From contig NZ_CP141179.1 in the NCBI RefSeq assembly GCF_035599575.1, positions 558,001-622,000 of the forward strand: a stretch of DNA of 64,000 bases. Reading direction: 5' to 3'. How positions within the stretch are numbered: position 1 is the first letter of the stretch; each line of letters starts with the position of its first letter. This document shows, in pieces, positions 1-64,000 of this stretch. A program made the translations under genes and the position numbers. The stretch is from Roseovarius sp. Pro17 (GTDB taxonomy: Bacteria; Pseudomonadota; Alphaproteobacteria; Rhodobacterales; Rhodobacteraceae). The notes beneath the pieces are model-generated. The model made no database searches. It saw only the letters and a list, made by a program, of their open reading frames with translations, and was not told where the DNA came from.

Positions 1-2
1 AA

Positions 3-821
3 TGGGCGGACGTGCCTGCGGGTCACCGTGACCCACTATCCTACGCCATCTCAAAGCGTGACCAGTCGACCATCGCGATGGTCGAGGATGCCGTACATCA
101 CAAGCAGGTCATGCTGGCCTACCAGCCCGTCGTGCCTGCCGGTCAATCCCAGCGCGCCGCCTTCTACGAGGGGCTGATCCGCGTGCTGGACGAAACCGGG
201 CGCATCATCCCGGCCAAGGAATTCATCGGTGCTATTGAGACGACCGAAACCGGACGCATCGTCGATTGCCTCGCGCTGGAAAAGGGCCTGCGCACGCTGT
301 CCATGCACAGCTCTCTGCGCCTCGCGATCAATATGTCCGCGCGCTCTATTGGCTACAGCCGCTGGTTACGCATACTAAAGCGAGGGCTCGACGCCGATCC
401 GACCGTGGGCGAGCGGTTGATTCTCGAGATCACCGAGAGTTCGGCCATGCTGGTGCCTGAACTGGTAACAGGCTTCATGGGCGAAGTGTCGCAGCGCGGG
501 GTCAGCTTTGCGCTAGATGATTTCGGCGCCGGGTTCACGTCGTTCCGCTATCTCAAGGATTTTTACTTCGACATTCTAAAAATCGACGGCCAGTTCATCC
601 GCGGCATCGCTCAGGACACCGACAATCAGGTGCTGACCACAGCATTGGCTACAATTGGCCGACAGTTCGACATGATCACCGTCGCCGAAAGCGTCGAGCG
701 CGCAGAGGATGCGGCCTACCTTACCGCCATCGGTATCGATTGCCTTCAGGGCTATTATTTTGGTGCACCCTCGGTCAAGCCGGTGTGGCTGAACGCCGAA
801 GAGCGTCGGGCGTCGGCCTGA
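3..821 (+). CDS. EAL-domain protein (cyclic-di-GMP phosphodiesterase family), 5' end outside window
   Basis: The C-terminal roughly 270 residues form an EAL domain, the family that hydrolyses cyclic-di-GMP. Visible signatures are NMSAR, LEITES, DDFGAG followed by KIDGQFI, AESVE, and the C-terminal LQGYYFG. The signature motif reads E-G-L instead of E-A-L; the metal-binding Glu is kept, so activity is possible but not certain. The frame stays open to the left edge, so the true start and any N-terminal GGDEF or sensory domain are probably missing. A GTG at 12 is an in-frame candidate start with no clear ribosome-binding site. About 150 bp separate it from phaA, so it is unlikely to be part of that operon. 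The family call is strong; the activity and the start are uncertain. Confidence 0.85.
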   Translation, partial: WADVPAGHRDPLSYAISKRDQSTIAMVEDAVHHKQVMLAYQPVVPAGQSQRAAFYEGLIRVLDETGRIIPAKEFIGAIETTETGRIVDCLALEKGLRTLSMHSSLRLAINMSARSIGYSRWLRILKRGLDADPTVGERLILEITESSAMLVPELVTGFMGEVSQRGVSFALDDFGAGFTSFRYLKDFYFDILKIDGQFIRGIAQDTDNQVLTTALATIGRQFDMITVAESVERAEDAAYLTAIGIDCLQGYYFGAPSVKPVWLNAEERRASA

Positions 822-972
822 CGCGGAACAGGATGCGCGGCACATGACTCAGAATCGTGCCGGTTGCCGCATTGCAGCGCATGGGATATCAAATCCGTAA
901 GTGGCTGTTTCGACCCGGGCCGGGATGGTCCGATACCGAGACGCCTGATATGGTTCTGGTGGAGGAAATCTT

Positions 973-2148
973 ATGACCAACGTTGTTATCGCATCTGCCG
1001 CGCGCACTGCCGTCGGCTCGTTCGGGGGAGTGTTCGCGAACACACCCGCCCATGATCTGGGTGCCGCCGTGCTGGAGGCAGTCGTCGCTCGCGCTGGCAT
1101 TGAAAAAGGCGAGGTGTCCGAGACGATCTTGGGTCAAGTGCTGACCGCGGGACAGGGGCAGAACCCTGCGCGCCAGGCGCATATAAACGCTGGCCTGCCA
1201 AAAGAAAGCGCGGCTTGGAGCATCAATCAGGTCTGCGGCTCGGGCCTGCGCGCTGTCGCGCTGGGCGCGCAGCACATCATGCTAGGCGATGCGTCCATCA
1301 TTTGTGCGGGTGGTCAGGAAAACATGACCCTCAGCCCCCATGTCGCGCATCTGCGCGCTGGCCACAAGATGGGCGATGTGTCGATGATCGACACGATGAT
1401 CCGCGATGGTCTGTGGGATGCGTTCAACGGCTATCACATGGGTCAGACGGCCGAAAACGTGGCAAATCAATGGTCGATCAGCCGCGAGATGCAGGATGAA
1501 TTCGCCCTTGCCAGCCAGAACAAGGCTGAGGCAGCCCAAAACGACGGCAAATTTCAGGACGAGATCATTCCCTTCACCATCAAGTCGCGCAAGGGCGAGG
1601 CGATCATCGACAAGGATGAGTATATCCGCCACGGCGCGGTGATTGAGGCCATGCAGAAGATGCGCCCGGCCTTTGCCAAGGATGGCTCCGTCACCGCCGC
1701 AAACGCCAGCGGCATCAATGACGGCGCCGCCGCAACCCTGCTGATGAGCGCTGATGAGGCCGAAAAGCGCGGCATCGAGCCGTTAGCGCGAATCGTCAGC
1801 TACGCTACCGCTGGCGTTGATCCCTCGATCATGGGCATCGGGCCGATCCATGCCAGCCGTAAAGCACTGGAAAAGGCGGGTTGGAGCGTCGGCGATCTGG
1901 ATCTGGTCGAGGCGAACGAGGCATTTGCTGCACAAGCCTGCGCCGTAAACAAGGACATGGGTTGGGATCCGGCGATCGTCAACGTCAATGGCGGCGCAAT
2001 CGCCATCGGCCACCCTATCGGCGCGTCGGGCTGCCGCGTGCTGAACACGCTGCTTTTCGAGATGAAGCGCCGTGGCGCGAAAAAGGGCCTTGCCACGTTG
2101 TGCATCGGCGGCGGAATGGGCGTCGCCCTCTGTGTTGAGCGCGGCTGA
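973..2148 (+). CDS. phaA: Acetyl-CoA acetyltransferase (beta-ketothiolase)
   Basis: Condenses two acetyl-CoA to acetoacetyl-CoA, the first step of polyhydroxybutyrate synthesis; the reverse reaction serves degradation. The 391-residue length is typical of the thiolase family. The nucleophilic Cys88 lies in [11 protein letters not shown]. The catalytic His347 is in GHPIGASG and Cys377 is in CIGGGMG. The ATG at 973 follows a GGAGGAAA ribosome-binding site. A hairpin terminator follows the stop, and phaB comes about 200 bp later with its own upstream region, so the two are probably separate transcription units. The pairing with phaB supports a role in PHB metabolism rather than only fatty-acid oxidation. 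Confidence 0.96.
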
Positions 2149-2180
2149 GCAACTACCCGCCAAAACTGGCGATCTAGCGA

Positions 2181-2207
2181 AAGGGCACCCTTGTGGTGCC
2201 CTTTTTT
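2181..2207 (+). terminator. Rho-independent terminator after phaA
   Basis: A nine-base perfect stem (AAGGGCACC / GGTGCCCTT) with a short TTGT-type loop is followed by a T run. It lies 32 bp after the phaA stop. Confidence 0.85.
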
Positions 2208-2356
2208 GCGCCTTGCGAAACAGCGGAACGCCAGTAAGCTAACAGTAGGGCGAATTTCGTGCCGCAATTATATTGCGCGCCGGCTATTGCAACGATAACA
2301 AAGTTATTCAAGCGCTAGCTAACTCGCTGGCATGGATGAATGGAAGGACCAAGATC

Positions 2357-3079
2357 ATGGCAAGAACGGCACTCGTGACAGGCGGCACGCGCGGCATCGG
2401 CGCGGCGATCTCTAAACAGCTCAAGGCGGATGGCTGCAACGTCGCCGCGACCTATGCCGGTAATGACGAGGCTGCGGCGAAATTCACCGAAGAAACCGGG
2501 ATCAAGACCTATAAGTGGAACGTCGCTGACTACGACGAGAGTGCTGCAGGCATCGCGCAGGTTGAAAAGGACCTTGGCCCGATCGAGATTGTCGTCGCCA
2601 ATGCCGGAATCACGCGCGATGCGCCCTTTCACAAGATGACGCCCGAGCAATGGCATCAGGTCGTCGACACGAATCTGACCGGCGTCTTTAACACGGTTCA
2701 TCCTGTCTGGCCGGGAATGCGCGAGCGCAAGTTTGGCCGCGTCATCGTCATCAGTTCGATCAACGGGCAAAAGGGCCAGTTCGCACAAGTCAACTATGCT
2801 GCGACCAAAGCGGGCGATCTGGGCATTGTGAAATCGCTGGCCCAAGAAGGCGCGCGCGCGGGCATCACCGCCAACGCCGTCTGCCCCGGCTACATTGCGA
2901 CCGAAATGGTCATGGCCGTGCCGGAAAAGGTGCGCGAGGCAATCATCGGCCAAATTCCCGCAGGCCGTCTGGGCGAGCCAGAGGAAATCGCGCGCTGCGT
3001 GTCGTTCCTAGCTGCTGACGGCTCGGGCTTTGTTAATGGTTCGACCATTTCGGCGAATGGCGGCCAATTCTTCGTCTGA
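2357..3079 (+). CDS. phaB: Acetoacetyl-CoA reductase (NADPH, SDR family)
   Basis: Reduces acetoacetyl-CoA to (R)-3-hydroxybutyryl-CoA, the PHB monomer. It is a 240-residue short-chain dehydrogenase, the usual PhaB length. The Rossmann motif TGGTRGIG is at residues 8-15, NAG at 82-84, and the catalytic set is about Ser134, Tyr147 and Lys151. The ATG at 2357 is chosen because GGAAGG lies just upstream and the protein begins directly with the first Rossmann strand; the longer in-frame reading from 2273 adds residues with no family counterpart. No phaC synthase or phasin is seen here, so the polymerase must be encoded elsewhere. Confidence 0.95.
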   Translation: MARTALVTGGTRGIGAAISKQLKADGCNVAATYAGNDEAAAKFTEETGIKTYKWNVADYDESAAGIAQVEKDLGPIEIVVANAGITRDAPFHKMTPEQWHQVVDTNLTGVFNTVHPVWPGMRERKFGRVIVISSINGQKGQFAQVNYAATKAGDLGIVKSLAQEGARAGITANAVCPGYIATEMVMAVPEKVREAIIGQIPAGRLGEPEEIARCVSFLAADGSGFVNGSTISANGGQFFV

Positions 3080-3094
3080 TCTCTAGCGAAAGAC

Positions 3095-3129
3095 AAAAAA
3101 GGGTCGGTGCGCGTTGCACCGGCCCTTTC
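3095..3129 (+). terminator. Rho-independent terminator after phaB
   Basis: A strong GC stem (AGGGTCGGTGC with GCACCGGCCCT, one mismatch) has an A run before it and TTT after it. It can serve phaB on the plus strand and, through the A run, the converging small gene on the minus strand. Confidence 0.8.
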
Positions 3130-3152
3130 GCTATTCTGTAGTGACTCTGTGA

Positions 3153-3320
3153 TCAGACACCCGAAAGACGGGCAATTTCCTCTTTCAGGCGCAATTTTTG
3201 CTTCTTCATTTCAGCTACGTCCAGAGTGCTGACACCCGGCGCACGCTGCGCCTGATCGACCTTGGCCGAGAGATCCTGATGTTTCCTTTTCAGTTCCTCA
3301 ATATGCGAACCCAGACTCAT
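3153..3320 (-). CDS. YdcH-type DUF465 small protein
   Basis: This 55-residue protein is rich in Lys, Glu and Leu and predicted to form a helical hairpin or coiled coil. It starts MSLGSHIEELKRKHQDL and ends EEIARLSGV, and looks like the DUF465 (YdcH) family of short alphaproteobacterial proteins of unknown role. An AGGAG-like stretch precedes the ATG at 3320. It converges with phaB across the terminator at about 3110. The family assignment is from memory of the pattern; no function is assigned. Confidence 0.75.
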   Translation of the reverse strand: MSLGSHIEELKRKHQDLSAKVDQAQRAPGVSTLDVAEMKKQKLRLKEEIARLSGV

Positions 3321-3458
3321 GAAGGCGCTCCTTTATGTTGGCGTGTGATACTAACATAGGTAGTGCAACACATAATTTCCATTCTGTCACGCCGCACGCG
3401 CAGCATAGCGGCAAATATTTGCAAAGAAATTGAGCGACTCGCCGCGCTACAACGCGTT

Positions 3459-3680
3459 TCAGGCGCCCTCATGCACCTCAATGCCGTTGTCGCGCAACGC
3501 ACGGGCGGCATCGTCCCAATCGTGCGGATGCACCATCAGGCGTCGGGGGAAAATACCGATACCTCCCTCAAGGACGCTCATGTTTACGTCCATTTCAAAG
3601 CAGGCTATACCCTCGCCCTGAAGCAGGGCCTGAGCAAAGGCGATCGTCGCCATGTCGGTGGTGCGCATCAACTGTTTCAT
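3459..3680 (-). CDS. DUF2007-family small protein
   Basis: The 73-residue protein carries the pattern 'T-TD-AFAQALLQGEGI-CFEMDVNMSVLEGGIGIFPRRLMV---D---A---L', typical of DUF2007, annotated in databases as putative signal-transducing protein. The fold is ACT/PII-like and the ligand is unknown. The gene is divergent from the polyprenyl synthase gene with only about 30-70 bp between them, so the two may share a promoter region. The start ATG at 3680 is the only sensible one. Confidence 0.8.
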   Translation of the reverse strand: MKQLMRTTDMATIAFAQALLQGEGIACFEMDVNMSVLEGGIGIFPRRLMVHPHDWDDAARALRDNGIEVHEGA

Positions 3681-3708
3681 ATGAGGTATCTAGGCGCGCG
3701 GGCTGCCC

Positions 3709-4737
3709 TTGTCGAGCAGCGCGAAGTTGATTGGGGTGGGTGTGGATCAGATGCTGAGCAAACCGCATGACCGGCTTGCCGCCCGGTTCGAGGCTAAACT
3801 GGACGCTGTCGGCGCGCTGATCCGCGCCCGCATGGAATCGCGTCACGCGCCCCGCATTCCCGAAGTGACGGCGCATCTAGTGGGGGCAGGCGGCAAGAGG
3901 CTGCGCCCGATGCTGACGCTGGCGGCAGCTGATATCTGCGGCTATCGCGGCGAGAACGACGAGAAACTGGCCGCCACGGTCGAGTTTATTCATACCGCCA
4001 CGCTGCTGCACGACGATGTTGTGGATGAGAGCAGCCAGCGCCGCGGACGTGCCACTGCGAACCTGCTGTGGGACAACAAATCCAGCATCCTAGTCGGTGA
4101 TTACCTGTTTTCGCGGTCTTTTCAGTTGATGGTCGAGACGGGCAATCTGCGTGTGCTGGACATCCTAGCAAACGCCTCGGCCACCATTGCCGAGGGCGAG
4201 GTTCTGCAATTGACCGCCGCGCGCGATCTAGCCACAAGCGAAGAGATTTATTTGCAAGTCGTGCGGGGCAAGACGGCCGCGCTGTTCTCGGCGGCGACGG
4301 AGGTGGGTGGTGTGATCGCTGGCGCGCCGGATGATCAGACTGCCGCTCTTTATGATTACGGTGACGCGCTGGGCATCGCCTTTCAGATCGCCGATGATCT
4401 GCTTGATTTTCAGGGCGACACAGCGGCGACCGGCAAGAATATCGGTGATGATTTCCGCGAGCGCAAGCTGACCTTGCCTATCATCAAGGCCGTCGCGCAG
4501 GCTGACGCAACCGAGCGCGCATTTTGGCGCCGCACGATCGAAAAGGGCGATCAGCAGGACGGTGATCTGGACCACGCTATCGCGCTGATGCAATCGCATG
4601 GCGCGCTGGACTCCGCGCGCGTCGATGCGCTGTCATGGGCGGCCAAGGCGGGCGTCGCGCTTGAGATCCTGCCGGATCATCCGGTGCGCGACATCCTCGC
4701 CGATCTGGCCGGCTATGTCGTCTCACGCATCAACTGA
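3709..4737 (+). CDS. Polyprenyl diphosphate synthase (ubiquinone side chain)
   Basis: Builds the long all-trans prenyl chain of ubiquinone from farnesyl or geranyl diphosphate plus IPP. The two Asp-rich Mg sites are present: HDDVVDE at about residues 101-107 (first motif) and ADDLLDF in the C-terminal half (second motif); GGKRLRP is the IPP-binding site. The start is not settled. TTG at 3709, GTG at 3742 and ATG at 3751 are all in frame, and the purine-rich GGGGTGGG at about 3730 best fits the later two, giving about 328-331 residues. ispE, another isoprenoid gene, lies convergently just downstream. Chain length (octa- or decaprenyl) cannot be read from the sequence; Q10 is usual for the group. 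Confidence 0.92.
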   Translation: MSSSAKLIGVGVDQMLSKPHDRLAARFEAKLDAVGALIRARMESRHAPRIPEVTAHLVGAGGKRLRPMLTLAAADICGYRGENDEKLAATVEFIHTATLLHDDVVDESSQRRGRATANLLWDNKSSILVGDYLFSRSFQLMVETGNLRVLDILANASATIAEGEVLQLTAARDLATSEEIYLQVVRGKTAALFSAATEVGGVIAGAPDDQTAALYDYGDALGIAFQIADDLLDFQGDTAATGKNIGDDFRERKLTLPIIKAVAQADATERAFWRRTIEKGDQQDGDLDHAIALMQSHGALDSARVDALSWAAKAGVALEILPDHPVRDILADLAGYVVSRIN

Positions 4738-4745
4738 CGCGTGTT

Positions 4746-5621
4746 TCAGGTCGCGTTGAGGCGCGCCGCCTCAACCCACCAACCCGCATGGCTTTCCTGC
4801 AACCGACCCGCTGCCGATGCGGCGGTTTCGGCATCGCCGTAAAGGCCAAAGCATGTCCCGCCAGAGCCTGACATGCGCGTCAGCAGGCAGCCGGGCGTTA
4901 CCTCAAGCGCGCGAAAAACCTGCTCGATCGCAGGCTCAAACGCCATGGCCGGAGCTTGCAGATCGTTGCGCTGCTGTTCGAGCCAGGCAATCAGTTCGCC
5001 GGCGTCGCATCCGGTCGGTAGTGTGTCCGGCATCGGGGCATTTTCGCGATTGGCGAGCTTTGCGAATACGTCGGCTGTGCACACTTGCAGGTTCGGGTTA
5101 ACCAGCACGGCGTGCAACTGAGGCAGGCCCGAGGCCGGAGTCACGCGGTCGCCGATACCACGCATGCGCGCGGCGCCTGAATCTGCGGCGCAGCACACCT
5201 TGGCATCGGCGCCAAGGGGCAGCACGTCGTCCGGAATTTGCTGGCCCGTCAGCTTGGACAGCGCGCGCAGCGTCGCCGCCGCGTCACTTGAACCGCCGCC
5301 GATACCCGCCGCGATGGGCAGCCGCTTGTCCAGAGTGATGTGCGCAGTCACGCCCATCAGGTTTGCAGCACGAATGACCAAATTATCGTCGCCCTGCGGT
5401 GTTTTGTCGGCCATGGGGCCAGTCATTTCGAGGGTTGTGCGATCGGCGCGGCGGACGGTGAGGGTGTCTCCGATATCGGCGAACATCACCAGCGAGTCCA
5501 GAAGGTGATAGCCATCGTCGCGTCGACCCGTCACGTGTAGTGTCAGATTAACCTTGGCGGGGGCAAATACCTCGGCGGTGTCTTCGTCATGGTCGTGTTC
5601 GATATATTCATCCTTCATCAT
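4746..5621 (-). CDS. ispE: 4-diphosphocytidyl-2-C-methyl-D-erythritol kinase
   Basis: A GHMP-family kinase that phosphorylates CDP-ME in the MEP isoprenoid pathway. The N-terminal FAPAKVNLTLHVTG with DGYHLLDSL, the glycine-rich ATP motif PIAAGIGGGSSDAA at about residues 103-116 and the C-terminal MSGSGGTCFGLY are all diagnostic. Length is 291 residues. The ATG at 5621 overlaps the end of the upstream TPR gene by 14 bp, so the two are probably co-transcribed. The N-terminus carries an acidic His/Asp/Glu stretch of about 17 residues before the first family strand; a later start is possible. Confidence 0.95.
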   Translation of the reverse strand: MMKDEYIEHDHDEDTAEVFAPAKVNLTLHVTGRRDDGYHLLDSLVMFADIGDTLTVRRADRTTLEMTGPMADKTPQGDDNLVIRAANLMGVTAHITLDKRLPIAAGIGGGSSDAAATLRALSKLTGQQIPDDVLPLGADAKVCCAADSGAARMRGIGDRVTPASGLPQLHAVLVNPNLQVCTADVFAKLANRENAPMPDTLPTGCDAGELIAWLEQQRNDLQAPAMAFEPAIEQVFRALEVTPGCLLTRMSGSGGTCFGLYGDAETAASAAGRLQESHAGWWVEAARLNAT

Positions 5622-7359
5622 TGCTCACTTTCAATGGCTTTGCGTCTTCTTCTTTCAACACTTGATCCAGCCCGACGTCCAGTTTCTTGCGAATTCGGCT
5701 GGGGTCGACATCGGGCGAGGGTTTGGCAGGGTCCGTCAGCGACAATGCGCGGCGCCATTGAAACCGCGCCTCGGTAAAGCGCCCCACAGCCCACATTGCA
5801 TCGCCAAGATGGTCGTTGACAACTGGATCTACGGCATAAAGTTCCGCCGCCCGCTCCAACGTGACGACCGCCTCATTGTAGCGGCCAAGTCGGAATTGGG
5901 CCCACCCGAGGCTGTCCACTATGGCGCCGCTATTGGGTTCGGCGGCGACGGCACGCTCGATCATTTCCAGCGCCTCATCCAGCTTCTGATGTTGCTCGAC
6001 CAGCGAATATCCAAGGTAGTTCAACACCATGGGTTCGTCCGGGTTCAGCTCCAGCGCACGGCGGAAATCGGCCTCGGCCTCGCTCCATTGGTTCTGCCGC
6101 TCGTGACTGATGGCGCGTGCGTAAAACACGAACCACGGCTCGTCCCCGCCGCGCTGCGCGTAGAGGTCAAGTGCGGAATCATAGGCGGTCACGGCCTTGT
6201 CGAACTGCTCATTCTGACGATAGAGATCGCCCGCCGAGGCGTGGACCAATGCGACTTGAGGATGGGTCTTGCGCAACTGCGCGACCACCCCGATCGCGCC
6301 TTCCAGATCGCCTGCACTGCGCAGCGCCTCGGCACGACCCAGCTCAGCGGTATAAAATGCGGGGTCGTCTTGCGGCACGCGCGCAAAAGCCTGCGTTGCC
6401 AGCTCGTAGCGGCCCAGCTGTTCCAGTAACTCGCCGGTCATAATCTGCGCGTCTACATCGGTGGTGTCGAGATATTCGGCCATGCGGCTATATAGCAGGA
6501 CGTAATCCGCGCTGGTATCTTGCAGAAGGGCCATGCCCAATGACAGGAAAACCTCGCCGATGCCTTGTTGCGGCGTTTCTATCCGGCCCAGTTCCAGCGC
6601 ATCGCCAGCGACCAGACGCGCGCGCAAATCCACGATCTGTGGGTCGGGGTCGGTGCCGAATGTGTCGTCCAGAACCTTAATTGCGTCATCGCCGCGCTCA
6701 AGCTGGCTGAGGACTTCGGCCCACGCGATGACACTGCGGCGAGTGGTCTGCATCGGCCCGTCGGTGTCGCCTGCGTAAATCTTATCCGCGCTCTCGAAAT
6801 CACCGACCGAGGCCAACGCCAGCGCCTTGTGATAAATCGCAAGGCCGCGCAGCCCCGGTTCGGATGCGATAGCGTCGAACTTTTCCAGCGCCGCGGCCAT
6901 GTCGCCCTTGCCCAGCATGGCCCATGCACCGATCAGGCCGTCCGCCAGCGGGCCGACGCCATGTTCGGCCTCGATGCGGGCGAGGACGGCGTCGTAATCG
7001 CCTTGCGCGACATCATCGCCCACAAGGACCATCTGAGCGACCTGGCTGCGGATGTCCGCGTCGTCCATGCGCCGCGCGATGGGCAGGGCGCGCTCGACCT
7101 CGCCAGTGGCCAGCAGCGCGCCGACCGCGCTTTCCATCAGCAGCGGATTGTCGGCGTCGGTCTTGAGCGCCTCGAGGGCGTATTTGGCTGCGGCGGCGTA
7201 GTCGCTGTCATAGCGCGCCTGACGCGTGGCGAGGTAGGCACCCGCCGCCTCTTGGGCGATGACTGGCGCGGCCAGATAGGTCGGTGCCGCCAAGGCCAGA
7301 ATGGTCAGAAATCGAAATGTCACGCGCGCGGTCCCTGCTTTTGCTGTCTCGTGCCTCAT
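5608..7359 (-). CDS. Secreted tetratricopeptide-repeat protein
   Basis: About 583 residues. A hydrophobic signal region (FLTILALAAPTYLAAPVIAQEA) is followed by TPR-like helical repeats over most of the length, clearest in the C-terminal third (NPDEPMVLNYLGYSLVEQ, EPNSGAIVDSLGWAQFRLG, DPVVNDHLGDAMWAVGR). Such proteins act as periplasmic or outer-membrane-associated scaffolds; the partner is unknown. The ATG at 7359 is used; a GTG at 7323 with AGGGA upstream would give a cleaner signal peptide. The open frame further upstream runs through a region of inverted repeats and is not protein-like. ispE follows with overlap. Confidence 0.85.
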   Translation of the reverse strand: MRHETAKAGTARVTFRFLTILALAAPTYLAAPVIAQEAAGAYLATRQARYDSDYAAAAKYALEALKTDADNPLLMESAVGALLATGEVERALPIARRMDDADIRSQVAQMVLVGDDVAQGDYDAVLARIEAEHGVGPLADGLIGAWAMLGKGDMAAALEKFDAIASEPGLRGLAIYHKALALASVGDFESADKIYAGDTDGPMQTTRRSVIAWAEVLSQLERGDDAIKVLDDTFGTDPDPQIVDLRARLVAGDALELGRIETPQQGIGEVFLSLGMALLQDTSADYVLLYSRMAEYLDTTDVDAQIMTGELLEQLGRYELATQAFARVPQDDPAFYTAELGRAEALRSAGDLEGAIGVVAQLRKTHPQVALVHASAGDLYRQNEQFDKAVTAYDSALDLYAQRGGDEPWFVFYARAISHERQNQWSEAEADFRRALELNPDEPMVLNYLGYSLVEQHQKLDEALEMIERAVAAEPNSGAIVDSLGWAQFRLGRYNEAVVTLERAAELYAVDPVVNDHLGDAMWAVGRFTEARFQWRRALSLTDPAKPSPDVDPSRIRKKLDVGLDQVLKEEDAKPLKVSNDEG

Positions 7360-7360
7360 T

Positions 7361-7471
7361 AAAGCGTTTCGCGAAAAACCGAGTCGCAGATTTTCGCGAA
7401 ATGCACGCAACGCTTGTTCGGTGCATCGCATTTCGGACCATCCCTGTCTCGGGGCTGACCCGAAACGCTTT
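7361..7471. repeat. Nested inverted-repeat element between the TPR and ETF-QO genes
   Basis: An 11-base perfect inverted repeat bounds the segment: AAAGCGTTTCG at 7361-7371 and CGAAACGCTTT at 7461-7471. Inside it are two TTTCGCGAAA-type palindromes (about 7366-7375 and 7392-7401) and a second stem, CGAAATGC at 7397-7404 with GCATTTCG at 7428-7435. There is no coding potential. It resembles a small palindromic intergenic repeat or MITE-like element; a structured leader or terminator for ETF-QO is the alternative. Confidence 0.55.
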
Positions 7472-7561
7472 GGGCTGCAACGTAATGCGCCGCAGGCCCA
7501 AGGGCAATGCGGCCCGGCGTATCGGCGCCGGCCCGGCAATGACATGTCCGTGCGCAGCGCG

Positions 7562-9211
7562 CTACATGTTGGGGTAGTTCGGCCCGTCGCCGCCCTGCGG
7601 TGTGGTCCAGTTGATGTTCTGGGCCGGGTCCTTGATGTCGCAAGTTTTGCAATGCACGCAGTTCTGAAAGTTGATCTGAAAGCGCGGCGGTTTGCCGTCT
7701 TCTTCGATGAACTCATAAACGCCCGCCGGGCAATAGCGCGCCGACGGACCCGCGTATTTCGGCAGGTTGAAATCAACCGGAATACTTGGATCCTTCAGTT
7801 TGAGATGCGCAGGCTGATTTTCCTCGTGATTGGTCATCGAGAAGCTGACATTCGTCAGTCGGTCAAAGCTAAGCTTGCCATCGGGCTTGGGATACTCAAT
7901 CTTCTTGTGCTTTTCGGCCAATTCGGTCGCCTCCGCGTCGTTCTTGCCGTGTTTCAGCGTGCCCAGCAGCGTAAAGCCAAAGCTGTTGGTCCACATATCC
8001 ATGCCCCCCAACGCGAGCGACGCAATCAGGCCATGCCTAGACCATAGTGGTTTGACATTGCGGACTTTTTTCAGGTCCTTGCCTATGTCGCCGCCGCGCA
8101 CTTCGGCCTCGTAATCGTTCAGCTCATCACCGCTGCGCCCGTCCTTGATCGCGGCGAATGCCGCCTCAGCGGCGGCCATGCCCGACAGCATCGCGTTGTG
8201 GTTGCCCTTGATGCGCGGCACATTGACCATCCCAACAGAACAGCCCAGCAGCGCGACGCCCGGCGCGACCATTTTCGGCATCGACTGCCAGCCGCCTTCG
8301 CTGATCGCGCGCGCGCCATATGCCACCCGCTTGCCGCCTTGGAGCAGTTCGGCGACCATCGGGTGATGCTTGAACCGCTGGAATTCCATGTAGGGGTAGA
8401 GGTAGGGATTCTTGTAGTTCAGATGAACAACGAATCCGACATAGACCTGATTGTTATCAAGGTGATAAATAAACGATCCGCCCCCGGCATTCTTGCCCAG
8501 CGGCCAGCCCATCGTGTGAGTGACGCTGCCTTCGCGGTGCTTTTCGGGATCGATCTCCCAGATTTCCTTCATGCCGAGGCCGAATTTCTGCGGATCGTGC
8601 CCCTTGGACAGGTCGAACTTTTGCATCACCTGCTTGGCCAGCGAGCCGCGCACACCCTCACCGAGGAATACGTATTTGCCGTGCAGCTCCATACCCGGTT
8701 CGTAATTCGGCCCCTCGCTGCCGTCAGGATTACGCCCGAATTCACCGGCGACGACGCCCTTGATGCTGCCGTCCTCGGCGTAAACCAGCTCAGAACAGGA
8801 CATACCGGGAAAGACTTCGACGCCCAGTTCCTCGGCCTGTTCGGCCATCCAGCGACAGACATTTCCCATCGAAACGATGTAATTGCCGTGGTTGCTCATC
8901 AGCTTGGGCATGGGGAAATTCGGGATGCGGAGCTTGCCGCCTTCGCCCAGCAGATAAAAGTTGTCGTCCTTGACCGGCACGGTCAGCGGCGCGCCCTTTT
9001 CCTTCCAGTCGGGGATGAGGCGGTTTAGTCCGACAGGATCCAGCACTGCGCCCGACAGGATATGCGCGCCCACTTCGCTGCCCTTTTCCAACACGACGAC
9101 GTCCAGTTCCGCGTCCATCTGCTTGAGCCGGATCGCGGCGCTAAGACCAGCGGGGCCAGCGCCTACGATTACAACGTCATATTCCATCGTCTCGCGTGCC
9201 GAGTCGGACAT
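7562..9211 (-). CDS. Electron transfer flavoprotein-ubiquinone oxidoreductase (ETF-QO)
   Basis: Membrane-bound FAD and 4Fe-4S enzyme that passes electrons from ETF, and so from acyl-CoA and other dehydrogenases, to ubiquinone. Length is 549 residues, the family norm. The FAD-binding motif is VIVGAGPAGLSAA at about residues 13-25. The C-terminal iron-sulfur site is seen as YCPAG followed by NCVHCKTCDIKDP. The ATG at 9211 follows GAAAGGAAA; a shorter in-frame start at 9187 would begin directly at MEYDVVIVG. It is probably monocistronic. It would serve the acyl-CoA dehydrogenase found further along the window and amino-acid catabolism in general. Confidence 0.96.
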   Translation of the reverse strand: MSDSARETMEYDVVIVGAGPAGLSAAIRLKQMDAELDVVVLEKGSEVGAHILSGAVLDPVGLNRLIPDWKEKGAPLTVPVKDDNFYLLGEGGKLRIPNFPMPKLMSNHGNYIVSMGNVCRWMAEQAEELGVEVFPGMSCSELVYAEDGSIKGVVAGEFGRNPDGSEGPNYEPGMELHGKYVFLGEGVRGSLAKQVMQKFDLSKGHDPQKFGLGMKEIWEIDPEKHREGSVTHTMGWPLGKNAGGGSFIYHLDNNQVYVGFVVHLNYKNPYLYPYMEFQRFKHHPMVAELLQGGKRVAYGARAISEGGWQSMPKMVAPGVALLGCSVGMVNVPRIKGNHNAMLSGMAAAEAAFAAIKDGRSGDELNDYEAEVRGGDIGKDLKKVRNVKPLWSRHGLIASLALGGMDMWTNSFGFTLLGTLKHGKNDAEATELAEKHKKIEYPKPDGKLSFDRLTNVSFSMTNHEENQPAHLKLKDPSIPVDFNLPKYAGPSARYCPAGVYEFIEEDGKPPRFQINFQNCVHCKTCDIKDPAQNINWTTPQGGDGPNYPNM

Positions 9212-9470
9212 CCGAATTTCCTTTCGATTGCGGCCACAGCGGGGCAGCTTATTTGCGCATGTGCCTAGCGCGCCGCGCAGGGGTGCGTCAATTCAAACAC
9301 GACGCGGCGCATAGTGCAAAACGACTTTTCGCCGCTGGTGCTGCGCGATTGCGCGCGCATAGCGGATGGCCTATTGCAAAGCCGCGCGCGCTGGGGTCAT
9401 CCTTGGAGCGAATGAACAGACAAAAGACGGCCAGCGCGGCAGGGGCCGCTTTGCCGATTGAGGGAATACC

Positions 9471-9941
9471 ATGGAAAAGTTTCCAATGACACGCGCGGGC
9501 AATGACGCACTGGGCGCCGAGCTGAAACAGCTTAAATCGGTCGAGCGGCCGGCGATCATCCGTGCCATCGCCGAGGCGCGCGAGCATGGCGATCTGTCCG
9601 AGAATGCCGAATACCATTCGGCCCGCGAAAAGCAGAGCTTTATCGAGGGGCGCGTCAAGGAGCTGGAAGGCGCGCTGGGCCTCGCCGAAGTGATCGACCC
9701 AAAGAAGCTGTCGGGTACGATCAAGTTCGGCGCGACCGTCACGCTGGTCGACGAGGATACCGACGAAGAAAAGACTTGGCAGATCGTGGGCGAGCATGAG
9801 GCGAATATCGAAAAGGGCCTGCTCAACATCAAATCGCCCATCGCCCGCGCCCTGATCGGCAAGGATGAGGGTGATAGCGTCGAGGTGCGCACCCCCGGCG
9901 GCGATCGCGCCTACGAAGTGCTCAAGATCCAGTATATTTGA
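9471..9941 (+). CDS. greA: Transcription elongation factor GreA
   Basis: Binds the RNA polymerase secondary channel and stimulates cleavage of backtracked transcripts. The 156 residues cover the N-terminal coiled coil, with the acidic tip [17 protein letters not shown] at about residues 43-59, and the C-terminal FKBP-like domain ending [28 protein letters not shown] ribosome-binding site precedes the ATG. A membrane protein gene follows after 16 bp and may be co-transcribed. Confidence 0.97.
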
Positions 9942-9957
9942 TTAAGGCGCCCCTTTG

Positions 9958-11001
9958 ATGCCCACTTCCAACAGCCCCGCTGGCAGGATCGCGACAGCCA
10001 AGACTGCGACTGGCAAGGCTGCGAATGTTGCGCAGCTGCGCCTGTCAGGCACCGAGGTCGCGGCGCTCGTTCTGTCGGTGCTGTGGCTGGTGCTGGGCGC
10101 GGTCGTCTTTGCGGTGTTCGGCCTCGGCAGCTCAGACGGCGCGCTGGGCTTCCTGATCACCGCGCTGGTGATTTTCCTTCCCGTAGCGATGATCTGGGTC
10201 GCGGCCACCGCGGCGCGCACAGCGCGCGTCATGCGAGAAGAAAGCGCGCGCCTGCATGCAGCCATTGACGCGATCCGCAAGTCCTACTTGACTCAGAGTC
10301 AGGCACTGGTCGCGCCGGGTGGCGGGCAGAATTCCGTCGCGCGCAAGCTGGACGAGATTGCGGCGGCGCAGCGCAAAACCGAAACGGCGCTGGCCACATT
10401 TTCGTCCAGTCGCCCGCTGCCGTCGGTGCTGCCGCCCCATGCGACGGCGCCCGGGCCAGCGCAGCTTGCGCCGGACGACGATGCGCAGGTTGCGCTGCCG
10501 CTGGGCACCCCCGCCGAAGAGATACGCCCGCCGCTGGAGCGCGCAGATTTTATCCGTGCGCTGAACTTTCCCGAAACCGCCGAGGACAAGCTGGGCTTTG
10601 CCGCGCTACGCCGCGCGCTAAAGGATCGGTCGACCGCGCAGCTGATTCAAGCGGCGCAGGATGTGCTGACCCTGCTCAGCCAGGACGGAATCTACATGGA
10701 CGATCTGCGCCCTGACATGGCCCGCCCTGAAATCTGGCGTAGCTTTGCCGGAGGCGCGCGTGGCCGCGCCATCGCGGCGCTGGGCGGTATTCGCGATCGC
10801 TCGTCCCTTGCGCTGGCAGCGGCGCGAATGAAGAGCGATCCGATCTTTCGCGACGCTGCGCATCATTTCCTGCGCCGATTCGATCAGATGTTCAGCAGCT
10901 TTGCCGACGAAGCAAGCGACAGCGACATCTCTGATTTGTCGGATACTCGGACCGCGCGGGCCTTTATGCTGCTGGGCCGGGTGGCGGGCACGTTCGACTA
11001 A
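9958..11001 (+). CDS. Conserved membrane protein of unknown function
   Basis: The 347-residue protein has two predicted membrane helices near the N-terminus (about residues 33-55 and 62-85) followed by a long, Ala/Pro-rich cytoplasmic part. A segment just after the helices (ARTARVMREESARLHAAIDAIRK) looks like a coiled coil. I recognise no catalytic motif. Similar two-helix proteins are annotated hypothetical in Roseobacter genomes, as far as I recall. The ATG at 9958 lies 16 bp after greA; an adjacent in-frame TTG at 9955 is less likely. Function unknown. Confidence 0.75.
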   Translation: MPTSNSPAGRIATAKTATGKAANVAQLRLSGTEVAALVLSVLWLVLGAVVFAVFGLGSSDGALGFLITALVIFLPVAMIWVAATAARTARVMREESARLHAAIDAIRKSYLTQSQALVAPGGGQNSVARKLDEIAAAQRKTETALATFSSSRPLPSVLPPHATAPGPAQLAPDDDAQVALPLGTPAEEIRPPLERADFIRALNFPETAEDKLGFAALRRALKDRSTAQLIQAAQDVLTLLSQDGIYMDDLRPDMARPEIWRSFAGGARGRAIAALGGIRDRSSLALAAARMKSDPIFRDAAHHFLRRFDQMFSSFADEASDSDISDLSDTRTARAFMLLGRVAGTFD

Positions 11002-11115
11002 GCGTCTAGTTGGTTGTGAGCGACTGCATTTGAGTACTTTCAAGAACAATGAAAGTGCGGGAGCAGTGTTCTTTCTTGACTGAAATAGCTCTGTTTGGTC
11101 GCTGTGTGCGTGCCC

Positions 11116-11961
11116 TCAGCCCCCTTGCGCGGCCATCCGAGACGTGCGGCGCGTGATCGACAGGCGGCGCAGAAACGCCAGTACGAAGATCGCCGTCAGG
11201 ACCAGCACGATTGTCGCGGCGGGGGCCGAATCAAGGAAAAAGCTGACATAGGTGCCACCCAGCATCGACGCGGCACAGACCAGCACCGACACCCATAGCA
11301 TCCGGCCAAAGCTGCGCACCGTGAGGAATGCGATAGCGCCGGGCGTGACCAGAAGGGCAACGGCCAGAATCAGGCCGACCGAGCTGAGCGTCGCCACGAT
11401 GGTCAACGACAGCGCAGACAGCAGGCCATAATGCAGCAGGTTCGTTCTGAGGCCCGATGCCTGCGCCTGTGCTGGATCGAAGGCGTGTAGCAGCAGGTCG
11501 CGCCATTTGAGGGCCAGCAGGCCCGACACCGCGATGGCGATAAGGCCCGACGTCCACAGATCCTTGACCCCGACGCCCAGCATGTTGCCAAAGAGGATGT
11601 GGTCGAGATGCTCGTTCGTGTGGATCGACGTGTACATGATGATGCCTATGCCGAACATGCCCGAGAAGACGACGCCCATCACCGTGTCCTGCTTGACCCG
11701 GCTGTTATGAGACAGATACCCGGTTAGCAGCGCGCAGGTCATCCCCGCCGCGAACGCGCCGACGATCAGCGGCAGGCCCAGCATCCATGCCAGCACGATG
11801 CCCGGCAGGGTGGCGTGGCTGACCGCATCGCCCATCAACGCCCACCCCTTGAGCACCAGAAAGCACGACAGCAGCGCCGTCGGTGGCGCGACCATAAGCG
11901 CGATCCAGAACGCGTTCTGCATGAACGGGAACTGAAAGGGCAGAAGGAGTGTGTCGATCAT
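11116..11961 (-). CDS. sitD: Mn/Fe/Zn ABC transporter permease
   Basis: Second membrane subunit of a metal-chelate-type (ABC-3 family) importer. The 281 residues contain about eight hydrophobic segments and the ABC-3 patterns GWALMGDAVSHATLPGIVLA near the N-terminus and SVGLILAVALLVTPGAIAFL in the C-terminal half. It overlaps sitC by 4 bp (ATGA type) and is the last gene of the sitABCD operon. The long hydrophilic tail (RRTSRMAAQGG) is unremarkable. Confidence 0.92.
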   Translation of the reverse strand: MIDTLLLPFQFPFMQNAFWIALMVAPPTALLSCFLVLKGWALMGDAVSHATLPGIVLAWMLGLPLIVGAFAAGMTCALLTGYLSHNSRVKQDTVMGVVFSGMFGIGIIMYTSIHTNEHLDHILFGNMLGVGVKDLWTSGLIAIAVSGLLALKWRDLLLHAFDPAQAQASGLRTNLLHYGLLSALSLTIVATLSSVGLILAVALLVTPGAIAFLTVRSFGRMLWVSVLVCAASMLGGTYVSFFLDSAPAATIVLVLTAIFVLAFLRRLSITRRTSRMAAQGG

Positions 11962-12842
11962 GTCCTTGCCCCCTGCGCTGGCGCGGGTGCGTCGGTCAAG
12001 GCAGCGACAGCCCTGCGCCGCGCGGCCACCATTCCGTGTTTGGGCGCGAAAAAGAAGGCAAGAAGGAAGATCGCCGTTTGCAGTGCCACGATGATGCCGC
12101 CGGTGGCACCGTCAAGGAAGTAGCTGGCATAGGCCCCTACAAAGCTGGTGATCGTGCCGATTGCCACCGACACCACGATCAGGCGCGGAAAGCGGTCACA
12201 TAGCAGATAGGCCGTTGCCCCCGGCGTCACGACTAGCGCGATCACGAGGAATGCGCCGACGGTGATCATCGCCGCGACGACGGCAGCCGACAGCAGGGCA
12301 AAGAAGACAAGCTTTAGCAGGTCGGGGCGCAGGCCGATGGTGCGAGCGTGGTTTTCGTCAAAGAAGACGACCATCAGGTCCTTCCATTTGGCAAGCAGCA
12401 CGGCCAGCGCCACGAACCCGATGATCGCCAGCTGCAACGTATCCTCAGGCGTAATGGCCAGAATGTTGCCCATTATGATGGTCTGGATACTGACCGACAT
12501 CGGCGACAGCGACATCATGAAGAGGCCGATTCCGAAGAAAGACGTGAATATGATGCCGATGATCACGTCGATTTTCAGGCCCGAACGACCAGACAGGAAC
12601 AGCATTGCACCTGCCGCCAGCCCGCCAGCGATGAACGCCCCCAGCGCAAAGGGCAGGCCCAGCATGTAGGCCCCGGCAACTCCGGGTACGACCGAATGGC
12701 TGAGCGCGTCGCCGATCAGCGACCAGCCCTTGAGCATGAGGTAGCATGACAGGAATGCACAAACACCGCCTGTCAGCGCCGATACCCACATTGCGTTGAA
12801 CATGTAGCTATAGGAAAATGGCTCTAGCAGGAGGTCGATCAT
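11958..12842 (-). CDS. sitC: Mn/Fe/Zn ABC transporter permease
   Basis: First membrane subunit of the SitABCD importer, paralogous to SitD. The 294 residues carry [20 protein letters not shown] and [20 protein letters not shown], the two ABC-3 permease signatures, in a polytopic membrane protein. It overlaps the ATPase gene by 4 bp and sitD by 4 bp, so translation of the three genes is likely coupled. With sitD it would form a heterodimeric channel. Confidence 0.92.
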
Positions 12843-13783
12843 TTGGAACCGTCCGGCTTGGCTACGGTGGATTTCTTGCGCCGCTCGCCGTAATGCACGA
12901 ACGGGCGCTCATCATCGGTGATGATGCGCAACTCGCGCGGATCGTCGTCGTCGTGCAGCTCGTCCCCGCCAAGAGTAAAGTGACGCAGCACACCGCCGAA
13001 CGCCTCTTCTAGGTTCTCGCGGGTGAACACCTCGTCGGTCGGCCCGAAGGCTAGGACCGTGCCCTTGACCAGCACTGTGCGGTCGCAGAATTCAGGAACC
13101 GAACCGAGGTTGTGGGTGGATACCAGCATCACGCGACCCTCATCGCGCAATTCGCGCAGCAGGGCGACGATCTGCTCTTCGGTTTTGACGTCGACGCCGG
13201 TGAACGGCTCGTCCAGCAGGATCACCTGACCATCCTGTGCGAGGGATCGGGCGAGGAACACGCGCTTGCGCTGACCACCAGACAGTTCGCCGATCTGACG
13301 CTTGCGATAATCGCTCATTCCCACACGGGCCAGCGCCTCGCTGACTGCCTCGTGATCGGCGGCGCGGGGGCGGCGCAGGAAGCCCATGTGGCCATAGCGA
13401 CCCATCATCACCACGTCCTCGACCAGCACCGGAAAGGCCCAGTCGACCTCTTCGGATTGGGGCACATAGGCCACCAGATTGGCGGCCAGCGCCTCTTTGA
13501 CGGATTTGCCCAACAGGCGGATTTCGCCGCTGGCGGCGGGGACGAACCCCATGATCGCCTTGAACAGCGTAGATTTCCCCGCGCCGTTGACCCCGACCAG
13601 TCCGGTGATCGTGCCGCGCGGTATCTCGAATGTGGCATTTCGCAGGGCAGTAAGTCCGTTGCGGTAGGTTACCGTGACATCCTTGGCCATGATGCCGCCT
13701 GCAGGCCCACCCTCGCTGGTGTCGTGCGTGTTAGGCAGTGTCTGGTCCAGCATCTGGGATATCCTCGGTCTGGTGCCGCGCAT
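12839..13783 (-). CDS. sitB: Mn/Fe/Zn ABC transporter ATP-binding protein
   Basis: ATPase of the importer. Walker [11 protein letters not shown]-loop [11 protein letters not shown], signature LSGGQRKR, Walker B VILLDEPF and the switch histidine in STHNLG are all in place. At 314 residues it is longer than a typical SitB, with an N-terminal extension of about 30 residues and a C-terminal tail of about 45 residues rich in Asp, Glu, Arg and Lys. The in-frame ATG at 13753 is an alternative start. It begins 72 bp after sitA. Confidence 0.93.
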
Positions 13784-13855
13784 CGGCGGGGATGGATGCC
13801 GCCGCAGGCCGGGGTGGCGTGCGACCGTTCGGGGTCATGGATCGCGCCCGGCGCC

Positions 13856-14770
13856 CTACTGGGCGTTCGGTGCCAGGGCGTTTGCGATCGTCTCGGCATC
13901 GACGCGCAACAGGTCAAGATAGGTCGGCACCGGGCCGTCTGCCTCGCTCAGGCTGTCGACATATAGCTCACCGCCATATTCTGCGCCGGTCTCGCGCGCG
14001 ACCTGCTTGGCCGGGTCGGTGTTGACCGTACTCTCGCAAAAGACGACCGGAATGTCGTTGTCGCGCACGCCGTCGATGACCTTGCGCACCTGTTGGGGCG
14101 TGCCGACCTGATCGGCGTTCATCGGCCACAGATAGAGCTCTTTCATGCCGAAATCACGAGCAAGGTAGCTGAACGCGCCCTCACAGGTGACCAGCCAGCG
14201 GTCCTCTTGGGGAATCTGGGCCACGCGCTCGCGCAGGGGGCGCATCTCATCGGTGATCTGCTGTTTGTAAGCGTCGGCGTTGGCTTTGTAGATGTGTGCG
14301 TTGTCTGGGTCATGCTCGGCAAAGGCTGCGGCTATGTTGTCGATATAGATCAGTGCGTTATCGACGCCCATCCAGGCATGCGGGTTCGCCTTGCCCTCGT
14401 AAGAGCCGGACGAGATCGAGATCGCTTCGATGCCGTCTGTCAGCGTGGCCGAGGGAATATCGCCCAGATTGACCAGAAACTGCTCAAACCACAGCTCGAG
14501 GTTGAGGCCGTTGTAGAGGATTAAATCGGCGCCGGAGGCGCGCACGATGTCCTGCGGCGTTGGATCGTAACCATGAATCTCGGCCCCCGGCTTGGTGATG
14601 GACACCACTTCGGCGGCGTCTCCGGCGACGTTCTGGGCCATGTCCTGCAGGATGGTGAAGGTGGTGACGACCTTCATTGGCGCATCGTTATCGGCAAATG
14701 CGCCGGGGGCGCACAGCGCGGTGGTCATCGCCAGAGCGGCAACCGTAGATGCGCGGAAAAATCCTGTCAT
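13856..14770 (-). CDS. sitA: Periplasmic Mn/Fe/Zn-binding protein
   Basis: Cluster A-I (ZnuA/TroA-like) solute-binding protein that delivers the metal to SitBCD. The signal peptide (ALAMTTALCAPGAFA) is followed by VVTTFTILQDM. Metal ligands fit the family: His in AEIHGYDPTPQD, His in NPHAWMG, Glu in TCEGAF and a C-terminal Asp. There is no His-rich loop, which argues for Mn or Fe rather than a Zn-specific ZnuA. It is the first gene of the operon, and a Fur/Mur-like palindrome lies about 65 bp upstream. Confidence 0.93.
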   Translation of the reverse strand: MTGFFRASTVAALAMTTALCAPGAFADNDAPMKVVTTFTILQDMAQNVAGDAAEVVSITKPGAEIHGYDPTPQDIVRASGADLILYNGLNLELWFEQFLVNLGDIPSATLTDGIEAISISSGSYEGKANPHAWMGVDNALIYIDNIAAAFAEHDPDNAHIYKANADAYKQQITDEMRPLRERVAQIPQEDRWLVTCEGAFSYLARDFGMKELYLWPMNADQVGTPQQVRKVIDGVRDNDIPVVFCESTVNTDPAKQVARETGAEYGGELYVDSLSEADGPVPTYLDLLRVDAETIANALAPNAQ

Positions 14771-14835
14771 TGTCAGCCTCGGTTAGATTGAAGGTGACAT
14801 AGTGTAGATGCGAAGCACTCGCAAGATTCAAGCTA

Positions 14836-14848
14836 AATGATAATCATT
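14836..14848 (-). promoter_or_regulatory. Fur/Mur-type operator upstream of sitA
   Basis: The perfect palindrome AATGATAATCATT sits about 65 bp upstream of the sitA start and matches the core of Fur-family boxes. In Alphaproteobacteria the Fur homologue Mur commonly represses sitABCD in response to Mn. The site is seen; the regulator is inferred from the family. Confidence 0.75.
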
Positions 14849-14896
14849 CGCAAAAGAGATTTGCGCGCTCGTCGGATTGGCGCTGACGTGCGCGCT

Positions 14897-15742
14897 TCAC
14901 CCACGCGAGGCGCGGCCTTGCATCGTGACAACGTCGTCCGATAGCCGGCGCACGCGCAGGTCGGCCCCTTCGGGCGTCACCGCCGCCTCGACCCGTACCG
15001 ATTCGCCGCAGATCAGTGGGGCCGTGCCGCGATAGTCGAACCCGGCGGGCGGCGCGCCGAAAAGCGTCGCGGCCAGGTTCTGCATCCAGATCGCTTGAAG
15101 CGGGCCATGCACGACCAACCCGCTATACCCCTCGACCTCGGTGGCGTAGGGTGCATCGTAATGAATGCGGTGTCCGTTGAAGGTAAGGGCGGAATAGCGA
15201 AACAGCAGCGTGCTGTTCGGCGTCACCTCCCACCCTTCGGCATCTGGCCAAGGGCTGGCCTGCGGATATTGCGGCGAGGGGGCGTCTGGCGCCGGATCCT
15301 CGCGATAGACGATATCCTGCCGTTCGTCGATGCGAGGCTCGCCCGCAACTGAATAGAGGTGGCGCACGGCGACAAAGCCCAGTTGGCCGCTGCGCCCGGT
15401 TTTGAACGTCACATCCTCGATTGTGGAGGTGCGTGTGACGGCATCGTCGGGGGCGAGCGGTGCGATCCGCTCAATCCGTCCCCCTGCCCACATGCGACGC
15501 GGCAGGGGCAGATCGGGTAGAAAGAGGCCAGTGCGCGGATGTCCGTCGCGGCCCAAGAGGTCCGGCGCGCAGATATCCGGGGCAAGGCAAAACTCGACGC
15601 CGGGCGGCACGTCCAGCGGTGCCAGCGTGCCGTCCAGCGTCGCGCGGAATTGGCGCAAAAGGCGCTCGGGCACGTGATCCTCGCGGGTCGTGCTGCGCCC
15701 GATCCAATCGGCAAAGTCGCTGGAGCGGGTGCGGTCGGTCAT
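14897..15742 (-). CDS. Acyl-CoA hydratase, MaoC/HTD2-like
   Basis: The 281-residue protein looks like the FAS1/HTD2-like dehydratases that include mesaconyl-C4-CoA hydratase. The C-terminal hot-dog part contains LLFRYSALTFNGHRIHYDAPYA with His-His, followed by GLVVHGPLQ, the usual hydratase signature. The N-terminal half is a degenerate second hot-dog. It overlaps the acyl-CoA dehydrogenase by 4 bp (ATGA), so the pair probably acts in sequence: dehydrogenate an acyl-CoA, then hydrate the enoyl-CoA. The exact substrate (a branched or dicarboxylic acyl-CoA) cannot be read. Confidence 0.82.
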   Translation of the reverse strand: MTDRTRSSDFADWIGRSTTREDHVPERLLRQFRATLDGTLAPLDVPPGVEFCLAPDICAPDLLGRDGHPRTGLFLPDLPLPRRMWAGGRIERIAPLAPDDAVTRTSTIEDVTFKTGRSGQLGFVAVRHLYSVAGEPRIDERQDIVYREDPAPDAPSPQYPQASPWPDAEGWEVTPNSTLLFRYSALTFNGHRIHYDAPYATEVEGYSGLVVHGPLQAIWMQNLAATLFGAPPAGFDYRGTAPLICGESVRVEAAVTPEGADLRVRRLSDDVVTMQGRASRG

Positions 15743-16914
15743 GTCGTGCCATAGGATTTGGGCAGGCCTAAAACCCGCTCGGCGATAAAGCAGAGGATCA
15801 GATTGGTCGATATCGGCGCCACCTGATAGAGGCGCGCCTCGCGGAATTTACGCTCGACGTCGTATTCCTCGGCAAAGCCGAAGCCGCCATGTGTTTGCAG
15901 GCACGCCTCGGCGGCCTCCCAGCTGGCGTCGGCGGCCAGCATCTTGGCGGTGTTGGCCTCGACACCGGGATTTTCGCCGGAATCATACATTGCGGCGGCG
16001 CGATAGACGATTGCCTCGGCCGCCATCATATGCGCATGAGCCCGCGCCAGCGGGAATTGAACGCCCTGATTGGCGCCGATCGGCTTGCCAAAGACGACGC
16101 GCTCGCGCGCATAGTCCGACCCCTTTTTCAGGAACCACTTGGCATCGCCGATACATTCGGCGGCGATCAAAATACGCTCGGAATTCATGCCCGACAGGAT
16201 ATAGCGAAACCCTTTGCCCTCCTCGCCGATCAGGCTGGAGGCGGGGATGCGCGCGTTCTCGAAAAAGATCTCGGTCGTGGCGTGGTTGATCATGGTGCGG
16301 ATGGGGCGGATTTCGACGCCGTTGCCGACCAGTTCGCGCAGATCGATCAGGAACACCGACAACCCGTCGGTTTTCGATTTGGCCTGATCGCGGGGGGTCG
16401 TGCGGGCCAGCAGGATCATGAGGTCGGAATGTTCGGCGCGGGAAATCCAGATTTTCTGCCCATTGACGATATAATCATCACCGTCGCGCTTGGCGGTCGT
16501 TTTCAGCGCCAACGTATCGGTGCCGCTGGTCGGTTCGGTCACTCCAAAAGCCTGAAGGCGCAGGGAGCCGTTGGCGATGCCGGGCAAGTAGGCCTGCTTT
16601 TGCGCGTCGCTGCCGTGGCGCAGGACCGTGCCCATCGTGTACATCTGCGCGTGGCAGGCGGCGGCGTTGCCGCCGTTTCGGTGGATTTCCTCAAGGATAA
16701 CAGCCCCGGCGGTAAGGCTAAGTCCCGAGCCGCCGTATTCCTCGGGGATCATCGCCCCCAGATATCCCTCGCGGATCAGCGCCTGAACGAACTCCGCCGG
16801 GTAGGCGCGGCGCGCGTCCAGATCGCGCCAGTATTCGCCCGGGAATTCGGCGCAGACCTTTGCGACGCCTTCGCGAATGTCGCCGTAATCCGCAGTCGGA
16901 TGAAAGGATGTCAT
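15739..16914 (-). CDS. Acyl-CoA dehydrogenase
   Basis: FAD enzyme introducing a 2,3 double bond in an acyl-CoA; electrons go to ETF and ETF-QO. At 391 residues the length is normal. Recognisable parts are the N-terminal helical domain, the middle beta domain (LQAFGVTEPTSGTD, then KIWISRAEHSD), and the C-terminal helical domain (THGGFGFAEEYDVER). The ATG at 16914 is preferred for its AGGCGA ribosome-binding site and because the residues before it are not family-like. It overlaps the hydratase gene and lies downstream of a LysR gene on the same strand. Confidence 0.93.
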   Translation of the reverse strand: MTSFHPTADYGDIREGVAKVCAEFPGEYWRDLDARRAYPAEFVQALIREGYLGAMIPEEYGGSGLSLTAGAVILEEIHRNGGNAAACHAQMYTMGTVLRHGSDAQKQAYLPGIANGSLRLQAFGVTEPTSGTDTLALKTTAKRDGDDYIVNGQKIWISRAEHSDLMILLARTTPRDQAKSKTDGLSVFLIDLRELVGNGVEIRPIRTMINHATTEIFFENARIPASSLIGEEGKGFRYILSGMNSERILIAAECIGDAKWFLKKGSDYARERVVFGKPIGANQGVQFPLARAHAHMMAAEAIVYRAAAMYDSGENPGVEANTAKMLAADASWEAAEACLQTHGGFGFAEEYDVERKFREARLYQVAPISTNLILCFIAERVLGLPKSYGTT

Positions 16915-17005
16915 CGGTTCGCCTCGCGTTTTCGGTTTGCGTGATACTTGCAGTAACGCCGGGCGCGGGCCAATAGCCGCGGGCATTGACGGCCATTGGC
17001 GCGCG

Positions 17006-17941
17006 CTATGCCTCTAGCTCGCCCTCCCAGATGCCGCGCTGGACCAGATCGCGCGCGACGTCCAGCGTGACCTGTGCGATGGCGTGGCAGGAGCGGCTGC
17101 TTTTGCGGGCAGGATTGGTGGCCAGATAGACGGGGCGCACCATGTCGGGATCGGTAATCGGCGCGTTAACCAGATCGCCGCGCGCAACGAAATCGCGCGC
17201 CGCAGCGGGGGCGAATATGGCATAGCCCGATCCGCGCGCCACCAGTTCCTTGATCTGGGTCATCGCGTCCATTTCGATGGTGACGTTCAGATGCACGCCA
17301 CGCGGCTGGGCGTATCCCTCGATCGTCTTGCGCAGCCCATGCGACGGGCTGGGCAGGATCAGCTCCAGCTGTTGAAGATCGCGCAGACGCACCGGGGTGC
17401 CGGGGGGCGTGTCCAGCGGCCAGGCATCCGGCGCGGAAAAGAAAAACAGCCGCTCGTTCAGAACGTGGACTGTGCGAAAATGGTCAGCCTTTTGCAGATC
17501 GTAGATAATGCCGATATCGACCGTGCCGTCGTCGATCCACGTCTTGATGTAGCCGCTCATCGCCTCGATGGCGCGCAGCCGCAGATCGGGGAATTCAACG
17601 CGTACCGTCTCGGCCAAGGGCACCGACATCACCATTGACGCGGAGGGCGGGATGCCAAAGCTGATCTTGCCGCGCAGCGCGCCGCCCGCCTCGCGCATCT
17701 CGTCCAGACACTGCTCGAACGCGGCGCAGACATTGCGCGCGTGACGCAGTAACAGCGTGCCGTCATCGGTCAGAACCGTGCCGCGCGGACTACGCTCGAC
17801 CAGACGCACGCCCAGCTCTTCCTCCATCCGCACGACGTTCTGCGACAGCGACGGCTGCGCCACGCCCAGCGTGCTGGCCGCCGCCGACAATGACGGCGAC
17901 TCGGCGATGGCGATAAAGTAACGCAGCTGGCGGATGTCCAT
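17006..17941 (-). CDS. LysR-family transcriptional regulator
   Basis: The 311 residues begin with the LysR winged HTH: MDIRQLRYFIAIAESPSLSAAASTLGVAQPSLSQ. The C-terminal effector-binding domain is of the usual periplasmic-binding type. It sits 91 bp upstream of, and in the same direction as, the acyl-CoA dehydrogenase and hydratase genes, which are its likely targets. The effector is unknown; a CoA ester or the free acid is a reasonable guess. Confidence 0.9.
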   Translation of the reverse strand: MDIRQLRYFIAIAESPSLSAAASTLGVAQPSLSQNVVRMEEELGVRLVERSPRGTVLTDDGTLLLRHARNVCAAFEQCLDEMREAGGALRGKISFGIPPSASMVMSVPLAETVRVEFPDLRLRAIEAMSGYIKTWIDDGTVDIGIIYDLQKADHFRTVHVLNERLFFFSAPDAWPLDTPPGTPVRLRDLQQLELILPSPSHGLRKTIEGYAQPRGVHLNVTIEMDAMTQIKELVARGSGYAIFAPAAARDFVARGDLVNAPITDPDMVRPVYLATNPARKSSRSCHAIAQVTLDVARDLVQRGIWEGELEA

Positions 17942-18005
17942 AGGCTGACCTGTGTAAGGGGTGCCTCAGCTAGAAGGCCCGCCTATGGATTGTCAAGCGC
18001 GGGGC

Positions 18006-19130
18006 CTAGCCGAAATCGACGATCTGGCGGATGGCAGTGCCATCGTTCAGCCGGTCCATGGCGACGTTGATCTCATCCAGCTTGATGCGATGGCTCAGCA
18101 TTTTCTCGACCGGCAACTTGCCCTGCTCATAAAGTGAGAACATGCGCGGAAGGTCGCGCCGTGGGACACAGGAACCGATGTAGCTGCCCTTCAATGTGCG
18201 CTCTTCGGCGACCAGTTTCAGCGCGGGCAGGGACATGCGCTGATCGGGGTGGGGCAGACCTGCAGTGACGGTCAGGCCACCACGGCGGGTGATTTCATAT
18301 GCCGTTTCCAGCGCCTTGACCGAGCCCGCCATCTCGATCGCGCAGTCGACGCCGCCGCCGGTCAGATCGCGCACGGCCTCGATTGTATGCTCGTCCGCCT
18401 TGATGAGGTCGGTCGCACCCATGGTGCGCGCGGCCTCCATTTTTGACTCGAACGGGTCAATGGCGATGACACGCCCGGCCCCCGCAGCCGCCGCGCCAAG
18501 GACCGCCGATAGGCCCACACCGCCAAGGCCGATTACGGCGACCGTCTGGCCGGGTTGTATGCGCGCGGTGTTGAACACCGCACCCGCGCCGGTCAGCATC
18601 GCGCAGGAAAACAAGGCCGATACGTGAGTGGGCAGGTCATGATCGACCTTGACCAGCGAGCGGCGGTCCAAGACCGCATGGGTGGCAAACGCCGACACAC
18701 CGACATGATGATTGACCGGCTGGCCGTCCATTGTCAGACGGCGGTGACCCGTCATCAACTCGCCCACGCCGTGATGCTTGGCCGCACGCTCACACAGCGC
18801 TGGGCGGCCCTCGGCGCAGGGCGTGCAGGCACCGCAACCGGGGGCGAATATGCACACGACATGATCGCCCGGCTTTAGGTCGTCCACGCCGGTCCCGACC
18901 TCTTCGACGTGGCCGGATGCCTCATGCCCCAGTGCCATCGGCAAGGGGCGGGGGCGGGTGCCGTTGATCACCGACAGATCGGAATGACAGACTCCGGCGG
19001 CGCCGATACGGATCAGGACCTCGCCACGTCCGGGCTCGGCTAGGTCCAGTTCGCGCAGCTCCAGCGGGGCTTCCTTGGCGAAATCCGATGTGATTCCATC
19101 GCGCATCAGTACAGCAGCGGTGATTTTCAT
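18006..19130 (-). CDS. Zinc-dependent alcohol dehydrogenase (MDR superfamily)
   Basis: NAD(P)-dependent medium-chain dehydrogenase of 374 residues. The catalytic zinc site shows VCHSDLS and GHEASGHVEEVG. The structural zinc lobe is CGACTPCAEGRPALC, four Cys in the class III-like spacing. The nucleotide-binding motif is VIGLGGVGLSAVLG. It is divergent from the cyclase and importer cluster, about 200 bp away, so it may feed the same pathway together with the aldehyde dehydrogenase downstream. The substrate is not evident; it is not the glutathione-dependent formaldehyde dehydrogenase by sequence. Confidence 0.9.
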   Translation of the reverse strand: MKITAAVLMRDGITSDFAKEAPLELRELDLAEPGRGEVLIRIGAAGVCHSDLSVINGTRPRPLPMALGHEASGHVEEVGTGVDDLKPGDHVVCIFAPGCGACTPCAEGRPALCERAAKHHGVGELMTGHRRLTMDGQPVNHHVGVSAFATHAVLDRRSLVKVDHDLPTHVSALFSCAMLTGAGAVFNTARIQPGQTVAVIGLGGVGLSAVLGAAAAGAGRVIAIDPFESKMEAARTMGATDLIKADEHTIEAVRDLTGGGVDCAIEMAGSVKALETAYEITRRGGLTVTAGLPHPDQRMSLPALKLVAEERTLKGSYIGSCVPRRDLPRMFSLYEQGKLPVEKMLSHRIKLDEINVAMDRLNDGTAIRQIVDFG

Positions 19131-19328
19131 ATACTCTCTCCCTTGACGTACCCGGTGAATTAACGGTGCCGGGCCAGACTACTCTTGCCTGTCTCATGCT
19201 TATTGCAAAAGCGCCGGACGCTCCACGAGGTATAGGCGATGGCTATGATTGAGCGAGGCACAAACTATTGGTCGCGTAGTTTAGATCGGGACTATGCTCA
19301 TGTTATCATAACTTTGGGAGGATTTGTG

Positions 19329-20291
19329 ATGCGCACTGCACGGACTGCTGCCATCGCGGCATTTGCCGCCTGCCTTGCAACCACTGCTGCCGCCGACGAG
19401 ATGGCCAAGCCGGACTGGGCGACATCCAAATGGGGCCCCGAAGACGAGATCGGCGCCGCCAATACAATGACGCCCGAACGTGTGAAATCCGCCGCCGGTC
19501 TGGTCACCGAAGGCAAGGTTTACAGCCTCGGAATGATCGTTGGCAGCGATACGCCGGCCTTTCCGCCACGCACCCTTTCGGTGACGGTGCTGCAACCCAA
19601 TCAGGTTTCGACCAGCGGGCTGGGCGATAACGCGTTTACCTATAACGACGACATATTTATGGGCTGGCTGGGCATTGGTCCGCAGATCGACGGTCTGGGT
19701 CATGCGGGGGTCGATCACGTCTATTACAACGGCCATACCGACGACGAATTCGCTGGCGCTGCTGGCCTTAGCAAGCTGGGACTGCACAATCTACCCGGCC
19801 TCGTCGGGCGCGGCGTAATGCTGGACATGGCCAAGTTCTACGGCGTCGATATGGTCGAAAGCGGTCGCGCCTACACAGAAGAGGATATCAAAGCCGCCGC
19901 CGACGCCCAAGGTGTGACCTTGGGTGAGGGTGATGTCGTGCTGTTCAATTCCAACTGGATGAACCTGCTGGACGGCGACGATGCCGACCCCGAGAAATTC
20001 GGCGCAACCGAGCCGGGGCTGGGCGTCAGTGGGGCCGAATACCTCGCCTCGCTGGGCGTGATGGCCGTGGGTGCCGACACCTGGGGTCTGGAGGTTGTTC
20101 CCGCCGAAGTGGAAGGTCAGGCGTTCCGCGCGCACCAGATTCTTCAGCCCGAAAATGGCATCTATATCCTTGAGAACATGGACACACGCGAGTTGGCGCA
20201 CGACGGCGTTCACGAATTTCTGTTCGTTCTGGGCCATGCCCGCATCAAGGGCACCGTGCAGATGATCATCAATCCGATTGCGATCCGCTGA
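19329..20291 (+). CDS. Exported cyclase-family hydrolase (PF04199-like)
   Basis: A 320-residue protein with a signal peptide (TAAIAAFAACLATTAAADE). The core resembles the cyclase/kynurenine-formamidase-like fold. The usual G-T-H/Q-x-D-x-x-x-H metal motif appears as GPQIDGLGHAGVD, with Pro for Thr. The ATG at 19329 is chosen for a GGGAGG site eight bases upstream and because the signal peptide starts there; the longer reading from 19239 is not credible. Being exported and next to a solute-binding protein, it could process the substrate in the periplasm before import. Substrate unknown. Confidence 0.82.
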   Translation: MRTARTAAIAAFAACLATTAAADEMAKPDWATSKWGPEDEIGAANTMTPERVKSAAGLVTEGKVYSLGMIVGSDTPAFPPRTLSVTVLQPNQVSTSGLGDNAFTYNDDIFMGWLGIGPQIDGLGHAGVDHVYYNGHTDDEFAGAAGLSKLGLHNLPGLVGRGVMLDMAKFYGVDMVESGRAYTEEDIKAAADAQGVTLGEGDVVLFNSNWMNLLDGDDADPEKFGATEPGLGVSGAEYLASLGVMAVGADTWGLEVVPAEVEGQAFRAHQILQPENGIYILENMDTRELAHDGVHEFLFVLGHARIKGTVQMIINPIAIR

Positions 20292-20352
20292 TCGCATATC
20301 GGGCCGCCCCGGAGCGGCACGGATAAAAATCGAAAAATGGGGAGAGACCACA

Positions 20353-21639
20353 ATGAAAAAGCTACTGATGGCAACTGCCGCGTGCGTCGCGATGCCGCTG
20401 GCCGCCTTTGCGCAGGACAAGCCCGATGCGCTAAAGGTCGGCGTGACAGCGTTCCTGACCGGCCCGGCCTCTGTGTTTGGCGTGCCCGCCAAGGACGCAG
20501 CCGAGATCATGGTCGAGGATATCAACGCCAATGGCGGCATTCAGGGCGTGCCGGTCGAGTTGACCTTTATCGACGAGGGTGCCGGCACCGAGACGCTGAC
20601 AACCGAATACCGCCGACTGGTTGAAAATGGCGCCGATGCGATGCTGGCGTCGATTTCGTCGGGCAATTGCAAGACCATCGCGCCGCTGGCCGAAGATCTG
20701 CAAGTGCTGAACATCATGTGGGATTGCAGCACGCAAAAGATTTTTGAGGAAGACAGCTATAAATACGTCTTTCGCAGCCAAGCGAACGCCACCACCGAAA
20801 TGCTGGCCGCCGTCGCCTATCTGCTGAAGGTCAAGCCCGACTTCAAGACCATTGCCGTCGTCAATCAGGACTATGCCTGGGGCCGTGACAGCTGGGATAT
20901 CTTTCGCACGGCGCTGGGCGCATTGCGCCCCGATGTCGAGGTCGTCGGTGAGTTTTTCCCGAAATTCGGCTCGCCCGACTATTCAACTGAAATCTCGCGC
21001 CTTCAGGCGCTTCAGCCAGATATCATCCTGTCGACGTCATGGGGCGGCGATCTGGACACCTTCGTGCAACAGGCCAACCAGCGTGGGCTGACAAACGTAT
21101 CGACCTTCGTTCTGCCGCTTGCCGAAAGCTCGCTTGAGCGCCTGGGCAGCAGCCTGCCAGCCGGTCACATCGTCGGCGCGCGCGGCGATCACTACTGGAA
21201 CCACCCCGAGCGGCGCGATGACGAAGACTTCAAGGCGTTCATGGCCAAATTCGAAGAGAAAACCGGCGCCAAGGCAATCTATCCGGTGTTTCACATGAGC
21301 CAAGGCCTCGCAGCGCTGCAAGCCGCCTACGACAAGGCCGCCGAGGCAAAAGGTGGCGAATGGCCGAATGAGGATGAGGTGATCGCAGCCTTCGAGGGGC
21401 TGGAATTTCAGGGTCTGGGACGTCCGGTGACCATCCGCGAGGACCATCAGGGCATCGAGGCGCAGATGATGGGCACCTCCGTGCAGGCAGGCGATCTACC
21501 CTTTGCCACGCTGGAGAACATGATGATCTTTGACGGCGGCGAGCTGACCACACCGGTTGGTGAGGAATCGGTCGCATGGGTCGGTACGCTTCAGCCGGGC
21601 TGGGCCGACGGCCTGACAGTCGACAGCTACGAGAATTGA
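20353..21639 (+). CDS. ABC transporter substrate-binding protein (branched-chain amino acid / carboxylate type)
   Basis: Type I periplasmic binding protein, 428 residues. The signal peptide (LLMATAACVAMPLAAFAQ) is followed by LKVGVTAFLTGPASVFGVPAKDAAE, the family N-terminal fold. The ATG at 20353 has GGAGAG upstream. It is first in the liv-type importer set (permeases from 21773, ATPases from 23642). A hairpin after the stop probably lowers downstream transcription so that the binding protein is made in excess. Ligands for this subgroup range from amino acids to aromatic acids; the neighbours suggest a carboxylate or alcohol rather than leucine. Confidence 0.9.
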   Translation: MKKLLMATAACVAMPLAAFAQDKPDALKVGVTAFLTGPASVFGVPAKDAAEIMVEDINANGGIQGVPVELTFIDEGAGTETLTTEYRRLVENGADAMLASISSGNCKTIAPLAEDLQVLNIMWDCSTQKIFEEDSYKYVFRSQANATTEMLAAVAYLLKVKPDFKTIAVVNQDYAWGRDSWDIFRTALGALRPDVEVVGEFFPKFGSPDYSTEISRLQALQPDIILSTSWGGDLDTFVQQANQRGLTNVSTFVLPLAESSLERLGSSLPAGHIVGARGDHYWNHPERRDDEDFKAFMAKFEEKTGAKAIYPVFHMSQGLAALQAAYDKAAEAKGGEWPNEDEVIAAFEGLEFQGLGRPVTIREDHQGIEAQMMGTSVQAGDLPFATLENMMIFDGGELTTPVGEESVAWVGTLQPGWADGLTVDSYEN

Positions 21640-21658
21640 TCGCACTGCGAAAATTGCT

Positions 21659-21685
21659 ACGGGGCCTCGCTGTTTGAGGCCCCGT
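21659..21685 (+). terminator. Intra-operon hairpin after the binding protein gene
   Basis: A ten-base perfect stem (ACGGGGCCTC / GAGGCCCCGT) with a seven-base loop but only a short T run. This is more consistent with partial termination or mRNA stabilisation than with a full stop. Confidence 0.65.
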
Positions 21686-21772
21686 TCGCGCCCTCGGCTG
21701 GCGGGCTCCGGCAGGATGCGCCAGAGTGATCCGATGCCATCATGACGCCGCCATGAAACAGTCTGGACCCAT

Positions 21773-22678
21773 ATGAACCTGACCTTGTTCCTGCTCGCTT
21801 TGTTCGACGGAATCGCCTACGCGGCCCTCGTGTTTATCGTTGCCGTCGGTCTGACACTCATATTCGGCGTGATGCGCATCCTGAACGTCGCGCACGGCTC
21901 GCTCTATGCCATGGGGGCCTACCTCACGGCCTCGCTGACGACCTTCATCATATCCGCCGGATTACCGCCGATCTTTGCCTTTCCCACGATGCTGGTCTCG
22001 GCCGTGCTGATCGGCGCGTTGCTGGGTGGTCCGCTGGAATGGCTGCTGCTGCGCCGCATCTATCACAAGCCCGAAGTGCTGCAATTGCTGGTCACCTTCG
22101 CAATCTTCATGATCCTAGAGGACGTTCAGCGCCTGATCTGGGGCACGCAGCCGATATTTCAGTCCGCCGCGTTGCAACTGATGGGAACGGTGCGCGTGTT
22201 TTCGGTCAATTACACAGTCTATCAGCTGATCCTCCTGCCCATCGTCGCGGTCGCGCTGCTGGTCGGCCTGCGCTATTTTCTGCGCCGCACGGTGGCGGGC
22301 AAACTGATCCTCGCCACGACTGAGGATCGCGAAGCGGCGCAAGCCATCGGCATCGACGCCGACAAGGTGTTCCTGCTGACATTCATCGTCGGCGCTGGCC
22401 TCGCGGGCCTTGGCGGCGCGCTGGCCTCGCCGACCACGTCGATCCTGCCGGGCATCGGAGCGGACATGATCGTGCTGTCGTTTGCCGTGGTCGCGACCGC
22501 CGGATTGGGCCAGATCGAGGGCGCGGCGCTGACCGCGCTGCTGATCGGTCTGGGTCGATCCTTTGCCGTCTATGTCTGGCCCGAAACGCAGGTGCTCGTG
22601 CCTTATGTCATCATGGTTGCCGTGCTACTGGTGCGTCCAGAGGGCCTGTTTGGCAGCCCCTCGGCGCGCAAGATTTGA
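21773..22678 (+). CDS. livH: Branched-chain-type ABC transporter permease
   Basis: Inner-membrane subunit of the HAAT importer, 301 residues, about eight hydrophobic segments. It starts MNLTLFLLALFDGIAYAALVF, continues MRILNVAHGSLYAMGAYL and has GAGLAGLGGALASPTTSILPG, the LivH cytoplasmic-loop signature. The gene is followed by livM after about 10 bp. Confidence 0.92.
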   Translation: MNLTLFLLALFDGIAYAALVFIVAVGLTLIFGVMRILNVAHGSLYAMGAYLTASLTTFIISAGLPPIFAFPTMLVSAVLIGALLGGPLEWLLLRRIYHKPEVLQLLVTFAIFMILEDVQRLIWGTQPIFQSAALQLMGTVRVFSVNYTVYQLILLPIVAVALLVGLRYFLRRTVAGKLILATTEDREAAQAIGIDADKVFLLTFIVGAGLAGLGGALASPTTSILPGIGADMIVLSFAVVATAGLGQIEGAALTALLIGLGRSFAVYVWPETQVLVPYVIMVAVLLVRPEGLFGSPSARKI

Positions 22679-22688
22679 GGGGGCGCGG

Positions 22689-23645
22689 ATGTCGACACGC
22701 ATCATAATCCCCGCCATTCTGCTGATCCTGCTGGCGCTGGTCCCCTTCGCCGCGCCGACGCTGCAGGTGCTGCTGACGCTGGCGCTGGCCAAGGGGATCG
22801 CCGTCATGGGCGTCACCGTCCTCTTGCGCAGCGGGCAGGTGTCCTTTGGTCACGCGCTGTTTTTCGCCATCGCGGCTTATGGCGGCGCGTTTACCCTGAT
22901 GCTGATGCCGGGGGCCGATCTGGTGATCGTGCTGATCCTCGGCCTCGTCGCCGCAGTCCTTTCAGGCCTCGTCGTTGGTCTTTTTGTGGCGCGCTACCGC
23001 TTCATCTTTTTTGCGATGCTGAACCTCGCGTTTTCGATGATCTTCTGGTCGATCCTCGAGAAATTCTATCACTATACCGGCGGTGCCGATGGCATGCGCC
23101 TGCCGCGCCCCACTGTCCTGTGGATGGAGCTTGAGCGGGGCGCTTACGAGCTGGTCATTTTCTACCTCGCGCTGGTACTGGCGCTGGGCCTTGGTTGGTT
23201 TTCGATGCGCTGGCTGGATTCGCCCGTGGGGCAACTGTTTCGCACGATCAAGACGAACGAGACTCGCCTGCAATACTTGGGCATGTCGCCCCAGAGGGTC
23301 ATGCTGAACGGATACGTGCTATCGGCGCTGCTCTGCGGCACCGGCGGCATCCTCATGGGGCTGGTGCAGGGCGTCGTGACGCCTGAATACGCCTATTGGG
23401 TCCGCTCGGGCGAAATGGTGTTCATTGCCGTCTTGGGCGGTGCCGGATCGGTGCCGGGCGCGCTGGTAGGCGCGGCCATCTACGAGATCGTGCGCACTTA
23501 CGCGTCGGCCTTTGCCGGGGATGTATGGCAGATGGTGTTGGGCGTGTTCCTGCTGATCATCATCCTCTTTGCGCCGGGTGGCATCGCAGGCATCTATAAT
23601 AGCGCCATGGACCGCATCGCTGGCAAGAAGGAGGAGGGCGAATGA
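22689..23645 (+). CDS. livM: Branched-chain-type ABC transporter permease
   Basis: Second membrane subunit, 318 residues, with LivM features (VTVLLRSGQVSFGHALFFAIAAYGGAF; FLGGAGSVPG-like segment at VLGGAGSVPGALVGAAIYE). The ATG at 22689 follows GAGGGGGC and lies just after livH; the longer in-frame reading inside livH is rejected. It overlaps livG by 4 bp. Confidence 0.92.
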   Translation: MSTRIIIPAILLILLALVPFAAPTLQVLLTLALAKGIAVMGVTVLLRSGQVSFGHALFFAIAAYGGAFTLMLMPGADLVIVLILGLVAAVLSGLVVGLFVARYRFIFFAMLNLAFSMIFWSILEKFYHYTGGADGMRLPRPTVLWMELERGAYELVIFYLALVLALGLGWFSMRWLDSPVGQLFRTIKTNETRLQYLGMSPQRVMLNGYVLSALLCGTGGILMGLVQGVVTPEYAYWVRSGEMVFIAVLGGAGSVPGALVGAAIYEIVRTYASAFAGDVWQMVLGVFLLIIILFAPGGIAGIYNSAMDRIAGKKEEGE

Positions 23646-24388
23646 CCCATCTGCTGGAAACCAAGGGGCTGGAAATCCGCTTTGGTGGGGTTGTCGCCGC
23701 TGACAACGTGACGCTGCAGATCGATGCGGGTAAAAACCTTGCCATCATCGGGCCGAACGGCGCGGGCAAGACGACGTTTCTGAATATCTGCACGGGCTGG
23801 ATCAAACCCGCAAAGGGCAAGGTGTATTTTGAGGGGCGCGACGTCACCCCCATGTCGCCGCGCGCTATCACCCGCCTTGGCGTCGCGCGTGCGTTCCAGA
23901 TACCGCAGCTGTTTACTGAGCATACGGCGCTGGAAAATCTGCTGATTGCCGCTGCCGCCCGCGACCGGCTGCGCAACCCGATCCGCGCGCTCAAGGACAT
24001 TCGCGCACGCTCGGAAATGATGCACTTGTTGGAGATGATAAACTGCACCGATGTCGCGCACCGGCAGGTGGACGAGCTGTCCGAGGGCCAACGCAAGCTG
24101 ATCGACATCGCCGTGGCACTGGCGCTCAAGCCCAAGCTGCTGCTGATGGACGAGCCGACATCGGGCGTCGCCAGCTCGGAAAAGTTCGACGTGATGGAAA
24201 TACTGGTCAAGGCGCTGGCCGAGGCCGACGTCACCGCCGTCTTTGTCGAGCATGACATGGGCATCGTCGAGAAATACGCCGACGAGGTCGCCGTCTGGGA
24301 CAGCGGCCAGATCATGATGCGCGGCACCCCGCAAGAAGTGCTAGAGGATCCGAACGTTATCCGCGACGTCATCGGAGAGGTGGCCTGA
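23642..24388 (+). CDS. livG: Branched-chain-type ABC transporter ATP-binding protein
   Basis: ATPase of 248 residues: Walker A GPNGAGKTT, signature LSEGQRKLID, Walker B LLLMDEPTSG, switch His in VEHDMG. The serine in the signature is followed by Glu rather than the usual Tyr or Gly. The C-terminus is shorter than E. coli LivG. It abuts livF with a one-base overlap (TGATG). Confidence 0.93.
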   Translation: MTHLLETKGLEIRFGGVVAADNVTLQIDAGKNLAIIGPNGAGKTTFLNICTGWIKPAKGKVYFEGRDVTPMSPRAITRLGVARAFQIPQLFTEHTALENLLIAAAARDRLRNPIRALKDIRARSEMMHLLEMINCTDVAHRQVDELSEGQRKLIDIAVALALKPKLLLMDEPTSGVASSEKFDVMEILVKALAEADVTAVFVEHDMGIVEKYADEVAVWDSGQIMMRGTPQEVLEDPNVIRDVIGEVA

Positions 24389-25068
24389 TGCTGAGCTTTC
24401 ACAATTGTGATGCTAAGATCGGAAATATCCCCATTTTACGTGGTTTGAATTTCACTATTCCAGCATCTGGCACGGTTGCGCTGATTGGGCGCAATGGCGC
24501 GGGCAAGACGACGCTGCTACGGTCGGTCATGGGATTTACCAACGTCACAGGCGAGATTCAGTTCGAGGGGCAGGACATATCGGGCATGGCCCCGGCCAAG
24601 CGTCCGGGCCTCGGTATCGGCTATGCGCCCGAGGATCGCCGCCTTTTCTCGGCCTTTACGGTCGAGGAGAATATCCTGTTGCCCGCGCAGGTGGCCAAGT
24701 TGGACGCGCCCACCACGCAAAAGCGGCTGGACCGCGTTTACCACATCCTGCCCGAGCTGCGCGAGATGGCCGATCGCCCAGCCGGGAACGTGTCGGGCGG
24801 ACAGGGCAAGATGGTGGCGCTGGGTCGTGCTCTGATGCTGGGCACCAAGCTGATCATGCTGGACGAGCCGTTTCAGGGCCTCGCCCCGGCGCTGGCCAAA
24901 CGCTATGCCGACGCGCTGCGCGATCTGCGCGATAGCGACCAGAATGTCACTCTCATCATCACCGAATCGAACCCCGCCCTGCTGCGCGGCTTTGCCAGCA
25001 AGACGTTCGTGATCGAGCGCGGCGCGGTTGCCGAAGGCACGCTCGACGACAAGAAGGAAACAGCATAA
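24388..25068 (+). CDS. livF: Branched-chain-type ABC transporter ATP-binding protein
   Basis: Second ATPase, 226 residues: Walker A GRNGAGKTT, signature VSGGQGKMVALGRAL, Walker B LIMLDEPFQG. The first 25 codons (to about 24470) are noticeably more AT-rich than the surrounding sequence. The stop shares a base with the start of the aldehyde dehydrogenase gene (TAATG), so importer and enzyme are almost certainly one transcript. Confidence 0.93.
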   Translation: MLSFHNCDAKIGNIPILRGLNFTIPASGTVALIGRNGAGKTTLLRSVMGFTNVTGEIQFEGQDISGMAPAKRPGLGIGYAPEDRRLFSAFTVEENILLPAQVAKLDAPTTQKRLDRVYHILPELREMADRPAGNVSGGQGKMVALGRALMLGTKLIMLDEPFQGLAPALAKRYADALRDLRDSDQNVTLIITESNPALLRGFASKTFVIERGAVAEGTLDDKKETA

Positions 25069-26522
25069 TGTCAAGGGATAACATTGCCTTGCCAAAGCCT
25101 CTTAATCTAATTGGTGGCAATTGGGTGCCTGCCACCTCGGGCGACGAAATGGACGTCCGCTCGCCCATCGACGGCGAGGTGTTCAGCGCCATCGCTGCGT
25201 CTCAGGCGGATGATGTGGACGCCGCCGTCAAGGCCGCGCGCACCGCGTTTGACGAGGGCGACTGGGGCAGGTTGACCGCTGCCGAACGTGGCCGCCTGAT
25301 GCAGAAATTCTCTCTGCGCATATTAGAAGAAGCCGAGCCGCTGGCGCAGCTGGAATCCCGCGACAACGGCAAGCCGATCAAACAGGCGCGCGCCGACATG
25401 GCCGCTTGCGCGCGCTATTTCGAATACTACGGCGGCGCTGCCGACAAGGTGCACGGCGAGGTGATCCCGTTCATGGCAGGCTATAACGTCCAGGTCGTAC
25501 GCGAGCCCTACGGTGTTATCGCCTGCATCATCCCTTGGAATTATCCCGCGCAGATGTTCGGACGCGCGCTGGCCCCGGCGCTGGCGATGGGCAACGCGAC
25601 GGTCCTGAAACCCGCCGAGGATGCCTGCCTCGCCTGCTTGCGTTTGGCGGAACTGGCGGGCGAGGTCGGCTTTCCTCTGGGCGCGATCAATGTGGTGACG
25701 GGACGCGGCGATGTGGCGGGCAAGGCGCTGTCCGAGCATCCGGGCGTCGATTTCATCGCCTTCACCGGCTCGCCCGAGGTCGGCCAGATGATTCAGATCG
25801 CGGCGGCGAAAAACTACATCGCCTGCACGCTGGAACTGGGCGGCAAATCCCCCCAGATCGTGTTCGACGACGCCGATATCGACGCCGCGCTGCCGTTTCT
25901 TGTGGGCGGCATCATTACGAATGGCGGGCAGACATGCTCGGCCGGGAGTCGCATCCTGATTCAGGACGGCGTCTATGACAAGGTGATTACGGCGCTAAAG
26001 GAGCGTTTTGAGGCCCTCGAGGCGTCGGAATCTGGCGAGGATGCTGAACTGGGTCCGCTGATCTCGGCCAAGCAGAAAATGCGGGTCGACGCCTATATCG
26101 ACGGCGCAGATGCGCCGCTGATCGCGCGCGGCAAGGTGCGCGATGGCGTCCCCGGCGGCGGCTATTACGTCGCGCCTGCGCTCTTTGGCCCCGTCGATCC
26201 GCACTCGAAAATTGGGCAGGAAGAGGTCTTTGGCCCCGTCCTCTGCGCCATGAAATTCAAGGATGAGGCGGACGCGATCCGCATTGCCAACGATACCGAA
26301 TATGGCCTGATGGCCTCGGTCTGGACCCGCGATGGCGGACGTCAGCATCGTGTCGCCAAGGCGCTGCGCGGCGGGCAGGTCTATATTAACGGATTCGGCG
26401 CGGGCGGCGGGATCGAATTGCCCTTCGGCGGCGTTCGTAAGTCGGGGCATGGCCGCGAAAAGGGTTTTGCCGCGCTGCTGGAATTCTCGCAGATCAAGAC
26501 GATCATCAACAAGCATGACTGA
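25068..26522 (+). CDS. Aldehyde dehydrogenase (NAD(P)+)
   Basis: 484-residue ALDH-superfamily enzyme oxidising an aldehyde to an acid. All key residues are present: Asn158 in IIPWNYP, Lys181, Glu256 in LELGGKSP and the nucleophile Cys290 in NGGQTCSAG. Its start overlaps the livF stop and its stop is about 10 bp before the SDR gene, so it belongs to the importer operon. The substrate is probably a product of the SDR or of the nearby alcohol dehydrogenase. Confidence 0.94.
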   Translation: MSRDNIALPKPLNLIGGNWVPATSGDEMDVRSPIDGEVFSAIAASQADDVDAAVKAARTAFDEGDWGRLTAAERGRLMQKFSLRILEEAEPLAQLESRDNGKPIKQARADMAACARYFEYYGGAADKVHGEVIPFMAGYNVQVVREPYGVIACIIPWNYPAQMFGRALAPALAMGNATVLKPAEDACLACLRLAELAGEVGFPLGAINVVTGRGDVAGKALSEHPGVDFIAFTGSPEVGQMIQIAAAKNYIACTLELGGKSPQIVFDDADIDAALPFLVGGIITNGGQTCSAGSRILIQDGVYDKVITALKERFEALEASESGEDAELGPLISAKQKMRVDAYIDGADAPLIARGKVRDGVPGGGYYVAPALFGPVDPHSKIGQEEVFGPVLCAMKFKDEADAIRIANDTEYGLMASVWTRDGGRQHRVAKALRGGQVYINGFGAGGGIELPFGGVRKSGHGREKGFAALLEFSQIKTIINKHD

Positions 26523-26532
26523 GGAGGCGCAT

Positions 26533-27282
26533 ATGCGACTGAGGGGTAAAACGGCACTGGTGACGGGCGCGGCCTCGGGCTTTGGCAAGGGGATCGCGGA
26601 ATTGTTCGTGGCCGAAGGCGCGAAGGTTGCCATCGTGGATCTGAACGAAGAGGGTGCGCGCGCCGTGGCTGATAGCCTTGGTGACAAAGCGATCGCGATT
26701 GGCTGCGACGTGTCGGATGGTGCGCAGGTGGCCGACGCGGTCACGCGGGTTGCCGAGGAGTTCGGCGGGCTGGACATCGTGGTAAACAACGCGGGCTGGA
26801 CCAACGCCAACAGCCCCTTGATGGAGACGGACGAGGCGACATTTCGCAAGATCTATGATGTCAACGTGCTGTCGATTTTTCATATGACCAAGGCATGCGT
26901 GCCGATGTGGCGCGAGCAGGGCAGTGGCGTTATGATCAATATTGGCTCGGTCGCGGGTATCCGTCCGCGCCCCGGCCTGACATGGTACAACTCGTCCAAG
27001 GGCGCGGTGAACCTGATGACCAAATCGCTGGCTGTGGAGTTGGCGCCCGACAAGATCCGCGTGAATTGCGTGGCCCCCGTGATGGGCGCAACGGGCCTTT
27101 TGGAGCAGTTTATGGGGATGCCCGACACGCCTGAAAACCGCAAGAAGTTCATCGCGACCGTGCCGCTGGGCCGTTTGTCCGAGGCGCGCGATATCGCGAA
27201 TGCGGTGCTTTATCTAGCCTCAGACGATGCCGATTTCATCACCGGCGTGGTGATGGAGGTCGATGGCGGGCGTACCATCTGA
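26533..27282 (+). CDS. Short-chain dehydrogenase/reductase
   Basis: 249-residue SDR: TGAASGFGKGIAELF is the coenzyme motif, DLNEEGARAVAD suggests NAD preference (Asp at the end of the second strand), NNAG and YNSSKGAVN give the catalytic Tyr/Lys. GAGGAGG precedes the ATG at 26533, 10 bp after the aldehyde dehydrogenase. Last gene of the importer operon. It probably interconverts an alcohol and ketone of the imported compound; substrate not readable. Confidence 0.92.
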   Translation: MRLRGKTALVTGAASGFGKGIAELFVAEGAKVAIVDLNEEGARAVADSLGDKAIAIGCDVSDGAQVADAVTRVAEEFGGLDIVVNNAGWTNANSPLMETDEATFRKIYDVNVLSIFHMTKACVPMWREQGSGVMINIGSVAGIRPRPGLTWYNSSKGAVNLMTKSLAVELAPDKIRVNCVAPVMGATGLLEQFMGMPDTPENRKKFIATVPLGRLSEARDIANAVLYLASDDADFITGVVMEVDGGRTI

Positions 27283-27304
27283 CGCCTTGCTGTTGCCGTC
27301 AAAA

Positions 27305-28795
27305 TCAGGTCCGTGCCCATTGGCGCGGGCCTGTTTCGTGGATGGAGTTTCCTTTGGTGTCGACGGCGACTGTCACTGGCATATCCTCGACTGTGAACTC
27401 GCGGATCGACTCCATGCCCAGATCGCCATACGCGACGACGCGTGCGGCCTTGATCGCCTGTGATACGAGGTAGGCCGCACCGCCCACGGCAATGAGATAG
27501 ACCGCACCATGACGGCGGATCGCGTCGATCGCCTCGGCCCCGCGCTCGGCCTTGCCGATCATGAGTTTTAGGCCGGTAGCAGCCAGCACTTCTTCGGTGA
27601 ACTTGTCCATGCGGGTTGATGTGGTAGGGCCGGCGGGACCGATCACTTCGCCGGGGATCGCGTCGACGGGGCCAACGTAATAAAGCGCGCGATCCCTCAG
27701 ATCGACGGGCAATTCGCCCCCCGCGCGCAGGGTTTCGACCATGCGCTTATGCGCGGCGTCGCGACCAGTATAAAGCTTGCCTGACAGCAGCAGCGTCTCA
27801 CCCGGCGTCAAGCTGGCAAGCACGTCGTCCGTCAAATCATCCAGTGAGATATGCCTGCCGATGGGGCCTTGTCCCTCTATTTCGGGCCAGAGCGACAGGT
27901 CAGGTGGGGCGAACGTCGCGGGGCCGTCGCCTGTAAGCATAAAGTCGATATGCCGCGTCGCCGCGCAATTCGGGATAAGGGCAACTGGCATTGACGCGGC
28001 ATGGGTCGGAAATGTCGCGATCTTGACATCCAGCGCGGTGGTGATGCCGCCGAGCCCCTGCGCGCCGATTCCCAAGGCGTTGATGCGGTCAAGGATATCC
28101 AAACGCATCTCTTCGATGCGATTCTGCGGCCCGCGCGCGCGAAGATAGGTGATGTCTATCGCCTCGTTCAGAGATGCCTTGGCCATCGCCATAGCCTTGT
28201 CCACGCTGCCGCCGACGCCAATGCCCAATATGCCTGGCGGGCACCATCCCGCGCCCATCTGCGCGACGCGATCGACTACCCAATCCGCGACGCTGGCCGA
28301 GGGGTTCAGCACGGCGAACTGAGTCTTGTTCTCGGACCCACCGCCCTTGGACGACACTGTCACATGTACGGAATTGCCCGCCACCAATTCGGTTTGCACC
28401 ATTGCGGGGGTATTGTCGCCGCTATTACGGCGGGTATCTAGCGGATCGACCACGACCGACGCCCGCAGCGGGTTCGTCTCCAGCAGCCATGCCCGCCGCA
28501 CGGCGTCGTCGATCATGTCCTGCATTGGGCGCGTCCAGTCAGTGCGCGCCTCGACGCCGACCTCGACAAAGACATTGGCGACGCCGGTATCCTGACAGAT
28601 TGGCCGGTGGCCGGTGGCGCACATGCGCGAATTGATCAGAATCTGCGCGATGGCCGCCTTGGCCGAGGGGCTTTGCTCAGCATTATAGGCATCCGCCATG
28701 GCTGTGATGAAATCTGGCGGGTGATAGTATGAGATGTATTGCAGCGCCTCTGCGATGCTGTCCACCAGATGCGCTTGGGTAATGCGGTCGCTCAT
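27305..28795 (-). CDS. Class I fumarate hydratase (4Fe-4S)
   Basis: Oxygen-sensitive iron-sulfur hydro-lyase of about 496 residues with the alpha (N-terminal) and beta (C-terminal) parts fused. Candidate cluster ligands are Cys67 in ICQDTG, Cys185 in WCPPGILGIG and Cys277 in NCAATRHIDF. The beta domain contains LSGKLYTGRDAAHKRM, which carries the substrate-binding residues. The ATG at 28795 starts the recognisable protein; the upstream extension is not family-like. It converges with the SDR. A tartrate dehydratase of the same family cannot be ruled out. Confidence 0.92.
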   Translation of the reverse strand: MSDRITQAHLVDSIAEALQYISYYHPPDFITAMADAYNAEQSPSAKAAIAQILINSRMCATGHRPICQDTGVANVFVEVGVEARTDWTRPMQDMIDDAVRRAWLLETNPLRASVVVDPLDTRRNSGDNTPAMVQTELVAGNSVHVTVSSKGGGSENKTQFAVLNPSASVADWVVDRVAQMGAGWCPPGILGIGVGGSVDKAMAMAKASLNEAIDITYLRARGPQNRIEEMRLDILDRINALGIGAQGLGGITTALDVKIATFPTHAASMPVALIPNCAATRHIDFMLTGDGPATFAPPDLSLWPEIEGQGPIGRHISLDDLTDDVLASLTPGETLLLSGKLYTGRDAAHKRMVETLRAGGELPVDLRDRALYYVGPVDAIPGEVIGPAGPTTSTRMDKFTEEVLAATGLKLMIGKAERGAEAIDAIRRHGAVYLIAVGGAAYLVSQAIKAARVVAYGDLGMESIREFTVEDMPVTVAVDTKGNSIHETGPRQWART

Positions 28796-28928
28796 GCGGC
28801 CAACTGCCTGCCGCGATCGACGGGCACAAAAGGCGGCAAGGTCATCTGAGCAGGCATGGCAGTCTCCGGCTGTGCGCTGCAATCCTACAGCGCTGCGCCA
28901 GCCCCGGCCAGCCGTGCCGGCGCGCCAC

Positions 28929-28949
28929 GTCATAGCCCAAGGCTATGAC
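28929..28949. promoter_or_regulatory. Inverted repeat between fumarase and CoA-transferase genes
   Basis: A perfect nine-base inverted repeat with a three-base spacer (GTCATAGCC-CAA-GGCTATGAC) lies in the divergent intergenic region. It fits a dimeric regulator site or an mRNA hairpin; no regulator gene is adjacent. Confidence 0.45.
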
Positions 28950-29029
28950 CGCCCCCCGGCCGTGACTATTTCCGGGCATTTGCGCTATGAGGCATCATTG
29001 CAAAGCGGGACTTAGGGAGCGAAGGCGGA

Positions 29030-30154
29030 ATGACAGGTGATCTAGCAGGTCTTACGGTGATCTCGGTCGAGCAGGCCGTCGCGGCCCCCTATGTGTCGGG
29101 CCGCCTTGCCGAGGCGGGCGCGCGCGTCATCAAGATCGAGCGGCCCGAGGGCGATTTCGCCCGTGCCTACGACCACCTCGTTCATGGCGAGAGCGCGTAT
29201 TTCGTCTGGCTGAACCGGGGCAAGGAATCGGTTTGCCTCGATCTGCGCGACGCGGACGATCATGCGTTGTTGGGCCGGATGCTGGCAGAGGCCGATGTGT
29301 TCATCCAGAACCTCGCGCCCGGTGCGATTGCGCGCCTTGGCTTTGATCAGGCCGAGCTGCGCGAGCGCTATCCACGTCTGATTACCGTCGCCATCTCGGG
29401 CTATGGCGAAGAGGGGCCGCTCAAGGATCTTAAGGCCTATGATCTGCTGGTGCAGGCCGAAAGCGGGCTGTCGCAGATTACCGGCACAAAGGACGGCCTG
29501 ACCCGCGTGGGGGTGTCGGTCTGCGATATCGCGGCGGGCATGACGGCCTATCAGGCGGTGCTTCAGGCGCTGATTGGGCGCGGCATTACGGGGCAGGGGC
29601 GGCATCTGTCGATCTCGCTGTTTCATGCGCTGACCGACTGGATGAACGTGCCTTATCTGCAATTTGTCTATGGCGGGAAGGAGCCGGTGCGCAGCGGGCT
29701 GAACCATCCCACGATCGCGCCCTACGGCGCCTATACCGGCTCGGACGGCAAGGATGTGCTGTTTTCCATCCAGAACGAGCGGGAGTGGCGCATTTTTTGC
29801 GCCAATATCCTCGGCTTGCCCGATCTGCCGGACGATAAGCGCTTTGACACCAATTCGCACCGGGTTGCCAACCGTGCCGCGCTGGACGACGTGCTGCGGC
29901 CCATTTTCGCTGACGTGCCGCGTGATGAGATGACCCAGCGGCTGGAGGCGGCGCGCATCGCCTATGGCCGCGTCAGCACGATGGAGGATTTGGCGAACCA
30001 CCCACAAAACCGCTTTGTCGAGGTCGCCAGCCCGACCGGCCCGGTGCGGATGCTGGCCCCCGGCACGGTGGTCGATGGCGCCGTTCCCGATTTTGGCCCC
30101 GTGCCGGCGCTGGGCGAACATACGGACACGGTTCGCGCTGAGTTCGCCGATTGA
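29030..30154 (+). CDS. Family III CoA-transferase (CaiB/BaiF)
   Basis: 374-residue CoA-transferase that moves CoA between carboxylates. The N-terminal GLTVISVEQAVAAPYVSGRLAEAGARVIKIERPEGDFAR pattern and the catalytic Asp166 in VSVCDIAAGMTAYQ are typical. It is slightly shorter than many family members. Divergent from the fumarase and followed after about 55 bp by the cupin dioxygenase gene. Donor and acceptor cannot be told; succinyl-CoA is the common donor in this family. Confidence 0.92.
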   Translation: MTGDLAGLTVISVEQAVAAPYVSGRLAEAGARVIKIERPEGDFARAYDHLVHGESAYFVWLNRGKESVCLDLRDADDHALLGRMLAEADVFIQNLAPGAIARLGFDQAELRERYPRLITVAISGYGEEGPLKDLKAYDLLVQAESGLSQITGTKDGLTRVGVSVCDIAAGMTAYQAVLQALIGRGITGQGRHLSISLFHALTDWMNVPYLQFVYGGKEPVRSGLNHPTIAPYGAYTGSDGKDVLFSIQNEREWRIFCANILGLPDLPDDKRFDTNSHRVANRAALDDVLRPIFADVPRDEMTQRLEAARIAYGRVSTMEDLANHPQNRFVEVASPTGPVRMLAPGTVVDGAVPDFGPVPALGEHTDTVRAEFAD

Positions 30155-30208
30155 AACCGGGTTACGCGGACCCATCTGACCCATAGGCCCAACCCGAAGG
30201 AGCAAAAC

Positions 30209-30796
30209 ATGGCCAATGCCCAGGACCGCCACGACATCACGCAGCAGTTCATCGCCGACGCCAAGGCGATCGTCGCCGAGGGGCCGATGGATCGCCCCCG
30301 TCTGGACCGCATCAAGAACCGATTGATGGATATCGCCGCGCGCCAGGATTTGTGGGCCGAGGACGACTTCCCGGCGCCCACGCCGGAGGAAAAGCAGAAC
30401 CGTTTCTTTATCGCCCACGACCCTGACACTGGCCTGACGCTCTATCTGAATGTTATGCAGCCGGGCAAGAAGATCCCACCGCACAATCACACCGTCTTTG
30501 CCTGTATCGCCGCCGTCGAGGGGGCCGAGCAAAATACCGTCTACGAGCGTGTCGACGACGGTTCGGTCGAGGGCAAGGCTGACCTCAAGCTGCGCGAGGA
30601 GGTCGACCTGCGCCCCGGCAATGCGCTGGCGATGATGCCCGACGATATTCATAGCGTGGTGATCGACGGGACCGAGGTGATCCGGCATCTGCATTTTTAC
30701 GGTCAGCCGCTGGAATCGCTGGACGGGCGCATCAGTTATGACCTTGAGGCCGGGACATGCCAGATTATGGATATCGGCGCCAAGACCAAGAAATGA
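30209..30796 (+). CDS. Thiol-dioxygenase-like cupin (cysteine dioxygenase type)
   Basis: 195-residue cupin related to cysteine and 3-mercaptopropionate dioxygenases, which add O2 to a thiol giving a sulfinate. The three-His iron site is His92 and His94 in PPHNHTVFACIAAVEG and His148 in DDIHSVV. AAGGAG precedes the ATG. It overlaps the rhodanese gene (ATGA), so the two likely act in one sulfur pathway. The thiol substrate is unresolved. Confidence 0.82.
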   Translation: MANAQDRHDITQQFIADAKAIVAEGPMDRPRLDRIKNRLMDIAARQDLWAEDDFPAPTPEEKQNRFFIAHDPDTGLTLYLNVMQPGKKIPPHNHTVFACIAAVEGAEQNTVYERVDDGSVEGKADLKLREEVDLRPGNALAMMPDDIHSVVIDGTEVIRHLHFYGQPLESLDGRISYDLEAGTCQIMDIGAKTKK

Positions 30797-32343
30797 GTGC
30801 AGCTAGCATAACTGTCGCAGCCACCCGCGCGGCGCTGAAGGACGGCGGCGAACTCGCCCTCATTGATTTGCGCGAGGTCGGGCAATTCGGTGAGGGGCAT
30901 CCGTTCTTTGCGGTGAATATCCCCTTCAGCAGGCTTGAGGCGGATGCACCCCGACTGATGCCGCGCCGGTCGGTGCGCTGTATCCTCGTTGATGATGGAG
31001 ACGGTATCGCGGATCGCGGGGCCGAAATCCTGACTGAAATGGGCTATAGCGATCTGCATGTGATGGAGGGTGGCGCACCCGGCTGGGGCGCGGCGGGGCA
31101 TACGCTGTTCAAGGGGGTGAACCTGCCGTCCAAGACGTTTGGCGAACTGGTGGAGCATCAGTTAAAAACGCCCTCCGTATCCGCAGAAGAACTGCACGCG
31201 ATGCAGGGCGCAGGTGGCGATTTTCTGATCCTCGATGGTCGCAGCGGGCCGGAGTTTGCCAAGATGTCGATCCCGGGTGCGCAATCCTGCCCCAATGCAG
31301 AACTGGGCTATCGCGTGGGCCAGATGGCACTGGCGGGCACGCCCATCGTGGTGAATTGTGCCGGGCGCACCCGATCAATCATCGGGGCGGAAACGCTGCG
31401 CCTTGCCGGGTGGACCGGCCCTGTCCATGCGCTGCGCAACGGCACGCAAGGCTGGCGGCTGGCGGGGTATGAGTTGGACCACGGGAGGGAGGCGGGGGAG
31501 TTGCCGCCAGTGCCGCCGCAGGGCCTGAATGCTGCGCGAGCCAAGGCGCAGGAGTTGATTGCAAGCTATGATATTCCACTGGCGGACATGGCGACTATTC
31601 AACGCTGGATGGGCGACGACACGCGCACGATTTTTCGTTTTGACGTGCGCACCGAGGCCGAGCATCGAGCGGGCCACGCGCCCGGCTTTGCCTCTGCCCC
31701 CGGTGGGCAACTCGTGCAGGCCACGGACGAAAAACTGGCCGTGCGCGGTGCGCGTATCGTGCTGAGCTGCGACACTGGACTGCGCGCGGCGACGACGGCG
31801 ATCTGGCTGATGGGTATGGGACATTCGGTCTGGGTGCTGCGAGGGGCTGCCTTGTCTGAGAAAAATGCGCCGCAGCCAACTGCCGACCGTCCTGATTTGA
31901 GCAAACTTATTGCCAATAGCGCCACGCTTCTTGATGCGTCCAACGGGATGGACTATCGCGCCTCGCATATCGAGGGCGCCGTTTGGGCGAACCGTGCGCA
32001 TCTGCACCGCGACCGGCCCGATCTGCGCGGCCCCATCACCATTGTCGGGCAGGATGCCGCGCTGCTCGAAGGGGTGCGGCAAGAGTTGATGGCGCAGGGC
32101 CATGACGATATAAAAGCTGTCGCATCGGGCCCCGAAGATTGGCAAGCTGCGGGGCTAAAGATCGTGCAGACGCCCGACAATCCCAGCGAGGCGGAGTGCA
32201 TCGATCACCTCTTTTTCGTGCATGACCGCCATGACGACAATCTGGACGCCGCCCGCCGGTATCTGGAATGGGAAACGGGCCTTTTGTCCCAGCTTGATCC
32301 CGATGAGCGCGCGGCGCTCAAGCCCCTGACGCCCGGTGCCTAG
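30793..32343 (+). CDS. Multi-domain rhodanese (sulfurtransferase)
   Basis: About 516 residues with four rhodanese-like segments (about 1-110, 125-230, 258-352 and 370-450). Only the second (Cys189 in VNCAGRTRS) and third (Cys326 in LSCDTGLRAA) keep a Cys at the active-site loop; the first and fourth appear inactive. It is cytoplasmic, with no signal peptide. The start at 30793 overlaps the dioxygenase stop. A persulfide or sulfur-carrier role beside the thiol dioxygenase is the natural inference. Confidence 0.88.
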   Translation: MSAASITVAATRAALKDGGELALIDLREVGQFGEGHPFFAVNIPFSRLEADAPRLMPRRSVRCILVDDGDGIADRGAEILTEMGYSDLHVMEGGAPGWGAAGHTLFKGVNLPSKTFGELVEHQLKTPSVSAEELHAMQGAGGDFLILDGRSGPEFAKMSIPGAQSCPNAELGYRVGQMALAGTPIVVNCAGRTRSIIGAETLRLAGWTGPVHALRNGTQGWRLAGYELDHGREAGELPPVPPQGLNAARAKAQELIASYDIPLADMATIQRWMGDDTRTIFRFDVRTEAEHRAGHAPGFASAPGGQLVQATDEKLAVRGARIVLSCDTGLRAATTAIWLMGMGHSVWVLRGAALSEKNAPQPTADRPDLSKLIANSATLLDASNGMDYRASHIEGAVWANRAHLHRDRPDLRGPITIVGQDAALLEGVRQELMAQGHDDIKAVASGPEDWQAAGLKIVQTPDNPSEAECIDHLFFVHDRHDDNLDAARRYLEWETGLLSQLDPDERAALKPLTPGA

Positions 32344-33113
32344 CGGCTCATGCGCGGCCCGCGCCCTTCGATCCAACGAAAGCCCAGCGTGATGACCCCC
32401 GCGATCACCAAATAGGCCGCTGCCAGCAGCAACAGCGGTTCGTAAACGATGAACGTGTCCTGCCGCACGCGCCCTGCGACGGCGTAAAGCTCGACTATCG
32501 TGATGGTCGCGACCAGCGGTGTTGCCTTGAGTTGCAGGATCGTCTCGCCGCCCAGCGTGGGCAGCGTCTGGCGGATTGCCTGAGGCAGCCAGATGCGAAA
32601 GAATACCTTATACTTTGGCATCCCGAAGGCGCGCGCGGCCTCAATTTGACCCTTGTTGACCGATGCAAACGCGCCGCGCATCACCTCGCCCTCGTAGCCC
32701 GCGTAGGAGAGTGTCAGCGACAGCACCGCATAGGGCCATGCCTGCCTCAGATAGGGCCATAATTCGGACTCGCGTATCCACGGGAATTGCGGAAACAGCG
32801 AGCCAAGCCCGTAATAGAGCAGCCAGATTTGCAGCAGCAAGGGCGTGCCGCGAATGATTGTGCAGAATGTGCGCGCCGGTGCGGCCAGATACCATGGCCC
32901 GATCGCTTGGGCGAGGCCCAGTGGCACGGCGAGGGCAAAGCCCAGAACCAAAGTGACGACCAGCAGCCAGATTGTGACCCACAACCCGCTGAGCATCAGG
33001 GGCGTGTAGCGGGGCAGCCAACTCCAATCCATCGTTAGCGCGCACCAGATCACGAAGGCCGCGAAAAGGCCCAGCATGATCAGCCGGCGGGGGATCAACA
33101 TCGCGCGCATCAT
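32340..33113 (-). CDS. Polar amino-acid ABC transporter permease
   Basis: 257-residue HisM/GlnP-type permease with about five membrane helices and the EAA loop EVMRGAFASVNKGQIEAARAFGM. The ATG at 33113 overlaps the stop of the preceding permease (ATGA); the long upstream reading frame is a shadow inside that gene. It is the last gene of the importer operon and converges with the rhodanese gene with a 4-bp overlap of the two stops. Confidence 0.92.
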   Translation of the reverse strand: MMRAMLIPRRLIMLGLFAAFVIWCALTMDWSWLPRYTPLMLSGLWVTIWLLVVTLVLGFALAVPLGLAQAIGPWYLAAPARTFCTIIRGTPLLLQIWLLYYGLGSLFPQFPWIRESELWPYLRQAWPYAVLSLTLSYAGYEGEVMRGAFASVNKGQIEAARAFGMPKYKVFFRIWLPQAIRQTLPTLGGETILQLKATPLVATITIVELYAVAGRVRQDTFIVYEPLLLLAAAYLVIAGVITLGFRWIEGRGPRMSR

Positions 33114-33829
33114 GACGCCCTGTGCGAGGGTTGTCCGCGCCGCGCCCATTTTTCGATCCGCCCGAATATGACGCCAGAAAAGAGCGTGACCATCAGGTAG
33201 AGAAAGCCTGCCGCGAGGAAGAAGGTGAAATAGGCCCGCGTCGTCTGGGCGGCCTGCCGCGTTTCCAGCGTCAGCTCGCTGAATCCGACGACAGCCAGCA
33301 GGGCGGTGTCCTTGGTTGCGATCAGCCAGAGGTTGGCAATGCCGGGAATGGCAAAGGCGGTCATCGCGGGGATTGTTACACGCCACGCCAACATGGCGCG
33401 CGGCATCCCGTAGGCGCGCGCAGCTTCGGTCTGGCCGGGCGGAATGGCGCGGATCGCGCCGCGCAGAATTTCGGTGGCATAGGCGCCCTGCACGATGCCC
33501 AGCACCCAGATGCCGGCGGCGACTCCGCTGATTTCGACGGGGCCGCGCCCCATGGCGGCGGCAATCTGATTTATGATATCGGTGCCGACGAAATAGAGAA
33601 TGAGGATCAGGACCAGTTCGGGCACGGCGCGCACGACGGTCGTGTAGACTTCCAGCAGGTCACGCACCCACGGGCTGCCATAAAGTTTGCCCATCGCACC
33701 AAAGAACCCGATGATCAGGCCAAAGCCAAAGGCCCCCAGCGCGATCTGGAGCGAAGCGGCCAGACCGCGCAGAAGGTTCGCCCCCCAGCCGGGGGGCGAT
33801 AGCGAAAGCAATTCTAGAGTTTGCTCCAA
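33110..33829 (-). CDS. Polar amino-acid ABC transporter permease
   Basis: 239-residue partner permease with EAA loop EILRGAIRAIPPGQTEAARAYGM. It starts 9 bp after the binding-protein gene and overlaps the second permease. Together they form the membrane channel of a HAAT/PAAT-type importer for a basic or polar amino acid. Confidence 0.92.
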   Translation of the reverse strand: MEQTLELLSLSPPGWGANLLRGLAASLQIALGAFGFGLIIGFFGAMGKLYGSPWVRDLLEVYTTVVRAVPELVLILILYFVGTDIINQIAAAMGRGPVEISGVAAGIWVLGIVQGAYATEILRGAIRAIPPGQTEAARAYGMPRAMLAWRVTIPAMTAFAIPGIANLWLIATKDTALLAVVGFSELTLETRQAAQTTRAYFTFFLAAGFLYLMVTLFSGVIFGRIEKWARRGQPSHRAS

Positions 33830-33838
33830 GACGCGCGC

Positions 33839-34615
33839 TTAATTGCTATAGATCGAGGTCGAGAAGTACTTCTTGGTGATCTCGTCATGGGTGCCGTCTT
33901 CAAGAATCTTGGCGATGCCCGCGTTCAGCTTTTCACGCAGTTCGTCGTCACCTTTGCGCACACCAGCGCCCACCCCGTTGCCCAGGATTGCGGCATCATC
34001 CGCCACGGGGCCGACGATCTCGCAGCAGCCGCCGATATCGCTATCGATAAAGTCGGCCATGGCGATGCTGTCGGCCTGCACGGCGTCGATGCGACCGGAA
34101 TACAGGTCCTGATTGGCCTCGTCCTGCGTTTGGTAAACGCGGATTTCTGAGGCGACATCCTCAAAATGCGCATTCGCATAGGCCTGGTGGGTGGTCGAGG
34201 CTTGAACGCCCAGGATTTTGCCGCTGAGGCCGTCCGCATCAGGCGTGATGCCCGAGTCCTTGGCGGTGACGATGACGGCGGGCGTCTTGTAATAATAATC
34301 GGAAAAGTCAATTTTCTTGGCGCGGTCCTCGGTGATCGACATCGAGGCCATGATGACGTCGATCTGCTCGCCCATCAGCGAGGGAATGATGCCGTCCCAA
34401 CCGGTCGGCGTGATCTCGCATTCCATTTCTTCGGCGGCGCAGATGGCGTTCGCGATCTCGACCTCCCAACCGGTCCAGTTGCCAGCGGCGTCGGGCGCGG
34501 CAAAGGGCGGGTAGGGCTCGGCCGCGATGCCGATCTTGACGGCGTCGGCCATGGCGGCGCCGGTGGTGAGGGCCAGAGCAGCGGTGGCTGCGGTCAGCAT
34601 TACCTTGAGTTTCAT
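33839..34615 (-). CDS. Periplasmic binding protein for a basic/polar amino acid
   Basis: 258 residues; signal peptide (MLTAATAALALTTGAAMA), then the type II fold opening VKIGIAAEPYPPFAAPDAAG and the family signature GWEVEIANAICAAEEMECE. The pattern is that of Lys/Arg/Orn-binding proteins. With the dimethylarginine hydrolase gene across the divergent promoter, methylated arginine, arginine or citrulline are candidate ligands. GGGAGAA upstream of the ATG. Confidence 0.9.
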   Translation of the reverse strand: MKLKVMLTAATAALALTTGAAMADAVKIGIAAEPYPPFAAPDAAGNWTGWEVEIANAICAAEEMECEITPTGWDGIIPSLMGEQIDVIMASMSITEDRAKKIDFSDYYYKTPAVIVTAKDSGITPDADGLSGKILGVQASTTHQAYANAHFEDVASEIRVYQTQDEANQDLYSGRIDAVQADSIAMADFIDSDIGGCCEIVGPVADDAAILGNGVGAGVRKGDDELREKLNAGIAKILEDGTHDEITKKYFSTSIYSN

Positions 34616-34667
34616 GTATCTTCTCCCTGTTTGGATTTGTGATTTGTGGTTTTCGTCGGGTCCGCGT

Positions 34668-35495
34668 TTAGGCGACGGTCCTGAGAAACTGTTGCAGTCG
34701 TTCGGATTTCGGATTGCCGAACACCTCTTCGGGCGGGCCTTCTTCTTCGATGCGGCCCTCGGATAGGTAGATGACGTGGCTCGCCACCTCGCGCGCGAAT
34801 TTCATCTCATGCGTGACGAGGATCATGGTGCGCCCTTCGGCGGCCAGATCGCTGATAACGGTCAGCACTTCGCCCACCAGTTCGGGGTCGAGCGCGCTGG
34901 TCGGTTCATCGAACAGCATGACCGACGGGTCCACTGCCAGCGCGCGTGCGATCGCGGCGCGTTGCTGTTGCCCGCCAGACAGAAAGGCGGGATAGCTGGC
35001 CGCCTTTTCGGCGAGGCCGACACGTTCCAGCAGTTCCATCGCGCGGGCCGTGGCCTCGCGTTTGGGGATTTTCAGCACATGCACCGGCACCTCGATCACG
35101 TTCTCCAGCAGGGTCCGGTGCGTCCATAGGTTGAAGGACTGAAACACCATGGCAAGGCGGGTGCGTATACGCTCGATCTGTTTCGGTTTGGCAGGCGTGC
35201 CATCGGGCCTCATCGCGACCTCTTCGCCTGCGACGATGATTTTACCTGAAGTGGGTGTTTCCAGGAAATTGATGCAGCGCAGCATGGTCGACTTGCCCGA
35301 GCCTGAGCCGCCGATGATCGCCACCACATCGCCGCGCGCTGCCGTTAGCGACACGCCCTTGAGCACTTCGAGATTGCCGAAGGATTTATGCAGGTCCTCG
35401 ACGCGAATCGCCTCTTCGCCGGCGGTATCGGGCCGGTCTGCTGCGCTGTGGCGCTCGTTCGCCTCCGCTTGTGGCGCGGATTGTGCGGAACTCAT
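34668..35495 (-). CDS. Polar amino-acid ABC transporter ATP-binding protein
   Basis: 275-residue ATPase: Walker A GGSGSGKST, signature LSGGQQQRAAIARAL, Walker B VMLFDEPTSALDPE. The N-terminus has about 28 extra residues rich in Ala, Glu and Gln ahead of VEDLHKSFG. The ATG at 35495 follows GGGAGAAT; the longer reading is not supported. First gene of the importer operon, divergent from the TetR-type regulator. Confidence 0.92.
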   Translation of the reverse strand: MSSAQSAPQAEANERHSAADRPDTAGEEAIRVEDLHKSFGNLEVLKGVSLTAARGDVVAIIGGSGSGKSTMLRCINFLETPTSGKIIVAGEEVAMRPDGTPAKPKQIERIRTRLAMVFQSFNLWTHRTLLENVIEVPVHVLKIPKREATARAMELLERVGLAEKAASYPAFLSGGQQQRAAIARALAVDPSVMLFDEPTSALDPELVGEVLTVISDLAAEGRTMILVTHEMKFAREVASHVIYLSEGRIEEEGPPEEVFGNPKSERLQQFLRTVA

Positions 35496-35587
35496 GCGAT
35501 ATTCTCCCTTGTCTCTTGCAGTAACTCTGATTCTCGCTAATTGTGCAACTGTATAATTATTGTCACCCAGCCTGAGAGTCGCCCACC

Positions 35588-36262
35588 ATGTCGCCCGAAC
35601 GCAAGACATTCCGCCGCATCGGCCCGGACCAGCGTCGCGAGGCGATGATCTGCGCGATGCTGGAGATCATCGCCGAGGACGGGATCGCGGCCGCGACCAC
35701 CCGCGCTGTCGCGGCGCGTGCCGGGGTGACACCGGGCCTGATCCGGCATTATTTCGACAGCAAGGATGCGCTGTTGAGTGCGGCCTATCAGCAGCACATG
35801 ACTGACCTCACGCACGCCACCTGCGGCGTGGGGCAGGGGGCCAGTGCCGCCGCGCGGCTTGTCGCATTTATCGAGGCGGGGCTGCGGGCGCCGGTGGTCA
35901 GTGCCGAGGCGGTATCGCTCTGGGCCGGTTTCCTGACCCATGCGCAGCAAAGCCCGCAGATGCACGAGGTTCACGCCCAGACCTACCGTGAGTTTCGCGA
36001 CCATTTACAGGGGCTCATTGCCGATGCGCTTTGCGAGGCGGGCCGCGCAACCTCTACGGCGGCGCTGCGCCGCCACGCTATCGCCTGCAACGCCGTGATC
36101 GACGGGCTGTGGCTGGAGGGTGGCGTTTTGCCAGACGCCTTCGCGCCGGGTGAATTGGTCGCGATTGGGTTGGCCTCGATCGGCGCGATGCTGGGCCTGC
36201 CATTGGCGCAGAACGCGCAGACCGCAACACAAGACATGATACAGATAAGGATAACGCCATGA
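35588..36262 (+). CDS. TetR-family regulator (BetI-like)
   Basis: 224 residues. The N-terminal HTH (REAMICAMLEIIAEDGIAAATTRAVAARAGVTPG followed by IRHYF) and the C-terminal ligand domain resemble BetI-type repressors. A TATAAT at 35552-35557 is a possible -10. The gene is divergent from the ABC importer and overlaps the aminotransferase by 4 bp, so it most likely controls both units in response to the imported compound. Not called BetI because no choline or betaine genes are present. Confidence 0.88.
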   Translation: MSPERKTFRRIGPDQRREAMICAMLEIIAEDGIAAATTRAVAARAGVTPGLIRHYFDSKDALLSAAYQQHMTDLTHATCGVGQGASAAARLVAFIEAGLRAPVVSAEAVSLWAGFLTHAQQSPQMHEVHAQTYREFRDHLQGLIADALCEAGRATSTAALRRHAIACNAVIDGLWLEGGVLPDAFAPGELVAIGLASIGAMLGLPLAQNAQTATQDMIQIRITP

Positions 36263-37455
36263 AATTCGCCAGCATAACCGAGCGTCTGTCAGGATTAGGC
36301 AGCGCCAAATGGGCCGTGCATGTACGCGCCCGTGCCCTGCGCGCCGAGGGTCGCGACATTGTCGAGCTGACCATAGGTGAGCCGGACGTGCCACCCGTCG
36401 ATGCGCTGATGGAGGATGCGGCCACGGCCATGCGCGCCGGGCGCATGGGCTATTCCAACGGCATGGGCGAGCCGGGGCTGCGTGCGGCATTGGCGCGGCG
36501 CTATACCTCATCGACGGGTCGCGACATTCATCCCGATCAGGTCATGTGCCTGCCCGGCACGCAAACGTCGCTGTTCACCACCCTCATGGGGTTGGTCGAA
36601 GAGGGTGACGAGGTGCTGGTGGGCGATCCGATGTATGCCACCTACGAGGGCTGCATTCGTGCCAGCGGCGCGGCCATGGTTCCGGTGCCGCTGAGCCCCG
36701 ATAATGGGTTCCGTATGAAGGCCGCCGATATCGCCGTACGCATCACGCCGCGCAGCCGCGCGATCCTGCTGAACACGCCGCACAATCCGACTGGTGCAGT
36801 CCTGACGCGCGATGATATCCGCGAGATCGGCGAGGTGGCGCGCAAGCATGACCTCTGGATCATCTCGGATGAGGTTTACGAAGAACTTATCTTTGACGGC
36901 GTGCCCTTCGCCTCGCCACTGGCCGAGGCCGATCTGGCGGATCGCACGGTCGTCGTCAGCTCGATCTCGAAAAGCCATGCCGCACCCGGTTTCCGCAGCG
37001 GCTGGGCCATTGGCAGCACCGAGTTCACGTCGCACCTGTTGTCGCTATCGGAAACGATGCTGTTCGGTAGCCAACCGTTTCTGGCGGACGCGACCGCGAA
37101 TGCCGTGTCTGCCCCCTCGACCGTCGCGCCGGGAATGCGTCAGCGGTTCGCGGCGCGGGCAGGGTATCTGGCGGCCCGGCTAGAGAACGAGAGCGCGCTG
37201 AGTGTCAGCCGCCCGCAGGCGGGCATGTTCGCGCTGATCGACATTTCCAGCACGGGGATGAGCGCTGAGGGTTATGCGTTCGACCTGCTGGAAAATGCAG
37301 GCGTCGCGGTGATGCCCGGCACATCGTTCGGCAAGACGCTCGACACATGGGTGCGCGTCGCCCTGACCGCGCCAGATGCCGCACTCGAAACCGCGTGCGA
37401 TCGCATTGTCGCCCATGCTAGCGCGATCACCGCAAGCCGGAGTGCAGCCCAATGA
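36259..37455 (+). CDS. PLP-dependent aminotransferase (class I/II)
   Basis: 398-residue fold type I aminotransferase. The PLP lysine is Lys238 in SSISKSHAAPGFRSGW; NTPHNPTGA and ISDEVYEEL carry the Asn and Asp/Tyr cofactor contacts. It overlaps the TetR gene and the DDAH gene by 4 bp each. Likely substrates are arginine-derived amino acids or citrulline, inferred only from the operon. Confidence 0.93.
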   Translation: MKFASITERLSGLGSAKWAVHVRARALRAEGRDIVELTIGEPDVPPVDALMEDAATAMRAGRMGYSNGMGEPGLRAALARRYTSSTGRDIHPDQVMCLPGTQTSLFTTLMGLVEEGDEVLVGDPMYATYEGCIRASGAAMVPVPLSPDNGFRMKAADIAVRITPRSRAILLNTPHNPTGAVLTRDDIREIGEVARKHDLWIISDEVYEELIFDGVPFASPLAEADLADRTVVVSSISKSHAAPGFRSGWAIGSTEFTSHLLSLSETMLFGSQPFLADATANAVSAPSTVAPGMRQRFAARAGYLAARLENESALSVSRPQAGMFALIDISSTGMSAEGYAFDLLENAGVAVMPGTSFGKTLDTWVRVALTAPDAALETACDRIVAHASAITASRSAAQ

Positions 37456-38240
37456 CCAGTCCCGCCACCCATTTCAATCACGCCATCAGCCGCCGCCCCG
37501 CCGCCAGTGTCACCGGCGGTTTGCGTGCCGAGGATCGCGGTGCGCCTGACCTCGCGCGGATGCAGGCCGCTCACGACGCATATATCGCAACCCTGCGCGC
37601 GACCGGCGCCAAAGTCGTCGTGCTGGAGGCGCTGGAGGATTATCCCGACGCGCTGTTTGTCGAAGACACTGCGCTATGCCTGCCCGAAGGCGCGATCATG
37701 ATGCGACCCGGTGCCGACAGCCGCATGGGCGAGGTTGCCCAGATGCGGCCAACGCTGGCCGGACTGTTCGACGATCTGCGCGACATCAGCGGACCGGGCC
37801 ATATCGAGGGCGGTGATATTCTGTTCACCGGCCGCGAGGTGCTGGTCGGCCGCTCGGCGCGCACCGATGCCGAGGGCGTGGCGGAGTTGCGCATCATTTT
37901 GGAAGAGTGGGGCCATAGCTTGCGAGAGTTGCAGACACCCGAAGGCGTGCTGCATTTCAAAACCGACTGCTCGCTGCTGGACCCGGAAACGGTGCTGTCG
38001 ACCAAGTTGCTGGATAACGGTTACTGTTTCGACGGCTACCGCGTGCTGCATCTGCCCGAGGGCGAGGAGGCGGCGGCGAATGCCATCCGTTTCAATGACG
38101 TTGTGCTGCTGCCGGACGGCTTTCCGAAAACAGCCGACATGCTGACGCGCGAGGGGTATGACATCCGCCCCATCGACAACACCGATTGCGCGCTGCTGGA
38201 TGGCGGCATGTCGTGCCTGTCGCTGCGATTTAACGTCTGA
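37452..38240 (+). CDS. ddaH: Dimethylarginine dimethylaminohydrolase (DDAH)
   Basis: Hydrolyses N-omega-methylated arginines to L-citrulline plus mono- or dimethylamine. The 262-residue protein follows the known bacterial DDAH closely: FVEDTALCLPEG, GHIEGGDILFTGREVLVG and IDNTDCALLDGGMSCLSLRF. The catalytic set is Glu119, His168 and Cys255. Single-domain, cytosolic. Last gene of the TetR-aminotransferase-DDAH operon. A general amidinotransferase-like role is less likely given how well the DDAH motifs match. Confidence 0.92.
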   Translation: MTSPATHFNHAISRRPAASVTGGLRAEDRGAPDLARMQAAHDAYIATLRATGAKVVVLEALEDYPDALFVEDTALCLPEGAIMMRPGADSRMGEVAQMRPTLAGLFDDLRDISGPGHIEGGDILFTGREVLVGRSARTDAEGVAELRIILEEWGHSLRELQTPEGVLHFKTDCSLLDPETVLSTKLLDNGYCFDGYRVLHLPEGEEAAANAIRFNDVVLLPDGFPKTADMLTREGYDIRPIDNTDCALLDGGMSCLSLRFNV

Positions 38241-38256
38241 GGGTGCGGGTTTCGCC

Positions 38257-38541
38257 TTACTTCAGTTCGACCTCGATGAACGACATCGGCGCGTCGCCTT
38301 CGTTGATCACGTTATGCTCGGTCCCTTCGACGCGCTTATAGACGCTGCCGGCGGGCACATGGTTTTCCTTGATCTCGCCGCCCGGCAGTTCCAGCCGCAT
38401 TTTGCAGTCGGTGAGCGTCGTGATGACGTAATCCATTGCATGTGTATGCCAGCCCGTTTGCTGACCCGGCTCGAAATCAAAGCGGGTGACGCGGGTGCGG
38501 GCGTCGTCGATCAATTGGGTCGCGGTGCATGTCATTGTCAT
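38257..38541 (-). CDS. Small single-domain cupin
   Basis: 94-residue cupin barrel: FEPGQQTGWHTHAMDYVIT and VEGTEHNV give three likely metal-binding His. It converges with ddaH, 16 bp apart. Small cupins of this type are often annotated as 'cupin domain protein' and their substrates are unknown. Confidence 0.8.
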   Translation of the reverse strand: MTMTCTATQLIDDARTRVTRFDFEPGQQTGWHTHAMDYVITTLTDCKMRLELPGGEIKENHVPAGSVYKRVEGTEHNVINEGDAPMSFIEVELK

Positions 38542-38701
38542 GTCGGAGCCTCCGGCGGGAGTATTGGGGGGAACGGTGAATGCCCATCACTCCATAATCC
38601 AGACGGGTTGTCCAGATGATCTGGCCGCTTTGCTTGCCGATGGGGTCTGCAGGGATTAGGAACTTTCAAACGCCCGCGTACGGCAGGGAAAGAGAGACGA
38701 C

Positions 38702-39820
38702 ATGAAACGCGCCCTCATTACCGGAATTACCGGACAGGATGGATCCTATCTGGCCGAGTTGCTCTTGGAAAAGGGCTATGAGGTGCATGGCATCAAGCGG
38801 CGTGCATCGTCGTTCAATACTCAGCGGATCGACCACATCTTTCAGGACCCGCACGAGGCCAATCCCCGGCTAAAACTGCATTACGGCGATCTGACCGACA
38901 CGTCGAACCTGACGCGTCTGCTGGCCGAAATTCGACCTGATGAGGTCTATAACCTTGGCGCGCAGAGCCATGTTGCCGTCAGTTTTGAGGCGCCGGAATA
39001 TACCGCGGACGTCGACGGCATCGGCACGCTGCGCCTGCTGGAGGCGATCCGGTTTCTGGGGATGGAGAAGACGTGCCGGTTTTATCAGGCCTCAACATCT
39101 GAACTGTATGGCCTCGTGCAGGAAACCCCGCAGAGCGAAACGACGCCGTTTCATCCGCGCAGTCCCTATGCGGTGGCCAAGATGTATTCCTACTGGATTA
39201 CGGTGAACTACCGCGAGGCTTATGGGATGTATGCATGCAACGGCATCCTCTTTAACCACGAAAGCCCGCGCCGGGGTGAGACGTTCGTCACGCGCAAGAT
39301 CACGCGCGGGCTGGCCAATATAGCGCAGGGTTTGGAGGATTGCCTTTATATGGGCAACATCGACGCATTGCGCGATTGGGGCCATGCCAAGGATTATGTG
39401 CGTATGCAGTGGATGATGCTGCAACAGGACGCGCCCGACGATTTCGTCATCGCCACGGGCAAGCAATACTCGGTGCGCGAGTTCATTCAGTGGTCGGCGG
39501 CTGAACTGGGCATCGAGCTGGAATTTAGCGGCGAGGGGCTGGACGAGGTTGGGACGGTTAGCGCCGTTACCTCTGACATGGCGCCCGAGGTCAAGGTGGG
39601 CGACGTCATCCTGCGCATCGATCCGCGCTATTTCCGGCCCGCCGAGGTCGAGACGCTGCTGGGTGATCCGACCAAAGCGCGTGAGGTGCTGGGGTGGGAG
39701 CCGCAGATCACAGCGCAAGAGATGTGCGCCGAGATGGTGGCCGAAGATCTGAGAAATGCGCGCCGTCAGCGCATTCTGATCGATCACGGCTACGACCTGC
39801 CGCTTTTGCGCGAGGATTGA
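38702..39820 (+). CDS. gmd: GDP-mannose 4,6-dehydratase
   Basis: Converts GDP-D-mannose to GDP-4-keto-6-deoxy-D-mannose. It is 372 residues, the family length. The coenzyme motif is [15 protein letters not shown], the catalytic Thr/Ser and Glu are in STSELYG (131-137) and Tyr156/Lys160 are in SPYAVAK. First gene of a three-gene run in the same direction, 4 bp before the epimerase/reductase gene; a GGGAAAGAGA stretch precedes the ATG. Confidence 0.96.
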
Positions 39821-39824
39821 GGAA

Positions 39825-40754
39825 ATGCGCGGTAAAATCCTTCTGACCGGCGGCTCTGGCATGGTGGGGCGCAACATCCGCGCGCATGAGCGTGCGGGCG
39901 AATGGGATATTCTCGCACCTTCCAGCCGTGAATTGGACCTGACCGACCGCGCCGCAGTCAGCACCTACATGGAGGCTGAGCGCCCGGATCTGGTAATCCA
40001 TGCAGCGGGCAGGGTCGGCGGCATCCATGCCAATATGGCCCATCCCGTCGCGTTCCTCGCTGACAATGCGGCGATGGGGCAGAACGTGATCCTCGAGGCG
40101 CACCGCGTAGGCGTGCGGCAGTTGATCAACCTCGCCTCGACCTGCATGTATCCGCGCGACGCGCCGAACCCTCTGCGCGAGGATATGATCCTGACCGCTC
40201 CGCTGGAGCCAACGAACGAGGGCTACGCGCTGGCCAAGATCATGGCGACCCGCCTGTGCGAGTACATAAGGCGCGAGGACGAGGGCGCACTTTTCAAGAC
40301 GCTTATCCCCTGCAACCTCTATGGTTTCTACGACAAGTTCGACCCCAAGCACTCGCATCTGGTCCCGGCCATTATCCACAAACTGCACGTCGCCAAGCAA
40401 ACCGGCGCCGAGACCGTCGAGATATGGGGCGACGGCACAGCCCGGCGCGAATTCATGTTTGCGGGTGATCTGGCCGATGCTGTGCTGCGCGCCGCTAGGG
40501 ATATGCAGGCGCTGCCGGATCTGATGAACGTGGGCCTTGGCCACGATCATTCCATCAACCACTACTATGGCGCTGCTGCCGAAGTTGTCGGATGGCGCGG
40601 CCGCTTTACCCACGATCTGACCCGTCCCGTAGGCATGCAGCAAAAGCTGTGCGCGATAGATCGGCAAGAGGCATGGGGCTGGCAGCCGCAGACATCGCTG
40701 CCCGAGGGGCTAAAGCGCACCTATCGCCACTACCTTGAGGTAACGCAACAATGA
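39825..40754 (+). CDS. fcl: GDP-L-fucose synthase family epimerase/reductase (Fcl/ColC-like)
   Basis: 309-residue extended SDR that epimerises and reduces a GDP-4-keto-6-deoxy sugar with NADPH. Coenzyme motif GGSGMVGRNI; catalytic Ser105 and Cys107 in ASTCMYP; Tyr134/Lys138 in YALAK. It ends in the same 4-bp overlap as the next gene. Alone this would be read as fcl (GDP-L-fucose), but the adjoining ColD-type gene means it could instead be ColC, making GDP-L-colitose. Sequence alone does not separate the two. Confidence 0.92.
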   Translation: MRGKILLTGGSGMVGRNIRAHERAGEWDILAPSSRELDLTDRAAVSTYMEAERPDLVIHAAGRVGGIHANMAHPVAFLADNAAMGQNVILEAHRVGVRQLINLASTCMYPRDAPNPLREDMILTAPLEPTNEGYALAKIMATRLCEYIRREDEGALFKTLIPCNLYGFYDKFDPKHSHLVPAIIHKLHVAKQTGAETVEIWGDGTARREFMFAGDLADAVLRAARDMQALPDLMNVGLGHDHSINHYYGAAAEVVGWRGRFTHDLTRPVGMQQKLCAIDRQEAWGWQPQTSLPEGLKRTYRHYLEVTQQ

Positions 40755-41917
40755 CCATCAAATTCCCCCTCGCGACCTCTTCGTGGGATCAAGCCGAGCA
40801 CGATGCGCTGGCACGGGTCATCGCGTCGGACATGTATTCGATGGGCCCTGAGGTGAAAGCCTTTGAACAGCAGTTCGCGCGCCAGTTCGGGTGCAACTTT
40901 GCGGTGATGGTAAATTCCGGCAGCTCGGCCAACCTGCTGATGACCGCCGCGCTGCGGTACACGACCAACCCGGCGCTGAACCTGCAGCCGGGCGACGAGA
41001 TCATCGTGCCTGCGGTAAGTTGGTCGACAACCTATTATCCGCTGCACCAATATGGGCTGCGGATGAAGTTCGTCGATATCGACCTCAACACGCTAAACTA
41101 TGACCTCGACGCGCTGGCGGAGGCTATAACCGACCGTACCCGTGCGCTGATGGTGGTCAACCTACTGGGCAATCCAAACGATTTCGACGCGATCGAGCGC
41201 CTGACCCAAGGCCGGAATATCGTGATGATCGAGGATAATTGCGAATCCATGGGTGCCACGCTGAACGGTCGCGAATGCGGCACCTTCGGCGTCATGGGCA
41301 GCTACTCGGCTTTTTTTTCGCACCACATCTCGACCATGGAGGGCGGCATCGTCGCCACCGATGATGAGGAGCTTTACCACATCATGCTCAGCCTGCGCGC
41401 CCATGGCTGGACGCGCAACCTGCCCAAACATAACCACGTCACAGGCGAGAAAAGCGACGATCCCTTTGAGGAGAGCTTTCGCTTTGTGCTGCCGGGTTAC
41501 AATCTGCGCCCGCTGGAAATGTCGGGCGCGTTGGGACAGGCGCAGCTTGAAAAACTGCCGGGCCTCATCAAGGGCCGCCGTGCCAATGGCGCGCTGCTTC
41601 AGCAGCGCCTCGGGAATCACCCGAAATTCATGATCCAACGTGAGGTCGGACACAGCAGTTGGTTCGGTTTCTCGCTGATCCTGCGCGAGGAGGCGGGGCT
41701 GGACCGCAAGGACTTTGTCGAATGGCTGCGCGATCAGGGGTTCGAGACGCGGCCCATCGTCAGCGGTAATTTCGCCAAGAACGAGGTGCTGAAATACTTT
41801 GACTACGAAATCCACGGCGAACTGAAGAACGCTGATTACATCGACCGTCACGGGCTTTTCGTCGGAAACCACCACTATCCGATCCCCGAAGCGATCGACG
41901 CGCTGGCCGACTTCTAA
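40751..41917 (+). CDS. ColD-like GDP-4-keto-6-deoxy-D-mannose 3-dehydratase
   Basis: 388-residue member of the DegT/DnrJ sugar aminotransferase superfamily. The usual Schiff-base Lys is replaced by His191 in the motif SAFFSHHISTMEGG, exactly as in ColD, where His at this position converts the enzyme into a 3-deoxygenating dehydratase. NSGSSANL (56-63) and EDNCESMGA are the PLP contacts. The gene overlaps the fcl/colC-like gene by 4 bp. The expected product is GDP-4-keto-3,6-dideoxy-D-mannose. An RfbH-type enzyme acting on a CDP sugar is less likely because the partner genes use GDP sugars. Confidence 0.88.
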   Translation: MTIKFPLATSSWDQAEHDALARVIASDMYSMGPEVKAFEQQFARQFGCNFAVMVNSGSSANLLMTAALRYTTNPALNLQPGDEIIVPAVSWSTTYYPLHQYGLRMKFVDIDLNTLNYDLDALAEAITDRTRALMVVNLLGNPNDFDAIERLTQGRNIVMIEDNCESMGATLNGRECGTFGVMGSYSAFFSHHISTMEGGIVATDDEELYHIMLSLRAHGWTRNLPKHNHVTGEKSDDPFEESFRFVLPGYNLRPLEMSGALGQAQLEKLPGLIKGRRANGALLQQRLGNHPKFMIQREVGHSSWFGFSLILREEAGLDRKDFVEWLRDQGFETRPIVSGNFAKNEVLKYFDYEIHGELKNADYIDRHGLFVGNHHYPIPEAIDALADF

Positions 41918-41976
41918 AATGCCACCCGGCTCTAACCTGGTCTGAATCTCCGAATTCACCAGCCCGCCACGCGCAC

Positions 41977-42732
41977 TCAGGTCGCGTAATTCGATCCCTC
42001 GTCATCCAGAATCGCCATCAGCTCGGACAGATGCCGCTCGGCTTGATCGGGATAGCCTTCCAGCTCCTGCGCGGTTTTTTCGGCCACGTCGTCGGGCAGC
42101 ACGCGTAGCGGTTGGCCGGTTTGCAGCGCACGAACGTAGGTCTCGGCGGCGCGCTCAAAGTAATACATGCGGTTAAAGGCATCAGCAGGGCTGTCGCCCA
42201 GCACCAGTACGCCGTGATTGCCCATGATCATCACCTTTTTGGACGGGTCTTGCAGCTGCGCGGCGCAACGCTCGCCCTCTTCCTCAAAGGCAAGGCCGCC
42301 ATAGCCCTCGTCGATGACATAGCGATTAAAGAATGTCGCGCAGTTCTGGTCGATCGGCGGCAGGCGGCTATCTGCGAGGCTGGCGAGAACAGTGGCGTGG
42401 ATCGAATGCACATGCATCACGCAGCGCGCATGGGGGCAGCGGCGGTGGATCGCGCCGTGCAGGCCCCACGCGGTAAGGTCGGGCGCGCCGGGGCGATCCA
42501 GCGCATCCGGATCGTTGGCATCCAGCTCCAGCAGGTCCGACGCGCGGATGCGGGCGAAATGCGCCTGATCGGGATTCATCATGAACTGTGTGCCATCCTC
42601 GTTCACGGCGAGGCTGAAATGATTTGCCACCGCCTCGTTCATGTTGAGGCGCGCGGTCCAGCGAAAGGCGGCGGCCATCTGGCATCGCGCGGGCCAATGA
42701 TGGATGTTGGGCTGTGTCACTGAGTGGGGCAT
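41977..42732 (-). CDS. Class II aldolase/adducin-family protein
   Basis: 251-residue zinc aldolase-like protein. The metal-binding His are in CVMHVHSIHAT and in GNHGVLVLG. The ATG at 42732 has GGAAGGAA in the expected place. The family includes fuculose-phosphate aldolase and several dehydratase or decarboxylase relatives, so only the class is assigned. Oriented opposite to, and converging with, the gmd cluster. Confidence 0.85.
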   Translation of the reverse strand: MPHSVTQPNIHHWPARCQMAAAFRWTARLNMNEAVANHFSLAVNEDGTQFMMNPDQAHFARIRASDLLELDANDPDALDRPGAPDLTAWGLHGAIHRRCPHARCVMHVHSIHATVLASLADSRLPPIDQNCATFFNRYVIDEGYGGLAFEEEGERCAAQLQDPSKKVMIMGNHGVLVLGDSPADAFNRMYYFERAAETYVRALQTGQPLRVLPDDVAEKTAQELEGYPDQAERHLSELMAILDDEGSNYAT

Positions 42733-43095
42733 GAGCGTTCCTTCCGGATGGGCCATATCGCCCAAGCCTGCGCGATTCGAAGTACTGCATGCAAGCGTCT
42801 CGCGCCGCTGCCCATCGCCCGCGCCGCGCAGTCACGCTGCTTGGCGAAAGGACCGGGTGCGGGGACGGCGGGCCGAAACCCCAATAAAACAAGCGCATTT
42901 TTGGAGATATGCGGCAGTGACGTCACATCTGTGTGCCAAAATCGTCACATCCGAGGTAACATCCATCCCGGCCCGGCGGGGTTCGTTGACACAAGTGGGT
43001 GGAATGCAGCATCAAAGCTACAAGTCGCGTCCATCGTTGGGAGGCGGCGGATCATGACACATAATCATTCCTGCTACTCTGAGGAGGGACACACC
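42733..43095 (+). promoter_or_regulatory. Long leader region of the porin gene with repeated CGTCACATC
   Basis: This 363-bp gene-free stretch separates the divergent aldolase and porin genes. CGTCACATC occurs at 42921-42929 and 42943-42951, 22 bp apart (two helical turns), and a related GGTAACATC follows at 42955-42963. TTGACA at 42986-42991 is a candidate -35. The repeats look like tandem sites for a regulator; none is identified. Confidence 0.5.
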
Positions 43096-44205
43096 TTGAA
43101 AAAGCATCTGCTTAGCACCAGCGCAATCGCCCTGGGCGTCGTCGCACTGGCAGCACCTGTCGCGGCCCAAGAATGGGACGTTTCGTTCGGCGGCTTTATG
43201 AGCCAGCACGTCGCATACAAAGATCTGAGCGGCTCCGCTCTGAACCCTTTCGGCGACTATGACGGCGTCGACATCCACTCGACTTCCGAGATCATCTTCA
43301 CCCCCTCGATCACGCTGGACAACGGCCTGACATTCGGCGTGAACGTGCAGCTCGAAGGCGAGAACACTGGCGGCCAAATCGACGAATCCTACATGTCGAT
43401 CAGCTCCGACACTCTGGGCCAAATCCTGATCGGTTCCGAGAACTCGGCTGGTTACAAGTCCATGGTTGGCGCGCCCGGCGTTACTTCCATGTACATCAAC
43501 TCGCCGTCGATCTCGTCGTTCATCCCCTTCTCGCTGGCATATCCGGGCGGTTTCCGTCAGGCGGGCCTGTCGAGCTACACCGAAGTCGCGGGTAACAACG
43601 ACGTTCAGCGTCTGACCTACTTCACGCCTTCCTTCAACGGCCTGACCGTTGGCGTTTCCTACGCACCTACCGGTGCCGTGAACGTCGCCAACAGCTTTGG
43701 TGGTCCGGACAAGACCCTGGTTCTGTCGGACATCTTCGACATCGGCGTTAACTACAGCCAGACGTTCGGCACGACCAGCGTTACGCTGGCCGCACGCTAC
43801 GGCGTGGGTGATGCGCCGGCCGGTGGTGGGTCCGATCCCGAAACTTGGGGTATTGGCGCACAGGTCGGTTTTGCTGACTTCACTATCGGTGCAAGCTACG
43901 CCGAGAACGACAACGGCGTCGCGTTTGGCGTAGGCGACAACGAAGGCTGGAGCCTTGGTGTAACCTACGACATCGCAGGTCCGTGGGCGCTCGAAGCTCT
44001 GACGTACCAAGGCGAGCAGACAGTCGCTGGTGGCGGCACTGCCGACTACGAAGCCTATCGCATCGGCGCAAGCCGCGATCTGGGCCCGGGCGTTGACTGG
44101 GACATCTACATCGTCCAGTTGGATGCAGACAACGGTGTGATTGGCGCGGGTAACCTCGACGTCAGCGGTACCGTCATCGGCACCGGCATCAACCTGTCCT
44201 TCTAA
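43096..44205 (+). CDS. Outer-membrane porin
   Basis: 369 residues: signal peptide (KKHLLSTSAIALGVVALAAPVAAQ), then a Gly/Asn/Asp/Tyr-rich beta-strand pattern ending with the terminal Phe (GTGINLSF), as for trimeric alphaproteobacterial porins. The start is TTG at 43096: a strong GAGGAGGGA site lies seven bases upstream and the signal peptide starts exactly there. An ATG at 43054 is in frame but would put a hydrophilic stretch before the signal peptide. The codon use is strongly biased to a few codons, typical of a highly expressed gene. Confidence 0.92.
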   Translation: MKKHLLSTSAIALGVVALAAPVAAQEWDVSFGGFMSQHVAYKDLSGSALNPFGDYDGVDIHSTSEIIFTPSITLDNGLTFGVNVQLEGENTGGQIDESYMSISSDTLGQILIGSENSAGYKSMVGAPGVTSMYINSPSISSFIPFSLAYPGGFRQAGLSSYTEVAGNNDVQRLTYFTPSFNGLTVGVSYAPTGAVNVANSFGGPDKTLVLSDIFDIGVNYSQTFGTTSVTLAARYGVGDAPAGGGSDPETWGIGAQVGFADFTIGASYAENDNGVAFGVGDNEGWSLGVTYDIAGPWALEALTYQGEQTVAGGGTADYEAYRIGASRDLGPGVDWDIYIVQLDADNGVIGAGNLDVSGTVIGTGINLSF

Positions 44206-44228
44206 GACCGGTTCGATCCAAAATCATG

Positions 44229-44264
44229 CGGGAGGGGTGGCAACGCCCCTCCCGTTCGTTTATT
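44229..44264 (+). terminator. Rho-independent terminator after the porin gene
   Basis: A perfect nine-base stem (CGGGAGGGG / CCCCTCCCG) with an eight-base loop and a T-rich tail. Confidence 0.85.
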
Positions 44265-44302
44265 TGCGGGTCTGAAATGTAACCTGCATCGAGGCGGGAC
44301 AG

Positions 44303-45181
44303 ATGAGCAAGAAACCGACCAAGAAGAGCGCGCCGCAAAAGCCTGCCGCGCCCAAGGCCAGCATCGTCTGGCTGGCGTCCTATCCGAAATCGGGCAACAC
44401 CTGGACGCGGATATTTCTCGCTAACTATCTGATGAACCCCGAAAAACCGGTGTCGATCAATCAGGTCCACCGCTTTGGCATGGGCGATTCTATCGCCAAG
44501 ACCTACAATATGGTTGCCGCACCCGAGACGCCCGATCTGAGTGATGTCGAGGTGATCTTGCGCCTGCGCGACAAGGTGCTGCGCGGCATTATCGGCAACA
44601 ATGCCGACGTCAATCTGGTCAAAACGCATAACATTCGCGGCGCGGCGTTCGGTACCCAACTGATCCCAGCGCAATATACCCGCTCGGCCGTCTATATCGT
44701 GCGCAATCCCATGGACATGGTGCTGTCCTACGCACGCCATTACGGAATCGAACCCGCCGCCGCCATCGAGGCGATCGGGCGCAGCGACAACGCCAACGCG
44801 ACCGATGGCGCCGCCGTGTGGCAATTCCTTGGTTCGTGGACCGAGCATGTGTGCAGTTGGACCAGCAAATCGCCTTATCCGACCCTCGTGCTGCGCTATG
44901 AGGACATGCTGGACAAGCCTGAGGAGGCCTTTGGCGCGCTGGTCAAGCATCTGGGTGTTCCGCTGGAGGAGGAGAGGCTGCAAAAGGCCATCCGCTTTGC
45001 CAGCTTTGACGAGGTATCGAGCCAGGAAAAGGCCACCGGATTCAAAGAAAACCCCGGCAAAAGCGAGACGTTCTTTACGTCGGGCAAATCGGGCAAGTGG
45101 AAAGAGGCGCTGAGCGATGATCTGATTGAAAAGATGCAGACCGATCACCGCGCCACCATGAAACGGTTCGGATACCTGTGA
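44303..45181 (+). CDS. Sulfotransferase-family protein
   Basis: 292-residue protein that would transfer sulfate from PAPS to an alcohol or sugar. The 5'-phosphosulfate loop is LASYPKSGNTWTR at about residues 26-38 and the 3'-phosphate site is RNPMDMVLSYARH. No signal peptide; the N-terminus is Lys/Ala rich. It is followed after 1 bp by a paralogous gene. The acceptor is unknown. Confidence 0.9.
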   Translation: MSKKPTKKSAPQKPAAPKASIVWLASYPKSGNTWTRIFLANYLMNPEKPVSINQVHRFGMGDSIAKTYNMVAAPETPDLSDVEVILRLRDKVLRGIIGNNADVNLVKTHNIRGAAFGTQLIPAQYTRSAVYIVRNPMDMVLSYARHYGIEPAAAIEAIGRSDNANATDGAAVWQFLGSWTEHVCSWTSKSPYPTLVLRYEDMLDKPEEAFGALVKHLGVPLEEERLQKAIRFASFDEVSSQEKATGFKENPGKSETFFTSGKSGKWKEALSDDLIEKMQTDHRATMKRFGYL

Positions 45182-45182
45182 C

Positions 45183-46052
45183 ATGAGCGGGCTGAAACGC
45201 ATCATCTGGATCGCGTCCTACCCGAAATCGGGCAACACTTGGATGCGCAGCCTGCTGGCGCATTACTTTATGCCCGCCGGACAGGCGCCCGATATCAACA
45301 ACCTGCGCAACTTTACCACCGCCGACGTGCGGCAGGATTTCTATGACGCGGCCCATGGCGGTCCCTACAAAGGCGCGGACCTCAAGGACTGGATGCGCGT
45401 GCGGCCGCAGGCCTTGCGCCTGATCGCGCAGTCGCGCCCCAACCACCACTTCGTCAAGACGCATTGCCAGACCATCCGGGTCGAAGGGCAGGACATCATA
45501 CCGCCCGAAGTGACCGCGGGCGGCATCTACCTGATCCGCAACCCCTTTGACCTTGCGCCCAGTTTCGCGCGCCACCAATCGGCGGATATCGACACGGCGA
45601 TCGAGCGGATGTGCAATCCCGACACGGTGATGGGCACACCCAGCGGCATCTTTGACGTGCTGGGGCGCTGGGATGATCACGTTCATTCCTGGACCAACGC
45701 GCCTGGGCTGAAGCGCCGTGTGATTCGGTATGAGGACCTGCTCAGCAAGCCCGCTCGCGAGATGCGCGGATTGCTGGAAGTGTTCCTTGGCCAGAAGGTG
45801 GACGGGCCGAAACTGGCCAAGGCGGTCAAGGCGACGGCGTTCGCCAACATGCAGAAACAGGAACGCGAACAAGGCTTTACCGAAAAGCCAGAGGGCATGA
45901 CCAGCTTTTTTGCCAAGGGGCAGGCGGGTGTCTGGAAGGACGATCTGACCCCCGCGCAGGTCGCCCGTATCCGCGAGGCATTCCTGCCCGCGCTTGAGCA
46001 GCATTACCCCGAAATGCTGCGCGAGACCGAAGAATTCGCGCGCGGCATCTGA
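45183..46052 (+). CDS. Sulfotransferase-family protein (paralogue)
   Basis: 289 residues with ASYPKSGNTWMR near residue 12 and RNPFDLAPSFARH for the 3'-phosphate site. It is clearly related to the upstream gene, with the same architecture but different acceptor-site regions, so this is a tandem duplication with divergence. Both lie immediately after the porin and not far from the sugar-nucleotide genes. Confidence 0.9.
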   Translation: MSGLKRIIWIASYPKSGNTWMRSLLAHYFMPAGQAPDINNLRNFTTADVRQDFYDAAHGGPYKGADLKDWMRVRPQALRLIAQSRPNHHFVKTHCQTIRVEGQDIIPPEVTAGGIYLIRNPFDLAPSFARHQSADIDTAIERMCNPDTVMGTPSGIFDVLGRWDDHVHSWTNAPGLKRRVIRYEDLLSKPAREMRGLLEVFLGQKVDGPKLAKAVKATAFANMQKQEREQGFTEKPEGMTSFFAKGQAGVWKDDLTPAQVARIREAFLPALEQHYPEMLRETEEFARGI

Positions 46053-46115
46053 CCTATTGGCGTCGCAGCCACAGTGCCTATATCTATGGGTAGCACGAGA
46101 TTAGAGGTGACAGCG

Positions 46116-46703
46116 ATGAACGCGACAGCAAAGACCATTCTTGCGGCGATCGGCCTGATCGGCCTCGCCGCCTGCTCTCCCAACATGCCGGCAGGGCAGG
46201 CCACGCTGGGGCCGACCCCAACGCTGGGTGGTGGTACCTTTACCTCGCCCGGCGGAATCAGCGTAGCGGTGGATGCGCGCAATATCGGCGGGCGCACGGG
46301 CATCTGCGGCGTATGGGCCGAAAGCATTAATCAGTCGGTGATGACCCGCAATTCCGCGCCCAAGATACTCGACAGCGGCGGTGTCACCATGGCGGGCGAG
46401 GCCGTGGCACAAGGCCTCAAATTCCTGCGCCAGGTGAAACCGGCGACATCCTACGCCGGAATGCAGGCCAACTGCATCACGACCGAACGCGCGTGGCGCG
46501 CAGGCGACGAGGCGCGTCCACTCAAGGTGCATTTCCCCCGGCAAATCGTCTTTAACGATCTCGATGGTGGTTTTGGCGAATCCGGCGGCATCCTGATCTG
46601 GTTCCGCCCCGGTGGCCCCGGCGCGCATCCCAGCGACCGCAAGCCATGGTATCATCTAGGTGGTACCAGCGTGTCAGGCGAGATCGCTGCAAGTGATCAA
46701 TAG
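46116..46703 (+). CDS. Lipoprotein of unknown function
   Basis: 195-residue predicted lipoprotein: MNATAKTILAAIGLIGLAAC gives a lipobox L-A-A-C at residues 17-20. The rest has no motif I recognise; one region is rich in Gly. AGAGGTGA lies upstream of the ATG at 46116. Function unknown. Confidence 0.75.
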   Translation: MNATAKTILAAIGLIGLAACSPNMPAGQATLGPTPTLGGGTFTSPGGISVAVDARNIGGRTGICGVWAESINQSVMTRNSAPKILDSGGVTMAGEAVAQGLKFLRQVKPATSYAGMQANCITTERAWRAGDEARPLKVHFPRQIVFNDLDGGFGESGGILIWFRPGGPGAHPSDRKPWYHLGGTSVSGEIAASDQ

Positions 46704-47036
46704 CGCGCGCTTGTGCCGTAGTCGGGGACTGCATGTCATCCGAATATGTGTAACCGGGGGCGTTGATCCAATTACGCGAGCGTCTGGCGGTGGACTGTGT
46801 TCATTCCACTGACGACGCTGCGCATCGCCGGACGGTCCAAGCGCGCACAGCCGAGTTCGTTGCTTGGCCGCGCCTCCGTCAGTCGCAGCGGGTCTTACGG
46901 ACATCTGCGCATCTGAATGAGGCGGGTGACCTTGCGTCTGAATTCGTGGTAGCTGACTCGGGCAGGGGTGGGCATGGACGATCCATTGATCCAGAGTGGC
47001 GGGCAGAATCTGGGGTGTCCAGACGCGCCCGGGTGT
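46704..47036. other. Gene-free stretch before the PLDc_N gene
   Basis: About 330 bp with no convincing reading frame, RNA gene or repeat. The longest open stretches on both strands have unusual composition (Arg/Pro rich) and no ribosome-binding site. The only structure I recognise is the EcfG-type promoter at its right edge. Confidence 0.5.
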
Positions 47037-47062
47037 GGAACCGTAGGGCGCAGAACGGCGTT
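47037..47062 (+). promoter_or_regulatory. EcfG-type (general stress) promoter for PLDc_N-BrkB
   Basis: GGAAC at 47037-47041, 17-bp spacer, CGTT at 47059-47062, in the known EcfG promoter form GGAAC-N16/17-CGTT. It lies 43 bp upstream of the ATG at 47106. Confidence 0.8.
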
Positions 47063-47105
47063 TTGCTCGGATAATCTTATAGAATTTGAAGGATGAGGTG
47101 AATTT

Positions 47106-47297
47106 ATGGTGAACGTGACCGGTGTGGGCAGTTTCATCGTCCTCGTCCTTGACGTTTGGGCGATCGTATCGATTTTCGGCTCGTCCGCATCTACGGGGCG
47201 AAAGGTTCTGTGGATTTTGTTAGTGATCCTGCTGCCGATCCTCGGCTTTATTCTCTGGTTGTTTCTTGGCCCGCGCGCCGCCAAGGCGGGCGGATGA
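47106..47297 (+). CDS. Small membrane protein, PLDc_N type
   Basis: 63 residues with two hydrophobic segments (FIVLVLDVWAIVSIF and LWILLVILLPILGFILWLFLG), matching the PLDc_N family, the membrane-anchor region of phospholipase-D proteins found alone as small stress proteins. GAGG precedes the ATG. Overlaps the BrkB gene by 4 bp; behind an EcfG-type promoter. Confidence 0.82.
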   Translation: MVNVTGVGSFIVLVLDVWAIVSIFGSSASTGRKVLWILLVILLPILGFILWLFLGPRAAKAGG

Positions 47298-48244
47298 GCA
47301 TGCGGGGCGCCGCTGCGTATGGTCGCAGACGGGTGCCCGTCGGCCTCTGGCCCGCCCTCAAGGGGGTGTGGACGCTGATCGGCGAAAAGAACCTGAACCT
47401 CATCGCGTCAGGCATCGGGTTCTTTGGCATTCTCGCTACTTTTCCGGCTATCGCGGCGCTGATCGCGCTCTGGGGATTTGTCGCCGACCCGGCGCTGGTT
47501 GAGGCTCAGGTTTCAGAATTCACGTCCCTTCTGCCTATTGAGGTCGCTGAACTGCTGACTGGCCGCGTGGCCGAATTGGTTGCCGCCGACAGCACGACGC
47601 TGGGTTGGGCGGGGCTGTTGTCGGTCGGGCTGGCACTGTGGTCTGCGCGGGCCGGCATCGCGGCGCTGATGGTGGGGGTCAACGCAGTCTACGGTGAGCG
47701 TAATCGCGGCGGGTTGCGTCATATGTTAGTTGCGTTCGGTCTGACTGGATGCTTGATATTGCTGGCTTTAGCCTGCTTTGCCGCGCTGGTCATCGCCCCA
47801 ATTGTGCTGGCCTTCCTGCCGCTTGGTCCCTTTGCGACATTCATAGCCGAAATGCTACGCTGGGCCGTTGCCGTATCGACAGTGATGCTGGCGCTGGGGC
47901 TGCTGTATCGCTACGGGCCCAACCGAAAGGGTATCGCACGCGCGGGATGGATATCACCGGGCGCGATCACCGCCACCATCCTCTGGGCGCTGGCCACTTG
48001 GGCATTTACGATCTATCTGCAAAATTTCGGCAACTATAACAAGATCTACGGCTCGCTGGGCGCGGTGATTGTGCTGCTGCTGTGGCTCTATATCAGCGCT
48101 TTCGTTTGCCTTCTGGGCGCAGCCCTCAACGCTGAGCTGGAGCTGCAACAGCGCAAGGATACGACGCGCGGCCCGGCCAAGCCAATGGGTCAGCGCGGCG
48201 CGTTCGTGGCAGATAACATGAGCAGGGATTTCAAGCGCGAGTGA
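47294..48244 (+). CDS. YihY/BrkB-family membrane protein
   Basis: 316 residues with six predicted membrane helices, the YihY/UPF0761 pattern (LIASGIGFFGILATFPAIAALIAL; YGSLGAVIVLLLWLYISAFV). Role is unclear; the family is not a ribonuclease despite the old name. Its start at 47294 overlaps the stop of the PLDc_N gene (ATGA), so both are under the EcfG-type promoter at 47037. Confidence 0.9.
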   Translation: MSMRGAAAYGRRRVPVGLWPALKGVWTLIGEKNLNLIASGIGFFGILATFPAIAALIALWGFVADPALVEAQVSEFTSLLPIEVAELLTGRVAELVAADSTTLGWAGLLSVGLALWSARAGIAALMVGVNAVYGERNRGGLRHMLVAFGLTGCLILLALACFAALVIAPIVLAFLPLGPFATFIAEMLRWAVAVSTVMLALGLLYRYGPNRKGIARAGWISPGAITATILWALATWAFTIYLQNFGNYNKIYGSLGAVIVLLLWLYISAFVCLLGAALNAELELQQRKDTTRGPAKPMGQRGAFVADNMSRDFKRE

Positions 48245-48271
48245 CCGGCATCGCTACCGGACACTTGTTTG

Positions 48272-48637
48272 TTAGCGTCGACCGCGCACCGCTTGTGCCG
48301 CGTTTAGGCCGATGATGAACGCTTCGGCCAGCGGCGACATTGTGCCGGGCGCGGGCGGGGACGCGGGATCGCGCAGCAACGCGGCCTCTGCATCGGATTC
48401 GTGACGTTCTTTTGACGCTGCGGCGATGCCGAGCAGGATCAGACCGATCCCGAGGAAAATCCCCGAGATGACTAGGGCCGCGAACAGCGTCGAATATGCC
48501 TCGGCCAAAAGAATCCAGCCTGCTGATGTCAGGAACGCAATCCCGACTAGTAGGAAAACGGCACCCACGGCACGCATCAGCGCGCGCTTTATAGCGCGCG
48601 CTGAGCGGTGTTTGACGGCTGAAATCAGGCCTATCAT
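48272..48637 (-). CDS. Holin-like membrane protein (phage holin family, PF07332-like)
   Basis: 121 residues with two hydrophobic segments (VGAVFLLVGIAFLTSAGWILLAEAY and FAALVISGIFLGIGLILLGIAAA) separated by a short turn, followed by a hydrophilic tail. Resembles the 'phage holin family' proteins often linked to DUF883 genes in bacterial chromosomes. There is no prophage here. It follows DUF883 after 5 bp. Confidence 0.75.
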   Translation of the reverse strand: MIGLISAVKHRSARAIKRALMRAVGAVFLLVGIAFLTSAGWILLAEAYSTLFAALVISGIFLGIGLILLGIAAASKERHESDAEAALLRDPASPPAPGTMSPLAEAFIIGLNAAQAVRGRR

Positions 48638-48642
48638 GCGGA

Positions 48643-48957
48643 TCAGCGCCGGGTTGTGGTCAGGATGCCCACTACAAACCCCAGCGCAGCAGCCATCCCA
48701 AGTGACAGTGCCGGCTTTTCCTGCACGAAATCATGCGCCTGTGCGTTCAGGGCGTTGGCCTGTGTCTGCGCGCTGGAAATAGCGTTGGCACCGCGTGCGC
48801 GGGCCTCTTCCAGACGCTTGTGCGCGGCGTCGGTCAAATTGTCCTTTTGCGCCTTGGCCATCGCGCCGAGCGTATCGGTGATGGTTGAAATATCCTGACG
48901 AAGTGTCGCGATCTGGGCGTTCAGGTCGTCGCTGTCGGGTGATTTGCTCTGAGCCAT
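48643..48957 (-). CDS. DUF883 (ElaB/YqjD-like) protein
   Basis: 104 residues: an amphipathic, Ala/Gln/Asp-rich helical region followed by a single C-terminal membrane helix and a basic tail (ALGFVVGILTTTRR), as in ElaB/YqjD, inner-membrane proteins that associate with ribosomes in stationary phase. An EcfG-type promoter lies 38 bp upstream. Co-transcribed with the holin-like gene. Confidence 0.85.
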   Translation of the reverse strand: MAQSKSPDSDDLNAQIATLRQDISTITDTLGAMAKAQKDNLTDAAHKRLEEARARGANAISSAQTQANALNAQAHDFVQEKPALSLGMAAALGFVVGILTTTRR

Positions 48958-48995
48958 GGAAGTTTCCTTTATTTTCTAACACTATTCTAAGCAGT

Positions 48996-49021
48996 AACGC
49001 ATTCACCTGCATGGCAGTTCC
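48996..49021 (-). promoter_or_regulatory. EcfG-type promoter for DUF883-holin operon
   Basis: On the minus strand GGAAC (49017-49021), 17-bp spacer, CGTT (48996-48999). It fits the EcfG consensus exactly and points at the ATG at 48957. It is back-to-back with the promoter at 49047. Confidence 0.85.
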
Positions 49022-49046
49022 CGACCGCGCCGAATGTTTGCACAGC

Positions 49047-49072
49047 GGAACCGAGCCGGAGGTCGCCGCGTT
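49047..49072 (+). promoter_or_regulatory. EcfG-type promoter for DUF1328 gene
   Basis: GGAAC at 49047-49051, 17-bp spacer, CGTT at 49069-49072, 67 bp before the ATG at 49140. Only 25 bp separate it from the divergent promoter. Confidence 0.85.
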
Positions 49073-49139
49073 TCAGAATTGATATCGGCACAGATCGGTG
49101 TCTGCAACATACCGCATTGTAACCTCAAAGGAGATAGCC

Positions 49140-49301
49140 ATGCTATATTGGGCAATTGTATTCTTTATTGTCGCCGTTGTCTCCGCAATCTTTGGGTTCG
49201 GCGGCATTGCCTCGGCATCGGCGGGGATCGCTCAGATTTTGTTCTTCGTCTTTTTCGTGCTGTTTGCCATCGCGCTGATCGTGCGCGTCGTGCGCAAGTA
49301 G
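49140..49301 (+). CDS. DUF1328-family small membrane protein
   Basis: 53 residues, two hydrophobic helices ([20 protein letters not shown] and [20 protein letters not shown]) and a basic end, the DUF1328/YtjA pattern. AAAGGAG lies at the right distance from the ATG. Behind an EcfG-type promoter, so probably stress induced. The longer reading from 49098 is not needed. Confidence 0.88.
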
Positions 49302-49332
49302 AGATCGTAGACTTTGGTAATTTGAAATGCGA

Positions 49333-49364
49333 AACGCCGCCCTCAACCAAGTGAAAGCGGCGTT
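49333..49364. terminator. Hairpin between DUF1328 and phyR (convergent)
   Basis: AACGCCGC with GCGGCGTT and a 16-base loop. A second perfect palindrome, GAGGGTTAACCCTC at 49376-49389, lies next to it before the phyR stop. The pair probably separates the two converging genes. Confidence 0.65.
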
Positions 49365-49401
49365 CTGATGATCCAGAGGGTTAACCCTCAGACATTGAGG
49401 A

Positions 49402-50232
49402 CTAGGCGTTTTTCAGCGTCTCGGTCGACGAAAAGAACATCGCTTGACCGACAGCCGAACGAACCTGATCTTCTGTGTAGGGCTTGGCGATGACAAAGGC
49501 CGGTTCAGGCTTGTCGCCGGTCAACAGGCGTTCGGGGAAGGCGGTGATAAAGATCACGGGAATTTCGCCGATCTGCTGAAGCAGTGCGTTCACCGCGTCG
49601 ATCCCGGACGAGTTATCGGCCAGTTGGATATCAGCCAGAATGAGGTCCGGCGTCTTCTTCAACCCCAGATCGATCGCTGCATCGGCGGTGCGGCCGATGC
49701 CGGTGACATTGTGGCCGATGGATGTGACGATGCTGTGCAGATCCATGGCGATGATCGCCTCATCCTCAATCACCAGCACATCGCCCGCCATGCCGTTTTC
49801 GATTTCCATGCGGGCGGCGGCAATCAAACCTTCGGCGTCCGATGCGCTGATGTCCATGATCTGACCGATTTCCTGCGGCGAGAACTCCTCGATGGAATTC
49901 AGCAGCAGGGCCTGACGCGTATCGGGGGTCAACTGCCGCATACGGTCCTGCGCAGATGCTTCCAAGTTACGCTTGGCAGACGCGTCACCGGGGTCGGACT
50001 CAGGCGCGCCAGCGCTCTGCCAAACGAGACGAAACGCCCGGAATAGCGCAACGCGAGGTGAGGTGTCTTTGGAATAGGCCTCGCGATCCTCCAGGATCGC
50101 CTCAAGCGTGGCGGCAGCAAAGGCGTCGCCGCTGGACTGACTGCCTGTCAATGCACGGGCATACCGTCTGAGATAGGGAAGGTGGTGTGCGATCTGCTGC
50201 GAAAAATGCAGACTTGAATCAGGATTACCCAT
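49402..50232 (-). CDS. phyR: General stress response regulator PhyR (anti-anti-sigma factor)
   Basis: 276 residues. The N-terminal half (about 1-140) mimics an ECF sigma factor; the C-terminal half (about 150-270) is a receiver with Asp157, phosphoacceptor Asp201 in LILADIQ, Thr230 and Lys250. When phosphorylated, the sigma-like part binds NepR and frees EcfG. The ATG at 50232 follows GGAGC; longer readings add residues of no family. Divergent from nepR-ecfG, the standard alphaproteobacterial arrangement. Confidence 0.96.
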   Translation of the reverse strand: MGNPDSSLHFSQQIAHHLPYLRRYARALTGSQSSGDAFAAATLEAILEDREAYSKDTSPRVALFRAFRLVWQSAGAPESDPGDASAKRNLEASAQDRMRQLTPDTRQALLLNSIEEFSPQEIGQIMDISASDAEGLIAAARMEIENGMAGDVLVIEDEAIIAMDLHSIVTSIGHNVTGIGRTADAAIDLGLKKTPDLILADIQLADNSSGIDAVNALLQQIGEIPVIFITAFPERLLTGDKPEPAFVIAKPYTEDQVRSAVGQAMFFSSTETLKNA

Positions 50233-50296
50233 CGTTGCTCCGTGTTTATTCTGATACTTTGACTGAACGTGGCGAAATTTTTGAACCACGCGATAG

Positions 50297-50321
50297 GGAA
50301 CTAACATGCGACAGGTGCGTT
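50297..50321 (+). promoter_or_regulatory. EcfG-type promoter for nepR-ecfG
   Basis: GGAAC at 50297-50301, 16-bp spacer, CGTT at 50318-50321, about 50-65 bp before nepR. It implies positive autoregulation of EcfG. A weaker minus-strand match (GGAAC at 50324-50328 and TGTT at 50303-50306, 17-bp spacer) overlaps it and could serve phyR. Confidence 0.85.
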
Positions 50322-50370
50322 CAGTTCCGACACATGTGCAAAAAGACGAACCGAAAGCGGTAAATATGGA

Positions 50371-50559
50371 TTGGCAGACGTGAAGATGGGGCGCAAGAGC
50401 GAAGAAACTAAAGATGGCGAAAGAACGCCGGCAAAAGCCTTAAAGCGGGACCAGATCGACGCCAATCTAAAGCGCGTCTATGATGAAATGCTGGAGGACG
50501 ACGTGCCCGATCGCTTTGAGCAATTGTTGCGACAGCTGCGAGAGCAGGACGATAAATGA
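50371..50559 (+). CDS. nepR: Anti-sigma factor NepR
   Basis: About 57-62 residues. The conserved core DANLKRVYDEMLEDDVPDRFEQLLRQL is the NepR helix pair that binds EcfG. The start is open: TTG at 50371 or ATG at 50386; neither has a good ribosome-binding site. It overlaps ecfG by 4 bp, which fits coupled synthesis of sigma and anti-sigma. Confidence 0.9.
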   Translation: MADVKMGRKSEETKDGERTPAKALKRDQIDANLKRVYDEMLEDDVPDRFEQLLRQLREQDDK

Positions 50560-51134
50560 GCTCTGGTAAATCCGATGGTGATGCCGCGCAGATTGATCCG
50601 CGCGATGAAATCATTCTGCATCTCAAACCCATGCGCGCCTTTGCTCTGTCGCTGACGCGTGATGTAGCGCGGGCGGATGATCTGGTGCAGGACACCGTCG
50701 TCAAGGCGTGGACCAATATCGACAAGTTTACCGTCGGCACGAACATGCGCGCGTGGCTGTTCACGATCCTGCGCAACACATTTTATTCCGAGCGTCGCAA
50801 GGCCAAGCGCGAAGTTGCGGATGTCGATGGCGCCATGACCGAGCGTATGGCCGAAAAGCCCGCTCATGACGGTCGCCTTGCCTTGGCCGATTTTCGCCGC
50901 GCGTTTGAGCAGCTTCCGGCGGAGCAGCGCGAGGCGCTGATCCTCGTTGGCGCGCAGGGTTTTGCCTACGAAGAGGCCGCGCGCATGTGCAACTGTGCCG
51001 TCGGCACAGTTAAAAGCCGCGCCAATCGCGGGCGCAAGCGTCTGGCCGAGATGCTGGATATGAAAGAGGATGAGGCGATGGAACTGACCGATCAGGCCAC
51101 CGTCGCCGTAATCAGCCGCAATCCGGGGATGTAG
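50556..51134 (+). CDS. ecfG: ECF sigma factor EcfG (general stress response)
   Basis: 192 residues with region 2 (HLKPMRAFALSLTRDVARADDLVQDTV) and region 4 (LPAEQREALILVGAQGFAYEEAARM, KSRANRGRKRL). It is the sigma factor for GGAAC/CGTT promoters. It starts at the ATGA overlap with nepR and is 4 bp before the histidine kinase gene, giving a complete module. Confidence 0.95.
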   Translation: MSSGKSDGDAAQIDPRDEIILHLKPMRAFALSLTRDVARADDLVQDTVVKAWTNIDKFTVGTNMRAWLFTILRNTFYSERRKAKREVADVDGAMTERMAEKPAHDGRLALADFRRAFEQLPAEQREALILVGAQGFAYEEAARMCNCAVGTVKSRANRGRKRLAEMLDMKEDEAMELTDQATVAVISRNPGM

Positions 51135-51138
51135 TCCC

Positions 51139-52917
51139 GTGCAGGATGTCAGGCCCGACAAAGCAGTTGTTCCCGACGACGGCTGGCAGTCCCTGCACCG
51201 CCGCAACGCGTTGTTGCCGCGCACCGCGCTGATGCTGACGCTGGCCCTTTTGCCGCTGGGGATCATTGCAGTTGCCCAGACCCAAAACGCCATTATCAGC
51301 GCGCGCGACACCTACCGCGCCAGCCTTAGCGCGCAGACGGCGCGCCTCGTCGCGCCCGAACGCGAGGCGATACAGAGCGCGCATGGTATTACTCAAGGCT
51401 TGGCAGACGCGCTAGCCGTGCTGGGCCCCAACGACACGGTATGTTCCGATCTGATGCGTCATACGTCCGCGCGCAGCGGATCGATTGTCTTTCTCGGATT
51501 TATCGACGTGAACCGAAAGTCGGATTGTAACAATTTTGCAAGCTCCTACGATTTCAAGAATATAAAATCCCTCGATCAGGCTATGACACGCGGCTCTCTG
51601 ACGGTCAGCTACAATCCTCTGGGCGGCGCCAGCGGGTTGCCCGTGGTCATCGTCCAACAACCGGTTTTTACGACGCAGGGGGTTTTCAAGGGCGTTGTAA
51701 ACCTGTCGATGCTGTCTGCAAGTATGGTCGCCGAACGCGCTACAGACCCCATGGCTCACAACGCCGTCATCGTGACCTTCAACGAAGAAGGTGAGGTGCT
51801 GACCGCCGATGGCGGACCGGGCGACTACCTCAAGTTCATGCCCGCAGAAACGAAGCTGACCGATCTGATCGGGCAAGGCAGTCAACTGTTTACTGAGGAC
51901 AGCCGCGGCGGCAAGGCGCGCGATTTTGCAGTCGTGCCCATCCTCGAAGGCAAAGCCTATGCGTTGGGCAGTTGGCAACCGGTGCGCCCGCTGGTGCGTG
52001 ATCGCGCGTTCTCGACCTTCACCCTGCTTTTTCCGCTACTGATGTGGCTCATCAGTCTGGTCGTCGCTCTGTTGGCGATCCGTCTACAGGTGATCCGCCC
52101 CATCCGTGTTCTGGGCCGCCAGATGCGCGATTTCGCCGAGGGTCGCCGCACGCTCCGTAGCGAGGCGCTGGATAACGCCCCTACCGAACTGCGCGAAATC
52201 GGCGAGACGTTCAACATAATGGCGCAGAAGGTCATCCGCGACGAGGCCGATCTGGAAAACACGGTGCACGAACGCGACGTGCTGATCAAGGAAGTGCACC
52301 ACCGGGTCAAGAATAACCTTCAGCTGATGTCGTCGATCCTGAACATGCAGGCCCGCAACGCGCCCAATACCGACACGCGCAACGCCCTGCGCAAAGTGCA
52401 GGACCGCCTGACCAGCCTCTCAGCCGTGCATCGCGGTCTGTACGAAACACCACAGGTTAGCCAGGTGCGCGTCGATACGCTGCTGGGTGATATGCTGCGC
52501 CAGCTTGCCACGCTGGGCGAAGGGGACAGCGTGCCCCTCGACGTGGATTTCCAGTTGGAGGGCGTCACGTTAGTCCCTGATCAGGCCGGTCCCCTGGCGA
52601 TGCTGGCTGCCGAAGGGTTCACCAACGCACTGAAATACGGTGCCGCTGGCGCGGATGGGCGCCGTCTTATCCGCGTCCGCCTGCGCCCAGATCCCTCGGG
52701 TCCGGATATGGTCATGTTCGAGATCGCCAACACTGTCATTAGCGACGGCGTGCGCGCCGAAACCGAGCAGGGCCTCGGCCTCAAGCTGATACAGGCGTTC
52801 TGCGCGCAACTCGACTGCCGCATGAAAAGCTGCGAAGAAGAGGCAGGCTGGTATGAGATGCAAATCTGTTTCAAAAAGCAGGAATTCGCGCCCGAGCAGC
52901 ATACGCCACGTGTCTGA
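51139..52917 (+). CDS. Membrane sensor histidine kinase (HWE/HisKA_2 type)
   Basis: 592 residues: membrane helix (about 30-47), a large periplasmic sensor region (about 50-290), second helix (about 295-318), HAMP (about 318-370), then the HisKA_2 box EVHHRVKNNLQLM with phosphoacceptor His388 and an ATPase domain (N-box LAAEGFTNALKYG). GTG start at 51139. It sits directly after ecfG, so it is the likely kinase (PhyK-like) for PhyR. The input signal is unknown. Confidence 0.92.
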   Translation: MQDVRPDKAVVPDDGWQSLHRRNALLPRTALMLTLALLPLGIIAVAQTQNAIISARDTYRASLSAQTARLVAPEREAIQSAHGITQGLADALAVLGPNDTVCSDLMRHTSARSGSIVFLGFIDVNRKSDCNNFASSYDFKNIKSLDQAMTRGSLTVSYNPLGGASGLPVVIVQQPVFTTQGVFKGVVNLSMLSASMVAERATDPMAHNAVIVTFNEEGEVLTADGGPGDYLKFMPAETKLTDLIGQGSQLFTEDSRGGKARDFAVVPILEGKAYALGSWQPVRPLVRDRAFSTFTLLFPLLMWLISLVVALLAIRLQVIRPIRVLGRQMRDFAEGRRTLRSEALDNAPTELREIGETFNIMAQKVIRDEADLENTVHERDVLIKEVHHRVKNNLQLMSSILNMQARNAPNTDTRNALRKVQDRLTSLSAVHRGLYETPQVSQVRVDTLLGDMLRQLATLGEGDSVPLDVDFQLEGVTLVPDQAGPLAMLAAEGFTNALKYGAAGADGRRLIRVRLRPDPSGPDMVMFEIANTVISDGVRAETEQGLGLKLIQAFCAQLDCRMKSCEEEAGWYEMQICFKKQEFAPEQHTPRV

Positions 52918-52953
52918 CGCAATATTGCGTCCAACGTTGTATGAGGGCGCGCC

Positions 52954-53712
52954 GTGACCCTGATGTCACTTCCCGTCCAAGCAGCCCTTTGGGGCCTTGT
53001 CGCCGGAGGTGCGCTGCTGGTTGGCGCCTCCATCGGGTATTTCCTGCGGTTGCCTGCGATCCTCGCGTCGTCGGTCATGGCCTTTGGCATTGGCGTGCTT
53101 ATCTCGGCGCTCGCGTTCGATCTGATGGACGAGTCGTTTGTGATGGGTGGCATTTGGGCCGCGACGGCGGGGTTCGCCATTGGAGGCACGCTTTATGCGC
53201 TGGCGGGCGCCGCGCTGGCGCGGGCGGGCGCGCGGGGGCGCAAGCTGTCGGGTGCCGCGTCCGGAGCCAGCCGGGGCGCTGCGGCCTCGCTGGCTATCGC
53301 CGTCGGCTCGCTGCTGGACGGCATACCCGAAAGCGCGGCGATCGGCATATCGCTGTTGGACGGCGAGGGGGTGGCACTGGTGACAGTACTGGCGATTGTC
53401 GTCTCAAACATTCCCGAAGGTCTCTCTAGTACGATCGGCATGAAAAAGGCGGGCAAATCCGCCACCTATGTTTTCAGCATCTGGATCGCCATCACGCTGG
53501 CCTGTTCGCTGTCGGCCTGGCTGGGCTATTTGGTGATCGGTCAGATGGGGCCGGTGATCATTGCCGCAGCGATTGCCTGCGCGGCGGGGGCGATTTTCGT
53601 CATGCTGATAGACACGATGATTCCCGAAGCTTTCGACGAGATCCACGCGCTATCCGGGCCAATCGCTGCTGTCGGTTTCCTGTTGGCCTTTGCTGCCAGC
53701 CGCTTGCTGTAG
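52954..53712 (+). CDS. ZIP-family metal transporter
   Basis: 252 residues, about eight hydrophobic segments, ZIP/ZupT-like pattern with LDGIPESAAIG and VSNIPEGLSS. In the metal motifs the usual His of TM4 and TM5 are replaced by Asp and Ser, while the Pro-Glu pairs remain, so the metal preference may differ from zinc. GTG start at 52954, 37 bp after the kinase. The neighbouring dps converges with it. Confidence 0.82.
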   Translation: MTLMSLPVQAALWGLVAGGALLVGASIGYFLRLPAILASSVMAFGIGVLISALAFDLMDESFVMGGIWAATAGFAIGGTLYALAGAALARAGARGRKLSGAASGASRGAAASLAIAVGSLLDGIPESAAIGISLLDGEGVALVTVLAIVVSNIPEGLSSTIGMKKAGKSATYVFSIWIAITLACSLSAWLGYLVIGQMGPVIIAAAIACAAGAIFVMLIDTMIPEAFDEIHALSGPIAAVGFLLAFAASRLL

Positions 53713-53726
53713 CGCCACATGGAAAA

Positions 53727-53750
53727 AGGGGCGACCGACTGGCCGCCCCT
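53727..53750. terminator. Bidirectional hairpin between ZIP and dps
   Basis: AGGGGCG / CGCCCCT stem with a ten-base loop; an A run on the left side makes T's for the minus strand. Confidence 0.7.
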
Positions 53751-53787
53751 GAAACTCACTAACAAACAAACCGAAAACTCATGACGC

Positions 53788-54276
53788 CTATTTCTTGGCG
53801 TCGGTGTGGTGCGCGCCGATGAACCAAGCGTCCTTGCTGACGCCCCGGCTGACGGCTGTGTAGAGGTCGGCCGTCTCTTCGTCGCCCGCATCACCGGTTT
53901 CCTTGATGCCCTCGTGCACCAGCGACACGAACTGCACCATCCGTTTTTTCAACTCGTCGATATGCGTGTCCTGATGCACAGCATCGCGTGGATATGCATC
54001 CAGCTTGCCGTTCTTTTCGACGCCATCCAACGTGCCATCGGCAATGCCGCCGAGGATCACGCAGCGCTCGGCAATCGTATCGACATGTTCATCCATCCGG
54101 GCGCGAACCTCGTCCAGAAGTTCGTGAATACCGATAAAGCTGGGGCCTTTGATGTTCCAATGCGCCTGCTTGAGCGCAAGCTGCAACTGGATGCCCGTCG
54201 CGAGGGCAATGTTCAGGTGGCTGATCGACGCTTCGCGCGCGTTGTCGCTGAGGTAGTCTGTGAACTTCTCGGGCAT
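53788..54276 (-). CDS. dps: Dps-family ferritin-like DNA-protection protein
   Basis: 162 residues, assembles as a dodecamer that oxidises and stores iron and protects DNA. Ferroxidase residues His39, His51, Asp55, Asp66 and Glu70 line up with E. coli Dps (KQAHWNIKGPSF, IHELLDEVRARMDEHVD). The ATG at 54276 has GAAAGGA upstream; the extension to 54363 is not part of the family. Expected to be stress induced through the promoter upstream. Confidence 0.96.
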   Translation of the reverse strand: MPEKFTDYLSDNAREASISHLNIALATGIQLQLALKQAHWNIKGPSFIGIHELLDEVRARMDEHVDTIAERCVILGGIADGTLDGVEKNGKLDAYPRDAVHQDTHIDELKKRMVQFVSLVHEGIKETGDAGDEETADLYTAVSRGVSKDAWFIGAHHTDAKK

Positions 54277-54345
54277 GCCGTGGTCCTTTCTGCATATTCC
54301 TTCGGCGCAGAAGCCTGAAAGGCCGCCGCGCCTGTATAAGAGTAA

Positions 54346-54371
54346 TACGCGGCGGGACGGCATCGGGTTCC
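54346..54371 (-). promoter_or_regulatory. Near-consensus EcfG-type promoter for dps
   Basis: GGAAC (54367-54371), 17-bp spacer, CGTA (54346-54349): one mismatch in the -10 from the EcfG form. Position, about 70 bp before the dps ATG, is suitable. Confidence 0.7.
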
Positions 54372-54387
54372 AAACAATGGAGACCGA

Positions 54388-54705
54388 TTAGCGCCCGATC
54401 ATGATCATGCGGAATCGCAACTGATCCAAGATCACGGCGAGGATCAGAAGTGCGCCCAGTAACACCATCTGTATGTAGGAGCTGACCTGCGCCAAATTCA
54501 TGCAGTTCTGAACGAGGATGATGAAGAAAACGCCCAGCACCACATTTTCGACGCGCCCCAGACCGCCACGCAGGCTGACCCCCGCGATCACACAGGCGGT
54601 GATAGATTTCAGCGCGGTGGTGGCGTCTAGGTTGGCCTCACCCGAGTCCACGCGCGGGGGGAGTGGGAGGTCGGTAAGCGCCATACTGAGGGCCAGTTTG
54701 GTCAA
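54388..54705 (-). pseudogene. C-terminal remnant of a sugar ABC transporter permease (RbsC-like)
   Basis: The last 80 or so codons match the end of ribose/xylose-type permeases (ACVIAGVSLRGGLG, NVVLGVFFIILVQNCMNL, LLGALLILAVILDQLR), whereas the preceding residues do not. A whole protein would be about 330 residues, so more than two thirds are gone. No ATPase or binding-protein gene is nearby. Best read as a decayed importer. Confidence 0.75.
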
Positions 54706-54794
54706 TGTTCTGGTGGGTCTATCGTTTCACTCGGCGGATTTTGTGGGCGGGCATTGTGCCCGCCTCATTCTATCTGCGTAGTCGCGCTTCCTTC

Positions 54795-55766
54795 TTAGCT
54801 GAGGGCGCTGCGGATCTTCTCCAGCCGCGCATTGCGCTCGTGCCGGGCATCCAGCGCGCTTGCCATATCCACCTGACGGAACTTGACCGGCGTATTAGGC
54901 TGTAGCTGCCCGATCAGGTCCATGTCGGCGGAAATGATCGCGCCGATGGTGAAATACCCGCCGCCTGACACCGCATCGCGGTGCAGCACGATGGGTTCCG
55001 ATCCGCCGGGGATCTGGATCGAGCCGTAGGAATAGCACCCGTCGACGATGTTGGACGGGTCCGATCCTGCGCCAAACGGCTGCTCGCGCTCTACGAATTC
55101 CATCGGATTGCCGCCGCGAAAGCGGTATCCCATTCGGTCAGCCTCGGGCGCGACCTTCCACTCATCCGCAAAGAACTGCTTTTGCGAGGCGTCCGTCAGA
55201 CGGTGCCAATAGAGGCCGGGCAGAACGCGCAACTCGACCGGCTTGGGCAACTCGGCAAGCAGAGATTGGTCCAGCGTGCGCTCCTTGGCCTTGGCTGTTG
55301 CCTTGCCCACAGGGACGGTATCCCCCGCTGCCAATGCGCGGCCCTCAAAGCCGCCCAAAGCGCCGATGGGATAGGTCGAGCGGCTGCCTAAGGCCGGGGG
55401 CGTGTCGATGCCGCCAGCAATGGCAATATAGATGCGCGCGCCGGTTTTCAGATAGCCAAATTTCAGCGTCTGACCTGCCTTGACGGGGAACGAAGACCAG
55501 CTGCTGCGCTCGTCGCCGTCGACGTAGACCGGCATTTTGGCCCCGGCCACGGCAACGAGTGCATCCTCATTGAACGTCAGTTCCGGCCCCATAAACACCG
55601 CCTCCAGCCCGGCGGCATCCTCAGGATTGCCGACCAGCATGTTGGCAATGCGCATTGCCGCGCGGTCCATCGCGCCGCCTTCGGGGATACCGAGGTGGAA
55701 ATAGCCGGGCCGTCCCAGGTCCTGTATGGTGGTCAAAAGGCCGGGTTTGACAACTTCAAACGTCAT
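54795..55766 (-). CDS. pxpC: PxpC-like carboxyltransferase-domain protein (AHS2)
   Basis: 323 residues: FEVVKPGLLTTIQDLGRPGYFHLGIPEGGAMDRAAMRIAN is the classic 'allophanate hydrolase subunit 2' start; PFGAGSDPSNIVDGCYSYG near the middle. In the canonical 5-oxoprolinase PxpABC this is subunit C; the family is also called biotin-dependent carboxyltransferase. It overlaps pxpB by 11 bp. Given the biotin enzymes in the same operon, a carboxyltransferase function is more likely here. Confidence 0.9.
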   Translation of the reverse strand: MTFEVVKPGLLTTIQDLGRPGYFHLGIPEGGAMDRAAMRIANMLVGNPEDAAGLEAVFMGPELTFNEDALVAVAGAKMPVYVDGDERSSWSSFPVKAGQTLKFGYLKTGARIYIAIAGGIDTPPALGSRSTYPIGALGGFEGRALAAGDTVPVGKATAKAKERTLDQSLLAELPKPVELRVLPGLYWHRLTDASQKQFFADEWKVAPEADRMGYRFRGGNPMEFVEREQPFGAGSDPSNIVDGCYSYGSIQIPGGSEPIVLHRDAVSGGGYFTIGAIISADMDLIGQLQPNTPVKFRQVDMASALDARHERNARLEKIRSALS

Positions 55767-56631
55767 TGAGAGCCTCCATCAGCTTGGCATTGGTGCCGTC
55801 CATGTCGGTGTTGAAATCTTCCAGATCAAAGGTCACCTCGGCGATGCGCGGTGTATAGGTGCCATCCTCGACGCCCTTGAGAATGCGGTCGTATTCCTCG
55901 CGGTCTATCGGTTTCCATTTGACGATGTCGCCGGGTTTAAAGAAGACCATGAAGTCCTTGAGGTAGCTCACCTTTTGGTCTGCATCAAAGATCGTCATCG
56001 GCGTGATGCCAAACATCTGATATCCACCCGCGCCGCGCACGGAATAGACGCAGGAAAAGCACCCGCCATAGCCGACCGTCTGTTTCGGCGTGTCGGTGCG
56101 TGGCTTGAGGTATTTGGGTACCTCGATCTGCTTGTCGCGCTCGACCAACTGGTAGAGGAACGGCAGGCCCGACACGAACCCAACCATCGACACGAACCAA
56201 GGCGCGCTGTGATGCGCCTCGATGAATGCCTCGACACTGTCGTAGCCGTTGATGCGCGCGGCATAGTCCAGATCGGTTCCGCTAGGGTCCTGGTGGCGCT
56301 CGCGAAAGCGCATGACACATTCGTGCGTCCACGGATCCTGGTAGAAAACCGGCACCTCGACGATGCGCGTTTCCAGCCGCTTTTCGGCGTTGATCGCCTT
56401 TTTCTCAAGTTCCTTGAGCTTGGCCATCATGTCCTCGGGGGCGATGACATCCGGGTCGTAGCGCACCTGAAACGATGCGTTGGCCGGGCAGATTTCGCGC
56501 ACGCCGTCGATATTGGCCTCGCGCGCCGCATTGCTCATGGCGAGGGATTTAAAGAACGCGTCCAGCGACATTTCCTCGTCCATTTCGACAAAGATATGCT
56601 CGTCGCCGCCGTATGAATACCGTGTCTTCAC
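55756..56631 (-). CDS. pxpB: PxpB-like carboxyltransferase-domain protein (AHS1), with N-terminal extension
   Basis: 291 residues starting with GTG at 56631, where AGGAGGAGC is in place and the start overlaps the biotin-carboxylase stop (GTGA). The C-terminal 200 residues fit the AHS1/KipI family (GFVSGLPFLYQLVE, VRGAGGYQMFGITPM). The first 90 or so residues are additional, and the family's usual GGQTGIYP region is replaced by GGCFSCVYS with two Cys. This looks like a distinct subfamily. Confidence 0.85.
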   Translation of the reverse strand: MKTRYSYGGDEHIFVEMDEEMSLDAFFKSLAMSNAAREANIDGVREICPANASFQVRYDPDVIAPEDMMAKLKELEKKAINAEKRLETRIVEVPVFYQDPWTHECVMRFRERHQDPSGTDLDYAARINGYDSVEAFIEAHHSAPWFVSMVGFVSGLPFLYQLVERDKQIEVPKYLKPRTDTPKQTVGYGGCFSCVYSVRGAGGYQMFGITPMTIFDADQKVSYLKDFMVFFKPGDIVKWKPIDREEYDRILKGVEDGTYTPRIAEVTFDLEDFNTDMDGTNAKLMEALNDV

Positions 56632-58007
56632 GATGCTCCTCCTGTCTGTTCGGTGAGGTTGCCCGCATCCAGCCACGGCTCAAGCCATTGGGTATGAATG
56701 CGGCCCGCGCGCAGGTCGGCGGATTGCGCCAACGCCTTGTGCAGCGGGATGGTGGTTTTGAGGCCTTCGATTTCAATGGCATCCAGCGCGCCTGCCATCT
56801 TGTCTATCGCTGCCTCGCGGGTATCTGCATGCACAATCAGCTTGCCGATGAGCGAGTCGTAAAACGGCGGGATCTGGTAGCCCTCGTAGAGGAAGTGATC
56901 GATGCGGATGCCGTCGGATTCCGGCAGGTTCAACGCAGCAACTTTGCCGGGGAAGGGCATGAATTTCTTCAGTGGATCTTCGGCGTTTAGCCGCACCTCA
57001 ATGGCATGGCCGGTCAGCGTGATCTGATCCTGCGTGACGGGCAGCGCCTCGCCCCCCGCCACACGCAGCATCAGGGCAACCAGATCGAGGCCGGTAATCA
57101 TCTCGGTCACGGGATGTTCGACCTGAATGCGCGTGTTCATCTCGATGAAGTAGAACGCGTCGGCCTTGGCGTCATAAAGGTACTCGACCGTTCCAGCGCC
57201 ACGATATTCGACCGCCTCGGCCAGATCGACTGCGGCATTGCACATCGACGCGCGCGTCGCTTCGGGCAGGCCAAAGGCCGGTGCCTCTTCCCATACCTTT
57301 TGGCGGCGGCGTTGGAGCGAGCATTCACGCTCAAAACAATGCACGGCGTTTGTGCCGTCGCCCATGATCTGCACTTCGATATGGCGGGGCTGGATGATGA
57401 CTTTTTCGATGTAGATGCCGCCATCGCCAAACGCGGCCTCGGCCTCCTGCCGGGCTTGGGGCGCAAATTTGGCCAGTTCCTCGGGCGTCTCGGCGATGCG
57501 GATGCCGCGCCCGCCGCCGCCTGCGCTGGCCTTGATCATCACTGGGTAGCCGATGCGTTTGGCTATTTCCGCTGCCTCGTCCATGTCGTCGACGCGCCCG
57601 TCCGATCCGGGGACTACCGGCACGCCCGCCGAATGGGCGGCGCGGCGGGCGGATACCTTGTCGCCCATGCTTTGGATCGTGTCGGCGGACGGTCCGACAA
57701 AGATCATGCCGGCCTCCGTGACTGCGCGCGCGAAACGCGGGCTTTCAGCGAGGAAGCCGTAGCCGGGATGCACCGCGTCCGCGCCCGATTCCTTGGCCGC
57801 CTGAACGACGCCATCCACGTCCAGATATGATTTCGCGGCCTGCGGTGGGCCGATGCACACCGCCTCATCCGCCAGGCGTACGGCCAGCATGTCTGCATCC
57901 GCCTCGGAATGGGCCTGAATGGTGTGAATGCCAAGGGACTGGGCCGCGCGCACGATGCGCACGGCGATTTCGCCCCGGTTCGCGATGAATAAGCGCTGAA
58001 TGCTCAT
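56628..58007 (-). CDS. Biotin carboxylase subunit
   Basis: 459 residues, the AccC length: ATP-grasp core with KASAGGGGRGI, the carboxyphosphate region and EMNTRIQVEHPVTEMITG. It carboxylates biotin on the adjacent carrier with ATP and bicarbonate. It lies 1 bp from the carrier gene and overlaps pxpB. It may be the acetyl-CoA carboxylase AccC, but its placement in the Pxp-type operon suggests a dedicated copy. Confidence 0.94.
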   Translation of the reverse strand: MSIQRLFIANRGEIAVRIVRAAQSLGIHTIQAHSEADADMLAVRLADEAVCIGPPQAAKSYLDVDGVVQAAKESGADAVHPGYGFLAESPRFARAVTEAGMIFVGPSADTIQSMGDKVSARRAAHSAGVPVVPGSDGRVDDMDEAAEIAKRIGYPVMIKASAGGGGRGIRIAETPEELAKFAPQARQEAEAAFGDGGIYIEKVIIQPRHIEVQIMGDGTNAVHCFERECSLQRRRQKVWEEAPAFGLPEATRASMCNAAVDLAEAVEYRGAGTVEYLYDAKADAFYFIEMNTRIQVEHPVTEMITGLDLVALMLRVAGGEALPVTQDQITLTGHAIEVRLNAEDPLKKFMPFPGKVAALNLPESDGIRIDHFLYEGYQIPPFYDSLIGKLIVHADTREAAIDKMAGALDAIEIEGLKTTIPLHKALAQSADLRAGRIHTQWLEPWLDAGNLTEQTGGAS

Positions 58008-58008
58008 G

Positions 58009-58242
58009 TTATTTCAGGGTCGCCAGAACGTCGCCCGCTGACACGGCTGCCTCGTTCTCGGCCACATATCCGGCGAAGGTGCCATCGGCCTCGGCCTCGA
58101 CGTCGATAAAGGATTTCATCACCTCTACCAGCCCGATCGTGTCGCCCTTGGCCACAGCGTCGCCTTCGGATTTGAAGGGCGCATCCTCGGGCGAGGGTTT
58201 TTGATAAAAGGTGCCGGGAAGGGGGGATTGAATATCTGCCAT
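58009..58242 (-). CDS. Biotin carboxyl carrier protein (stand-alone biotinyl domain)
   Basis: 77 residues, just a biotinyl domain: biotin would sit on Lys43 in LVEVMKSFID, and the domain ends ISAGDVLATLK-like. AccB of acetyl-CoA carboxylase is twice as long, so this short form points to a separate system. GGAGACAT precedes the ATG. Follows the LamB/YcsF gene after 21 bp. Confidence 0.93.
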   Translation of the reverse strand: MADIQSPLPGTFYQKPSPEDAPFKSEGDAVAKGDTIGLVEVMKSFIDVEAEADGTFAGYVAENEAAVSAGDVLATLK

Positions 58243-58263
58243 GTCATGTCTCCTTGGGTAATT

Positions 58264-59052
58264 TCAGGCGTTGGCATCATGTGCCAGCACGTCGCGGGCG
58301 GGGGCGATGGTGATGCCGTTTTCGGTCAGCGCCTTGCGGATCGCCTTGAGGATATCGACCGCACCGGGCGTGTCGGAATGAACGCAGATCGATTCAAACG
58401 CGATGTCGATATCCTTGCCGTTGATCGTCTCGACGCGACCCTCGCGGCAGGCGCGCAGGCACTTCTGCGCGATGGCGTCGGGGTCCGCCGCCGCGCCCTT
58501 ACGGGTGAACACGATAATGCCGTCGTCGCCATAGTCGCGGTCAGAATAGAACTCGCGCACCACCGGATGGGAATGGCGTTTCGCGACGTCGTAGGTCACG
58601 GCCGCGCCCATGCAAAACAGGATCAGATCGGGCGCGGTAGCCTGCAACGTCTCGACCAGATGGCGCGACAGATCTTCGTTTGCCGCGGCCTCCATGTAGA
58701 GTGCGCCGTGCGGCTTGACGTGTTGCAAGGGTACATCGTGGCGGCGTCCGAACTCGCGCAGCGCGCCGATCTGGTAGAGGATGTCATTGACCAGTTCATC
58801 ATCTGCCGCGTCGATGCGGCGCCGCCCAAAGCCTTGCAGATCGTTGTAAGCCGGATGCGCGCCAAGAGCGACGCCATGCGATTTGGCCAGCGCGGCGACG
58901 CGGTTCATCGAATTGGGATCGCCCGCATGAAATCCGGTGGCGACATTGGCCGAACTGATAAGCTGTATCAGCGCCTCGTCGGGGGCGTCGCCATAGCTCC
59001 AATGGCCATAGCCCTCGCCCATGTCGCAATTTAGGTCCACAATCTTGCGCAT
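58264..59052 (-). CDS. pxpA: PxpA-like LamB/YcsF-family protein
   Basis: 262 residues: [22 protein letters not shown] and [20 protein letters not shown] are the family hallmarks. In E. coli PxpA with PxpBC opens 5-oxoproline to glutamate. Here it is the first gene of the operon with the biotin carboxylase and carrier, so the substrate could be another lactam. GGGGGTGATG start region. Confidence 0.9.
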
Positions 59053-59132
59053 AGCATCACCCCCATGAACTATTCGGCCAAATGGTGCGCCGCGACCGTG
59101 TGTTTGTAAACTTCAAAATTTTGTAGCAATGT

Positions 59133-59149
59133 TATCGGATAATCCGATA
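59133..59149. promoter_or_regulatory. Perfect palindrome between the LysR gene and the Pxp-type operon
   Basis: TATCGGA-TAA-TCCGATA, seven-base perfect arms. It contains ATC-N9-GAT and T-N11-A, as expected for a LysR site, and lies 22 bp before the LysR start and about 80 bp upstream of the operon. Confidence 0.75.
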
Positions 59150-59171
59150 TCTCAAATCTGCGAGGCATGGC

Positions 59172-60071
59172 ATGAATTTACGGCAGCTGAAGTACTTCGT
59201 GGCCACTGCAGAAACAGCGCAGGTCAGCCGTGCGGCCTCTGCTCTGTCGATCTCGCAATCATCGGTTACGACGGCGATCCGCGATCTGGAACAGTCGCTG
59301 AATGCGACGCTGTTCCTGCGCACGCGGCAGGGAATGGAGTTGACCGATGCGGGGCGCGAACTGCTGGCATCGGCCTATGATATCCTTAGTAAGATCGATG
59401 AGGCGCAGAACCTGCGTCATCGCGATACCGATGCGTCGGGCACGATCCGCGTGGCTGCCAGCTATACCGTGATCGGCTATTTCCTGCCCTACCATCTGGA
59501 TCGTTTGCGCCGCCAGCACCCTAATCTGGATATTGAGTTGCACGAGCTGAATCGCGACAGCATCGAAGAGGGGCTGCTGTCGAACCGCTTTGACGTGGCG
59601 GTTTTGCTGACCTCGAACATCACCAATCCGGGGCTGGAGAGCGAGACATTGCTACGCTCGCCCCGGCGCGTCTGGGTGGCCAGCGGGCATCCGTTTACGC
59701 GACGACGGCAGATTGGCTTTGATGAGATCGCGAGCGAGGATTATATCCTGCTGACCGTCGACGAGGCGGCCAACACGGCCATGAAATACTGGAGCGCGCA
59801 GAGCGTCCAACCCCGCGTGCGACTGCGCACCACGTCGATTGAGGCGGTCCGCTCAATGGTGGCGAACGGGCAGGGGATCACAATCCTGTCCGACATGGTG
59901 TACCGGCCTTGGTCGTTGGAGGGCAAGCGCATCGCGACGGTGATGCCCGCCATGCCGGTGCCGACGATGGATATCGGGCTGGCATGGCGGCGCGGCGCGA
60001 CGTTCACGCCGCAGATGGATCTGATCCACGCCTATTTCCGACAAGCCTTTAATTCGCCCTACGCGCCCTGA
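59172..60071 (+). CDS. LysR-family regulator
   Basis: 299 residues, HTH MNLRQLKYFVATAETAQVSRAASALSISQSSVT at the N-terminus. Divergent from the pxpA-led operon with a palindrome between, the standard layout for a LysR regulator of that operon. Inducer unknown, likely the operon's substrate. Confidence 0.92.
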   Translation: MNLRQLKYFVATAETAQVSRAASALSISQSSVTTAIRDLEQSLNATLFLRTRQGMELTDAGRELLASAYDILSKIDEAQNLRHRDTDASGTIRVAASYTVIGYFLPYHLDRLRRQHPNLDIELHELNRDSIEEGLLSNRFDVAVLLTSNITNPGLESETLLRSPRRVWVASGHPFTRRRQIGFDEIASEDYILLTVDEAANTAMKYWSAQSVQPRVRLRTTSIEAVRSMVANGQGITILSDMVYRPWSLEGKRIATVMPAMPVPTMDIGLAWRRGATFTPQMDLIHAYFRQAFNSPYAP

Positions 60072-60118
60072 GGTCGCTCAGAGGGTCAGGCGTTGGCCTG
60101 CGATAGCCAGATCACCGC

Positions 60119-60817
60119 TCATGGCTTTAGCTTGGATAGGTCCACATCCAGCACGATGGGCAGGTGGTCCGATGCGCGCGCCGCCAGCGCAGAGCCGTGG
60201 ACATGCGCGTTCACCTCCTCGTCCACGCCTTGCAGGACAAAGCGGTCCAGCGGTGCGCTGGGCCGTGACGCGTGAAAGCTGTTGCCGGGCAGGATCATCC
60301 GGCAGTCGTCGCCTAGTGCCGCAGCGATACCGGGATCGTGCCGCCATGCGTTGAAATCACCGGCGATCAGGACCGGGTGATCGGCTTTGATCAGATGGTG
60401 CCGCAGCGCTTTGAGCTGGCCCGCCCGGATGCTGCGGGCAAGGGCCAGATGCACCCCGATCACTTCGAGTCGGGGTGTGCCAAAAAGGGCCGAGACCGCG
60501 CCGCGCGGCTCCAGCGAGGGCAGTTCGATGCGCGACGATCCCTCTAGCGACAAGGTCCGTTCGCGATAAAGGATCGCATTGCCGTGCCAGCCGTGGCTAA
60601 GCGGACGGGTCGATAGATCGACCAGCCGGTATCCCAGCCGCTCCAGCAGCTCCTGCACCGGCAGCACACCGGCGCGCTGGCCGATCCGCTTGTCGGATTC
60701 CTGCAACAGGACGACATCGGCGTCGATTTCCTCAAGCACGCGCAGGATGCGGTCGCCGCTGCGCTTCCAGTCGAGGCCCACGGCCTTGCGGATATTGTAG
60801 CTGGCAATGCGCATCAC
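60119..60817 (-). CDS. Endonuclease/exonuclease/phosphatase-family protein
   Basis: 232 residues: MRIASYNIRKAVGLDWKR, LLQESD with the metal-binding Glu, GDFNAW and C-terminal ASDHLPIVLDV are the EEP family marks. The family includes nucleases and phosphodiesterases of lipids. Directly downstream of a phospholipase-D gene (13 bp), hence the two may act together on phospholipids. Confidence 0.9.
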   Translation of the reverse strand: MMRIASYNIRKAVGLDWKRSGDRILRVLEEIDADVVLLQESDKRIGQRAGVLPVQELLERLGYRLVDLSTRPLSHGWHGNAILYRERTLSLEGSSRIELPSLEPRGAVSALFGTPRLEVIGVHLALARSIRAGQLKALRHHLIKADHPVLIAGDFNAWRHDPGIAAALGDDCRMILPGNSFHASRPSAPLDRFVLQGVDEEVNAHVHGSALAARASDHLPIVLDVDLSKLKP

Positions 60818-60830
60818 GATACCTGTCGTG

Positions 60831-62372
60831 TCATAGCAGCCACTCGACCGGCAGCCAGCCGATGACCGTCAACGCAACGCTTTTCAGTGTGCTCGATCCC
60901 GGCTCACTCCGCGTCTCAGAGTCGGCGGCCGTGTTGCGCCAGACCAGATCGCCATCCTCAAGAGTGACCTCCCACGCCAGCCCATCCAGCTGGCGATCAA
61001 ACGCTTCATGCATCTGTGTCGCCATCGCCTCGCTGTCGATCAGCAAACCCATTTCCGTATTGAGTGTGGTCGAGCGCGGGTCAAAATTGAACGAGCCGAT
61101 AAAGATGCGCTCGCCGTCCACCGCAAACGTCTTGGCATGAAGGCTGGCCCCGGACGAGCCGAACGGCCCCATCTTGTCCTTGGGCGTTTCAATGGCGCCC
61201 TGCTGCTGGAGTTCGAACAGGCGCGTACCACCCTTCAGCAGGTCGCGGCGGCGTTTGGCATATCCAGCATGGACGGGCAGCACATCAGTCGCCTCAAGCG
61301 AGTTGGTCAGCATTCGCGTCTGGATACCGCGATCCTCCAGCGTCGCAAAGGCATTGACGCCCGCCTTGCCCGGTACGAAATAGGGCGAAATGCCGTCAAA
61401 GCGCGTCTCGATCTTGCCAACCGCCTGCATCAGTCGCGACGCTAGCAGATCCTCGCGTGGGACCGCGCCCAATCCCTTTTTCGGGTCGTCGCTGACCAGA
61501 ATAGCATCCGTCCATTCGATCTCTGCCGTGCCGTCCTGCAATGCCGGGATCAGGTGCGAGGCGGTCATGATGTCGCGGTATTCGGTCAGTTGCGGATCGC
61601 CCTCAAATTGCATCACGCGCGCCCCGATGGGATCGCCGCCCGGCACGGCGCCGACAATAGGCCCGGCGGGATACACGGCCTTGGCAGCCCAGTAGCGGTC
61701 GAAATCGGCGGCCACTTCGGGCACAACATGACCGACCGCCAGCACGTCCAGATCAACATAAAGTGCGGTGGGGCCGGTGTCGAAATATTCGTCCCCGACA
61801 TTGCGCCCGCCCAGAATGGTGGCCGCACCGTCGACGGTGAACGACTTGTTATGCATCCGTCGGTTCAGCCGGAAGAAGTCGAAACCGTAAGAGAGCATCT
61901 TGAACCGGCGCAGGTTAAAGGGATTATACAGCCGCACCTCGGCGTTCTCATGTGCGTTCAGCGCGGCCAGTGGACCGTCGAGGCCAGAGGTGCCGTGGTC
62001 GTCCAGCAAAAGGCGCACGCGCACGCCTCGATCTGCCGCGCGCTTTAGCGCGTCCAGCAGCAGCGAGCCGGTCATGTCATCGTGCCAGATGTAGTATTGC
62101 GCGTCGATGGACGACACCGCCGTGCCCGCGAGGATCATCCGCGCAGCAAAAGCATCGGCCCCACTGCCCAGTGCCAGCACGCCGGTTGTGCCGGGATGAT
62201 CGCGCCCTTGGCTGAGGACCGCTTTGCTCAGCGGGGTGTCCTCGGGCGGGGGCAGGGCGGTGCTGTCGGTGCGACCCTCGATCGGGGGCGAGGCAAAGAT
62301 GGCGCGCGCGGCGATGATCGCCAGCGCCGCGATGCAGATCAGCGCCGCCAGTATCTTGAGTGCCGTCATCAT
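60831..62372 (-). CDS. Phospholipase D-family protein (cardiolipin synthase-like)
   Basis: 513 residues, N-terminal membrane anchor (LAALICIAALAIIAARAIF), two HKD motifs: HNKSFTVDGAATILGGRN and HAKTFAVDGERIFIGSFNFD. Length and anchor fit cardiolipin-synthase-like or periplasmic PLD enzymes. The second gene of the unit is the EEP protein. Confidence 0.92.
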   Translation of the reverse strand: MMTALKILAALICIAALAIIAARAIFASPPIEGRTDSTALPPPEDTPLSKAVLSQGRDHPGTTGVLALGSGADAFAARMILAGTAVSSIDAQYYIWHDDMTGSLLLDALKRAADRGVRVRLLLDDHGTSGLDGPLAALNAHENAEVRLYNPFNLRRFKMLSYGFDFFRLNRRMHNKSFTVDGAATILGGRNVGDEYFDTGPTALYVDLDVLAVGHVVPEVAADFDRYWAAKAVYPAGPIVGAVPGGDPIGARVMQFEGDPQLTEYRDIMTASHLIPALQDGTAEIEWTDAILVSDDPKKGLGAVPREDLLASRLMQAVGKIETRFDGISPYFVPGKAGVNAFATLEDRGIQTRMLTNSLEATDVLPVHAGYAKRRRDLLKGGTRLFELQQQGAIETPKDKMGPFGSSGASLHAKTFAVDGERIFIGSFNFDPRSTTLNTEMGLLIDSEAMATQMHEAFDRQLDGLAWEVTLEDGDLVWRNTAADSETRSEPGSSTLKSVALTVIGWLPVEWLL

Positions 62373-62733
62373 CGCGTCGTTCCCTTTGGCTTATGCGCGT
62401 TACAGTCTGCTTGCGCGCGCATGTGCATGTCTAAATCTATGACCCCGCCCGCCACCTGCAAGCGGCGATGCAGTGTTTCAAGACGTTTCGCCCTCGGCTG
62501 TCAATGCTAGGCGCGCCCCATCGCTGCCCGGCCAGTTTGTTGGCTGATCCAGCCGCGCGACGACGAAGGCGGTCGTGTCTGCGCCCAAGGCCGTCAGCCC
62601 GGTCCGCGCGAAAACTGGCATAGGCCGCGTTCTGTGTCGACGGCGCCGCTGTCAGCCAAAGGCGCACCGCTTATAGTAGATCCTCGGCCATGTCGGGCGC
62701 GGGGCACATGCGGTCTGCGCTGCGATGCGCGCC
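62373..62733 (-). other. Intergenic stretch with a possible decayed reading frame
   Basis: No intact gene. Reading the minus strand, residues like RLWLTAAPSTQNAAYASF (about 62670-62620) in one frame and TTAFVVARLDQPTNWPG (about 62580-62530) in another frame look protein-like and would join through a one-base shift, ending at a stop near 62480. This could be a broken short gene; I do not recognise it. Confidence 0.3.
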
Positions 62734-63999
62734 TCAGCGGCGGTGGGCGGTGATCGTCTCGCCCGTTGACGTCTGCAACATCAACGCGCCGGTCTCGTCG
62801 ATGTGGTAGCTGACCACTTCGGGCAACATCGCCAGCAGCCGGCCTTCCTGTTCCATCAGGGCGGGCGGGCACATCATCATAGTTGTGCCGGCTGGTTCAA
62901 CGCTCAGCCCGCCGTCCTCGCCTGCCTCAAAGCTGCCCATCAGACGGTTGCAGCTGGCGTTTCCGGCCAGCTGGCCATCCGGCATGAACAGCAGGCTGGC
63001 AGGCGATCGGTCGATCACGCCGCGCCCGCCGATATACTCGATCAGCCATTCGCGGCCCATCAACTGGGGTGCCTCATCCTGCGCCATCAGATAGTCGGCG
63101 ACTGCGCGGTAGGCGGGCAGGGACGTGGGATCATTGGCCGCGTTAGCCGCATGGGGATTGGACGCAAAGCGCACGATCACCATTTCGGCCGTCGGGTCGA
63201 TCCAGATCGTTTGGCCATGCACACCGCGCGCGGTGAACGCGCCGTGGTCGTCGTGGCTGACCCACCACATGCCCCGATAGCTCCACCCCGGCAGCAGATC
63301 ATAACCTGCCTTGGCAAAAGCATCGCGGTCGCCGCCCTCGCGGATACGCTCGATCGCGGCGGCGGGGATCACCTGCTCGCCCTGCCATTCGCCGTTTTGC
63401 AGCACAAGTTGGCCCAGCCGGGCCATGTCACGCAGGATCGCGTTAAAGCCGCCACCCGCAAAGGGTGTGCCGATGGAATCGACCGTATAGAACGCCTCGC
63501 GCGCGGTTCCGATGCGCGACCAGATGCGCGACGACAGATAATCTGCGCCCGAGAGGCCCGTGACGCGGGAAACCAGCCAGCCAGCCGCATCGGCATTGAT
63601 AGTGCGATAGCCGAATGTCTCGCCATGCGCGCCGTCCTTTTCGACAGTTTGCAGATAGTCGAAATAGCTGCGCGGGCCTTTGTGGCCTGTGGGCTTGGGC
63701 AGGGGACTGCCCGCCTCGGCGTATGCCCAGAACTCGGCGTTCGGATCGGATTGATCCTCGGAGTAGTCAAGCGCGGTGGTCATATCCAACACTTGCCGCA
63801 CAGTTGCATCGCCAAAGCCGCTGTCGTGGAGTTCGGGGATGATGTCACCAGTCAGCGCGTTCTCGTCCAGCTTGCCCTCGGCTACCAGAACCTCGGCCAA
63901 AAGGCCCGTGATGCTCTTGGTTACCGACATGGCACCGTGCAGCGTGTCCTCGTCGAGGCATCCGGCGTAGCGTTCATGCACGATGCGCCCCTTGTGCAT
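62734..63999 (-). CDS. Serine hydrolase (beta-lactamase family) fused to a META domain, 5' end outside window
   Basis: 421 residues visible. The N-terminal part is a class C beta-lactamase-like serine hydrolase: SVTK (nucleophile Ser and Lys), YRTIN at the Tyr site, and HGQTIW near the KTG-like position. From about residue 300 there is a META/HslJ-like domain (GREWLIEYIGG, GQLAGNASCNRLMGSF, TTMMMCPPALMEQEGRLL). The Ser-x-x-Lys lies only about 25 residues from the visible start, so the true N-terminus and any signal peptide are outside the window. Substrate unknown. Confidence 0.88.
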   Translation of the reverse strand: MHKGRIVHERYAGCLDEDTLHGAMSVTKSITGLLAEVLVAEGKLDENALTGDIIPELHDSGFGDATVRQVLDMTTALDYSEDQSDPNAEFWAYAEAGSPLPKPTGHKGPRSYFDYLQTVEKDGAHGETFGYRTINADAAGWLVSRVTGLSGADYLSSRIWSRIGTAREAFYTVDSIGTPFAGGGFNAILRDMARLGQLVLQNGEWQGEQVIPAAAIERIREGGDRDAFAKAGYDLLPGWSYRGMWWVSHDDHGAFTARGVHGQTIWIDPTAEMVIVRFASNPHAANAANDPTSLPAYRAVADYLMAQDEAPQLMGREWLIEYIGGRGVIDRSPASLLFMPDGQLAGNASCNRLMGSFEAGEDGGLSVEPAGTTMMMCPPALMEQEGRLLAMLPEVVSYHIDETGALMLQTSTGETITAHRR

Positions 64000-64000
64000 C

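Follow-up and report, generated by a model that had tools for sequence, protein, structure and literature searches.

The window, by which we mean the whole 64-kb stretch of DNA that was analysed, contains phyR, nepR, ecfG and a HisKA_2 sensor kinase gene together, as an earlier note on this DNA had claimed, and Pfam matches at the locus bear this out (Table 1). In PhyR the sigma-like domain is N-terminal and the receiver domain C-terminal, the order required for a PhyR-NepR-EcfG system. The nepR gene adjoins the ECF sigma factor gene and is divergent from phyR, as is typical of a general stress response locus. The host genome holds four other matches to ecfG, all at most 34% identical. The kinase gene adjoins ecfG, and by this position the kinase is a candidate to feed PhyR.

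Table 1. Genes, EcfG-type sites and the interleaved promoter pair of the phyR-nepR-ecfG locus (window coordinates).
Feature	Position	Strand	Remarks
EcfG-type site before PLDc_N-BrkB	47037..47062	+	exact GGAAC-N16/17-CGTT; site before PLDc_N in G029 too
PLDc_N small protein	47106..47297	+	Pfam
BrkB family membrane protein	47294..48244	+	Pfam; start overlaps PLDc_N stop
holin-superfamily III-like protein	48272..48637	-	Pfam
DUF883-like protein	48643..48957	-	Pfam 24.1 bits, below cut-off of 27
EcfG-type site before DUF883-holin-like	48996..49021	-	exact motif; site before DUF883 in G029 too
EcfG-type site before DUF1328	49047..49072	+	exact motif; site before DUF1328 in G029 too
DUF1328 small membrane protein	49140..49301	+	Pfam
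phyR, anti-anti-sigma response regulator	49402..50232	-	Pfam PhyR_sigma2, PhyR_sigma-like, Response_reg
Interleaved (mirror) pair of EcfG-type promoters, 32 bp	50297..50328	.	common to phyR (minus) and nepR-ecfG (plus)
nepR-ecfG half of mirror element	50297..50321	+	-35 GGAAC 50297-50301, N16, -10 CGTT 50318-50321
phyR half of mirror element	50303..50328	-	-35 GGAAC 50324-50328, N17, -10 TGTT 50303-50306
nepR, anti-sigma factor	50371..50559	+	Pfam NepR; start TTG 50371, GTG 50380 or ATG 50386
ecfG, ECF sigma factor	50556..51134	+	Pfam Sigma70_r2, Sigma70_r4_2
Sensor histidine kinase	51139..52917	+	HAMP and HisKA_2 (Pfam)
dps	53788..54276	-	ferritin-like domain
EcfG-like site before dps	54346..54371	-	one mismatch, GGAAC-N17-CGTA

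Our scan of the window recovered the four exact EcfG-type sites listed in the earlier note at the same coordinates (47037, 48996 on the minus strand, 49047 and 50297) and confirmed the single mismatch of the site before dps. The gaps from site to gene start, said to be 35-75 bp, were counted as 38-69 nt: 43 for PLDc_N, 38 for DUF883, 67 for DUF1328, 69 for dps, and 49 (TTG start) or 64 (ATG start) for nepR. The named downstream families were recovered by Pfam for PLDc_N, BrkB, the holin-like protein, DUF1328 and dps, whereas DUF883 stayed below its cut-off. A leader peptide at the nepR start (MDWQT) was rejected as a conserved feature; it occurred at 1 of 99 survey loci, which was the window itself, and in the genome G029.

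The four exact sites compare with 0.88 expected by chance in the window, and none of 100 shuffled windows reached four or more. They fall within 3.3 kb (3,285 bp), and the whole 4.24-Mb genome has 71; when 71 points were placed at random, a group of four as tight as 3,285 bp arose somewhere in the genome in only 34 of 20,000 simulations. The whole-genome scan proposed in the earlier note found the local cluster to be rare but gave no genome-wide excess, with 71 exact matches vs 108 for the motif read backwards, so that the regulon cannot be delimited by this short motif on its own. Tiled ORFs contained 51 of the 71 sites, though the tiling was crude and swallowed two of the four window sites as well. 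Around 81 phyR loci, exact sites were densest just upstream of phyR, at 3.9 per kb over 300 bp. The bin from +0.9 to 1.5 kb had 0.84 per kb, eight of the ten remaining bins out to 8 kb had 0.10-0.25 per kb, and the other two, on the nepR-ecfG-kinase side, were low (0.014 and 0.039 per kb); the reversed motif gave 0.008-0.045 per kb. Families recurring downstream of the sites included AI-2E transporter, DUF2383, PRC-barrel, CsbD, PLD, DUF4112 and DUF883. In G029, the block from PLDc_N to the kinase keeps the same order, with sites at the same genes. A motif so short and degenerate, with a genome count not above the backwards control, could cluster by chance or through base composition; the rarity of the cluster in simulations, its recurrence round phyR in other loci and the sites that G029 has in front of these genes make this extremely unlikely.

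Because EcfG-type sites cluster round phyR across the family, the earlier reading that the regulon is partly clustered with its regulators appears largely right at the level of sequence, and this clustering offers a quick route to predicting stress genes in the host family. The inclusion of dps fared less well: a one-mismatch site is present in both genomes (GGAAC-N16-CATT in G029, starting 88 nt before the gene), but its -10 departs from the consensus in both.

The regulators themselves had also been said to carry EcfG-type promoters. This held for nepR, but the partner in the phyR direction, GGAAC-N17-TGTT within 50297-50328, had been overlooked, and so had the interleaving of the two regulator promoters into a single element. 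This mirror element, GGAACTAACATGCGACAGGTGCGTTCAGTTCC, packs two EcfG-type promoters into 32 bp. The -10 of each adjoins the -35 of the other with a gap of 1 or 2 bases, and the two -10s do not overlap, having 11 bp between them. The same DNA holds both core promoters, which by anatomy makes it a bidirectional promoter in the general sense; it is not one in the sense used for sigma70, where opposite-strand promoters have a common symmetric -10. By sequence match, EcfG-type promoters face both units, an exact consensus toward nepR and a TGTT variant toward phyR. The nepR half matches exactly the consensus reported as GAAC-N16,17-C/GGTT (PMC4814048, available part) and as GGAAC-N16-CGTT (PMC3892343, available part). 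The TGTT of the phyR half is not C/GGTT, yet it fits the motif GGAAC-N17-20-GTT given for S. melonis in the accessible text of PMC6599016.

We surveyed the host family in 248 genomes, one per genus, 112 of which had PhyR. The 119 PhyR matches gave 117 fetched stretches and 116 loci (110 genomes) with a usable N-terminus; G531 (contig end), a second G559 contig (C-terminus only) and L312 (no N-terminus) were left out. Searching for GGAAC-N20-24-GTTCC upstream of phyR, we found the element at 99 of the 116 loci (97 genomes), and dinucleotide shuffles gave a mean of 0.36 and a maximum of 2 in 50 rounds. All but one of the 99 elements were 31-33 bp long. The element was present at 99 of 109 loci where a divergent ecfG was found and at none of the seven without one (stretches of 1.1-3.8 kb). 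The exact element was missing from 17 usable loci, ten of which have a divergent ecfG. In a sample of the host's genus it was present at all 20 full-length phyR loci, the host's own included. In the named set, none of the nine Paracoccus rows has the element, so the system does not require it. Taken together, most sampled relatives in which the phyR, nepR and ecfG genes occur have retained the layout.

A stricter pattern, which does not recover the window's own element (its phyR -10 is TGTT with N17), matched 36 of the 248 genomes, once in each, and its backwards control matched one genome. All 30 matches that were fetched lay between phyR and ecfG/nepR, and the other six were beside phyR by coordinates. 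Among the exact sites near phyR, the mirrored -35 is confined to this position: of the 94 in the 300 bp upstream of phyR, 85 have GTTCC just after CGTT, whereas none of the 199 others out to 8 kb does.

These data bear on two other ways to read the inverted repeat. Divergent genes often have a common operator, and the palindrome could be the operator of a dimeric regulator overlapping one EcfG promoter, with the second promoter-like half reflecting only operator symmetry; the inverted repeat, with arms reaching 12 bp in some genera, favours such a site. Conservation within each arm, though, is highest in the EcfG -35 and in the -10 of the opposite promoter, the middle bases carry almost no information, and exact CGTT always lies 16 or 17 from GGAAC in both directions. 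The mirrored -35 is missing from the 199 other EcfG sites near phyR, and because the strict element occurs only at phyR in the family genomes, nothing points to a regulon built on such operators. We regard an operator as improbable. In some genera 12-bp arms flank a middle of 8 bp, which would suit a hairpin, terminator or cruciform. The repeat, though, separates two divergent genes, in the window neither side of it runs into a T tract, and its arms have the letters of a promoter at the distances expected of one. An Rfam scan of 44000-57000 gave no match at the gathering threshold, and we hold such a role to be very unlikely.

We also considered whether only a single direction is used, the opposite half being a relic or by-product and phyR being driven by another promoter. 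CGTT was exact in both directions in 49 of the 99 elements; 36 had one mismatch over the two -10s and 14 had two. An exact CGTT on one side only, found in 37 elements, would suit single-direction use, as would the TGTT with N17 on the window's phyR side and the finding in R. sphaeroides that phyR and ecfG mRNAs answered to different stresses. But the phyR-side CGTT was exact in 71 of the 99 elements and the nepR-side one in 64, and the one-sided cases (22 phyR, 15 nepR) showed no significant bias (p 0.32). In S. meliloti both units are rpoE2-dependent, with mapped starts, and in most Alphaproteobacteria, according to the available parts of PMC4814048 and PMC8103513, the two units depend on EcfG. 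It is therefore improbable, about as much so as the operator, that one direction is idle.

Outside the family, three of 24 phyR loci had sites both ways, back-to-back with offsets of 6, 8 and 40 bp; this sample includes one locus from a second family (that of G077) with its own interleaved form. There the form was present in six of seven genomes, in one of two genera, always between phyR and ecfG, and required a longer-gap pattern (6/7, vs 0/7 with the short gap). Across 385 genomes of the class, the strict pattern had one match away from phyR, in G240 (L145, L313), upstream of a single-domain receiver gene and not of phyR/nepR, which may be chance. Joint inheritance, as put forward in the earlier note, was tested for phyR only. 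In the PhyR tree, the window and G029 sequences group with other genera, apart from most congeners, a placement that fits transfer or replacement of phyR. Only this placement is used, as the count of at least eight genus-label changes is inflated by four unlabelled rows: L074 and L115 (identical to genus rows), and L108 and L138 (titled Roseovarius). The idea that G551, with a decayed phyR half, is R. sphaeroides-like and accounts for the published asymmetry was dropped; inspection by eye recognised no Crp/Fnr-like gene downstream of its phyR.

We consider it likely that 50297-50328 is an EcfG promoter that works in both directions, with polymerase seated in only one of the two orientations at any moment, and that it couples phyR to nepR-ecfG. 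EcfG would bind the element, and EcfG RNA polymerase would read it rightwards into nepR-ecfG, probably with the kinase behind, and leftwards into phyR. Because the -10s are only 1-2 bases from the opposite -35s, the predicted start of each transcript lies in or next to the opposite -35, and because the same bases serve both promoters, a polymerase that has bound or is melting the DNA one way would block the other. Upon stress, PhyR would be phosphorylated and titrate NepR, freeing EcfG, and the element would then fire in both directions, one at a time, amplifying the anti-anti-sigma factor together with the anti-sigma/sigma pair. The relative quality of the two halves would set the phyR to nepR-ecfG ratio, and the single common binding site would limit total output. 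The neighbouring stress genes, with ordinary one-way EcfG sites, would form an island round the element.

Partner switches hinge on how much sigma factor there is relative to anti-sigma and anti-anti-sigma factor, and PMC4814048 (available part) states that co-regulation probably maintains this stoichiometry. The mirror layout perhaps serves to balance the opposing components of the switch against each other. It is possible, though we hold this only tentatively, that the element fixes the ratio of anti-anti-sigma to anti-sigma/sigma, caps feedback and damps noise, and has been kept family-wide for that. Because one holoenzyme site cannot face both ways at once, each firing would yield either phyR or nepR-ecfG mRNA; positive feedback would be capped at one polymerase flux, cell-to-cell noise would be damped, and the element would have re-evolved or been kept in at least one other family. 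The accessible part of PMC12825309 states steric exclusion at bidirectional sigma70 promoters but also that, at the basal activity of E. coli bidirectional promoters, transcription is too low for competition. A conserved promoter at which both units compete for one polymerase would be a physical and testable means of holding the ratio, and natural variants (a weaker half, back-to-back sites, loss in the Paracoccus rows) are ready-made experiments.

The partner switch and the EcfG dependence of both units are known from other Alphaproteobacteria, and divergent autoregulated promoters are already known at general stress loci. The locus described in PMC4814048 and PMC8103513 is like that of the window in its genes, divergent order, kinase beside ecfG and EcfG-type promoters in both directions; the available parts of these papers give promoters of the two units and make no mention of an interleaved 32-bp mirror element, and we found no report of the interleaved form in open-licence papers. 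Within the window, the back-to-back DUF883 and DUF1328 sites have the same motif, are expected to use the same sigma factor and serve divergent small stress genes, but unlike the mirror element they are separate, with 25 bp between their -35s (49021, 49047) and no promoter bases in common. In the bidirectional promoters of E. coli and other prokaryotes (Warman, Grainger, cited in the accessible part of PMC12825309), the symmetric common part is the sigma70 -10, and starts are mostly 18, also 10 or 23 bp apart. In the mirror element, by contrast, an ECF promoter is mirrored in its -35 as well as its -10, the two -10s stand clear of each other, the predicted starts would be about 30 bp apart, and the arrangement is conserved at one locus across a family. 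It would extend the range of bidirectional promoters from a common sigma70 -10 to an ECF promoter that is mirrored in full.

We examined the EcfG-type site (GGAAC-N16/17-CGTT; -35, spacer, -10) that faces nepR-ecfG, and found that it extends over 32 bp as GGAACTAACATGCGACAGGTGCGTTCAGTTCC. The minus strand of the same stretch reads GGAACTGAACGCACCTGTCGCATGTTAGTTCC, that is, GGAAC-N17-TGTT facing phyR, and the -10 of either promoter lies one or two bases from the opposite -35. We call this interleaved pair of EcfG-type promoters, common to phyR and nepR-ecfG, the mirror element. The same layout was present in all 20 Roseovarius loci with full-length PhyR, own included, with [CT]GTT correctly spaced both ways in 16 of them. 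GGAAC-N20-24-GTTCC occurs at nine places in the own genome, and inspection of the letters by eye found -10s in both halves only at phyR.

To compare this element with ordinary EcfG-type sites, we used 81 phyR loci (80 named records plus L141, the locus of the genus relative G029). Within 300 bp upstream of phyR there were 94 exact sites (3.9 per kb); AAC stood 1-3 nt past GGAAC in 85 of them and GTTCC stood 1-2 nt past CGTT in 85, whereas the 199 remaining exact sites out to 8 kb showed these features 12 times and 0 times, respectively. Because of this difference, the mirrored half is no part of an ordinary EcfG promoter.

We then surveyed 248 genomes of the Rhodobacteraceae, one per genus. 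PhyR (E up to 1e-40) was found in only 112 of the 248, and in 101 of the 215 good genomes; the general stress response is patchy in the family. We fetched 117 of the 119 PhyR matches, 116 of them with the N-terminus, from 110 genomes. The mirror element was present in 99 of these 116 usable phyR loci, spanning 97 genomes in a tally made by hand (six genomes hold two loci), and shuffled upstream regions gave a mean of 0.36 elements and a maximum of 2. Exact CGTT was seen both ways in 49 elements, one mismatch (the two -10s summed) in 36, and two in 14. Exact CGTT always had a spacer of 16 or 17 in either direction, and the innermost bases carried next to no information. Of the 99 elements, 71 had exact CGTT on the side of phyR and 64 on that of nepR; among those exact on one side only, phyR was the side concerned in 22 and nepR in 15 (p 0.32).

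The element accompanied divergent ecfG in 99 of the 109 loci whose sequenced stretch showed that gene and was seen in none of the seven loci where ecfG was not found, two of which have divergent nepR. A degenerate element occupies the same place in some of the 17 exceptions, most clearly in L221 and L240. A strict pattern, GGAACNNAACN{9,12}GTTNNGTTCC, matched 36 of the same 248 genomes, at one site apiece (backwards control, 1 genome); the window's own element escapes it, having a single base between -10 and -35 in one half. All 30 fetched matches lay between phyR and ecfG/nepR, and the coordinates place the other six between 43 and 78 bp away from phyR matches. In the named set, GGAAC-N20-25-GTTCC was upstream of phyR in 64 of 80 loci, and the mirror element was absent from both Rubellimicrobium rows and all nine Paracoccus rows (L073, L102, L110, L113, L117, L118, L128, L129, and L131), in which phyR and ecfG are divergent despite the missing element. 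The anatomy, conservation, and single occurrence of the mirror element are directly visible in these data.

Outside the family, divergent ecfG was in the stretch for 14 of 24 phyR loci, and three of the 24 had sites in both directions, back-to-back and offset by 6, 8, and 40 bp. One of these loci, L164, is near-interleaved. In its family, GGAACNAACGN{12,16}TTNGTTCC matched 6 of 7 genomes, in one of two genera (G204, G664, G301, G077, G665, and G666; L314-L319), each time between phyR and ecfG. This element is 32 bp long with a partly conserved middle, and its phyR-side -10 is CATT in five of the six. A class-wide strict search of 385 genomes, five from the own family and the own genome among them, gave one match, away from phyR, in G240. 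This genome belongs to another family, and its element lies upstream of a single-domain receiver gene.

The four exact sites of the window that the earlier note had listed were all found and are the sole exact ones in 64 kb, and its site before dps indeed has one mismatch, CGTA replacing CGTT. The gene identities it gave also held, except that DUF883 was seen only beneath the Pfam cut-off. The own genome (4.24 Mb) contains 71 exact sites versus 108 for the reversed motif, so the motif alone is uninformative. However, four sites within 3,285 bp were reached in only 34 of 20,000 random placements of 71 sites, and such a cluster is unlikely by chance. Among the genus relatives, G029 has the PhyR nearest to the window's (85%), and it keeps the block order PLDc_N, BrkB, holin-like, DUF883, DUF1328, phyR, nepR, ecfG, and kinase, with EcfG-type sites before PLDc_N, DUF883, and DUF1328 and inside the phyR/nepR gap. 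Its dps copy is 80% identical and also has a one-mismatch site (GGAAC-N16-CATT, beginning 88 nt ahead of dps), which favours the dps site claim.

Enrichment around phyR in the 81 loci likewise supports the proposal that EcfG-type sites are grouped with their own regulators. Exact sites numbered 0.84 per kb between +0.9 and 1.5 kb; in 8 of the remaining 10 bins out to 8 kb their density was 0.10 to 0.25 per kb, and past 8 kb it was 0.04 to 0.06. The two bins right after the gap on the nepR-ecfG-kinase side were low (0.014 and 0.039), and with the reversed-motif control every bin fell between 0.008 and 0.045 per kb. By a lenient criterion, with uncurated ORFs of which some are out of frame, an ORF of at least 45 aa began 10-200 nt downstream of 302 of 309 sites. 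Eight of ten representatives of the downstream genes were run against Pfam, and each had a match (AI-2E transporter, DUF2383, PRC-barrel, CsbD, PLD, DUF4112, ExoD, and pyridoxamine-oxidase-like, the last two from clusters of three loci each). Given the enrichment and these varied families, clustering of EcfG-type sites with the regulators is a family trait, with gene content varying.

Other features were noted in and around the island. The sites between DUF883 and DUF1328 are back-to-back, their -35s separated by 25 bp, as is the layout in G029. Tandem sulfotransferase genes (Pfam Sulfotransfer_1) adjoin the island. For the 252-aa ORF behind the kinase, Pfam gave no match, and no relative was found in 19.5 kb around the G029 island. 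A mini-ORF ends in a stop codon overlapping GTG, a candidate start codon for nepR; the 18 bases of this mini-ORF recur identically in G029 but, among the 99 survey loci, occur in the window alone. Far from the island, EcfG-type sites at two own-genome loci precede PLD-like, DUF4112-like, and AI-2E-transporter-like genes (named by resemblance), relatives of which lie near phyR in other genera.

Coordinates of the features discussed
Feature	Record	Position	Strand
Sulfotransferase pair	window	44303-46052	
Exact EcfG-type site	window	47037	+
Exact EcfG-type site	window	48996	-
Exact EcfG-type site	window	49047	+
Back-to-back sites, DUF883/DUF1328	window	48996-49072	both
Back-to-back sites, DUF883/DUF1328	L141 (G029)	9629 and 9658	- and +
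Mirror element (exact site at 50297, +)	window	50297-50328	both
Mini-ORF ATG GAT TGG CAG ACG TGA	window	50366-50383	
252-aa ORF	window	52954-53712	
dps	window	53788-54276	-
Distant EcfG-type sites, L350	G000:C1 (own genome)	about 3.84 Mb	
Distant EcfG-type sites, L027	G000:C1 (own genome)	about 1.2 Mb	
Strict mirror element, G240	L313	5087-5118	

Of the 36 genomes of the genus, counting the own genome, 20 encode full-length PhyR. In the PhyR tree, the window and G029 proteins group with Roseitranquillus (98/81), and Oceaniglobus, Palleronia, and a Rhodobacterales MAG join them at the next level (99/95). Because the two stand apart from the main congener group, this tree suggests that phyR was transferred or replaced. 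Four congeners in it carry no genus label, which inflates its count of label changes.

At ECF promoters, transcription starts about 6-8 bases past the -10, so each predicted start would fall inside or beside the opposite -35 of the mirror element. Polymerases at the two orientations would probably be mutually exclusive, and the element may thereby provide ratio control and noise damping. Earlier papers describe nepR-ecfG as most often divergent from phyR, with both units EcfG-dependent (PMC4814048; PMC8103513), and state that co-regulation probably keeps stoichiometry (PMC4814048). They also report mapped starts for Sinorhizobium meliloti rsiA1 and rsiB1, both rpoE2-dependent (PMC3616915), and a need for EcfG1 in the expression of phyR and ecfG1 in Rhizobium etli (PMC3892343). 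Searches of open-licence papers, and passages of PMC7083833 and PMC6599016, yielded no description of an interleaved EcfG promoter. In Rhodobacter sphaeroides, ecfG mRNA increased under membrane stress only, which speaks against tight coupling of phyR and nepR-ecfG in that species. Bidirectional sigma70 promoters, as described in PMC12825309, have a symmetric -10 in common; the distance between their starts is mostly 18 bp, with 10 and 23 bp also seen, and simultaneous binding is excluded. In the same paper, competition at E. coli bidirectional promoters was seen only at high promoter activity; competition of this kind would be consistent with EcfG promoters that are close to consensus and act under stress.
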